Virus record (IMG/VR): IMGVR_UViG_3300032770_001050
Location: 1-39,870 of that record
Reading direction: 5' to 3' (one strand)
Length of the DNA: 39,870 nucleotides
Source of the DNA: a virus
Positions within the stretch are counted from its first letter, which is position 1, and every line of letters starts with the position of its first letter. Shown here in pieces: positions 1 through 39,870 of the stretch. The notes under the pieces were generated by a model. That model worked only from the letters and a program-made list of their open reading frames with translations, was not told the DNA's origin and searched no databases. The position numbers were made by a program, and so were the translations under genes.

Positions 1-678
1 TCACGCTTCGACCAGGTTAGTTCGGATTGCGAACCGAACGAGATCGCTGAAGCTCGCGAAATTCATTTTGTGCATGATGTGGTTGCGATGGCTCTCGATG
101 GTGCGGACGGAAACGCCAAGAGCCGCTGCAACCTGTTTGTTGCTGTTCCCCTCAGCCAGGGCTCTGACGACTTCAACTTCCCGCGAGGTGAGTCGCAGGC
201 AGGGGTCGTTAAGGTCGCAGTGGGCATCAGGGCGGTCCCTGTCAACGAACGTCTCCATCATCGAGGCCGCCAGTTGACTCGTAAAGAAGGGCTCATTGTG
301 CCGTACGTGGTCGATCGCTGAGAGTAATTCGCTTTCGGCGTCCGATTTCAGCATATAGCCCAAGGCTCCGGCGCGGAAAGCCTCGCGAGCGAGTTCTTCC
401 GAAAAGTGCATAGAAAGAATTAGAACCTGGGTCTCCGGCACTTCTTCGCGAATCACTCGGGTAGCCTCGAGACCATTCATTTCCGGCATCGTTAGATCGA
501 GAATCACAAGGTCGGGCTTCTCCTTCTTGGTGCACTCGACCGCCTCCATGCCGGTCGAGGCCTCAGAGCACACCTCGAGACCAGGCTGCTTCTGGACCAG
601 CATGCGAATACCCAGGCGGGCAACGGTGTGATCATCTGCGATTAGAACGCGGTAAGGCTTGGTTGCGGGTGTCTTCAT
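1..678 (-). CDS. NarL/FixJ-family response regulator (REC + LuxR-type HTH)
   Basis: This is a complete 225-residue cytoplasmic transcription regulator. Residues 8-125 form a receiver domain with the acidic pair D15/D16, phospho-acceptor D61 in the ILDLTMPEMNG context, a Ser at the switch position (S89) and the invariant Lys K111. Residues about 160-225 form a GerE/LuxR helix-turn-helix, starting LTSREVEVV and including the recognition-helix stretch VSVRTIESHRNHI. It lies 47 bp downstream of the kinase on the same strand, so the two are almost certainly one transcript and a cognate pair. By family knowledge, phosphorylation at D61 should promote dimerisation and DNA binding. The regulon cannot be read from the window. 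Family assignment is very secure; the signal sensed is unknown. Confidence 0.95.
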   Translation of the reverse strand: MKTPATKPYRVLIADDHTVARLGIRMLVQKQPGLEVCSEASTGMEAVECTKKEKPDLVILDLTMPEMNGLEATRVIREEVPETQVLILSMHFSEELAREAFRAGALGYMLKSDAESELLSAIDHVRHNEPFFTSQLAASMMETFVDRDRPDAHCDLNDPCLRLTSREVEVVRALAEGNSNKQVAAALGVSVRTIESHRNHIMHKMNFASFSDLVRFAIRTNLVEA

Positions 679-725
679 TTTTGGATCCGCCTCTCTCAGC
701 GAACGCTACGAACCAGCGCTCATTG

Positions 726-2687
726 CTAGTCGCTGTCTTCTTCGTCTCTCCCGAACGCGAGACCGTGGCCGGAAGCCAAACCGCAGACAGGCAGGCCGAC
801 GTGCACCGTGGTTCCGCGTCCGGGCGTAGTACGGATTTCAAACGAACCGTTCAGCTGGTGAACGCGCTCACGCATGCCGGCGATACCGACACCGAGTGGC
901 TGCTGCACGCCGCTACCGTTCGATGGCTGGGCGATTCCGCAACCCGTATCCTGCACTTCCACTCGAACGTTCTCGCAGTCTCGAGTAAGACGAATGAAGG
1001 CGTCACGGCTGCCCGAATATCGGTGAACGTTGGTTAACGCTTCCTGGATGACTCGAAAGAGTGTGAGTTCGACTTCCTGAGGCAACCGGCCAAACGCTTC
1101 AGGGGCATCGACGGTCACCGAAATCTTGCTGCGTTCCGAAAAGCCTTTGGCGTACCACCGTAGAGCCGAAGCCAAGCCGGCCTCATCGAGCATGGGAGGA
1201 TGCATCAGATAGGAGACAGTCCGAACCTCGCGAACCGCCTCTTCGGTCAGCTCAAAGCAAGTGTGAAGCAGGGAAGCGGCAAGAACATTTCGTTTCGGCA
1301 GTGCGTCGCGAAGGTTGCCGAGTGTCATTTTAAGAGCGGCCAGGCTCTGGCCGGCGGATTCGTGTAACTCCCGCGCCATCTGTCGTCGCTCTTCGTCCCG
1401 AGCGCGGAGCAGCTGCCGAGAGAGCGCGTGAAGCTCATTCTCGATGCGTACCTGATCTGTGATGTCCTGCACGACACCTATAAGGCGCGCCGCCTTCCCG
1501 TCAGATCCGCGTATGGGCACGCCGCGGGTTCGATGAATCCGCCACTTTCCGTTGGGGAGCCGACAGCGCGCGATGTACTCGAACTCCTTGCATTCCCGAA
1601 TGGCCGCCTCGACGATGTCACGAACGCGGCCACGATCATGCGAGTGCAAGCCCTCCCAGGGAGCGGAAGAGGTCCTTGGGTCAGAGACGGAATTATCGAA
1701 GAGAGAACGGAATTCGCCCGAGACCACATGCCCTGTGGCGGCGTCGAGTTCCCAGCTGCCGAGATTGGCAATGCGGGCAGCTTGCGCGAGTACGGCTTCG
1801 TGTCTCCGAAGGCGCTCTTCGTCTCTTCTTCTCTCAGTGATGTCCCGGATGATTCCGACGAATTGCAACGGCGTGTCCGGCCCGGAGGTCAAGGGAATCG
1901 CACGGGCCTGCAGAAGCTGGGATTCACGATTGGGAAAGGTGTACGAGAATTCCTGTTCGATGACCCGCGGTGCGCCTTTTTCTGGGCCGAGGCCCACTGA
2001 GGCGTCGTAACACGAGCCAGCTACGTTCCAAACCAGTTGGCTCACAGCCACCTTTTCACCCGGGCCGACGCGCAAGGCACCGTAGAGATGGTCCGAAAAC
2101 GTGAGATCGCCGGTGCTCAGATCAACTTGCCATGTCCCGACTTCCGCAATCTCCTCTGCGAGAGCCAATAGGCTGTCGGTTTGGCCGAGCATTGTGTCAA
2201 TTCTTCGAGGGGTCGTAGTGTCGTGCAGCAAGACCGAGAAATGGTCGGAACCCAGACTCGCGGCAAAGCACGTCACCAGAACAGAAAACCACCTCGAGCC
2301 GCGGCAAGTGTCGATTCGGCACCCAAATTCCTGCATCTTGTGTTGTTGACGCGCGGCCTCGAACGACCGGTCGAGTAGCGGATGAACCTCGGGTCCCAAC
2401 AAGCTCTTCATGGAATGGCCGACAAACGCCTCCCGAACGCAGTCGGGCAGCGGGGCACCCGGCGAATAGATGTACTGGATCGCTCCATCGGGGCGAACAG
2501 CAAAGCCAACCGTTTGATGCAAACGCAGCAGGGACTCCAATGCGGCCGCGGCGCCTCCATGTTGTAGAGAACCGTTCGATCGTGAACGCAGCTCTTCTCC
2601 GGCTTTATAGATGGAAGAGCGCGACTTGAGCCGGTGCGCCTTCGTGGAAATGCCGCGCGCGTTCGAGTCGCAACTGTGAGAGGTCAT
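726..2687 (-). CDS. Sensor histidine kinase with three PAS domains (HisKA_3 type)
   Basis: This 653-residue protein has no membrane segment and is a soluble sensor kinase. Three PAS-like modules can be followed: about 50-158, 170-285 (ending at the PAC-like GIIRDITERR) and 300-412 (ending at GVVQDITDQ). A HisKA_3 dimerisation and phosphotransfer domain follows, with the phospho-His H442 in ARELHESAGQSLAALK. The HATPase domain spans about 540-635, with N-box QEALTNVHRYS (548-558), G1 box DTGCGI (580-585) and G2 box GVGIAGMRERV (599-609). All residues needed for autophosphorylation appear present. HisKA_3 kinases pair with NarL/FixJ regulators, which matches the gene 47 bp downstream. The ligand or redox signal bound by the PAS domains is not evident. 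The ATG at 2687 sits about 100 bp below a recognisable promoter. Confidence 0.95.
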   Translation of the reverse strand: MTSHSCDSNARGISTKAHRLKSRSSIYKAGEELRSRSNGSLQHGGAAAALESLLRLHQTVGFAVRPDGAIQYIYSPGAPLPDCVREAFVGHSMKSLLGPEVHPLLDRSFEAARQQHKMQEFGCRIDTCRGSRWFSVLVTCFAASLGSDHFSVLLHDTTTPRRIDTMLGQTDSLLALAEEIAEVGTWQVDLSTGDLTFSDHLYGALRVGPGEKVAVSQLVWNVAGSCYDASVGLGPEKGAPRVIEQEFSYTFPNRESQLLQARAIPLTSGPDTPLQFVGIIRDITERRRDEERLRRHEAVLAQAARIANLGSWELDAATGHVVSGEFRSLFDNSVSDPRTSSAPWEGLHSHDRGRVRDIVEAAIRECKEFEYIARCRLPNGKWRIHRTRGVPIRGSDGKAARLIGVVQDITDQVRIENELHALSRQLLRARDEERRQMARELHESAGQSLAALKMTLGNLRDALPKRNVLAASLLHTCFELTEEAVREVRTVSYLMHPPMLDEAGLASALRWYAKGFSERSKISVTVDAPEAFGRLPQEVELTLFRVIQEALTNVHRYSGSRDAFIRLTRDCENVRVEVQDTGCGIAQPSNGSGVQQPLGVGIAGMRERVHQLNGSFEIRTTPGRGTTVHVGLPVCGLASGHGLAFGRDEEDSD

Positions 2688-3182
2688 GAGAGCCTACCGG
2701 GCCGGCCTAAGGTCGCACCCCAAAACGGCGAACTTGCCCCGGGGAAGGTACGTGGCAAAGAGCCCGATCTTCGTGCCACGCCCCAAAACCGCCCGGGACA
2801 CTACTACCAGGTAATTGCGGTGTCAAGTATTATGACTTCAATTCTGAAGCTGCAGTCCGCGGTATATGCCGGGCTCTGCGGGTTCTACTGCGTAGCAAAG
2901 CCCACATTCATACGTACTAGCCGCAGCCGTTGACCGGTGGTCTTACGCAGCAGCGAAGCCGAGCAGGACCGTAACCTTGCGAATTGCAAAGCTTTTCGAG
3001 AGAGGACTACATTCGTGGCCGGAGCTGGAAGGGAAGGTTGCAGTCTGTTTTCTAAACTGCGAGGCCGCGGTTCTCTTGAAGCCCTCTAACGAGCCCGCGG
3101 CCTCAATTTGCCGCTTCACCTCTCACACCTGGATCAGCGCTTGCCTGTGGTCGCGCCTATTGGAATCCTTCCTCGTGCCGAA
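2688..3182. other. Intergenic region between lgt and the kinase gene
   Basis: This is about 495 bp without a convincing gene. It contains the minus-strand promoter candidate at 2798-2826 and a short inverted repeat at 2836-2849. The rest (about 2850-3182), downstream of lgt, shows no RNA gene, repeat or strong terminator. A weak imperfect stem exists near 2869-2901 (GGGCT...AGCCC) without a T-tract. A plus-strand open frame beginning with TTG at 2977 has no ribosome binding site and resembles nothing. Confidence 0.5.
2798..2826 (-). promoter_or_regulatory. Candidate sigma-70 promoter for the two-component operon
   Basis: Read on the minus strand, a perfect -35 hexamer TTGACA (2821-2826) is followed after 17 bp by TAGTGT (2798-2803), which matches the -10 consensus at three of six positions. 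The predicted start of transcription is near 2790, about 100 bp above the kinase ATG. A palindrome CTTCA-N4-TGAAG lies just upstream at 2836-2849 and could be a regulator site. The spacing and -35 are good but the -10 is weak. Confidence 0.45.
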
Positions 3183-3986
3183 CTAAGTCGCGGGTGCGCT
3201 TCGGCCGCGGGTTCGCAACGCGATGACGACGCCCACAAAGATCGAAGCGGCACTTGCCAGTTGTGCATTTGTCAGGCCTAGCACCGAGCGCGGGTTGATG
3301 CGAATGAACTCGACCAAAAACCGTGCGGCGCCCGTGAGAATCAAGTATGCCGCGAATACGGTTCCGGTTGGCAGAGACCTTCGCGACGACTCCATCTCTG
3401 AGGACTGCGTCCTGAGTTGCCCCTTGCCCATGCGCCAGAGGAACCACGCGATCAGGCAGGCTCCGAGGAATTCATAGAGGGGTGTGGGATGGACGCGCTG
3501 GGTGGTGGGCACGACTCCGTTCGGAAAGCTCATGCCCCAGGGCAGGGAGGTGGGAATGCCATAGTCGCCGTCCCCAGCCAGCAGGCACCCGATACGGCCG
3601 ACGCCGTAGCCCAGAGCTGCGGCCGGCGAGCCTGCGTCGAGCATCTCCAGGAGGGGAATGTCATTTCGCCAGGCAAGCCAGACGAAAACAGCAACTCCGG
3701 CGATGAGCCCGCCAAACCAGGCGAACCCATATTGACTGAAGATTTCGGCAAAAGGGTGAGCGAGCAGGTCCTGGGGGCTCTGGAGAACGTGATAGAGCTT
3801 CGCTCCGATAATTCCGGCGAGGCTTGGGACGGCGATGAACGTTTCAGCGAGCCCTGACTTCTTGCCCGCGATGCCTCGACGCGCGAGGTCTGCGCGCAAG
3901 ACGTAGAAAGCCGCGACCATCGCGCTCGCGACCATGAGCCCGAAGGTCGGAATCGTGAAACGCCAAACGTGAAGGAAGGGAATCAC
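3183..3986 (-). CDS. lgt: Prolipoprotein diacylglyceryl transferase
   Basis: This 267-residue polytopic inner-membrane protein should transfer diacylglycerol from phosphatidylglycerol to the lipobox Cys of prolipoproteins, the first step of lipoprotein maturation. Typical family features are the N-terminal motif IPTFGLMVA, WFGGLIAG at 90-97, the signature GYGVGRIGC at 126-134 (R131 aligns with essential Arg143 of the E. coli enzyme), the VHPTPLYE motif at 165-172 and FLVEFIR with R229 (E. coli Arg239). Two positions deviate from E. coli: His103 is replaced by F91 and Asn146 by C134. The start is GTG at 3986. No clear ribosome binding site precedes it, and a possible -10 (TATACT on the minus strand, 3995-4000) lies so close that the mRNA could be leaderless. 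The gene is divergent from the exported protein gene at 4115. Confidence 0.88.
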   Translation of the reverse strand: MIPFLHVWRFTIPTFGLMVASAMVAAFYVLRADLARRGIAGKKSGLAETFIAVPSLAGIIGAKLYHVLQSPQDLLAHPFAEIFSQYGFAWFGGLIAGVAVFVWLAWRNDIPLLEMLDAGSPAAALGYGVGRIGCLLAGDGDYGIPTSLPWGMSFPNGVVPTTQRVHPTPLYEFLGACLIAWFLWRMGKGQLRTQSSEMESSRRSLPTGTVFAAYLILTGAARFLVEFIRINPRSVLGLTNAQLASAASIFVGVVIALRTRGRSAPAT

Positions 3987-4040
3987 CGCGCGCCAGTATA
4001 GCGAATTCCACTGAGGGACGGGCGAGGTGGAACCGGTGCA

Positions 4041-4068
4041 TTGCTATTCGCATCTAACAGCGTAGAAT
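4041..4068 (+). promoter_or_regulatory. Candidate promoter for the first exported Gly/Ser-rich gene
   Basis: TTGCTA (4041-4046) and TAGAAT (4063-4068) are separated by 16 bp on the plus strand. Transcription would start near 4075, between this site and the chosen ATG at 4115. That argues against an upstream start codon at 4067, which would fall inside the -10 element. Confidence 0.5.
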
Positions 4069-4114
4069 GCGGCAAGGATTGCCCTCGGTCGTCCCCCAGG
4101 ATTGGAGGGCTCGT

Positions 4115-5212
4115 ATGACGCGTTTGTCCCACCGCACGTTCGCGGCCTGCGCCACGCTCGCTTTCGCAAGCATTTGGATCGTTTTGACACCCGCGTTCGC
4201 CCAGCGAGGCAGTAGCGCGAGTCATGTTAGTTCGGGAGCGAGTCACTTCGGCGGAAGCCCTTCAGGGAGTCGCAGAAGTTTCGTGGCCAATTCAGGCGGA
4301 TCGAGGGGTGCGTCGAGTCCGGGGTTTGGCGTTGCGAGCCGCTCCGCGACCGCCGGAGTTGAGAGGGCTAGCTCGAATTCTCGGGCTGCTTCAGGACTGC
4401 CGGCAGGTTCGGCGATCATGCCGAAGACGGACCCAAGGAGCGCTCAACCAACCCTCTTTCAGGCGGCCCCACGTCACGTGACCATCGGATTTCCGCCACG
4501 GTCAGCATCCGATTCGTCCGCGCGGTCGCTGATCTCACCAGGCGGACGCCAGACGATCTGGGGTGACGGCGATGTTGTTTGGAAGGGCTCAACGCAGAGG
4601 ACTGCCGCAAGGCCGTCCAAGAGCCTCACGGTTATAAGCGCGGAGGGACATCCGCTCCCCCGCGGAGGCTTAAAGGTTCTGGGGCAGTCCCAAAACTGGC
4701 GGCGCCGGAACAGGCACGGCGGCTCCGGCTCATTTGCCTTTTTCGGTTTTGGGTATCCTTTCCTCGGCTTGGGATTTGCGCTGAACTGCGTTCCCTCAGA
4801 TGACTGGCTTGCAGGCCTCGACTGCGAGAATCTCGGGTATTGGGGCGGCTATTCGATGTCAGAGCCGCAGACTAATAACGCGGGTGGCGGCGACAACGAA
4901 CAGGAATCGGCCGAGTCGACCATTTCAACGTATCTGCCGGCGCCTGAAGCCGCGCCCGAGAGTCGGCAGCCGCCAGCGCCTTTGACAATGCTGTGCCTCA
5001 GGGACGGTACAACGTACGCGGTTAGAACCTATTGGTTGGCCAGCGGCAGGTTGAACTACGTTGCGTCCTACGGTGGACAGAACTCGATTGACATGCAGAA
5101 CGTGGACCTGCAGGCCACGGTCGATCTCAATGCTCAGCGAGGTGTGGATTTTACGTTAAGGCCAGGATCCGAATCAATTCCGCCCGATCAGCAGCCGCAG
5201 GAGCCGAAATAA
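4115..5212 (+). CDS. Exported Gly/Ser-rich protein of unknown function, paralogue 1
   Basis: I do not recognise a named family. The 365-residue product starts with a clear Sec signal peptide ending ...LTPAFAQRG, with cleavage likely after AFA. A long low-complexity Ser/Gly/Arg segment follows, then a Phe/Gly-rich patch (FFGFGYPFLGLGF) and a C-terminal domain of about 70 residues. That domain begins with a LCLRDGTTYAVRTYW stretch and continues through VDLQATVDLNAQRGV. The next gene has the same layout and the same C-terminal domain, so they are tandem paralogues. The start at 4115 is chosen because GGAGG lies 6 bp upstream and the promoter overlaps the alternative start. The protein is probably periplasmic or surface exposed; no catalytic motif is visible. 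Confidence 0.8.
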   Translation: MTRLSHRTFAACATLAFASIWIVLTPAFAQRGSSASHVSSGASHFGGSPSGSRRSFVANSGGSRGASSPGFGVASRSATAGVERASSNSRAASGLPAGSAIMPKTDPRSAQPTLFQAAPRHVTIGFPPRSASDSSARSLISPGGRQTIWGDGDVVWKGSTQRTAARPSKSLTVISAEGHPLPRGGLKVLGQSQNWRRRNRHGGSGSFAFFGFGYPFLGLGFALNCVPSDDWLAGLDCENLGYWGGYSMSEPQTNNAGGGDNEQESAESTISTYLPAPEAAPESRQPPAPLTMLCLRDGTTYAVRTYWLASGRLNYVASYGGQNSIDMQNVDLQATVDLNAQRGVDFTLRPGSESIPPDQQPQEPK

Positions 5213-5305
5213 GGCGTCACGGCGCAAAAATGGGTGTAACCTGTCGGTTGGGGAATCCGTCCGACAAAGCAGAAGTCGGCGTCAGGTCTTCCGAAAGGAG
5301 GCCTT

Positions 5306-6379
5306 ATGACTCAGCCGAAACCACAGGGCTCAGGAAGCTGCAAATCGAGTCTCCACTCTAAGGCAGGATCTCTGAGGTTTGTTCGAATCTCGGCGACTGC
5401 GTGCGCAGCCGCGATTCTCTTCCTTGCGCCCATCCCTTCTTTTGCGCAACGAGGAGGAGGCGGTGGTGGGGGCGGCGCCTCTCACGGATCGTCGGGCGGC
5501 GGTGGTGGCCACTTCGGAGGGAGAGCCAGTTCTGGCGGCGGAGCGCACTGGAGTGGCGGGGGCAGCGCAAGGAGCGCTCCCTCAAACGGCGGAGCCAGGA
5601 GTTCGGGCGGGCGCGTCGTAAGGGGTGGTAGCTCGGGTCGAAGCTCGGGCGGTTCGCGTACGGTGACTACACCCGGACCTGCGCGCGCCGAGGCTGCTGG
5701 AAGGCAATCAGGATTCGGCGCTTCGTTGCTTCGCTTTTTTGGTTTTTCGCATGCGTCTCCCAGTCAGGCGGCGCCGGCTCGGCCTGACGAGGTAGCGGTC
5801 AGCAGAGCCGCCGCCACGGCCAGTTTGCCGCCGACCTTCAGTCGCATTCAGCTCGCTCCCAATCCCGCTTTCAGCCGTACGACCGTTGTGCGGGCGTCGT
5901 CGGCAAGCTTTGCTGCTAGGCCGACGGTGAGTGCGCCGCCGCGGCCAATCTGGCCGCACCCGCGGCGTTTCTACCCGTTCCCCTACGGCGGGTATGGCGG
6001 GTTTGGGTATGGCTTCTATCCGGGTTGGGGGCTCGGTTTTGGATTCCCGTTCTTTGGGCTCGGCTACTGGGATTGGGGATACTCGTACTCGACGAACTCA
6101 AACCTGCCGCCACAGGCGTCTCAGCCGACCATGATTTTGTATCTGACGGACGGCTCAGCGTACGAGGTGACCGACTATTGGGTCACGGGCGACACGTTGA
6201 ATTATGTGACCGACGGCGGCAAGCGGGGCGCCATCAGTCTGAGAGACCTGGACTTGCGGCGAACCATCGATGCGAACGCCCGGCTTGGTATGAAATTCTC
6301 GCTCGATCGCACGGCGCGAGGAAGACCGCTCGATCGAATCGAGCCATCGACGCAGAACACGCCTCCGCCGCAGCCGTAG
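5306..6379 (+). CDS. Exported Gly-rich protein of unknown function, paralogue 2
   Basis: This 357-residue exported protein starts at an ATG behind a strong AAAGGAGG site. The signal peptide is long and ends ...APIPSFAQRG. It is followed by nine consecutive glycines and a Gly/Ser/Arg-rich region to about residue 125. An aromatic Tyr/Gly/Phe-rich stretch (about 220-255) leads to a C-terminal domain with LYLTDGSAYEVTDYW and LRDLDLRRTIDANARLGM. This matches the C-terminal domain of the preceding gene position by position, so a tandem duplication is the simplest origin. The Gly-rich and Tyr-rich parts suggest a flexible, possibly surface or biofilm-matrix protein, but that is inference. It is the last host-like gene before the AT-rich promoter that opens the viral module. 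Confidence 0.8.
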   Translation: MTQPKPQGSGSCKSSLHSKAGSLRFVRISATACAAAILFLAPIPSFAQRGGGGGGGGASHGSSGGGGGHFGGRASSGGGAHWSGGGSARSAPSNGGARSSGGRVVRGGSSGRSSGGSRTVTTPGPARAEAAGRQSGFGASLLRFFGFSHASPSQAAPARPDEVAVSRAAATASLPPTFSRIQLAPNPAFSRTTVVRASSASFAARPTVSAPPRPIWPHPRRFYPFPYGGYGGFGYGFYPGWGLGFGFPFFGLGYWDWGYSYSTNSNLPPQASQPTMILYLTDGSAYEVTDYWVTGDTLNYVTDGGKRGAISLRDLDLRRTIDANARLGMKFSLDRTARGRPLDRIEPSTQNTPPPQP

Positions 6380-6446
6380 AGCGGCAAAGAGTGGGATTTT
6401 TCGCCGAAAAGCCGGCGGGCGACCCAGATCTCCCTTGGACGACTTT

Positions 6447-6553
6447 CACTTAGTAAAAAAAGTACTTGCATTTTATTTTGAGTTGCTGTATAATACCTTT
6501 CGTTATCCTCGAATTGTGACCAATCGCAAGTAGCAAAGCCACTTAGCAAAAAA
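6447..6553 (+). repeat. Imperfect direct repeat flanking the module promoter
   Basis: CACTTAGTAAAAAA (6447-6460) and CACTTAGCAAAAAA (6540-6553) match at 13 of 14 positions. They bracket the promoter at 6466-6494 with about 80 bp between them. Possible roles are operator half-sites, a UP-type element plus its copy, or an attachment-site remnant at the host/virus junction. The sequence alone does not decide between them. Confidence 0.4.
6466..6494 (+). promoter_or_regulatory. Strong sigma-70 promoter opening the virion gene module
   Basis: TTGCAT (6466-6471) and a perfect TATAAT (6489-6494) are separated by exactly 17 bp, inside an AT-rich stretch that contrasts with the GC-rich surroundings. 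An A-run lies directly upstream at 6454-6461. Transcription should begin near 6501, giving a leader of about 135 nt before the first gene at 6635. This is the best promoter in the window and is well placed to drive packaging and capsid genes. Confidence 0.8.
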
Positions 6554-6634
6554 CCAGAAAAACCCAATTGAGCCCCAGTTTGTCGTTTTGCATTGCCGCC
6601 ATGCTCGCCAGAGCATGACCCCTATGGAGGCGAT

Positions 6635-7003
6635 ATGCCGAATTACAACGCACAAGTGCCGCCGTACTCGATATTTGCGGGTGACGTTGCCCTTGCCTTT
6701 AACAGCGAGGCGCCTGGCGCAGGCCAGGCAAGCCAGCAGTTCGCCCTGCCCAGCTATGCCGGCTTTCCGGAGAACGGCCGAACGGTTCGCTGGCAGACCA
6801 TCTTCGGATCTGCCCCGTCCGCTATCAGCGTAGTGCTTCAAACCGCGTTGAGTGACTCGGATTCCCAGTACGCGACAATCGACACATCCACGGCGACGGC
6901 CGGGGAAGCGCGGACCGTCACGGGCGTACGGGGTAACTTCGTCCGAGCCAAGGTGAACTCGATCACGGGAGGCAGCGGAGTCAGCGTCCAGATCCTTGGA
7001 TAG
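6635..7003 (+). CDS. Small putative virion protein, unknown function
   Basis: The 122-residue product has no family I can name. It is predicted all-beta: the N-terminus MPNYNAQVPPYSIFAGDVAL is followed by alternating strands and ends with VRAKVNSITGGSGVSVQILG. This style is typical of small virion decoration or spike-tip proteins. ATG 6635 is preferred over an upstream ATG at 6593 because GGAGG lies 4 bp before it. It is the first gene behind the strong promoter and sits directly upstream of the packaging genes. The structural role is inferred from position and composition only. Confidence 0.6.
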   Translation: MPNYNAQVPPYSIFAGDVALAFNSEAPGAGQASQQFALPSYAGFPENGRTVRWQTIFGSAPSAISVVLQTALSDSDSQYATIDTSTATAGEARTVTGVRGNFVRAKVNSITGGSGVSVQILG

Positions 7004-7059
7004 CGTTCTTCCTCAGTCCGCAAGCGATTGGCCTGTCCCGGGCCAGAAGGGGGATTGGC

Positions 7060-7584
7060 ATGCCGATCAGCAAGAAGCCGGATTCCGATTCAGAAGCAAA
7101 GGAAGCTGCCGCCAAAGTTGAAGAAGCGCGGGTTGCCACGACTGAGCTTGCGTTTACCGAAGATCAGGCTGCGAAATGCGCCAAACCTGCGGAAAAACAT
7201 AACCAGCTGGGGCCGCTGGGAACTGTGCAGGCCACTCCGGAGGTCGAGGTCATGGGCCCTGCTCAGCGCGAGAGAGTGCGGCTCGGCGAAGCCTTGCGAA
7301 AGCAGGGAATCGATGAGCACGCGGTGGCTGCAACGTACGCAGATGTCGTCGAGAAGCTGCTCGGGAAAACCCATGAAAGCGACAACGTTGAAAAGCTGCT
7401 GGTCGACATTCTGAAGGAATGCAGCAAACACCTCGAGGAAGACGCGAAGGCGGTCGGGAGCAGTCCAGTACGCGTGACGCTGGTTCACAACGTGGCGCGG
7501 CCTCAGCGGAATTCTCTCCCGGCGGAGGCGCAGCCCGCTCCGGCAAAGGATCCACCGCCGAACGCCGAGCCCGTCGGGCAGTAG
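7060..7584 (+). CDS. Putative terminase small-subunit-like protein
   Basis: This is a 174-residue, charged, mainly helical protein. The segment at about 65-125 (RLGEALRKQGIDEHAVAAT and on through VEKLLVDILKECSKHLE) resembles the helical repeat organisation of small terminase proteins that lack an obvious helix-turn-helix. The C-terminus is Pro/Ala-rich and disordered. It has a strong AAGGGGG site before the ATG and lies 47 bp upstream of the large terminase, which is the usual place for the small subunit that recognises the packaging site. Position and fold style support the call; no diagnostic motif is present. It could instead be an unrelated packaging accessory protein. Confidence 0.45.
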   Translation: MPISKKPDSDSEAKEAAAKVEEARVATTELAFTEDQAAKCAKPAEKHNQLGPLGTVQATPEVEVMGPAQRERVRLGEALRKQGIDEHAVAATYADVVEKLLGKTHESDNVEKLLVDILKECSKHLEEDAKAVGSSPVRVTLVHNVARPQRNSLPAEAQPAPAKDPPPNAEPVGQ

Positions 7585-7631
7585 ACCCACAGCACGATTG
7601 AAGCTTACCGCGGCGGGGGTACCTTTCTAGC

Positions 7632-9200
7632 GTGGCAACGACAGTCACTTCTGGCGTCGAACGCTGGGCTGCGGACGCACAGTCCGGAGAAGAGCCGCGA
7701 GGCAATTCCGAGAGGGATATCCGGATATTCCTCGGGTACGAACCCTTTCCCCGGCAGAATCTTTTTCATGGTTCATCGGCAAAGTACCGGCTGTTCGGCG
7801 GCGCTGCCGGGCCGGGGAAGTCGAAGGCGCTGCTGATGGAGGCGATCCTTCAGGCGGACGCACACGCGGGCGCGAATACGCTGGTACTTCGCCGAACCTT
7901 CCCGGAGCTCGAGCAATCGCTTCTTCTCTACTTTCGGCGCGACGTTCCGCGGGAACTGTACAAGTCGTTTCATGAGTCGAAGCACCTGGTCACGTTGTGG
8001 AACGGTTCGACGATACGGTTCGGGTACTGCCAGGCGGAGTCGGACGTCTATCAGTATCAGGGAGCGGAATTTCTCTTCATCGGCATCGATGAGTTGACGC
8101 TGTTCACGCTGCGGCAGTGGCAGTTCCTGACAAGCCGCAACCGCTGCCCGATTCCCGGCACGTACCCCTGCATGGCGGGAGCGACGAACCCAGGAAACAT
8201 CGGACACGCGTGGGTGAAGTCGCTATGGATCGACAAGAAGCCCGCCAGCGGAATGGAACAACCGGATGAGTACGACGCGGCCGATTACGATTTTATTCCA
8301 GCCCGTGTGACCGACAACCCGATCTATGCGAGCGACGAGAATTACGTCAAGACGCTGCGGGCTCTTCCGTCGCATCTGCGCCGCGCCTTCCTGGATGGCG
8401 ATTGGGAAGTGTTTGCTGGGCAGTATTTCGACAAATTCGACGCGGCATCCCACGTTCTCAGGCCCGAAACCATCGACTGGCGGCCCTGGTGGCCGCGATG
8501 GATCTCGGTCGACTGGGGGTTCGAGCACCCCGCGGCCACCTACTGGCACGCGGTAGCCCCTACAGGGGCGGTTGGTTCGGCCGGATCTGATGAGAGCCCG
8601 CGGCGCGTGATCACGTACCGCGAGTTCGTCACGCGGCGAACGGCTCCGCGCGAACTTGCGCGCGAAATCATCGCGCGCAGTGTTTCGTCAGCCGGCGGGC
8701 CTGCGGAGCGCGAGAAAATCGATGCTGTGTATCTTTCGCCGGACGCGTTCGCGCGGCGGACGGACGAAGCATCGATCGCGGAACAGATGGGCGATGTCTT
8801 CGCGGAGGCAGGTTTTCCGCGACCGATTCCGGCGGATGATGACCGGGTGGGCGGCTGGATGCTGATGTACCAAATGCTGGACGCAAACGAGTGGCTGCTG
8901 ACGGAGAACTGTATCGAACTGATTCGGACGCTGCCGACGTTGATCCGGGATGTAGCCCGCATTGAAGACGTCGAGAAGATGGACGGCGATGATCCGGCCG
9001 ACGCGGCGCGGTACGGGCTGAAGTCCCGCTACGGGGTTCGGCGCAGCTCACACCAGAATGCGCCGCTCGAGCAACGACTAGCCGAGCGGGTGACGTCGGC
9101 AGACCCGACTGTACGGGCCATCCAGGCACGCAAAGCACAGATCGAGGAGTCCCGTCGCGGGCAACCGGTCTCGTTCCGGCGGCACCGTCCTCGCGGGTGA
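7632..9200 (+). CDS. Phage terminase large subunit (ATPase-nuclease)
   Basis: This 522-residue packaging motor should cut concatemeric DNA and pump it through the portal. The ATPase domain shows Walker A GGAAGPGKSK (56-65, catalytic Lys K63), Walker B FLFIGIDE (D153, E154) and the coupling motif GATNPG (183-188). The transition AFLDGDWEVFAGQYF is typical of the family. The nuclease domain begins with ISVDWGFEHP (catalytic Asp D294) and has a second acidic site in YLSPDAF. Length and motif spacing are normal for a full-length TerL. The start is GTG at 7632 with a G-rich leader. The next gene begins 36 bp downstream on the same transcript. The call is secure; the exact packaging type (headful or cos) is not deducible. 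Confidence 0.95.
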   Translation: MATTVTSGVERWAADAQSGEEPRGNSERDIRIFLGYEPFPRQNLFHGSSAKYRLFGGAAGPGKSKALLMEAILQADAHAGANTLVLRRTFPELEQSLLLYFRRDVPRELYKSFHESKHLVTLWNGSTIRFGYCQAESDVYQYQGAEFLFIGIDELTLFTLRQWQFLTSRNRCPIPGTYPCMAGATNPGNIGHAWVKSLWIDKKPASGMEQPDEYDAADYDFIPARVTDNPIYASDENYVKTLRALPSHLRRAFLDGDWEVFAGQYFDKFDAASHVLRPETIDWRPWWPRWISVDWGFEHPAATYWHAVAPTGAVGSAGSDESPRRVITYREFVTRRTAPRELAREIIARSVSSAGGPAEREKIDAVYLSPDAFARRTDEASIAEQMGDVFAEAGFPRPIPADDDRVGGWMLMYQMLDANEWLLTENCIELIRTLPTLIRDVARIEDVEKMDGDDPADAARYGLKSRYGVRRSSHQNAPLEQRLAERVTSADPTVRAIQARKAQIEESRRGQPVSFRRHRPRG

Positions 9201-9236
9201 AGGTGCAAAGTCCAGTATCGCCACTTAGGGGGAATC

Positions 9237-9581
9237 TTGAGGGCCCAAGTCAAAACGCTGTGGCAGACCATCACACGTACACGCTACACGCGATCGCTCG
9301 AAGCAGAAGTTGCGCGGTTGAGGGACGAGAATAAGGCGCTGCTGAACTCGATCCTTGGAGTGGCGGGTATTCCGCCGATTCTCGTGAGCGAGCCAACGGA
9401 TACGGCGAGGCCGACTTCGAATTCTGCCCAGCTAAACGCACGAGCGGGGGCGTCAAGCGTCGCGCCTCTCCGACGGCGTTCCTGGCAGCAGATCAATCGG
9501 ATGCTGGAGATTCATTCGGCGCGAAAGGCGGACGAGAACCAACCCAATGATGCTCCCGCGGTACGAACTGCAAATCAATAG
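9237..9581 (+). CDS. Small coiled-coil protein of the packaging region
   Basis: The 114-residue product begins at a TTG preceded by AGGGGGAA. Residues about 17-40 (RYTRSLEAEVARLRDENKAL) form a heptad-like coiled coil. A hydrophobic LGVAGIPPI stretch and a disordered Ser/Ala-rich tail with a basic patch (LRRRSWQQ) follow. No enzyme motif is present. It lies between TerL and the portal, where phages often encode small assembly or internal proteins. Function is unknown; that it is a real gene is supported by spacing and ribosome binding site. Confidence 0.6.
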   Translation: MRAQVKTLWQTITRTRYTRSLEAEVARLRDENKALLNSILGVAGIPPILVSEPTDTARPTSNSAQLNARAGASSVAPLRRRSWQQINRMLEIHSARKADENQPNDAPAVRTANQ

Positions 9582-9626
9582 TTGAGCGGGTCGTTGGATC
9601 AGGTGTCAGCTGAATACGGAGGAGCT

Positions 9627-10007
9627 ATGCCATTCATTCAAGGGCGTTACCATATCAATCCCGTCGCAGGACAGGCGCTCGAGGCGGCGAGGCAACTGGA
9701 AGAGGCCCTGCTCGAGCAGCTTCAGGAGGAACCAGATAAGGGGAGTGCGCAGGGAGACCCCTTGTCGGGATCCGGCCAGGCTGAAGGGCAAGGGCCCATC
9801 CACAGGGTCGAGATCGAAGCGTTTCAAGCTGTGCCATCTCACTCCGGGCGCGCCGTGAAGAAATTCGCGGCCAAGGTTCACCGCGCTGCACCGGCCAGCT
9901 CGTCATCGACCCAGCCGCCGCAGCAATCGTCGACGCATGTTTTCCAGGATCCCAACGAGCTGGTTGACTTCCTACAGCAAGAGTTTTCCAAGGACTGCGG
10001 GAAGTAA
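9627..10007 (+). CDS. Small helical protein near the portal, unknown function
   Basis: This 126-residue protein starts at ATG 9627 behind an excellent GGAGGAG site. A TTG at 9582 would extend it by 15 residues but has no such site. The N-terminus MPFIQGRYHINPVAG is followed by a helix rich in Glu/Leu (ALEAARQLEEALLEQLQEE), a disordered Ser/Pro/Gln middle and an acidic C-terminal helix (PNELVDFLQQEFSKD). Nothing identifies a function. It belongs by position to the packaging/portal cluster. Confidence 0.6.
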   Translation: MPFIQGRYHINPVAGQALEAARQLEEALLEQLQEEPDKGSAQGDPLSGSGQAEGQGPIHRVEIEAFQAVPSHSGRAVKKFAAKVHRAAPASSSSTQPPQQSSTHVFQDPNELVDFLQQEFSKDCGK

Positions 10008-10066
10008 AGTTCGGGAGGTCCTGTTGCTCTCGATCTGAGTTCAGGCCTCTTTGCGGAATCCCTGTT

Positions 10067-10075
10067 TGCTACAAT
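10067..10075 (+). promoter_or_regulatory. Extended -10 promoter for the gene at 10098
   Basis: TG (10067-10068), one base, then TACAAT (10070-10075) form an extended -10 element on the plus strand. The predicted start near 10082 leaves a 16-nt leader before the GTG at 10098. No good -35 at 17 bp is visible, as is usual for extended -10 promoters. It suggests the downstream gene is expressed independently of the late operon. Confidence 0.4.
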
Positions 10076-10097
10076 TTGAATCCTCAGGGCAGGGAAC

Positions 10098-11090
10098 GTG
10101 AGCATTTGGGGAACGCCAAGCGGTCGCGTGCGCCGGTGGGGCCGGCGAAGGCACTTCCGCGTCCCTGTGCCGCTGTACGCTCGGCTGGCGATCTTGGCAG
10201 CGTCAGTTGCGGTCGGGGGGGCGCTCGCATGGCACACGGCGGAGGTCGCGTTGCGGCCGCGATCGTCCGACGGAAGCCACAACGCCGGTGCCGCCGGCTC
10301 CGCAGCGGCAACTCCCTCCCAGCCTCCATGGCAACGCGACGCACTGGACTCCATGGAGGATGGCATTCGCAGCGCAACGGCGGGAAACATTACGGCTGCA
10401 GAGGTCGCAGTCGATCGGGCGGGCTCTGTGATCGAGGCGGCGCGAGTCCAGATGCAGCCGGTGGACGCGGACTTTTTTGAAATCGCCAATTCGAAGTTGG
10501 ATCTGGTTTTAAGGCAGAATCCTGATAACAGTCGGCTGCTCGAGCACGTCACGATGGCGCGGGTGAACCTGGCCCAGTTGCGCTCAGCGGCCGAGGGCGC
10601 TCACGGGTCGGGCGCGAGTTCGCAAACCTCGTCAGCCACTCCTACGGCCGGGGCGGCGGAGGACACAGAGCCCGTCGCAGCTGCACCTGGTTCGTCATCA
10701 AGTGCCTCGGGCGCACGCAAAATAACCATCGCTGCGCCCAAAGAGATTGAGGCGAATCATATCCTCGAGCCGCAGACGCTCGGCGGCGACACGATCGACG
10801 CAACGCTCATGCCGGACACCGCGGAAATTCTTCTGCCGCCTTCGTCGCGGCTCTTTGTAGACAACGTTCGCGTCGAAGATCTGACACTCGAGGGAGCATC
10901 CCAGACTCTCGACGGAATTCATTGGAAGAATGTGATCTTCATTGGTACGCGGCTACGTTACGAAGGCGGAGAGCTGGACCTTCGGAACGTTCGGTTCATC
11001 CGTTGTACTTTTGGGCTAACCACCGACGAACGCGGCGCGAGACTGGCCAACGCCATCGCGCTGGGCCAAACTTCAATCGTCATCAATTAG
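10098..11090 (+). CDS. Single-pass membrane protein, host-like, wedged between TerL and portal
   Basis: The 330-residue product has an Arg-rich N-terminus (residues 10-21) and one membrane helix at about 26-45, so the rest is likely periplasmic. A helical region (75-170) is followed by a disordered Ser/Ala linker and a C-terminal part (about 215-320). In that part short beta repeats such as ATLMPDTAEILLPPSSRLF and RYEGGELDLRNVRFIRCTF suggest a small beta-solenoid. It resembles a bacterial envelope protein more than a virion protein. Its own extended -10 supports a moron-type cargo gene. It is not recognised as a named family. The start is GTG at 10098. Confidence 0.65.
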   Translation: MSIWGTPSGRVRRWGRRRHFRVPVPLYARLAILAASVAVGGALAWHTAEVALRPRSSDGSHNAGAAGSAAATPSQPPWQRDALDSMEDGIRSATAGNITAAEVAVDRAGSVIEAARVQMQPVDADFFEIANSKLDLVLRQNPDNSRLLEHVTMARVNLAQLRSAAEGAHGSGASSQTSSATPTAGAAEDTEPVAAAPGSSSSASGARKITIAAPKEIEANHILEPQTLGGDTIDATLMPDTAEILLPPSSRLFVDNVRVEDLTLEGASQTLDGIHWKNVIFIGTRLRYEGGELDLRNVRFIRCTFGLTTDERGARLANAIALGQTSIVIN

Positions 11091-11195
11091 CTCGTAGTTT
11101 CCGAAACAAAACTTAAACACCCTTCGATCTCGGTCTTGCGGCCTGGTCTCTTTGTGTCTCCTTCCTCGCCGGCACGACCGTTCAGAGAGGCTCGC

Positions 11196-13652
11196 ATGTC
11201 CACAGACAAAAACTATGCCGCAGCCAATCCGGCGGTTGTGCCGGTCGAAGGGCCAGAGCGACTGGGGAGTGAGGTTCAGTCTACTGGGGGCGCAGCGGGG
11301 GATCGTCGAATTTCGCCCGCGGGTGATTCGCGCGTTTCGCCTGCTCGCCCCAACCCCTCGCTGGATTCCACGACCGACAGCCAAAACGGTTTGAACAACG
11401 AACAGCTTCCGGAGAGGCTGCAAGAAGCGCTGCGGCGCCTCGTGCTTCAGTATTCGACGGAGTCGGAGGCGACGCGGCGGCAGGAAATCCGGCGAATCAA
11501 GCAGGCGCATCAATTTTGGCGCGGGCTCCAGTATCTCTGGTGGAGCGAGCGAGATCAGAACTGGCATCTCCCGTTCGAGCAGAAGTTGATGGACAACTCA
11601 TCGCTCGAGGACCTGCCGCGCTACGAGTTCGTCACGAATATTTATCAGGCGTTCGGGCTCTCGCTCATTTCCGTTCTTTCGCAGGACGTGCCGCGAGTGC
11701 GCTTCTTTCCGGCATCGGCCCAGGCGGAAGAGGACATCGCTGCGGCCAAGGCGGCGACGGAGGTTGCCGGGCTGGTCGAGCGAAACAATCGAGTGGGAAA
11801 CCTGATCGTCGAGGAAGCGTTCAATCTGTGGACGGACGGAAAGGTCGGCGCATACGTTCGCTACGTCGTGGACGGGCAGCGGTTCGGATTTCATCCGGAG
11901 ACTGAGGTCGGCGTCAGGGAAGTCAAGGTTGGAAGCGATGCGTATGTGTGCCCCGAATGCGGGGCGCAGACGGAACCATCTGCTGCGCCGGCGGAGTCGT
12001 CCGGCAATTCAGTTGGGAAGCAGAGCGGCCCGACAGGCTCGGACGCTATTTCGCAGAACGCAAAGCGGGATAACCTGTCTTGTTCACAATGTGGGGCGCT
12101 GCTGACAGAGGAGGACTTTGTCGCAGCTGAGACGATCACCGTTCCGGCGGCGCAGACCAGGTTGCGAGTTGCGAACGGCCAGGAAGTAATCACGATGGTC
12201 GGAGGACTGGAGCTCAAGACTCCCCCGTGGGCCAACGAGATGCACGAATACCCGTACCTTCAGTGGAATATGGAGGTGCATCAGGCACGTCTTCGCGCCG
12301 CGTATCCCCACGCGGCCGACAAGATCGGCGCTCCGGTAGCCACGGGAGCCCAAGAATACGAACGGTTGGCGCGGCTGGCGCAATCGCAGGGCGGTCCGCT
12401 GACGGAAGGCGGGGACTTCAACATCAACTTGATCACGTTTCAGCGCACGTGGCTGCGGCCGTGGGCGTTCTTTGCGCTCGAAGACAAGTCGCTTCGCGAT
12501 GAGCTGCTCGCGCTGTTTCCGGACGGCGCCTATGTGGCGTTTGCTGGAGACGCCTATTGCGAGTCGCGCAACGAAAACATGGATGATCATTGGCGCGTGC
12601 TCCACGCTCTACCGGGCGACGGTTCAAGCGGGCGCCCAGCACTCGGCGACGCGCTGATCAGCGTGCAAGAACGCTTCAACACGCTTTCGAATCTGCAGAT
12701 GGAAACGTACGAGTACGGGATCCCGCCGATCTACGCGGACAGCGAGGTCCTCGATTTCGACTCGCTACAGAATCAAACGGCGGAGCCGGGCGCGCATTAC
12801 CCCGCGCGGGCAAAACCGGGGCAATCACTGGCGTCCGGGTTCTTCCAGCCCGAGCCCGCGGAGGTGCCTCCCGATCTCGCGCAGCACGCCGCGGCGTTGA
12901 TGGGCCCCGTCGCACAATTCCTCACGGGCGCGTTTCCCGCGCTGTTCGGGGGCGCGATGGCCAACAACGATACGGCTGCAGGCTATGCGATGGCCCGCGA
13001 CCAGGCGATGGGTCGCATCGGGCTCGTGTGGCGGCGAATGAAGTTCTTTCATTCGGACCTGATGCTGCTGGCCGTCGACTGCTTCCGTAAGAACCGCCCG
13101 CAGGATGTGGAAGTGACGTTGCTTGGAGCCGGATCGGCGTTCGAGTCGAAATGGATTCGGCTAGCGGACTTGAAGGGAAACCTCTTCAGCTATCCGGAAA
13201 CGGACGAGCAGTATCCGACCCTGTGGTCACAGCAACGAGCGGTGCTGCTGCAACTGATGACGAATCCAGATCCTCAAATCCAGTCGGTGCTGGCGCATCC
13301 GGAAAACATGGCGCTGGTCAAGAGGCTCGTCGGGCTCGAGGAACTGGTGATTCCCAACGAGGAGTCGCGAACGAAACAGTATCGCGAGATCGCGCAACTT
13401 GTGGGGGAATCGCCGATCGTGAAGCGTCACGATGCGAGCGGCGTGGAGGTGATGCTGCCAACTATTTTGCCGGATGAGTTCGCGGATAACCACGCTGTGG
13501 AGCTAGATATTTGCCTGCGGTGGTTTTCGTCGGACGCCGGGCAAGTGGCGAAGATCGAGGCGCCGGCAGGATACGCGAACGTCCGCGCGCACGCGCTATT
13601 TCACCGCGACTACCTGCGCAAACAGCAAGCAGGCCAAGCCTCGTCGGCCTAG
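11196..13652 (+). CDS. Phage portal protein with an inserted zinc-ribbon-like segment
   Basis: This 818-residue protein is the size of P22-type portals, the dodecameric DNA gate at one capsid vertex. Support comes from its place after TerL and before scaffold and MCP, from the N-terminal helical region (RQEIRRIKQAHQFWRGLQY), and from the long helix MARDQAMGRIGLVWRRMKFF with the following strand-rich wing. Between about 250 and 300 lies an insertion with Cys pairs C252/C255 (CPEC) and C296/C299 (CSQC), a likely Zn site. ATG 11196 follows GAGAGG at proper distance; the upstream TTG at 11136 has none. No frameshift is seen. The family call is by context and style, since portals diverge strongly. 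Confidence 0.82.
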   Translation: MSTDKNYAAANPAVVPVEGPERLGSEVQSTGGAAGDRRISPAGDSRVSPARPNPSLDSTTDSQNGLNNEQLPERLQEALRRLVLQYSTESEATRRQEIRRIKQAHQFWRGLQYLWWSERDQNWHLPFEQKLMDNSSLEDLPRYEFVTNIYQAFGLSLISVLSQDVPRVRFFPASAQAEEDIAAAKAATEVAGLVERNNRVGNLIVEEAFNLWTDGKVGAYVRYVVDGQRFGFHPETEVGVREVKVGSDAYVCPECGAQTEPSAAPAESSGNSVGKQSGPTGSDAISQNAKRDNLSCSQCGALLTEEDFVAAETITVPAAQTRLRVANGQEVITMVGGLELKTPPWANEMHEYPYLQWNMEVHQARLRAAYPHAADKIGAPVATGAQEYERLARLAQSQGGPLTEGGDFNINLITFQRTWLRPWAFFALEDKSLRDELLALFPDGAYVAFAGDAYCESRNENMDDHWRVLHALPGDGSSGRPALGDALISVQERFNTLSNLQMETYEYGIPPIYADSEVLDFDSLQNQTAEPGAHYPARAKPGQSLASGFFQPEPAEVPPDLAQHAAALMGPVAQFLTGAFPALFGGAMANNDTAAGYAMARDQAMGRIGLVWRRMKFFHSDLMLLAVDCFRKNRPQDVEVTLLGAGSAFESKWIRLADLKGNLFSYPETDEQYPTLWSQQRAVLLQLMTNPDPQIQSVLAHPENMALVKRLVGLEELVIPNEESRTKQYREIAQLVGESPIVKRHDASGVEVMLPTILPDEFADNHAVELDICLRWFSSDAGQVAKIEAPAGYANVRAHALFHRDYLRKQQAGQASSA

Positions 13653-13689
13653 CCTGCGGAATCAATCGGGGATGCGGTCGATGCGTCGG

Positions 13690-14568
13690 TCAGAATGATC
13701 GTTCGATGGCGCTGCCTTGAACGCGCGTGCCGTAGACGCTCTTCTGCGTTTTCGGCGGAGCCACGAGCCTCACGACATGGAGGAGCCGTTCCGGTTTGAA
13801 CGGCTTCGCCATGCAGACGACCGCGCCGAGCTGATGGCTTGCTGAATAGTCCGCCGGCTGGGCCGAGCGGGTCATCAGGATTACCGGCACGTGTTGTAGT
13901 CGCTCGTTGCGCTTGATAATCAGGCACAGATCGTGGCCGCTCATGTCGTCGCCTTCCACTTCGGCGAGGAAGACCGACGGGATCGTTGTCTTCAGGACTT
14001 CGAGAGCGGCGCGGGCAGTGGGCACGACGATCACGTTGTACCCATCCTGCTGAAGGAGGTTACGCATCGTATCGGCCGCACGCTGATCCGATTCAACTGC
14101 GAGCACGGTAGTCGCCTGCTTTTCCCTAGCCGACGAATCCTCGGCCCCTGCCATCGAGGGGTCTGACGCTGCTTCTTTGGCTACGCTTTTGGCGGCTTGA
14201 AACTGGACGGCGACGGCGAGTAAACCAGCACCATAGTCGCTTGCACGGACGACTTCGGCATTCTGTGGCTGATTCAATGCCGAAGCGGCAGGCGAATAGG
14301 GGAAGGTCACCTGGAGGAGCTGGCCCTTCGAATAATTGGTGCGTTTCGCGATAAAGAGCAGGCCATCGCGCGAAACGTCGATGCTGGAGCACACTTCTTC
14401 AAAGGATTCGGCCACGCTCTCCACGCGAACGTGAACTTGTGCTGAGATTTTGGCGCGCTTGCGGCGGCGGCGTTCCACTCCATCGGGGCCGGAGCGGCGG
14501 GACGTAGATGCAATCGTAGACGTACTCACTTCCGCTTCTGCGGAAGCTACTGTTGTCGTCGTGCTCAT
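13690..14568 (-). CDS. PilZ - degenerate receiver fusion protein, antisense in the capsid block
   Basis: The 292-residue protein has a PilZ domain at about 32-125 with the c-di-GMP-binding elements RRRRKR (33-38) and DVSRDG (64-69). After a linker comes a CheY-like domain at about 152-270. In the receiver the phospho-acceptor position holds Glu (E203 in FLAEVEGDDMSG) instead of Asp, while the pocket residues E159/D161, the switch Thr T233 and the invariant Lys K255 (MAKPFKP) remain. It may therefore act as a locked or phosphorylation-independent receiver whose output is tuned by c-di-GMP. It is typical of host regulators, lies opposite to all virion genes, and ends 37 bp from the portal stop codon. 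The ribosome binding site GAGG lies 6 bp before the ATG. Confidence 0.85.
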   Translation of the reverse strand: MSTTTTVASAEAEVSTSTIASTSRRSGPDGVERRRRKRAKISAQVHVRVESVAESFEEVCSSIDVSRDGLLFIAKRTNYSKGQLLQVTFPYSPAASALNQPQNAEVVRASDYGAGLLAVAVQFQAAKSVAKEAASDPSMAGAEDSSAREKQATTVLAVESDQRAADTMRNLLQQDGYNVIVVPTARAALEVLKTTIPSVFLAEVEGDDMSGHDLCLIIKRNERLQHVPVILMTRSAQPADYSASHQLGAVVCMAKPFKPERLLHVVRLVAPPKTQKSVYGTRVQGSAIERSF

Positions 14569-14814
14569 TCAACACCTCAGTTTTTTCTGCGGGTGGTCCC
14601 AAGGGGAACTGCTGTTTGCGATTTCCCCGCTGTAACGGCAGTTTCTCAGTTGGGTGAAGAAATGGGGAATAGTACGTTGGTTTCAATTTGAGATGACTTT
14701 CGGGGCCCAGGCGCCTCCGAAATCGTTCGGCTGATTCGACCAGGCGCTGGATTAGCGGTCGTCGTGTAACGGCTTGGAATTCCTGCATTTTGTGGCGGTT
14801 TGGAGGGAAGGGAA

Positions 14815-16008
14815 GTGTCAACAGCACTTGAAAACGCACAGGTAGCTCCTGCGGGACGGTCTGGCGGCGAAACTCGTTCCAGCAGAGCTTCCGCCAGGTC
14901 GGGCAAGCCCTCTTCGACGGGCTCAAATGCGCCAAGCTCACCCGCTCCAGCAACGAAGTCGCGCAGTGCCAGCGACGATGAAATTCTCGGGCTGGGAGGC
15001 GACCAAGTCGCTCGACCACAGCCGGGCGATCAGATCGAATTTGATTGGGATAGTCCGCTCGAGGATGAATCCAATAGGGCCTCAGGCGAGGAGGAAACGG
15101 CGGTGGGCGAAGCTGCTGAACCGTCGCAGATGCAGGCAGCTCTTGAGTCCAACCCCGAGCTGCGGCAAGCCTGGGAAGATGCAAAGGCGTACCGAGAAAC
15201 ATTCGCGACGCCCGAACAGGCGCAGACTGCAAGCGCCCTGGTGGCGGATCTGCAAGCCCTCGACGCGCTCTTTTTCTCCGGCCGGCGCGAAGACCACGCG
15301 ACGCTTGCGCAGAAAATAGCGATGCTCGACCCGGTGGCGTTCAAGTCTCTCGCACAAGCGATGGGAGAGATAGCCGCCGGTACGGTCCGCCCTGCGGCCC
15401 ATGCTGACTCAGGCGCGAAGGATGCGAGTGGTTCTGAGCCGGCAGCGTCGAGCCGGGCAGCGAGCATCGGCCAAGAACATCACGACCAAGCGGCAGCTCG
15501 AGCTGCCGCTGCGTCCGACCTGGCGGGCACGTCACCGGAGTTTCTGCAAGCGGCAAATGCCGCCGCTGTTGAGAGCGTGCTTGGTGCGATCAATTCGCAA
15601 GTTCAACGACTGCTGCCGGAAGAAGTCCCGACGGCCGCCCGGAACAGGGTGGTTGGTGAGATCTACAGGGAACTCGACCGCAGTCTGAGCACAAACCGCG
15701 AATTCGCCCGGCAGATGCGCGAGGCGGTTACTTCAGGAAGCCGGGATGCGGAGCATCAGCAGGCCATCGTCTCGCTGGTTACGGGCCGAGCCCGGCAAGC
15801 GCTTCCCGCGATCGCGAAAAAAGTGCTCAACGAATGGACTTCCACAATAGTCGCTGCCAACCATGAGCGCCGCGCACGCCAGCGGGTGGCCGAACGGCGC
15901 GTCGATATTGTCGGCTCGGGCCGAAGCGGAAGCGATGGGCATCGTACGATGACCCCGCACGACATCGACTATGCGCGAATGTCCGACGCCGACATACTGA
16001 ACCTGTAG
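14815..16008 (+). CDS. Putative capsid scaffold (head assembly) protein
   Basis: The 397-residue product is acidic and Ala/Glu/Ser-rich, disordered at both ends and helical in the middle (LESNPELRQAWEDAKAYRET; then LQALDALFFSGRREDHATLA). These properties and the position just before the capsid gene fit a P22-type scaffold that templates the prohead and leaves before DNA entry. GTG 14815 is preferred because GGAGGG lies 7-12 bp before it; a TTG at 14800 would overlap that site. The C-terminal region is basic in patches (HERRARQRVAERR), which in scaffolds commonly contacts the shell. No protease motif is visible. The role is inferred from context and composition. Confidence 0.65.
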   Translation: MSTALENAQVAPAGRSGGETRSSRASARSGKPSSTGSNAPSSPAPATKSRSASDDEILGLGGDQVARPQPGDQIEFDWDSPLEDESNRASGEEETAVGEAAEPSQMQAALESNPELRQAWEDAKAYRETFATPEQAQTASALVADLQALDALFFSGRREDHATLAQKIAMLDPVAFKSLAQAMGEIAAGTVRPAAHADSGAKDASGSEPAASSRAASIGQEHHDQAAARAAAASDLAGTSPEFLQAANAAAVESVLGAINSQVQRLLPEEVPTAARNRVVGEIYRELDRSLSTNREFARQMREAVTSGSRDAEHQQAIVSLVTGRARQALPAIAKKVLNEWTSTIVAANHERRARQRVAERRVDIVGSGRSGSDGHRTMTPHDIDYARMSDADILNL

Positions 16009-16070
16009 ACGAGCTTTGGGCGCAGCGTGCAGCACCGAGCCGCGGTTCTTTCCATCGATCGTTCGATGCT

Positions 16071-16766
16071 TCAGAGATGGCTTCGGCCCGTCGAACTCTT
16101 GTAACTCTGGATCGCCTGCGCGACGTCCTGGACGAAGGATGTCAACTGAGCCGGCGACACACCGGGAGGCAGCTTTATCGTGCCGGCCATTAGAAAGCTG
16201 GAGATGGCGTTCGACAAGCGAGTGTTTACGTCGGTCCAGTTGACGCTTCCGTTGGAAGTTGCCGTCACAAGATACGAATCGATGAGCCGCATGCCGATGC
16301 CGGGCGTCAACAGCTCCATGTATCCCTCGTTGTCGTTCATGGCGGCCACGATGTCGCTCGAAAACCATTCGAGATCCTGGAGAGTGGTGCCAGCGGGGGC
16401 GCCAACCAGATGATTCTGGGCGGCCGCGGATACGATTTGACTGATTGCCGTTTGCTGGGCTGAGAGGTTCGGTGTGCCGTCCGCATTCGCAGGCGGCATG
16501 GCGTCCGCAACCGCGCTCGCCAGGCCCACCAGTACCAAATAAGTGTGATGGGTTTGGAGGATGCCTGAAACGGCGACCCCGTAGGCTTCAAACTGGCTAA
16601 CCGTCATTCCGTGACGAACGGTAGTCAGGTTAGTGGCGAGCGCGTTCCGGACAAAGCATTCTACAGCAGCGGTCTGATTCGCCGCACATTGCTCGCGTGC
16701 CGCGCGAGTGGCGACGGCACAAAGAAGTATGGATGCAACACCTAAAACGAGTTTTCTCAGGCCCAT
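16071..16766 (-). CDS. Exported protein of unknown function, antisense between scaffold and capsid genes
   Basis: This 231-residue protein starts at ATG 16766 behind GGGGGTG; a GTG at 16775 would add three residues but overlaps that site. The signal peptide GLRKLVLGVASILLCAVATRAA is clear. The mature protein is mostly helical with amphipathic segments (LSAQQTAISQIVSAAAQNHL; LTSFVQDVAQAIQSYKSS), has a few Cys near its N-terminus (EQCAAN...VECFV) and shows no enzymatic motif. It is a host-like envelope or periplasmic protein on the strand opposite to the virion genes. A TACAAT box on the minus strand (16783-16788) may be its -10. I cannot name a family. Confidence 0.65.
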   Translation of the reverse strand: MGLRKLVLGVASILLCAVATRAAREQCAANQTAAVECFVRNALATNLTTVRHGMTVSQFEAYGVAVSGILQTHHTYLVLVGLASAVADAMPPANADGTPNLSAQQTAISQIVSAAAQNHLVGAPAGTTLQDLEWFSSDIVAAMNDNEGYMELLTPGIGMRLIDSYLVTATSNGSVNWTDVNTRLSNAISSFLMAGTIKLPPGVSPAQLTSFVQDVAQAIQSYKSSTGRSHL

Positions 16767-17009
16767 TGGATACACCCCCAGAATTGTAGTTTGTAAGGAC
16801 GCGCATCCGCGAGGACCGGGTGGGAGGAATACGCTTCAGTGCCCGAATGCGCTGCGATAGTCCGATAATGCGGACCCCTCGCCAACTGTCCTAGAGAGCA
16901 GTAAACGGGCATGTCTCGTACAGGCGCCAACCTCAACCCATTCGTCGCCAGTTGCGAGGGCGGATTTCGAACCACTTTCAACCGTCCGTGAAGGACACCT
17001 GCACAAACA

Positions 17010-17033
17010 TCGCGCTCCTGTTACCGAGCGCGA
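17010..17033 (+). promoter_or_regulatory. Hairpin in the leader of the major capsid gene
   Basis: TCGCGCTC (17010-17017) and GAGCGCGA (17026-17033) form a perfect 8-bp stem with an 8-nt loop, ending 36 bp before the capsid ATG. It has no T-tract, so it is unlikely to be a terminator. It could protect or mark a processed 5' end of the capsid message. Confidence 0.4.
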
Positions 17034-17069
17034 GATTCTGTCTTCGAACTCAAGGGAGAACCAACCAAC

Positions 17070-18344
17070 ATGGCACAGATGCAGAACGCACAGTCGGTCG
17101 CGTTACAGCTTGAAAAGGTTCGCGACAAGCTTCCTCTTTTGTACGAGCGCGACGACATCCTGCTGACAATGATCCAGCAGCGGGGGGATGTCGAGCGCGT
17201 CAGCTCGCGCAACATGCGCCTTCCCCTGCAGATCCGTCCGGGAGGCAAGGCCGGGCTCGCCAATATGGACGGCGGCGACCTGGGCCGCGGCTCCGGAACG
17301 ATTTACGACGTGGCGCAAGTCACGCCGGTGTTCTTCCGCCACGCGGTGGAGATCACGAAGCTGGTGGAGTATGCGAGCAACGCACCCGAAAAGGCCGTTG
17401 AAAACGCCGCCAAGCGTGAAGTGAAGAACGCGATGGCGCAGTTCCGCTCGTTCCTGGACAAGGTGATGCAGACCAACGGAAACGGCGTGCTCGGCACCAT
17501 CGGGTCCATCACGACGTCAGGGCTTCCCTCAGGAGTCGCCGCGCAGTTTACGATGGCGAAGCCGCCGGGGGCGCAGCTCTTCTACTTCAACCAGACCGTG
17601 CAGGTCTACGATTCCACGCTCACGACGAATCGCGGCTCCGCGAACGTCCTTCTTGTCGATCCCTTCAACTCGCTCATTCAGGTGGATGCGTTGCCGAGCG
17701 GCACGACCGCGAACGATGTTGTGGTCCACGACGGCCTCACGGGGGCGCAGCCCACATCGCTGTTCGGAATCCTCTATCACCAATCGAACGCCACAACCGG
17801 AACGTGGTTGAACCTGAACCGCGCAACCTATCCCGTCGAGCTTGCGACGCCAGCCGTCAACGGAAACAACTCCGCGCTGACGCCCGGCGCCGTGCGGCTC
17901 GCGATCAACAAAGTGCGAAAGTCGTTGGGCTCGAACCAGATCTCGAAACTGATCGCCTACACGTCGCTCGAACAGGAGCATCAGTGGGAGCAGTTGGGCG
18001 TCACGATTTCGCAGATCATCAAAGAGGGGGCGGGAGGCCGTGCCAGCGATCTCGACTTGCTGTTCACCGGCGACAAGTCCATGGCCGGTGTACCGATCAA
18101 GTCGAGCATCAACGCAAACTCGACCCGCGTCGATTTCCTCGACCTCTCTCACTGGGGACGAGCCGTGATGCAGGACATCGATTTCTATGATGTCGGCGGC
18201 CAGACTGTTTTCCCGATTTACGGAGCAAGTGGGGGCCTCGCGTCGGCCTACATCTTCTACTTCGTAACGGGCTTCCAGGTCTGGAACGATTCGCCTCGCT
18301 CCGGCGCTTACATCAACAACCTGGCGATTCCGTCAGGCTACTAG
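17070..18344 (+). CDS. Major capsid protein
   Basis: The 424-residue product follows a strong AAGGGAGA site and sits after the scaffold, as expected for the shell protein. The N-terminal helix (LEKVRDKLPLLYERDDILLT) and the strand-rich body (MRLPLQIRPGGKAG, VTPVFFRHAVEITKLVEYAS, KREVKNAMAQFRSFLDKVMQ) match HK97-fold capsid style. So does the C-terminal half (VRLAINKVRKSLGSNQISKL, AVMQDIDFYDVGGQTVFPIY). No N-terminal maturation protease domain is fused, so assembly presumably uses the separate scaffold. The gene is framed by a leader hairpin and a strong hairpin just after the stop codon. The exact lineage cannot be fixed without a profile search. Confidence 0.85.
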   Translation: MAQMQNAQSVALQLEKVRDKLPLLYERDDILLTMIQQRGDVERVSSRNMRLPLQIRPGGKAGLANMDGGDLGRGSGTIYDVAQVTPVFFRHAVEITKLVEYASNAPEKAVENAAKREVKNAMAQFRSFLDKVMQTNGNGVLGTIGSITTSGLPSGVAAQFTMAKPPGAQLFYFNQTVQVYDSTLTTNRGSANVLLVDPFNSLIQVDALPSGTTANDVVVHDGLTGAQPTSLFGILYHQSNATTGTWLNLNRATYPVELATPAVNGNNSALTPGAVRLAINKVRKSLGSNQISKLIAYTSLEQEHQWEQLGVTISQIIKEGAGGRASDLDLLFTGDKSMAGVPIKSSINANSTRVDFLDLSHWGRAVMQDIDFYDVGGQTVFPIYGASGGLASAYIFYFVTGFQVWNDSPRSGAYINNLAIPSGY

Positions 18345-18378
18345 GGCTGCGCTCTAAGCCTCCTGCTGACCAAAAGAG

Positions 18379-18407
18379 GGGTGGAGAGACCTCGTATCTC
18401 TCCACCC
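18379..18407 (+). terminator. Perfect 11-bp hairpin after the capsid gene (terminator or attenuator)
   Basis: GGGTGGAGAGA (18379-18389) and TCTCTCCACCC (18397-18407) pair perfectly around a 7-nt loop, 35 bp after the capsid stop codon. There is no U-run, so it may be a leaky terminator or an mRNA-stabilising barrier that limits downstream expression relative to capsid. Confidence 0.6.
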
Positions 18408-18448
18408 ACCCTCCGCTCATTAGCCAACGCTGCGAGCACAGGGACTGA

Positions 18449-19006
18449 ATGATTCAAGTTACACGCGAGACGCACGAGACTCCGCCCGAAGTCGCGCGGC
18501 GCATGGCTTCCGCCGGCGGTCTGAACCGGTTTGACGAGCCGCATTTCCGCGTTGTGTGGGGTGGCTCGCGCCTCACGCTGATCGGTGGGCGATGGACCGA
18601 TCGCGATCCGCATGGGAACGTTATCCGCGAAGTCATCGAGCTGCGCCATGTGCCGAAATACTTGCCCATAAATCGATGGCATATCGAGCGGTGGATGCCG
18701 CCGGAGACTTACGGTTCGCCGGACCGTTGGTACGCGCAGACGATCGAGATTGAAGACGGGATTCGTATCCCGGCGCTTGGGCCGTATCCCTCGCGCGGCG
18801 AGTACGAACACTGTTTCACTCTCGAAAATGGGCGCGGCGAGTTCGTTCCGCTAACTCCCACCGCATGCGACTGGATTGTTCGAGCGATTCGTTGGGCTCG
18901 CCTGCAACCGGCCACGGCTTCGCGGGCTGCGATTAGGCAGCGCGAGGCTCGCGAAGAGCGCAACTGGGATCAACGGGCCAGCGACTTGCTGGACGACCTC
19001 ATGTGA
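18449..19006 (+). CDS. Conserved phage-type hypothetical protein downstream of capsid
   Basis: The 185-residue soluble protein begins MIQVTRETHETPPEVARRMA and contains a compact Trp/Arg-rich central region (WGGSRLTLIGGRWTDRDPHG; PINRWHIERWMPPETYGSP). The helical C-terminus is charged (REAREERNWDQRASDLLDDL). I associate this type of sequence with virion gene clusters, but no function is known to me. The GGGACTGA leader precedes the ATG. It follows the capsid terminator-like hairpin by about 40 bp, so it could be expressed by read-through. Confidence 0.6.
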   Translation: MIQVTRETHETPPEVARRMASAGGLNRFDEPHFRVVWGGSRLTLIGGRWTDRDPHGNVIREVIELRHVPKYLPINRWHIERWMPPETYGSPDRWYAQTIEIEDGIRIPALGPYPSRGEYEHCFTLENGRGEFVPLTPTACDWIVRAIRWARLQPATASRAAIRQREAREERNWDQRASDLLDDLM

Positions 19007-19099
19007 AGTGAAAAGCCCGGATTCAACAGCATGTCCGAGCAACCAGCAAGCCTACTTTCGACTCCGCGAGAATAAACCTGAAAGGACCATCGTTTCGAT

Positions 19100-19828
19100 A
19101 TGACCATGACTCAAACAGCCGGACGCCGCGACATCCTCCTCGAGACTCAATCAAAAGGAGACGTGGCCGCGACGGTCTCGATTGCTTCGATTTCACAGCA
19201 AGACTGGTATATCTCGCGTACGCACGGCGTTTATCACATCCCGGCCTGCCCGAAGGGCGAGCCGTACGCGTTGCTCCTGATTACCTCCCGCGGAGATGCG
19301 CTCGACCTGGGCGACAACCGTCGATTTCCGTTCACCATTTCGGCGCGGGAAATCGCGGATGACCTCCTCCAGGACCTTCAGGATCACGGCACCTTCGTTT
19401 GCGCAGGAGCGCGTCCGACTTCCGAGGAACTTGCGGCGGCGACCGCGCGCCGCGACAGCTTTTACCAGCGTCTCGTCGGCGAGGGCGACACGATGTGGGC
19501 GCGTGGTCATTCCTTCCGCGAGATTTCGGATTTGCACCGAAGAGCCGCGATTGCGCTCGGGATCGAGCGCGAGTGGGCGTACGTTCCGGCACGAATGGTG
19601 GATTGCCCTGCGTGCGGCGAGAAGGTCAAGCCCGGCGTTGCGGTATGCAGGCATTGCCGCGCGATCCTGGATCCGGAGAAGGCCGCCGCACACGGCCTGT
19701 GCAGTCCGAAGGCGGATGGCGCGCCCGGGTCAAAGTCTCCGAGCGGTGCGCCGGAAAGAGATTCCAATCACAACGACAACAAGAATTCACAAGTATTGGC
19801 GGCTGCGCGGCCACCGGCACGAAGTTAG
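19100..19828 (+). CDS. Virion-cluster protein with a C-terminal zinc ribbon
   Basis: The 242-residue product has an N-terminal domain beginning after about residue 25 (DWYISRTHGVYHIPACPKGE) and a helical middle (SEELAAATARRDSFYQRLVG). A four-Cys zinc ribbon C169/C172/C183/C186 (CPACGEKVKPGVAVCRHC) follows, then a disordered tail. It lies in the head gene cluster between the gene at 18449 and the first tailspike. The function is unknown. The Zn ribbon would suit a structural clamp or nucleic-acid contact. ATG 19100 has only a distant AAGGA, so the ATG at 19106 is also possible. Confidence 0.6.
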   Translation: MTMTQTAGRRDILLETQSKGDVAATVSIASISQQDWYISRTHGVYHIPACPKGEPYALLLITSRGDALDLGDNRRFPFTISAREIADDLLQDLQDHGTFVCAGARPTSEELAAATARRDSFYQRLVGEGDTMWARGHSFREISDLHRRAAIALGIEREWAYVPARMVDCPACGEKVKPGVAVCRHCRAILDPEKAAAHGLCSPKADGAPGSKSPSGAPERDSNHNDNKNSQVLAAARPPARS

Positions 19829-20000
19829 CGCGTCCATTCCGTGGCGAGCGACAACCGAGCTCGATCCTCGCGGCTCTAAGACTGATGGAACAGCCCGCGG
19901 GCGTTGTACGATGCGAAAGGCTCAGGTCTTTGGTGTCTAGCGCGGTCAAGCGATGCCAGCGGCCGAATTCGGTTGTCGAGAGTGTCGAAGAGGAAGAACG

Positions 20001-23000
20001 ATGAAGAACGTCGCCATGAAATGGTTCTTGGTGCGAACGCTATGCCTTGTGGCGCTCGGCGCTGCGATCGTAGTGGAAGTGCCGACCGTGTGGGCGCAGG
20101 GATCCCGCAAAGACGACATTGTCCTCAGCAGCTCAGGGCATCCGATACCCGGAGCGATGGTCAGAGTCTGTCAGGCAGGCGCGACGGGAACACCATGCTC
20201 TCCGCTCGCAACCGTATATACCGACGCCACGTTGACGGCCGCGGCGGCGAATCCGTTCCAAAGCGACGGCATCGGGAACTACCACTTCTACGCGCCAGCG
20301 GGCCGTTACGTGATTCAAATTTCAGGGCCTGGCATCACGGGAACAAGGGTGTATCCGGACGTGATTCTCGCGCCGGACGTCTCTTCGTCGGGGTCAGGCA
20401 ACGACATTTCGGCATTCGGCCTCACGCTCGGCGGGAATCTAAGCGTCGCGGGGAACGCGACGATCAACGGGACGCTAACAACGGCGAACTTCAATCCGGG
20501 TGTATTCACTCCATCTTCATTGAGCGTGTCGGGTAGCGAGACGGTGGCTGGGCCGCGGCCTCGAACGGATGTCACGGGATTCGGGGCCAAGGGCGATGGC
20601 CTAACAGACGATACGGCCGCGATCCAGGCGGCGATCAATACCGTTTGTGCGGAGGACGTCAACCACAAGTCGACTCTTTTCTTTCCGCCCGGAAACTATA
20701 TCGTCTCGCAGCCGCAGTCGCCTTCGACCAGCCCCGTATTCACCGGCTTTTGCAGCGGCCTGGTTATGGAAGGCTCGGGATCCAACGCCAATCTCCAATT
20801 CGGCACCGCTCCCATGAGCCGGATCACGGTGCGTGCGGGGAGCAGTCCGAATGCTTCCGCAGTGTTTGCACCCGCAGGCGCGAATGGAATCGCTTTCAAG
20901 AACATCGAAATCGCGGGATACAACCAGGCGGTTTACCTGATCGGTGGCAATGGAGTCACCTTCAACAACACCTGCCTGACCAGCAGCGCCACTTCCATGG
21001 CGGACAATGTGCCGCTCAAGATGTCGCAGGTAATTCAAGTAACGTGGAATGGCGGCTGCATTCAGGCGCCCGATGGCAGCCACGACGACGTCTTGATCAT
21101 CGGCGCCGACACCGGCGGGACCGAGACCCAGCCGGCCGGCCTGATTTTCTTCAACGGCAGCGGCGGAAACTTCTGGATTGGCGACGGCGTGCATTACGAC
21201 CAGCGCGTGAACACCTGCTGCTCCGGGCCCGGAAATTTCCACTTCTGGAACATCCTCGTCGAGGATGCCACAGCGCCGATCTTTCGCGTGACGAATTCAA
21301 CGGGCAATCCAGGCAACCAGGCGATGCCGGGAATGCACGAGCTGGATTTCCAGAACTTCGAGGCGTCCGACGGCTCTCCAAACGTTCCGATGGTGAATTT
21401 CAACTCCAGCGGCTCACTCTTGTCGGGCGTTCAGATCAAGAACTTCAACGGTGGCGGCGGAGGATATGCCATCGAGATGCAGGCGGGCACTTTGCAAAAC
21501 TGCAGCGTGGCGGGCGGCGCAGTGCGCGTCCTGGATGGGAGCGGGAATCCTGCGGGCGATTGCATTCAACAGAACAACTCGGGATTGGATTTCATCGCGA
21601 ATACGGGAAACACGGACCGCCTGCGAGCGGATATCAGCGCTGCGAACGATGGAACCGCGATCCGAGCGACAGCGGCCGGCAATCCGTTCGCGTCGCTCGC
21701 CGTCGATCCGGCGCAAGGAGTTCTCTTCAGCGACGGCACCAGCTACGGATACAACGCGCAGGTCTACCAATCGACGAAAGAGGCCCTCGACATCGGGTTC
21801 GCGAGCACGCTGCCGCCGACCGGTGTGACCGGTACGGCGACGACGGGCGGCACCCTCGCGGCGGGAACCTACTACTATTTCGTACGCAGCACCACAAGCT
21901 CGGCGTGTTCGACCACTATGTCGGCGCCATCCGTTATTTCGAACGGCGTTGCACTGAGCGGATCGAATAATGCGGTGAGCCTGACGTGGACGGCTCCGCC
22001 CGCAGGGGCAGCGTCCGCAGCCGGGTACTGCATCTTCCGCTCGACGCAACCGACGAACTACAGCAACCAGGCGCAGTACCCGTCGGTTTTTGTTTCCGGC
22101 GCTTCGACGACGAGTTATACGGATCTCGGCACTGGGTTCGGTTGCTGCAACCTTTACGCGCCCTATAACGTGATGCAGTCCGCGCACCGGTTCACTCCGA
22201 CGTCGCTCGGCGTAAACACAACGAATCCCCAATTCAATCTGGATGTAAACGGCACGGCGGCCGTGAATTCGCTGAACGGCGTCGCAAAAGCGGAGCGGTT
22301 CACCGGTTCGGATGCAGTCGCCAAGATCAACGCCTGCTTAACAGCGGCTGCGAGCACCTCTGGACTGTGCGATGCCCGCGGTCTGGCCGGGACATTCACA
22401 GCGTCCTCGCACATATCGGTTCCGGCAGGGACAACATTGCTGTGGGGCCCGGCGCAGCTTACGGTGAATGACACTACAACGAAGGACGCAATCGAGCTGA
22501 TGGGCGACGGGGCCTCAGTAATTGGATATCAGGAGACGGGGCAGGGAACTGTGCCGCGACCCGATACTTCGGGTTACATCGCATGCGGAATCGCAGGTTG
22601 CACGACGGTCGACAACCCGAACTCGGCTACGCGCAACGTCGACTGGATCCACATTCACGGGATGTACCTCCTCGCGAACGGTGCAAGCTCGACTGTGCTG
22701 AATCTGACGAGCGTGGGACACGCGGACATCGAAAACAACCGATTCATCCTCGGAAGCGGCGGCGGGTCGTATGGAATTTACGGAAACACGTCGACAGGCA
22801 ATCAGGATTCGACCAACTCTCTGATCAAGCACAACGAATTCGATCCGGAATCGCAGAACGACACCTGCGCCTATCTGGCCGGCGTCTTCAACTCGCTCGT
22901 CTTCGAGCAAAACTCGTGTTACCTGCCTGCCGCAAACACGGGAACACAGGGGTTCGTGCTGGCGAAGGACACAAACGGGAATTATCCGGACAACGACGAG

Positions 23001-24668
23001 TTCTACGGCAACGATTGCGAAGCGGCGACCACCTCGTTCGGCCAAGTGTGCTTCAACATCATGGGTGCGCAGAGCATCGTCATCGGGCCGAACAATCGCT
23101 GCGAGAATGTCTACAACTGCTTCGAGTTTCCCGCGGACGGCTCAGCCGTGGGCATTCACCTGCTGGACCCGTACATCTCGCTTTCGGCGAACACGGTGAT
23201 AAAGCCAAATGAGCCGGCGGCGGCGATGCTCGCGATCGACAACAACGGCCACAACTGGCAGCCCTCGATGCATTTCGGCATGAACGATCTTGCGGGAGCA
23301 AATGTTCTCGGGAACGCCGGATTTGAAGGCTGGCAGAATGCGACGACGCTCTTCTATTGGGGCGGCGTGAGCGGGACCAGCATTAACCAGGGTGGTAGCG
23401 GAATCTATGCGCAGGAAACGAGCGCAGGGGCAAATCCGGCGGCTGATTCCTACACGCAAGGAACTTACAACGTTCGCGTCGGCGACGGCGCCACCGCAGG
23501 TCTCGGTCTGAATTCCGCATGCATTCAGGTGGACTCGACGCTCGAATACACCTTGATGTTCCGCGTTGCATCCGGGTCCACATCCGATACTTTCAGGCCG
23601 GGATTCCGATTCTATTCGGATCCGAACTGCACAGAAGCAAACAAGATCACGAACGTCGCAACGAACGCCCGCGTTCTCTCACCGGCCAACTATGCAGGCG
23701 TTTCAACTCTGGCCGGCACCGGAGCGAACTGGCAGTCTACCAACGCCTCGCTGACCTACAACAATGGAATTACCTGCAACTGCAGCGTGACGGGGGCGGA
23801 CTGGCAGGTCGCGACCGCAAACGCCTGGACGGCCAGCCGCAATTTCGGGATCACGTTTCGGGTGCCGAACGCCTACAGCAATGCGAGCACGATTGCCCAC
23901 TCCATGCGCGCCTTTCTGCTGGAGAACACGGCTGCGGCGAACAACTACGTCTACTTTGACGATGTCGTTCTCGGGCAAGGCCCCGTGTCACCTGATTTGC
24001 GGGCCGCACCGCTGGCCGACAGCGGCAGTGGCGGGACTGTGAATGGCTACGCCAGCTACAACTTCAGCGGCAATGTAACGCTGCAAGCTAACACCGGTTT
24101 CGGCGGCACGCTCACCCACAACAACACAGCGAATCGCACGTATACCTTTCCAGACTCTTCGGGAACGGTCGCACTGCAGACGCCGCTTGCTTCGTGGGGA
24201 TTACAGCATTCGGGATCGGCTCAATCCTTTTCGTCGAACGCGGTGAAAGTCTGGGGAATCATCATTCCCTATGGTGTCAGCTTCAGCCACCTCGATTACA
24301 GCGTTTCGACGTTGGATTCCAACTCATCGGACAACTATGACGTTGGGTTGTACGGGCCGTGCGCGGTGAATACTGCAAGCTGCCCTCTCGTGGCACACAT
24401 TGGCGCGCAGAACCTGAGTTCGACGGGCTACAAGCAGACCAGCGTCAGTTCAGGAACGATTCAACCCGGCCTGTACTGGATCGCGATCACCGGCAACGCC
24501 ACGACCGCGCAAGTTGCCACGACGTCCGTGAGCGAATGGACCGCATGCCCGTCAACAAACTCGACCACTACATCGACCGGGGGCGCCCTCCCCTCAACAA
24601 TCGCCACGCCAAACTGCTCTGCTCCTCAGTGGACCGGAGGCGCCGTCGTTGGTATTGGTCTCGAGTGA
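20001..24668 (+). CDS. Giant beta-helix tailspike-like protein with signal peptide
   Basis: This is a 1555-residue multidomain protein. Residues 1-33 form a Sec signal peptide (WFLVRTLCLVALGAAIVVEV, then VWAQ). A small beta-sandwich follows (about 35-115, DDIVLSSSGHPIPGAMVRVC). Next is a pectate-lyase-3 type right-handed beta-helix (about 185-520, DVTGFGAKGDGLTDDTAAIQ), an FN3-like domain (about 610-716), a second beta-helix (about 766-1093) and a jelly-roll carbohydrate-binding-like module (about 1097-1333, VLGNAGFEGWQN). The C-terminal strand-rich region begins at about 1340. This fits glycan recognition or cleavage. The first 750 residues match the product of 33746-37321. ATG 20001 follows GAGGAAG; the upstream start at 19953 has no site. 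A signal peptide is unexpected for a cytoplasm-assembled spike, so a secreted host glycan enzyme is an alternative. Confidence 0.8.
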   Translation: MKNVAMKWFLVRTLCLVALGAAIVVEVPTVWAQGSRKDDIVLSSSGHPIPGAMVRVCQAGATGTPCSPLATVYTDATLTAAAANPFQSDGIGNYHFYAPAGRYVIQISGPGITGTRVYPDVILAPDVSSSGSGNDISAFGLTLGGNLSVAGNATINGTLTTANFNPGVFTPSSLSVSGSETVAGPRPRTDVTGFGAKGDGLTDDTAAIQAAINTVCAEDVNHKSTLFFPPGNYIVSQPQSPSTSPVFTGFCSGLVMEGSGSNANLQFGTAPMSRITVRAGSSPNASAVFAPAGANGIAFKNIEIAGYNQAVYLIGGNGVTFNNTCLTSSATSMADNVPLKMSQVIQVTWNGGCIQAPDGSHDDVLIIGADTGGTETQPAGLIFFNGSGGNFWIGDGVHYDQRVNTCCSGPGNFHFWNILVEDATAPIFRVTNSTGNPGNQAMPGMHELDFQNFEASDGSPNVPMVNFNSSGSLLSGVQIKNFNGGGGGYAIEMQAGTLQNCSVAGGAVRVLDGSGNPAGDCIQQNNSGLDFIANTGNTDRLRADISAANDGTAIRATAAGNPFASLAVDPAQGVLFSDGTSYGYNAQVYQSTKEALDIGFASTLPPTGVTGTATTGGTLAAGTYYYFVRSTTSSACSTTMSAPSVISNGVALSGSNNAVSLTWTAPPAGAASAAGYCIFRSTQPTNYSNQAQYPSVFVSGASTTSYTDLGTGFGCCNLYAPYNVMQSAHRFTPTSLGVNTTNPQFNLDVNGTAAVNSLNGVAKAERFTGSDAVAKINACLTAAASTSGLCDARGLAGTFTASSHISVPAGTTLLWGPAQLTVNDTTTKDAIELMGDGASVIGYQETGQGTVPRPDTSGYIACGIAGCTTVDNPNSATRNVDWIHIHGMYLLANGASSTVLNLTSVGHADIENNRFILGSGGGSYGIYGNTSTGNQDSTNSLIKHNEFDPESQNDTCAYLAGVFNSLVFEQNSCYLPAANTGTQGFVLAKDTNGNYPDNDEFYGNDCEAATTSFGQVCFNIMGAQSIVIGPNNRCENVYNCFEFPADGSAVGIHLLDPYISLSANTVIKPNEPAAAMLAIDNNGHNWQPSMHFGMNDLAGANVLGNAGFEGWQNATTLFYWGGVSGTSINQGGSGIYAQETSAGANPAADSYTQGTYNVRVGDGATAGLGLNSACIQVDSTLEYTLMFRVASGSTSDTFRPGFRFYSDPNCTEANKITNVATNARVLSPANYAGVSTLAGTGANWQSTNASLTYNNGITCNCSVTGADWQVATANAWTASRNFGITFRVPNAYSNASTIAHSMRAFLLENTAAANNYVYFDDVVLGQGPVSPDLRAAPLADSGSGGTVNGYASYNFSGNVTLQANTGFGGTLTHNNTANRTYTFPDSSGTVALQTPLASWGLQHSGSAQSFSSNAVKVWGIIIPYGVSFSHLDYSVSTLDSNSSDNYDVGLYGPCAVNTASCPLVAHIGAQNLSSTGYKQTSVSSGTIQPGLYWIAITGNATTAQVATTSVSEWTACPSTNSTTTSTGGALPSTIATPNCSAPQWTGGAVVGIGLE

Positions 24669-24774
24669 TCCGCAGTTTCTGAACTCATCTGCGCAATTTC
24701 TTCCCGAGCTAAATCAACCCGCAACCAGGCCGAGCAGCACGTTCAATTGTCGCGGTTCGCCAAGGGAGGTTTCA

Positions 24775-25491
24775 ATGCCTGTTGTACCGACAACCGGATA
24801 CGCTCAGACAGAAGAGGCCCTGACCCTGGCGCGCGCTCTAATGAACGATACCGCCGGGACCGTGTTCACAGACGCGCTGCTCATGCCTCTGCTGAACTCC
24901 GCGTACCGAGGATTGCAGCGCGAACTGGCCGAGAACGGCGTCAGTGTCCTCATCGAACAGCAGGACTTGGATCTCGAGCTCGATCCTGACACCGGAATCA
25001 CGAGCACGGAGATCAGTGATGCTTCGAGTCCGCAGCTGCCGTCCGATTGCCTGATGCCGCACATGTTGTGGGAGCGGGCGACGCCAAACACCTCCGATGT
25101 GTTCGTGCCAATGGAAAAGTTCATGAGCGGCGGAAGCATGCTGAATCTGCAGCCGTCGTCGTACCTTCGGTTGTGGGAATGGCGCGAGGACAAGATCAAT
25201 CTGATCGGCGCGACGCAGGCAATCACAGTTCGCATCCGCTACGAGAAGGTCCTGCCGGAGCTGACCCTTGGGACTGACCCGATTCAGATCCGAGCCGCTA
25301 CCGACCCGCTGGCCTTTGCCACGGCCGCGCTGGCAGCACGATCTCGCGGGGCGCGGGCACTCGCGCAGGACTTGCTTGGCACCGCGCAGATGGCCACGGA
25401 GAATCTGATCGAGCGGTACGTGCGTCCGGAGCAAACGAAGGGACGGCGGCGACGGCCTTACGGGTTCCACCGCCGTGTAATTTACCTGTAA
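24775..25491 (+). CDS. Neck/adaptor protein, P22 gp4-like
   Basis: The 238-residue product starts at ATG 24775 with AAGGGAGG 6 bp upstream. It has the pattern of head-tail adaptors: an N-terminal helical region (QTEEALTLARALMNDTAGTV, then LLMPLLNSAYRGLQRELAEN), an acidic loop (DLDLELDPDTGITSTEI), a Trp-containing strand region (LRLWEWREDKINLIGATQAI) and a C-terminal helix bundle (FATAALAARSRGARALAQDL) ending in a basic tail. Such proteins bind the portal from below and close the head. The assignment rests on layout and context, so moderate confidence is appropriate. It ends 4 bp before the stop codon of the antisense NHL gene. Confidence 0.6.
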   Translation: MPVVPTTGYAQTEEALTLARALMNDTAGTVFTDALLMPLLNSAYRGLQRELAENGVSVLIEQQDLDLELDPDTGITSTEISDASSPQLPSDCLMPHMLWERATPNTSDVFVPMEKFMSGGSMLNLQPSSYLRLWEWREDKINLIGATQAITVRIRYEKVLPELTLGTDPIQIRAATDPLAFATAALAARSRGARALAQDLLGTAQMATENLIERYVRPEQTKGRRRRPYGFHRRVIYL

Positions 25492-25494
25492 GAA

Positions 25495-27531
25495 TTAGCG
25501 GGCGACGACGTCGAGAATAACCGTGGTTCCGCGGCCGGCGTTTTGCGCCCCGCCCTGAATCACGAGGTTCGTTATGCCTGCCGGAGTATTGAGGGTTGCG
25601 GGCACGCTGTGTCTCTTGCAACCGGCCAGAAGGCCTGCGGCGCAAACAGATAAAAGCATCAGCGTCCAGAGAACTGGGCGAAGCGCTGTCCGCCGCTTGG
25701 AGAGCAGCAAGAGGCCAAGTATGATGATCAGAACCAGAAATGAGATCGTCGCCAGCGAGGCATTGGAGATTCCTTCGCCTCCGGCGCTGAGATTGTTCGT
25801 TCCGCCGGTGACTGACAACGGAGCGAACGCCCCGGAACTGCCCATAATGCCGTTATAGGTGGTGGCGATCGTGATCGAGAAGGTCGCAGTTGTTCCTGGG
25901 GTGACGGTGACGGTGGCCGGGTTCTGCGTACATGTGCTCAATGAAGGGATGTTCGACGGGCAGACGATTGTGACGTCGCCACCAAAGACGCTATCCGGAA
26001 CGATATTGAAGTTGAAGGTCACCACGCCGCCCTGAATTACGGACTGCTCCTGCGGGCTGCCGTTGAGGGCGAGCTGATAATCGTCGCCCGTGCCGGTGAC
26101 GTCAGAGGTTGCTGAATCGCCCTGCGAGTCAGTGACGGAAAGGCTTGCGGCGCGCGCTCCCGTCGTAGTGGGAGCGAAATCAACAGAGACCGTGCACGTA
26201 GCCCCAGCGTTGAGCGACGTTCCGCAATTGTTGCCGGCAGTTTGAAAATCGCTCGGATTAGCGCCAGTGAACGAGATCGTGAGGCCAGAGACCGCGGCCG
26301 AAGAATTGTTTGTGATCGTGAACGCCTGCGTGGGCGTAGAGCCGCCAGTTGGTTGATCGCAGAAGTTGAAGGGCGCCGTCGCGGGGCAGACGCGGGGCGA
26401 GGGCGGAGGCGGCAGGGCGGCAGGTGCGGTAATCGTCAGATTGCTCGGATCCTGGCCCACGTCCTCGAATTCAATCACCTGCTGCGCGCCCTGTTCCGCG
26501 ACGTACAAGTTGCCGCGCGCGTCAAAGGCCATCTCGCCGGGAGACTTGAGCCCACTGGCCAAGGTGGTAACTGCTGAGGATTGGGCATCGACGCGAAGGA
26601 TGCGCCCTGAATTCGCATCCGCCACGAATAGATTGCCTGCACCATCGACTGCGATGCCTGCGGGGCAAATGCTCGTTGAGTCAGTTGAGGCTGTCGCGTT
26701 AGTAGCGCAGGCCGATGCGTCGTGCGATGCGTTGGTTTGCGGCGCAAGTCCCGGAACCGGCCGGATCTCCCGAGTTTGGGTATTGATTGAAAAAACGGAA
26801 CCGCTTTCCGGCGAAGCGACAAAAAGCGTGCGGCCGTCGACGGTGAGCGCAATGCTCGCGGGGGAAGCAACGTGCGCCAGCACGCTTAGAGAGTAGCTCT
26901 GCGCCGAGGCATCGGTCGCGAAGGGAAGGACGCTGATTGTCCCGGCTGTGTGATCGGCGATGTAGAGCGTTCCCGCGCGGTCAATCGCCACGCCAAGCGG
27001 GTCCGACAAAGTGACGCTCTGCTTGGGCGCCCAGCGGCCTGCGACGCTTCGCACGATACCGGGCTCGCTGGAATCAGGGCCGCCGATGCGCCGAATCGTC
27101 GAATTTAGCGAGTCCGCGATGAAGAGCGAGCCGTCGGCCGCGATTGCGATTCCGCTGCGCGAGAGAAGAGAATTCAAAGCGAGATTGAATTGCGCATCGA
27201 GCCCGTTGCCGCCGTCGCCAAGCGAACCAGCCGTTCCGGTTCCCGCGACGACAGCGAGCCGGGTGGTCGACGATGCCGATCCAGGCTTGGAAGCGAGGGC
27301 TGCGACGCCTGTGAGCGTGAAGATCCGGTTCGGGGCGGCGGCCGTCGAAATGTAGATGTTTCCCCGTGAATCGAGGGCCAAGGCGCGAACTGCGACGCCC
27401 TGGGCGAGTATGACCGGCGAGCGCTGTCCGGAGGGGGCGGCGGTCGCAGAAGAGTCTTGAGCGCGCGTCAGTAAGGCGAGTACGACAGCCGCCGACAGAG
27501 CCACCGCGCAAACCATCAGCAATCGCCGCAC
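25495..27531 (-). CDS. Exported NHL-repeat protein with choice-of-anchor domain and C-terminal membrane anchor
   Basis: This 678-residue protein is a host-type envelope protein on the strand opposite to the virion genes. A signal peptide (about 1-24) precedes at least five NHL-like repeats to about residue 360 (for example GIAIAADGSLFIADSLNSTI, GVAIDRAGTLYIADHTAGTI, GIAVDGAGNLFVADANSGRI). These are expected to build a beta-propeller. An immunoglobulin-like ASH/choice-of-anchor D domain (TITNNSSAAVSGLTISFTGA) and a second beta-sandwich follow. Near the C-terminus are two hydrophobic segments (ATISFLVLIIILGLLLL and VLWTLMLLSVCAAGLLAGC), then a short strand-rich end. The start is GTG 27531 after AAGGAG. 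The role is probably binding or scaffolding outside the inner membrane; no catalytic residues are seen. Confidence 0.8.
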   Translation of the reverse strand: MRRLLMVCAVALSAAVVLALLTRAQDSSATAAPSGQRSPVILAQGVAVRALALDSRGNIYISTAAAPNRIFTLTGVAALASKPGSASSTTRLAVVAGTGTAGSLGDGGNGLDAQFNLALNSLLSRSGIAIAADGSLFIADSLNSTIRRIGGPDSSEPGIVRSVAGRWAPKQSVTLSDPLGVAIDRAGTLYIADHTAGTISVLPFATDASAQSYSLSVLAHVASPASIALTVDGRTLFVASPESGSVFSINTQTREIRPVPGLAPQTNASHDASACATNATASTDSTSICPAGIAVDGAGNLFVADANSGRILRVDAQSSAVTTLASGLKSPGEMAFDARGNLYVAEQGAQQVIEFEDVGQDPSNLTITAPAALPPPPSPRVCPATAPFNFCDQPTGGSTPTQAFTITNNSSAAVSGLTISFTGANPSDFQTAGNNCGTSLNAGATCTVSVDFAPTTTGARAASLSVTDSQGDSATSDVTGTGDDYQLALNGSPQEQSVIQGGVVTFNFNIVPDSVFGGDVTIVCPSNIPSLSTCTQNPATVTVTPGTTATFSITIATTYNGIMGSSGAFAPLSVTGGTNNLSAGGEGISNASLATISFLVLIIILGLLLLSKRRTALRPVLWTLMLLSVCAAGLLAGCKRHSVPATLNTPAGITNLVIQGGAQNAGRGTTVILDVVAR

Positions 27532-27698
27532 TCACGTCTCCTTGTATTTCGACGCTTTGGATTCACACCAGGGCATTGGGGTTGCGCGTACTAGCCCGGA
27601 GAATCCGACATCATAGCAGCCGCAACACTCTTGTTTCAAAGCGAATTCGCGCATCCCTCCGCGGGCTGCGCCTAGACCACAGACGTTCCGGAGGAAAA

Positions 27699-28052
27699 AT
27701 GGCACTTACATTTACGCTCTCTGATACATGGGACGACGGCAAGCGGGTCCACGTTAGCGGTAGTGTTGCCGCGTCGGGAAGCTACACGGCCAGCGGCGAC
27801 ACGCTCGATCTTTCTCAGAGTCCCGTCATCGCGTCCACGCAGGCTCCGATTCCAGGGACTGCCTGGATGGAAGGCCTCGCAGGCTACGATTACGTGTTCT
27901 ATCCGGGAAGCGGCCTCAACAACGGGAAAGTGAAAATCTTCCAGCAAGGCACGAGCGCCGGCGCTTTTCCGGAGCTCGCGGCCGGATCGTATCCCTCAGC
28001 GATTACGAGCGACACGATTAGCTTCTACGGAATCTTCAAGAAGCTCCAGTAA
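27699..28052 (+). CDS. Small beta-rich virion-associated protein
   Basis: The 117-residue product starts at ATG 27699 behind CCGGAGGA. It begins MALTFTLSDTWDDGKRVHVS and alternates short strands, with a Tyr/Gly-rich C-terminal half (GLAGYDYVFYPGSGLNNGKV) and no signal peptide. This compact all-beta build and its position upstream of the tail hub suggest a minor tail or decoration protein. Function is not established. It is well separated from the antisense NHL gene by 167 bp of non-coding DNA that shows no strong promoter. Confidence 0.6.
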   Translation: MALTFTLSDTWDDGKRVHVSGSVAASGSYTASGDTLDLSQSPVIASTQAPIPGTAWMEGLAGYDYVFYPGSGLNNGKVKIFQQGTSAGAFPELAAGSYPSAITSDTISFYGIFKKLQ

Positions 28053-28093
28053 GGCAGGTATGCCTTGGGTTGAGTGTCCACCGCGAGTGAACC

Positions 28094-30478
28094 ATGTCGA
28101 TTGAATCTTTTTCGCCACTTCCGCTGAATACTTTCGGCTCCTGGGCGACTCTCCCCGATCCCTCGGACGTGCCGCCCGGGATGTCGCCGAGTCTTGCCGA
28201 TGTGGAGTTCTTCCCGGGCGGAGTGCGCACGCGTCCGGGCCTCCTATCGCAATATCCAGTTCTCGCGGGTCAGCCGCAGATCAACGGGCTGAAGACGTAC
28301 GCGACATCGAGCCTGGTCCAGCGGCTGCTCGCCCTCGATTCGCTCGGGAATCTCTACAAGGAGACCTCGCCGGGCGTGCTGTCGCTTGCCGCGTCGGTGG
28401 TGGCACCGAACATGTTCTTTGCGTCGACCACGCATTTCGGCCGCGAGTACATGGCCTTTTCCGACGGCCTCATCGGCCAGGATCTGCCCCGTCAGTATGA
28501 CGACTCGAATCTGGACCGAGTGACTCAAATCGGGCCGGCCGAGGGCCCGAGTGTCGCGGACTCCACAACGGCGGGAAGCATTTCACCCGGCGCGCATCAG
28601 TGCTCCGTGGTCTTCGTTACCCGCCAGGGATATTGGACGGCGCCGTCGCCGCCCGTGTCTTGGACGGCGGCAGGGAATTTCAAAGTCAGCGTGACAAACA
28701 TCCCTACGGGCCCGTCGAATGTCGTGCAGCGGCTACTTGTTTTCACGGCGGCAGGAGGCGCGAGCTTCTATCACGTTCCCGCAACGATGGTGATCGATGA
28801 CAACACGACAACATCCGCGACGGTCGATTTTTCAGACACGATCCTGCTCTCCGGCACAAGCATGGATTATCTCTTCGGGCAGATCGAGCTGCCGGAGCAG
28901 CTTGGCGTGGTGGACTATGCCGAGCGCCTCTTTTGGTGGGGCGAGCGCGCCAGCATGGACAATTGGCGGAATCTGAGTTTCGACGGCGGCTGGGACGCAT
29001 CGGGGAACGGGCGGCCGCTCGGATGGCAACTCGATCCGACGTTCGGCGGCGGCGCGGGCCGGGAGCCCTCCGATGTGGTCTGGGGCGACGCGTTTCGCAT
29101 CACCGCCGATGGATCGACCGTGGTGCGCGGATTGATCTCTCAGGGCGCGATCACGGACGGCTCGGGCGACCCGCTTTGCCAGATCAATACGGATTATTCG
29201 GTGCGCGCGCGCATCAAGCGCTCGTCCAACCTATCGGCCGGCACACTTCGAATCAACGCCTTTAGTCCGACACAGGGGCAGATCGGGACAGGCCTCGCCA
29301 TCAGTGTGGTGCAGACGACCACCTCCTACCAAGAGTTCACTGCCGACCTCTTCGGTCAGCAGACGACTCTGCCTTCCGACTTGACACTTCGGGTCTACGC
29401 CGACGGAACGCCCGCGCCGAGCGGCTCGTGGTTCCTGCTCGACAACATTGAAGTATTCGAGACGAATTCACCGCAGAACGCGTCGCTGGTGCGGGCATCG
29501 GCGAGTGAACAGCCCGAGAGTTACGACGGCGTTAGCGGGATCATGGAGATCGCGCTGAACAACGGGCAAGCAATTCGCGCCGCCTTTACTCTCCGCAACA
29601 ACCTCTATTTCGTCAAAGAGCGCAGCATGTACGTGACGGCGACGGACGGCGTCAATGAGCCGGCGTTGTGGGCTGTCGAGGAGGTCTCCAACAAAGTTGG
29701 CACACCCTCGGCGCACGGTGTGGGATTTGGCGAGGAATGGGTGGTTATCGCCGGGCGTTCGGGGCTGTATTTCTTCGACGGCGGCGAACCGACGAAACTT
29801 TCGCAGGAGATTCAGCCTACGTGGGATGCAATCAACTGGGCGGCCGGGCAGAACCTCTGGGTGCAGGTCGATACCCAGAACAAGCGCATCCTGGTCGGAG
29901 TTCCAATGGGAAGCGCCACTCAGCCGAATCAAGTGCTCGTCCTCGACTACACCGGAGGATTTCAGGATCCGCTCGCACAGATGCCCGCATCGTTCGAGCG
30001 CTCGCGCAAATGGGCGCCGTGGATGATTGCCGCCAATTCCTGCGGTCTTATCGAGCGAGCCACCGGCGTTGCGGAGATCTTCTTTGGTTCGAACAACTCG
30101 AGCGGAAAGATCTACGGGCTCACTCGCGGTCAATACTCGGACGATGGCGCGGCAATCAATTCGTACTACAGAACGGCGTACTTGGCCACTACGGCCCTGG
30201 CGGGACGAAACCTCTTTGGCTACCTGACCGGATATGTCCAGGGAGCCGGTACGCTGGCACTCTCAGCGTTCTCACCTGACAACCTCACGCAAACGCAGCT
30301 CGGGTCGTGGACGCTTGCATCTCCGTCGTCGCGCGACATGGAGCAATTCACGAACGTTCTCGCCGAACGCACGGCCTACCAGTTCGGAACGAATGCTGTT
30401 GGCTCGTGGTTCTCAATGACAAAGCTTGTGCCTTGGGCCAAGCCCGATCCCTTCGCGATCGTGCGTGGCACCAACTAA
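28094..30478 (+). CDS. Tail hub / stabilisation protein, P22 gp10-like
   Basis: The 794-residue protein has no signal peptide and is predicted all-beta. The N-terminal part (DVEFFPGGVRTRPGLLSQYP; LKTYATSSLVQRLLALDSLG) and later blades (AAFTLRNNLYFVKERSMYVT; GEEWVVIAGRSGLYFFDGGE; TKLSQEIQPTWDAINWAAGQ) look like beta-propeller hub proteins that plug the tail of short-tailed phages. An inserted jelly-roll-like region (about 305-460) resembles a glycan-binding module. It follows the neck protein gene, as gp10 follows gp4 in P22. The call comes from context and repeat style. It is larger than P22 gp10 (about 470 residues), consistent with the insertion. Confidence 0.62.
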   Translation: MSIESFSPLPLNTFGSWATLPDPSDVPPGMSPSLADVEFFPGGVRTRPGLLSQYPVLAGQPQINGLKTYATSSLVQRLLALDSLGNLYKETSPGVLSLAASVVAPNMFFASTTHFGREYMAFSDGLIGQDLPRQYDDSNLDRVTQIGPAEGPSVADSTTAGSISPGAHQCSVVFVTRQGYWTAPSPPVSWTAAGNFKVSVTNIPTGPSNVVQRLLVFTAAGGASFYHVPATMVIDDNTTTSATVDFSDTILLSGTSMDYLFGQIELPEQLGVVDYAERLFWWGERASMDNWRNLSFDGGWDASGNGRPLGWQLDPTFGGGAGREPSDVVWGDAFRITADGSTVVRGLISQGAITDGSGDPLCQINTDYSVRARIKRSSNLSAGTLRINAFSPTQGQIGTGLAISVVQTTTSYQEFTADLFGQQTTLPSDLTLRVYADGTPAPSGSWFLLDNIEVFETNSPQNASLVRASASEQPESYDGVSGIMEIALNNGQAIRAAFTLRNNLYFVKERSMYVTATDGVNEPALWAVEEVSNKVGTPSAHGVGFGEEWVVIAGRSGLYFFDGGEPTKLSQEIQPTWDAINWAAGQNLWVQVDTQNKRILVGVPMGSATQPNQVLVLDYTGGFQDPLAQMPASFERSRKWAPWMIAANSCGLIERATGVAEIFFGSNNSSGKIYGLTRGQYSDDGAAINSYYRTAYLATTALAGRNLFGYLTGYVQGAGTLALSAFSPDNLTQTQLGSWTLASPSSRDMEQFTNVLAERTAYQFGTNAVGSWFSMTKLVPWAKPDPFAIVRGTN

Positions 30479-30508
30479 GCCGCAACCCTGGAATGTCCCG
30501 GTGAGTTT

Positions 30509-31516
30509 ATGCTGAATATTCCTCAAATTGAGGCGCTACGCCGCACGAATCCGCAGTTGTATGAGGCCCTCAAGCGGTTGTCCGAAGCTTCGCTCGGGCC
30601 GAACCAAGGCTGGAGCATCGACAACCAAATCACCGACGGTACGAACTATGCGCGCGTTACCGCCGGTGCGCTCACAGAAGGGAAGGTCGACCCATCCAAG
30701 TCGGGCGTACTGGCCACGGGCTCTGTGCCGCCGACATGGTCCGGAGCCTTCACGTACGGGTCCACAACATCGAGCATCACGTGGTCCTGGGCTGGACTAA
30801 CAATTTGCCGTGCTGACGGCACGCAAACGCCAATTCCGAACGGCTCGCTCGCGATTAGCGGTCTCTCGCCCGGCACGACCTACTACTTTTATCCGTTCTG
30901 GAACGAGAGCTCATCCGGTCTCGGGTGGGTAGCGGGCGGGGCAGGGAGCCCGGCGAATGCGCTCACGGCCAAGACAAATCCCGCGGCACAACAGCAGGCG
31001 TTGCAAGGGCGCATTCCACTCTCACAAGGGGCGATGATGGCGGCCACCACAACGAGCGGCACAGGTGGTGGATCAGGCGGCGGCAGCGGAAGCTGCCTGC
31101 GGAGGGGCACGTTGGTTCTGACGCGCGAGCGCGGCAGCGTTCCGATCGAGAGCTGCTGCGTCAGCGAGCATCTGCGTTGCCCGAACCCGGGCGGGGGAGA
31201 AGGATGGACGCGCATTGTACGGCTGCAGCTTCGCGAGGCCGACACTTTCATCCGCCTCCATTTTTCGAATGCCGAATCGCTGGACGTGACGCCCCACCAC
31301 ATCTTCACCCTGGCCGACGGCTCGCCGATGCGGGCCGAGCGGCTGTGCCTTTCGGACATTCTGATCAGCCGCTACGGCCATGTGACTCTGAAGCGGATCG
31401 AGAGCGTTCTCGAAGAGAGTCAAAAGGTGAGTATTACCTGCGAGCCGACGGCTCAGTTCTACGCGGGCCGATTCGCGGCGAGCATCCTGACGCACAACTA
31501 TACGTTCACTTCGTAA
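30509..31516 (+). CDS. Tail protein with C-terminal Hint (intein-like, BIL-type) domain
   Basis: This is a 335-residue protein. Residues 1-160 are a tail-type region: an N-terminal helix (IPQIEALRRTNPQLYEALKR) and an FN3-like fold ending GLSPGTTYYFYPFWN. A Gly/Ser linker (about 180-195) leads to a Hint domain from C196 to N330. It has the nucleophilic Cys at its first position (CLRRGTLVLT), block B with TPHH (261-264, T and H in the TxxH spacing), and a C-terminal FYAG...ILTHN with H329-N330 followed by YTFTS. Such domains self-cleave or splice. The residue after the Asn is Tyr, not Cys/Ser/Thr, as in bacterial intein-like domains. The GGTGAG site precedes ATG 30509. An autoprocessed tail fibre is the likely meaning; activity is inferred. 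Confidence 0.8.
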   Translation: MLNIPQIEALRRTNPQLYEALKRLSEASLGPNQGWSIDNQITDGTNYARVTAGALTEGKVDPSKSGVLATGSVPPTWSGAFTYGSTTSSITWSWAGLTICRADGTQTPIPNGSLAISGLSPGTTYYFYPFWNESSSGLGWVAGGAGSPANALTAKTNPAAQQQALQGRIPLSQGAMMAATTTSGTGGGSGGGSGSCLRRGTLVLTRERGSVPIESCCVSEHLRCPNPGGGEGWTRIVRLQLREADTFIRLHFSNAESLDVTPHHIFTLADGSPMRAERLCLSDILISRYGHVTLKRIESVLEESQKVSITCEPTAQFYAGRFAASILTHNYTFTS

Positions 31517-31534
31517 TCGAGAGGGCGTGCCGGA

Positions 31535-31927
31535 ATGAACGGAAAACGGTACTACATCACGACGCTCGAGTCCTGGCAGCGACGAGCAGGAAGGTTCACG
31601 AATTCGCACTGGTTGGCTCTTTCGGCGGCCGATGCCGGCATGGGGCAGGGAACTAGCGCTTCCAGCAGCGTGAGCTGCGAGGAGCGGCTCAGCGCGGGTA
31701 CGAACGGCGCGATTGTGGTGCTGGTGGAGGGCGATGAGGGCGTTCACCTCGATCTCGAGGATGACCCGGCGTTCGAGCCTCTGCCGCATCCGCTGTCGCA
31801 GAAGGAAATCTCAGAGTCCGCGCACGTGGCGTTCGCCCCATTGGGTGTGCGGTCAGGCTCCACTGCCTTCGAGGCTACGGAGGTCCTGGGCAAGTTCCAC
31901 CCTCTCCTGCGCCACCGCGTGTTTTGA
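31535..31927 (+). CDS. Small hypothetical protein of the tail region
   Basis: The 130-residue product starts after GAGAGG and begins MNGKRYYITTLESWQRRAGR. It has a mixed alpha/beta middle (TNGAIVVLVEGDEGVHLDLE) and no membrane segment or known motif. It begins 18 bp after the Hint-protein stop codon and its own stop codon overlaps the TTG start of the next gene, so it is translationally coupled within the operon. Function is unknown. It could be a chaperone or partner of the Hint-bearing tail protein, but only position supports that. Confidence 0.55.
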   Translation: MNGKRYYITTLESWQRRAGRFTNSHWLALSAADAGMGQGTSASSSVSCEERLSAGTNGAIVVLVEGDEGVHLDLEDDPAFEPLPHPLSQKEISESAHVAFAPLGVRSGSTAFEATEVLGKFHPLLRHRVF

Positions 31928-32352
31928 GCTGCAATCGTGACGAGCCCCCGGTGATTCGCCTGTATCAAGAGAGCGACCTGGCCGAGTTGCGCCGGATGCA
32001 CGCACAACAAGGCTTTGATTACGAGTTTCCTGACATCGCCGACCCGATCTTCTTGTCGAAGCTCGTCGTCGAGGATGAACGTGGAAACATAGTGATGGCG
32101 TCGCTCGCTCGGATCACGTGCGAGATGTACTTGCTGACTGATCCGGCCGCTGGCACGCCGCGCGAGCGATATGCGCGGCTGCTCGCATTGCACGAGGCGG
32201 GCGAACGCGATTTGCTCCAGCGCGGGCTTGAGGACGCGCATGCCTGGCTTCCGCCGGTAATTGCTAAAAGATTCGGTCGGCGGCTCGCAAGTCTTGGATG
32301 GGTGCGCGATGACGCCTGGACGCCTTACTGCCGGCGCTTGTCGCTCAAGTAG
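31924..32352 (+). CDS. Short GNAT-like acetyltransferase domain protein
   Basis: The 142-residue product begins at a TTG overlapping the previous stop codon; a GTG at 31951 giving MIRLYQESDLAELRRMHAQQ is the alternative start and matches the usual GNAT beginning. The first half follows GNAT strands and helices (LYQESDLAELRRMHAQQGFD; VEDERGNIVMASLARITCEM). The second half (YARLLALHEAGERDLLQRGL, then AKRFGRRLASLGWVRDD) has the helix normally below the acetyl-CoA site, but a clear R/Q-x-x-G-x-G/A pyrophosphate loop is missing. It may be a degenerate or non-catalytic GNAT used in virion assembly. No substrate can be proposed. Confidence 0.6.
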   Translation: MSCNRDEPPVIRLYQESDLAELRRMHAQQGFDYEFPDIADPIFLSKLVVEDERGNIVMASLARITCEMYLLTDPAAGTPRERYARLLALHEAGERDLLQRGLEDAHAWLPPVIAKRFGRRLASLGWVRDDAWTPYCRRLSLK

Positions 32353-32402
32353 ATGACCCAGACCTTGAGACAGGAAGATCCAGATCCCTTGAGGAGGTGC
32401 AG

Positions 32403-32957
32403 ATGTCACGCGCAGCACAGAGCACGACCCGGGCGCTGACGGACCAGCAGCTCGCGCAGCAAAACCAGCTCATCTCGCAAGCGAACCAGCAGGGAAGTCA
32501 GGACCGCTCTCTGCTGATGCCGACGATTCAGAGCTTGCTCACGAATCCGGGCTACACTCCGGCGCAGCAATCGGCCATCACGCAGCAGAGCCTGGGAGCC
32601 GCCAACACGGCGTATGACGCGCTTCGCCAGCGCGCGGCAAATCGCGTGGCCGCGACAAACAACGCCGCGGGGTACGGAGATCTTCTCGCTCAAGTCGGGA
32701 GGCAGCAGGCTCAAACGGACGCCAGCCAGGCGCAACAGAACCAGATTGCATTCGCGAACCGCCAACTTCAGGATCAGCTTGCCGGACTCAACGCTCTCGG
32801 CCAAACCTACGGCGTAGATACGAATCTTCTGGGGCGCGCCATGGGCGTGCCGTCGGAACTGCTCGGCGTGCGCCAGCGCGCTTCCGGCGGCTCTTCGACC
32901 GCGGGGCTCGGCAGCCTCTTCGGCTTGGGCTCCGGCATTGCGTCGCTGTTCGGATGA
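32403..32957 (+). CDS. Gln/Ala-rich internal virion (ejection-type) protein
   Basis: The 184-residue protein starts at ATG 32403 behind GAGGAGG. It is rich in Gln, Ala and Asn and almost entirely helical (LTDQQLAQQNQLISQANQQG; QSLGAANTAYDALRQRAANR; LAQVGRQQAQTDASQAQQNQ). It ends in a Gly/Leu/Phe amphipathic tail (GLGSLFGLGSGIASLFG) that could insert into membranes. Ejection proteins of short-tailed phages such as P22 gp7/gp20 or T7 gp14 show the same composition and lie after the tail hub. It presumably travels in the particle and forms a channel during DNA delivery. The role is inferred; sequence similarity to named proteins cannot be shown here. Confidence 0.5.
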   Translation: MSRAAQSTTRALTDQQLAQQNQLISQANQQGSQDRSLLMPTIQSLLTNPGYTPAQQSAITQQSLGAANTAYDALRQRAANRVAATNNAAGYGDLLAQVGRQQAQTDASQAQQNQIAFANRQLQDQLAGLNALGQTYGVDTNLLGRAMGVPSELLGVRQRASGGSSTAGLGSLFGLGSGIASLFG

Positions 32958-32999
32958 GATGAGCGGTTGGCTGTTCCTCGGTTGAATACGATCCATCCT

Positions 33000-33266
33000 A
33001 TGGCGGAGCGCATGGAAAAATTCCTGGATCCGTATTGGGTATCGATTGCATTCAGTGTGCTCGTTCAGCTTGTGTTGTTCCTGCGCTGGCTGTACAGGCG
33101 CATCCGAAATGACGAGCTGACGCACGCTTTCGTTCACGATATGGCGACGAATCACCTGCCGCACATCTACGAGCTCCTCGTGAAGCTCTGCGAAAGCCAG
33201 GGGATGAAGGTTCACTCTCAGCCGCCGATACGCTGGGCCGACCTGGGAAATCTACGCCGACGCTAA
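33000..33266 (+). CDS. Small single-TM membrane protein next to the lysis enzyme
   Basis: The product is 88 residues from ATG 33000 (MAERMEKFLD). ATG 33012 has a better GGAG spacing and TTG 32967 would give 99 residues, so the start is uncertain. One membrane helix (SIAFSVLVQLVLFLRWL) is followed by a basic stop (YRRIRND) and a soluble helical tail (HLPHIYELLVKLCESQG). Directly upstream of the lytic transglycosylase, it may be a holin, spanin or pinholin-like protein, or an ejection-associated membrane protein. The single helix leaves the call open. Confidence 0.5.
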   Translation: MAERMEKFLDPYWVSIAFSVLVQLVLFLRWLYRRIRNDELTHAFVHDMATNHLPHIYELLVKLCESQGMKVHSQPPIRWADLGNLRRR

Positions 33267-33303
33267 TTCAGCTGAAGGCGCAGCGCACGACTCGTCCCTC
33301 AAC

Positions 33304-33735
33304 ATGACGCCTGAACTCGTATCGCTTGCTCACGCACTGGCCACTCAGAACCACCTGGATGGGGCCCTCGTCTGCGCGGTCGTGGAGCAGGAGTCTTCGT
33401 GGGATCCGCACGCGATGAGGTATGAGCCGTCATTTCGTTCGCGGTATGTGGCCCCGCTTCATTTGCCGCCGACGGAAGAAGTGGCGCGGTCAATTTCCTG
33501 GGGACTGATGCAGGTCATGGGACAAGTCGCGCGCGAACACGGATTCACCGGCAAATTCCTGAGCGCACTGTGCGAACCGGAAGCAGGTCTGATGATTGGT
33601 TGTGCCGTGCTTGCCGCCAAGCTCGGCCGCGTTTCGGGAGACGTAGCTGCCGGGCTCGCACTGTGGAACGGCGGCGCCAACCCTGAGTATGCCGGTCAGG
33701 TTCTCGGAAGAGTCGCTAAGTATCGCACCACGTAG
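33304..33735 (+). CDS. Lytic transglycosylase (SLT-type endolysin or virion peptidoglycan hydrolase)
   Basis: The 143-residue enzyme should cleave the MurNAc-GlcNAc glycan strand of peptidoglycan, forming 1,6-anhydro ends. The lysozyme-like SLT fold is shown by CAVVEQESSWDPHAM with the catalytic Glu (E30) before Ser-Ser-Trp, by SWGLMQVMGQVAREHGF and by ALWNGGANPEYAGQVLGRVAKY, the conserved N-G-G and Tyr-containing C-terminal motif. No signal peptide is present, so access to the cell wall needs a holin or delivery by the particle. The adjacent membrane gene fits either. It is compact, as are many phage endolysins. The domain call is secure; the biological use (lysis or entry) is not decided. 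Confidence 0.85.
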   Translation: MTPELVSLAHALATQNHLDGALVCAVVEQESSWDPHAMRYEPSFRSRYVAPLHLPPTEEVARSISWGLMQVMGQVAREHGFTGKFLSALCEPEAGLMIGCAVLAAKLGRVSGDVAAGLALWNGGANPEYAGQVLGRVAKYRTT

Positions 33736-33745
33736 CCGAGGGACA

Positions 33746-34426
33746 ATGCTCAAACCCGCCATATTGCTTGCGTGTCTGTGTGTCGTTACAGGATGCGCGT
33801 TCGGCCAGGGATCGCAGCGGCAATCTGTCGCGGTCTCGCTGCAGGGAACTCCCATTCCCGGCGCGAGCGTGTGGGCCTGCCAGAGCGGCTCGACGCCGAG
33901 TTACTCCACGACTCCGCCGTGCGCCCTCGCCAGCATCTACTCAGACCCATCGCTCGGCTCGCAGTATCTGATCGCACAGCCGCTGATTTCGGATGGCTTG
34001 GGAAATTTCACGTACTACGCGCCCGCGGGCACATACGTCGAGGTGATCACGGGATCGAATACGACCGGATACAGCTCGACGATCGTTTTGCCTTGTGCGC
34101 CAAACTCGACCGCGTCAGGATGTTCGGGCGGAGCAGGGAATCCGGCCGGCAGCGATACACAGCTTCAGATCAACAGTCACAGCCAATTCGGAGCTGTAAG
34201 CGGCCTCGCCGTCGACAGCAGCACCACTCCAACCGTTGTTACGATACCGTTCAGCGAAGCCGTCAAAGGACCGCGGCCCTGGGTGGACGCGACGGCATAC
34301 GGCGCGGACCCGACTGGTGCCACCGACTCCACGAGCGCCATCACCGGTGCCGCCGCGGCGGCTTGCAGCGCGGGTTCCACCCTTTATGTTCCGCCGGGCA
34401 CCTACAGTTTGACGCAACCTCAGTAG
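33746..34426 (+). pseudogene. Second tailspike-like gene, 5' part up to an in-frame amber codon
   Basis: From ATG 33746 this frame encodes 226 residues: a signal peptide with lipoprotein-like VTGC (MLKPAILLACLCVVTGC), the same small beta-sandwich as the tailspike at 20001 (QGTPIPGASVWACQS; SDGLGNFTYYAPAGTYVEV) and the start of the pectate-lyase-type beta-helix (VDATAYGADPTGATDSTSAI; LYVPPGTYSLTQPQ). It then meets TAG at 34424-34426. The same frame continues open for 965 codons (34427-37321). The paralogue at 20001 has TCG (Ser) at the aligned position, in SQPQSPSTSP versus TQPQ-stop-PSTSS. Hence one C-to-A change explains the stop. It is a nonsense mutation, an assembly error or an amber-suppressed codon. 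Confidence 0.75.
34424..34426 (+). other. In-frame amber codon interrupting the second tailspike
   Basis: TAG at codon 227 of the frame that starts at 33746 is the only stop codon before 37321. It is aligned to a TCG serine codon in the paralogous gene at 20720-20722. The following bases are CCT, not a known strong read-through context. Confidence 0.8.
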
Positions 34427-34441
34427 CCTTCCACGTCCAGC

Positions 34442-37321
34442 GTGATCCCAATCCCATGCGCGCACATTCACGTCACGGCGCTCGGCGATCAAGGCACGGC
34501 GCAGTCGGAGCAGCCGCCTCAGGCAAAACTCGTGGTCGCGAATGTCGGCTCGAATCCAAATGCCGCGCCGGTCTTCGGCTTCAAGTACCCGACAAATTCC
34601 GGTGGAATCACAATCGACAATTTGCAAGTATCTGGCTTCAACCAGGCCCTCTCGTTCTACGCGGAAACTGACGTCAGCCTGAATAACGTATGCGCTACGG
34701 CGCAATCGACGGGCCTGACCGATAACACTCCGCTTAAGGTCACGAATGTCACTTCATTCCGGATGACCGGCGGCTGTTTGAACAGCGGCACAGCGCTGTT
34801 GCCGATAGCCCTTTTCACTGGAGAAGCGTCCCTCGGATCGGAGCCTCCACTGGTGGGCTTTGTGGAGATGGAGCACGTGCGCGGCAGCGGCGGGAATTTT
34901 CAATACATCCAGCGCGTCAACACGTCCGGAGCGGGCCCCGGTACGTTTGTATTCAACGACGTCACTCCTTCCGGAAGCACGACAGACTTTCTCGCCATCA
35001 CGAACGCGACCGGGAACATGGGCCAGACCGCTATGCCGCAGTTCGGCCCGGTTTTTGTTCTGAACAGTTCGTTGCCCGGCGCGACGGGTTCGGGCGCAGT
35101 CATCAATTTCAATTCTTCTGGGTCCAAGCTGGTCGGCGTTCATATCTACGATTCCTTAGCGAGCGCGCAAACAACGCCGCTCGTAGCCGTTCGGATGACG
35201 GGCGGGTCGTTGCAGGATTGCGAGGTGCATGGGGCGGTTGGAAGTATCGTGGAGGATGGCGCCGGCAATGTGGTCGGGTCTTGCAATCTCGAGACTGCCG
35301 GCGGCACCGACTATCTGGCTGACGGCACAATTTCCTCGGCATCCCGGCTTCGCAGCGAGATCACAACCGGACTGAATCCAACACCGAACCTGCGGTTCTA
35401 CATCAGCCCCAATTCACGAGCTTCGTATGGTGTCGATGCGGGGCAGGGATTTCTGTTCAACGATGGAGCCACCAACGGGTTCAACGCGTCGCTGGCAGAA
35501 ACGGTGAAGGGAAGCGTCGACCTCCAATTCGCCAACCTACTGCCGCCGACGAACGTCACCGCGAGCGCGACGACTGGCGGTTCTCTTTCACCGGGCACCT
35601 ACTATCCCTTCGTCGCAACGGCCAGCAGCGGCAGCTGCGCGACTACGTCGGCTCCGAGCCTCCCCGGCTTGCCGGTAACGCTGAGCGGCTCCAACAACGC
35701 AATCACGGTGACGTGGACGCCCGCTCCGCCATCCGTCGCGACGATCAGCGGATACTGCGTGGCAATTGCTTCGAGCGCCGCGAACGCAGGTTCGGGATCG
35801 AGTTACGCCAGCGCGTTCGTGTCGGGATCGGGCACAACGAGTGCGACTCTGACTGCGGCAGCTGGTTCGATGCAATTTCCGATGGCGAACGCGATGAGCC
35901 CGTTGCATCGCTTCACTCCCACGGGACTGAATCTAGCTGGCGGCCTGAACTTCTTCTCGGACACAGGTGCTGCAAACGCATATGTCGTAACGACATCCCC
36001 TTCGCTGGCCGCGCTACCCTTAGGCGCGACGTTCACCTTTCAGGCAGCGCATGCGAATACAGGCGCGGCGACGCTCAACGTCGATGGCACTGGCGCAACG
36101 ACCATCAAGAAGAACGGAGGTACCGGCAGCAGCGTTGGTGCGGACTTGGCCGCCGCGGATATCGCGACGGGCCAACTGGTCACTGTCATGTTCGATGGGA
36201 CGAACTTCCAGATGCAAAGTACCCTGGGCAACTCATCAGGGGGAGGTGGCGGCGGGGGCGGGATGAACACAGCGGGGTCGAATGCGGCGTCCACAGCGGT
36301 GAGCGCGAGTTGGGTGCCGGGAACGATCAATAGCTACGACTTGGGGACGAACGCGCTGCCGTGGCGCAACGTATACATCGGGACCGTGGCGAACCATGCG
36401 GTGGAGTTGGACGCGAGCCTGCTGACAGGGAACCGGGATCAGAAATTCCCGGATGAGGCGGGCACGTTCATGATGAACACGGACGCGCTTGGGTGCGCGC
36501 AGATGCCGGCGCTGACGGGCGATGCCACAAACTCGGCCGGATCGTGCGCAACCACGGTGGGGAAGATTCAGGGGACGCCGGTATCGGCGACGCCGCCGGT
36601 GGCGAATCAGATCCTCGTGGACATCGCGGGGACTTGGACGCCGGAAAGCCCGCAGCAAGGCGAGGACGTGCAGACCGGAACGACGTACACGATTCCGAAT
36701 ACGGATGGCGGGTACGTGGTGACGCAGACGAACGCCGGATCGATCACGGACACGGTGCCGGACGGGACCGACAGCGGCTTCGGGCAAGGCTTCTTCTTCG
36801 TGATCTTCAACGGCAACGCGCCCAGCGGAAGCCAAATCACGGTGAACCGGGAGACGAGCGGGCAATTCAGCTTCAACGGCGCGCTGGTGAACACGTTCTA
36901 TGTGGCACCGCAGCAGCATGCCTATCTCTACTGCTACGACGGGACGAACTGGCGAGTGTTCCTGCAGGGAACCGGCGTGAGCGGAGTGCTCTTCTCGAAG
37001 GACTATGCAAGCCAATCGGGAAGCCTGGGCTCGGTGACGATGTACACGGCGCCGGCGAATGGCACGTATCGCTTCTCGACGCCGATCGCGTGCGATTCAG
37101 CGACGGCGACGACGGTGGTGGTGACGCTGGCGTATACGGACACTTCGAGCACGAGCCAAACGCTCGCGTCAGGCACGGTGACGTGCACGAGCTTGGGGAG
37201 CTCGAGCGTGGGAAGTTTCTCGACGATGATCCGCGTGAAGAGCGGATCGACGATCTCGTTCACCACGACGGCGGTGGGCTCGACGTACGACATCAGCCCG
37301 GTACTGGAGGGCGTGTGGTAG
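34442..37321 (+). CDS. Second tailspike-like gene, 3' part (beta-helix, FN3-like and C-terminal modules)
   Basis: This segment is in the same frame as the part before the amber codon and codes for 959 residues if begun at GTG 34442. That GTG has no ribosome binding site, so independent translation is doubtful. Domains, numbered from ATG 33746, are the remaining beta-helix (to about 580; GGITIDNLQVSGFNQALSFY) and an FN3-like module (about 601-708; ASATTGGSLSPGTYYPFVAT). Then come a strand-rich block (about 758-830; GATFTFQAAHANTGAATLNV), a poly-Gly linker (nt 36237-36264) and C-terminal fibre-tip modules ending SPVLEGVW. The first part matches the protein at 20001; the part after the linker does not. 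It would bind glycans if made as one protein. Confidence 0.75.
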   Translation: MIPIPCAHIHVTALGDQGTAQSEQPPQAKLVVANVGSNPNAAPVFGFKYPTNSGGITIDNLQVSGFNQALSFYAETDVSLNNVCATAQSTGLTDNTPLKVTNVTSFRMTGGCLNSGTALLPIALFTGEASLGSEPPLVGFVEMEHVRGSGGNFQYIQRVNTSGAGPGTFVFNDVTPSGSTTDFLAITNATGNMGQTAMPQFGPVFVLNSSLPGATGSGAVINFNSSGSKLVGVHIYDSLASAQTTPLVAVRMTGGSLQDCEVHGAVGSIVEDGAGNVVGSCNLETAGGTDYLADGTISSASRLRSEITTGLNPTPNLRFYISPNSRASYGVDAGQGFLFNDGATNGFNASLAETVKGSVDLQFANLLPPTNVTASATTGGSLSPGTYYPFVATASSGSCATTSAPSLPGLPVTLSGSNNAITVTWTPAPPSVATISGYCVAIASSAANAGSGSSYASAFVSGSGTTSATLTAAAGSMQFPMANAMSPLHRFTPTGLNLAGGLNFFSDTGAANAYVVTTSPSLAALPLGATFTFQAAHANTGAATLNVDGTGATTIKKNGGTGSSVGADLAAADIATGQLVTVMFDGTNFQMQSTLGNSSGGGGGGGGMNTAGSNAASTAVSASWVPGTINSYDLGTNALPWRNVYIGTVANHAVELDASLLTGNRDQKFPDEAGTFMMNTDALGCAQMPALTGDATNSAGSCATTVGKIQGTPVSATPPVANQILVDIAGTWTPESPQQGEDVQTGTTYTIPNTDGGYVVTQTNAGSITDTVPDGTDSGFGQGFFFVIFNGNAPSGSQITVNRETSGQFSFNGALVNTFYVAPQQHAYLYCYDGTNWRVFLQGTGVSGVLFSKDYASQSGSLGSVTMYTAPANGTYRFSTPIACDSATATTVVVTLAYTDTSSTSQTLASGTVTCTSLGSSSVGSFSTMIRVKSGSTISFTTTAVGSTYDISPVLEGVW

Positions 37322-37559
37322 CCAACAAAGGTCAACGAGATAAAAAGCGCCGGACGAGGAAGCGTTCTATCCCAGCCGTTGGAGAAGGCGCTCGTATCGC
37401 TGAAAATATTATGAAGCTAAGACGGATGTTGTTTCCTGAATCCGTTGACCGTGCCGGTCGTGCCGCAAAGCGTCAAGTTAACCGCCAAGGCTCGCGGCGT
37501 AGGCGTACTCGCTCTTGCATATTTTGCCCGAGCCGGTGAGGGGAGCGAAGGGAGTGACG

Positions 37560-39329
37560 ATGAGGATGGTGCGGTATTTGCCGCTGGTGCTGCTGGCACT
37601 GATGTGCTGCGCGCGGCCGGCGAAGGCTTCGTGCGGGGTGATAACGCCTTACACGAACGGGTCGATTAGCGGAACGGCCTATGTGGCCGCCACGGCAAAC
37701 TACTCGGATGTGAGTTCCTGCGCGGCGACCGAGCAGGCGGCCAAGGCGTGCAACGATCTGCTGGTGATTCCGGCGGGAAGCGCCTCATGGGGCACGTCGC
37801 AACTCAGCCTGAGTCCTAAAACGGGATGCGCCAGCCTGGTCCCTTCTCTGACGCTGCAGGGCGCGACGGTGTGCAACGGGACGCCGGGAGTGCAGATCAC
37901 AAGCTGCACCGACAACACGAACATCACGATCGGGAAGGACGAAGGCATCATTTTCACCGGATGCAATTCGACGGCCTTCTGCGTATTCACGGGGATCACG
38001 ATCACGGCCGGCACGGCGCCAAGCCACGCCCTGCTGGAAATGGACGGGACTTTCGGCCAGCAAAGTTTCCGGGCTCACCATTTCCACATCAAGAACACTT
38101 CGATTTCAGGAGGCGTGGCAACTGCCTTCAACGACGGCTATGGCCTCGTCGACCATTACTTGTTCGACGAGACTTCCACCACGCCGATGACGCCGGTCAA
38201 CGTGGGCGGAGACTTCCCGAGCCACGGCTATCGAAATTGGCAGGACACTTCGGGCTTTGGAACGGCGAACAGCATTTTCGTGGAGGACTCGCTTTCCAAC
38301 CAGGTGAAGGCGGGATCGGAAGGATTCTACGACGGCTATTTCGGCTGCCGCATCACGATTCGCTACACGACGATCAACGGAAACCAAATTGGAGGAGGGC
38401 ACGGCACGGACAGCGGCGGATATCGCGGCTGCGTGATGGGCGAGTTTTACCACCTCACGGTGAGCAACAGCACGGGCACGGCGGAGCTGCTGTTTAACAC
38501 GCGCAGTGGCGCCTACATGGTTCACGACACGACGATCGGCGGGACCACGGCCTACAGCGGCATCGACCTGCAGTACTACCGGATTTCGGAATGCATCAAC
38601 GCGGAAGCGCAGTTGTGGGGCTGCGCCGTGCTCACAAGCCCGGGCATCAACTGGACTCCCTATAATTCCGTCATCACCAACGATCAGGCTGCTTACAACG
38701 TGGCGAACGCCCCGAACTGGGCGGCGAGCCACTCTTACGCAGCGGGCGCCATCATCTCGCCCACATCGGGGAACGCCGGGAACGGCTCGCCGTATGGAGG
38801 GTATGTCTTTTACACGGTGTCGGGCGGCACCAGCGGCGGCTCGGCTCCCACCTGGACGCAAACGGTGGGAAACACGGTCACGGATGGAACCGTGACCTGG
38901 AAGAACCTAGGCGGAGGCGGCGCGGCCTCGCTCTCATCGGGCTGCGGGTTCGATCCTTCCAACCCTGACAACACGGGCTCGACCAGCGGCTACTCCCGCT
39001 GCTTCGATGCGAATGGCGGAACGTATCCGTACCGAGATCAGCCTGGGCGCGCCGGCCAGCAAGTACTCCTAGGCAACTGGCAATGGAACAATTCGCACAC
39101 GGGTTCGCAGACTTCCGCTGGCTACACACTCCACACCGACCCCGCGACCTCAACCATCATCGTTTCGGGAACGGACTATACGAACGGCTCCGCGCCTCCG
39201 GGCTACACGCCGTACACGTATCCGCATCCGCTGCAGGGCGCCGTGGCGCGGCCGCCCATCCCCCCGCTGAATTTGACTATCATCGCCAGCCTCTCAGGAT
39301 TCGACGGCTCCGTGCATTTAGCGCAATAA
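37560..39329 (+). CDS. Exported parallel beta-helix protein with carbohydrate-binding-like module
   Basis: The 589-residue product begins at ATG 37560 (GGGAG 5 bp upstream) with signal peptide RYLPLVLLALMCCARPAKA. Residues about 30-390 form a right-handed beta-helix with Gly/Thr-rich turns (ITIGKDEGIIFTGCNSTAFC; YFGCRITIRYTTINGNQIGG; IRYTTI) and Cys spaced for disulfides. A module at about 405-465 (NWAASHSYAAGAIISPTSGN, then GGTSGGSAPTWTQT and DGTVTWKNLG) resembles small Trp-rich carbohydrate-binding or fibre modules. The rest is Tyr/Pro-rich. It is the third beta-helix gene with a signal peptide in this module. It could be a tailspike, a secreted glycan-active enzyme or an adhesin; no clear catalytic acid pair can be assigned by eye. 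Confidence 0.72.
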   Translation: MRMVRYLPLVLLALMCCARPAKASCGVITPYTNGSISGTAYVAATANYSDVSSCAATEQAAKACNDLLVIPAGSASWGTSQLSLSPKTGCASLVPSLTLQGATVCNGTPGVQITSCTDNTNITIGKDEGIIFTGCNSTAFCVFTGITITAGTAPSHALLEMDGTFGQQSFRAHHFHIKNTSISGGVATAFNDGYGLVDHYLFDETSTTPMTPVNVGGDFPSHGYRNWQDTSGFGTANSIFVEDSLSNQVKAGSEGFYDGYFGCRITIRYTTINGNQIGGGHGTDSGGYRGCVMGEFYHLTVSNSTGTAELLFNTRSGAYMVHDTTIGGTTAYSGIDLQYYRISECINAEAQLWGCAVLTSPGINWTPYNSVITNDQAAYNVANAPNWAASHSYAAGAIISPTSGNAGNGSPYGGYVFYTVSGGTSGGSAPTWTQTVGNTVTDGTVTWKNLGGGGAASLSSGCGFDPSNPDNTGSTSGYSRCFDANGGTYPYRDQPGRAGQQVLLGNWQWNNSHTGSQTSAGYTLHTDPATSTIIVSGTDYTNGSAPPGYTPYTYPHPLQGAVARPPIPPLNLTIIASLSGFDGSVHLAQ

Positions 39330-39383
39330 ACGCACAACAGCATCTGCCAGAAGAATGCATGCCTAAGAAATAGGAGGGTTTGA

Positions 39384-39557
39384 ATGAGCAGATTCAAGGC
39401 GGCAACGCACGTGTTGGCGGCTGGGCTTGGCGCAGTCGTGGCGTTTCTGGTTTCACCAGCTGGGCAAGCCTTGGTAGGACAATATCGTTGGGCAGCCATT
39501 GCCTCGGCCGCGATTTTGACGGCGGCGGGCGTGTACCACGCCCCAGCAACGAAGTAG
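39384..39557 (+). CDS. Holin-like two-TM small membrane protein
   Basis: This 57-residue gene begins MSRFKAATHVLAAGLGAVVA at ATG 39384 behind a strong GGAGG and ends at the TAG at 39555. Two hydrophobic segments (about 8-24 and 36-50) flank a short polar turn (GQALVGQYR), with basic residues at the N-terminus. Size, topology and the position after the tail genes fit a class II-type holin or a small phage membrane protein. The next gene starts 4 bp after its stop codon, indicating translational coupling. Holin function is inferred from topology alone. Confidence 0.6.
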   Translation: MSRFKAATHVLAAGLGAVVAFLVSPAGQALVGQYRWAAIASAAILTAAGVYHAPATK

Positions 39558-39561
39558 CGAC

Positions 39562-39870
39562 ATGGAGCGGTTCACTCGGCGCAGGCTGATGGACGGGATT
39601 CTCGCGACGGTGGCGATGCTGTTCGGAGCGGTATCGCGTGCCGAGCGGGACGGTGGCGACGGCCTGGTGGGGAAAGTGGTTAAGGCAGACTCCGTTGCAG
39701 GAACGGCTGAGGTAGTGCTGAGCGTGATGCCGCGAGAGACGCGGTTTGCGCTCGAGGGGGATGTGCGGGGGTTGAGCGAAGGGGATTTCTTCACGTTTCA
39801 CATTCGCAAGAACGCGGTGATGTGGAAGGGGCGCGAGATCCACATCCGCCGCGTCGAATTCGTTCCGTAA
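39562..39870 (+). CDS. Small exported protein, unknown function
   Basis: The 102-residue product has an Arg-rich N-terminus and a hydrophobic stretch (FTRRRLMDGILATVAMLFGA) ending VSRA, consistent with a signal peptide or membrane anchor, possibly Tat-like through its RRR. The mature part is beta-rich (VVKADSVAGTAEVVLSVMPR; GDFFTFHIRKNAVMWKGREI) and could be a small OB-like barrel. The stop codon is exactly at the window edge, so the gene is complete. It is coupled to the holin-like gene and might belong to a lysis or envelope cassette. No family is recognised. Confidence 0.6.
   Translation: MERFTRRRLMDGILATVAMLFGAVSRAERDGGDGLVGKVVKADSVAGTAEVVLSVMPRETRFALEGDVRGLSEGDFFTFHIRKNAVMWKGREIHIRRVEFVP

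Follow-up and report, generated by a model that had tools for sequence, protein, structure and literature searches.

What does a spike gene mean when it is open from end to end except for one amber codon, and is the break a property of the organism or of the record? The window that we analysed is a complete IMG/VR virus record, 39,870 bases long, which is a metagenome consensus and not an isolate. The gene in question, TS2, occupies the frame 33746-37321 and has an intact paralogue, TS1, in the same window (Table 1). Translation bore out the starting observation, made in a sequence-only reading, that this frame is open apart from a single TAG: its 1191 codons contain exactly one internal stop, at codon 227 (SLTQPQ-stop-PSTSSV; codon context CAG TAG CCT), and no second lesion. 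The ATG is preceded by a GAGG resembling a ribosome-binding site, and third-position GC is coding-like on either side of the stop (0.71 before, 0.70-0.81 after).

Table 1 Positions of the spike genes and of other genes of the virion cluster and its surroundings, in window coordinates.
Feature	Position	Strand	Remarks
lgt, host prolipoprotein diacylglyceryl transferase	3183..3986	-	flanks the cluster in several genomes
Terminase large subunit	7632..9200	+	
Portal-like protein	11136..13652	+	name from position and conservation; family searches gave nothing above cut-off
PilZ and response-regulator gene	13690..14568	-	between portal and capsid genes; kept there in many relatives
Major capsid protein	17070..18344	+	single copy, co-diversifying with host
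TS1, intact paralogue	20001..24668	+	ORF 19953-24668, likely start 20001; same position in relatives
NHL-repeat secreted protein	25495-27531	-	inside the virion cluster; relatives at about 37-46% identity
SLT transglycosylase, endolysin-like	33304..33735	+	immediately before TS2; conserved in relatives
TS2, 5' part	33746..34426	+	signal peptide, N-terminal domain, first β-helix turn; ends at the premature TAG
TS2, premature amber codon TAG	34424..34426	+	codon 227
TS2, in-frame continuation	34427..37321	+	remaining β-helix region (to about 35935) and C-terminal region; terminal TAG 37319
Spike-like or secreted accessory protein, 604 aa	37515..39329	+	after TS2

The sequence downstream of the stop is still recognizable as a spike. 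TS1 and TS2 are 36% identical over 754 amino acids (E about 1e-110) in an alignment that crosses the stop, and the homologous TS1 codon is TCG, within SQPQ-S-PSTSP, as the sequence-only reading had reported. The part of TS2 past the stop, when searched alone, matched relatives in viral contigs and Acidobacteriota genomes at 32-46% identity with E values down to 1e-103, and it keeps 29 of the 34 family-invariant columns. These downstream matches and retained columns lie far above chance and argue that the second half is a real β-helix protein. Thus both flanks are conserved as protein, as proposed, and homologous sequence continues past the stop in the relatives where unrelated sequence might have been found. 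The C-terminal region (residues 731-1191) gave short, weak matches only.

The position of the stop within the fold bears on what a truncated product could do. PF12708, the pectate-lyase-like β-helix family, was found in both TS1 and TS2; in TS2 it begins at residue 179, ahead of the stop at 227. Structure prediction for TS1 (742 residues, mean pLDDT 65, helix region mostly 70-90) gave a β-rich model that, together with PF12708 and the Foldseek matches, identifies a right-handed β-helix of the pectate-lyase type. In this model the counterpart of the stop codon directly follows the strand 200-204, within the opening turn of the helix, and the predicted helix goes on for some 300 residues beyond it; a truncated TS2 product would accordingly lack nearly all of the helix. 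Foldseek matched the predicted TS1 fold to the tailspikes of Sf6 (E 3e-5) and HK620 (E 1e-4) and to phage proteins of the pectate-lyase superfamily, while secreted bacterial epimerases, polygalacturonases and adhesins matched equally well. TS2 opens with a segment that, judged by eye, resembles a signal peptide (VTGCAFGQGSQ), and the TS1 orthologues, like TS1 itself at 20001-20100 of the window, have in common a hydrophobic stretch that precedes AQGSRKDD, with the Sec-type signal peptide ending before QGSRKDD. The predicted signal peptides of TS1 and TS2 argue for export. For a spike whose gene lies in a virion cluster, such Sec export would be unusual. The name tailspike fits the fold and the gene position but sits uneasily with a Sec-type signal peptide, which is unusual for a phage spike.

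We next asked what the site encodes elsewhere. Among about 30 aligned homologues, none of which has a stop there, it varies among T, S, L, G, A and V, and no spike match from the genome searches contained an internal stop. The homologues that could be placed are orthologues of TS1, in the slot after the capsid genes, and not of TS2. The site had been described as a serine position; this holds for TS1, but serine is not general among the homologues, so the ancestral TS2 codon need not have encoded serine. A single substitution separates the two states if the ancestral codon was TCG or TTG, each of which occurs in homologues and is one change from TAG. When any base was allowed at the TAG position, an exact search returned no near-identical contigs, and neither a second copy of the amber allele nor an intact form of TS2 was found. 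No TS2 orthologue emerged: the search gave relatives of the TS1 type and short C-terminal matches only, the TS2 N-terminus returned chiefly general pectate-lyase N-termini, and nucleotide and protein searches of phage records gave no match. Separately, TS1 homologues in three draft contigs (L005 at 13709-13724, L273/L166, and L264) carry frame changes; the one in L005 is a single change near the border between the helix region and the C-terminal domain. The breaks that L005, G036 and G309 show in their TS1 homologues were weighed as instances of the same event as the TS2 stop and rejected, because they are frame changes at other places in draft contigs.

The best explanation, and one we regard as rather probable, is a real and recent nonsense mutation that knocked out an accessory spike. 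TS2 would be a second β-helix spike copy placed after the endolysin, in which a single recent substitution would halt translation at codon 227. The product would comprise the signal peptide, the N-terminal domain and some two β-helix strands and would not form a working spike; the intact TS1 would retain the standard role, so that the loss of TS2 would be tolerated. We infer that the organism itself carries the amber codon and can do without TS2. A fraction of 2.9% of random substitutions in TS2 would yield a stop, and under neutral decay the age limit for the lesion is about 0.03 substitutions per site, dropping to about 0.01 with indels at 5% of the substitution rate. Since TS2 has no other lesion, the amber is either very young (under roughly 1-3% neutral divergence) or an error.

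An error is the strongest rival, although we hold it to be unlikely: the TAG would be a single-base mistake in the metagenome consensus, and TS2 would be intact in nature. The window is a single record and not an isolate, one change suffices from either of the codons present in relatives, and nothing else is wrong with TS2. Over all genes, about 0.1 nonsense errors would be expected if the consensus erred at 1e-4 per base; at 1e-5 or lower, however, the expectation falls to 0.01 or less, and every other gene in the 40 kb is unbroken. A six-frame scan for long frames joined through TAG found TS2 to be the sole interrupted gene in the window, with the remaining TAGs separating distinct genes or sitting in non-coding frames. 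We weighted real inactivation about twice as heavily as error, a weighting that is a judgement. Of the four origins that had been put forward for the stop, recent inactivation and sequencing error both remain; amber suppression is unlikely, and phase variation has no support.

Amber suppression would mean that a suppressor tRNA or a reassigned code lets translation pass the TAG and yield a regulated amount of full-length spike, and the fully open and conserved downstream frame would suit it. However, TAG terminates many genes here, including those for the capsid, the portal and TS2 itself; no relative has a stop in its spike gene; and no tRNA gene, including a suppressor with a CUA anticodon, was found in the window. 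At the same orthologous place, capsid genes end in TAG 23 times, TAA 27 times and TGA 15 times, and terminase genes in TAG 24, TAA 15 and TGA 39 times. This interchangeability indicates that TAG is a stop in this lineage, and its use as an ordinary terminator, together with the lack of a tRNA in the window, makes recoding or suppression very improbable. We hold in equally low regard the idea that the gene makes two products, a short secreted N-terminal domain and a C-terminal protein started at an in-frame GTG (34442), 15 bases past the stop: this GTG has no ribosome-binding site ahead of it, the break would lie within the first turn of the β-helix, away from any domain border, relatives show no split at the site, and the second protein would be without a signal peptide. 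Reversible silencing of an alternative receptor-binding protein by phase variation is the least credible reading, for although switching would fit a cluster with two different spikes, the change is a plain substitution in non-repetitive sequence with no slippage tract at the site, and a base substitution outside any repeat is no switch.

The preferred reading, inactivation of an accessory spike, draws on where TS2 lies and how it has evolved. In all six relatives that reach past the endolysin (L168, L175, L181, L183, L177 and L178), the slot after it holds not TS2 but a membrane gene, Rz-like in look and position. The 604-residue protein that follows TS2 gave only fragmentary matches, in 6 of 89 genomes of the family. 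In the spike tree, TS2 lies on a long branch grouped with another subgroup (support 0.98), and the TS1 of the window pairs with that of L084 and not with TS2. The tree and the 36% identity rule out that TS2 is a recent duplicate of this TS1. The best reading of these comparisons is that TS2 is an accessory, fast-evolving second spike gene; its long branch and lack of pairing with TS1 are what relaxed constraint on an accessory copy would produce, although the long branch can alternatively reflect adaptive change.

The stop had been described on the unstated premise that the record is an ordinary phage, and this premise is doubtful. The portal-like and capsid proteins matched dozens of relatives among viral contigs from soil and among Acidobacteriota MAGs, the gene order of the cluster is conserved among them, and in many MAGs the cluster sits inside long chromosomal contigs. 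Within one Acidobacteriota family, 44 of 89 genomes gave a capsid match, almost always once; multiple matches were mostly fragments of draft assemblies. The half of the family without a match reflects in part incomplete MAGs and perhaps loss. Capsid identities fall into tiers of 90-95, 82-86 and 71-74%. For 29 genomes, capsid and SecY trees shared 15 of 26 splits, compared to at most 3 in 1000 label shuffles, with three conflicts, all within shallow groups. The Mantel correlation was 0.81, and capsid divergence was as low as that of SecY (0.21 vs 0.24). On smaller genome sets, portal and terminase gave r of 0.81 and 0.76 against SecY. The agreement of the capsid tree with that of SecY, and a capsid evolving no faster than SecY, argue for vertical inheritance. 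In six loci an lgt gene is found upstream of the cluster, in five with the same orientation, which suggests a fixed chromosomal site in this clade. The genes scanned included none recognisable as an integrase, a repressor or a replication gene. The PilZ and response-regulator gene may possibly place the cluster under host control. In the protein encoded at 30509-31516, the C-terminal half resembles by eye an autoprocessing domain of the Hint/intein type (CLRRGTLV...LTHN; no Pfam match at E 0.05). The single copy number, the agreement of the trees and the chromosomal setting indicate that the cluster at 7632-33735 is probably a vertically inherited locus resembling a gene transfer agent (GTA) and not a roaming virus. 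Spike genes in a host-inherited cluster are better treated as genes of the host, evolving under host selection. The contig filed as a virus is thus probably chromosomal, with a virion cluster inherited by the host, a warning for use of the record. The stop codon of TS2 is in itself ordinary, and the vertically inherited cluster is the more notable of the two.

Compared to phages that reassign TAG (genetic code 15) or carry suppressor tRNAs, the window shares an in-frame TAG in a virion-type gene, but there is only one such codon and TAG is a normal stop elsewhere; neither many in-frame TAGs nor avoidance of TAG as a terminator, the marks of code 15, was seen. The predicted fold of TS1 groups with the β-helix tailspikes of Sf6 and HK620. 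Unlike these, TS1, its orthologues and TS2 open with a Sec-type signal peptide, and secreted bacterial proteins fit the TS1 fold equally well. The published criteria for GTAs are caudovirus-derived particle genes, endogenization, co-diversification with the host, packaging and transfer, and a GTA fills its particles chiefly with random host DNA and is unable to package the whole of its own locus (PMC9662315). The cluster contains caudovirus-type particle genes (the terminase, a capsid weakly matching phrog_14242 and a virion structural match to phrog_3287), its chromosomal contigs, neighbouring lgt and want of a recognised integrase speak for endogenization, and the SecY comparison points to co-diversification. 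It therefore resembles RcGTA, BaGTA and BhGTA, which are classed as viriforms (PMC9662315), in its single-copy caudovirus-type terminase and capsid co-diversifying with the host chromosome; it differs in that its capsid found no match by tblastn in 50,697 phage records. Known here from its genes alone, the cluster looks like a GTA and is not asserted to be one. The open-access literature searched, which was covered in part, yielded no described GTA of Acidobacteria. Tentatively, the locus could be an undescribed GTA-like viriform of Acidobacteriota with an internal PilZ/response-regulator gene, Sec-exported β-helix spikes and a lineage-specific TS2 silenced in this strain; if so, the amber allele would report how receptor specificity shifts in a domesticated particle. 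If the cluster makes particles, Acidobacteriota, which are major soil bacteria, would join the few groups with GTAs, and gene exchange among mostly uncultured soil bacteria could be tested directly. Tail fibre and spike genes of prophages and domesticated phage remnants are known with nonsense interruptions. TS2 is like them in having a single stop, with homology on both sides, in a long and otherwise undamaged gene of the receptor-binding type, and differs from them in having an intact paralogue about 9 kb upstream and in belonging to a cluster that appears to be vertically inherited.
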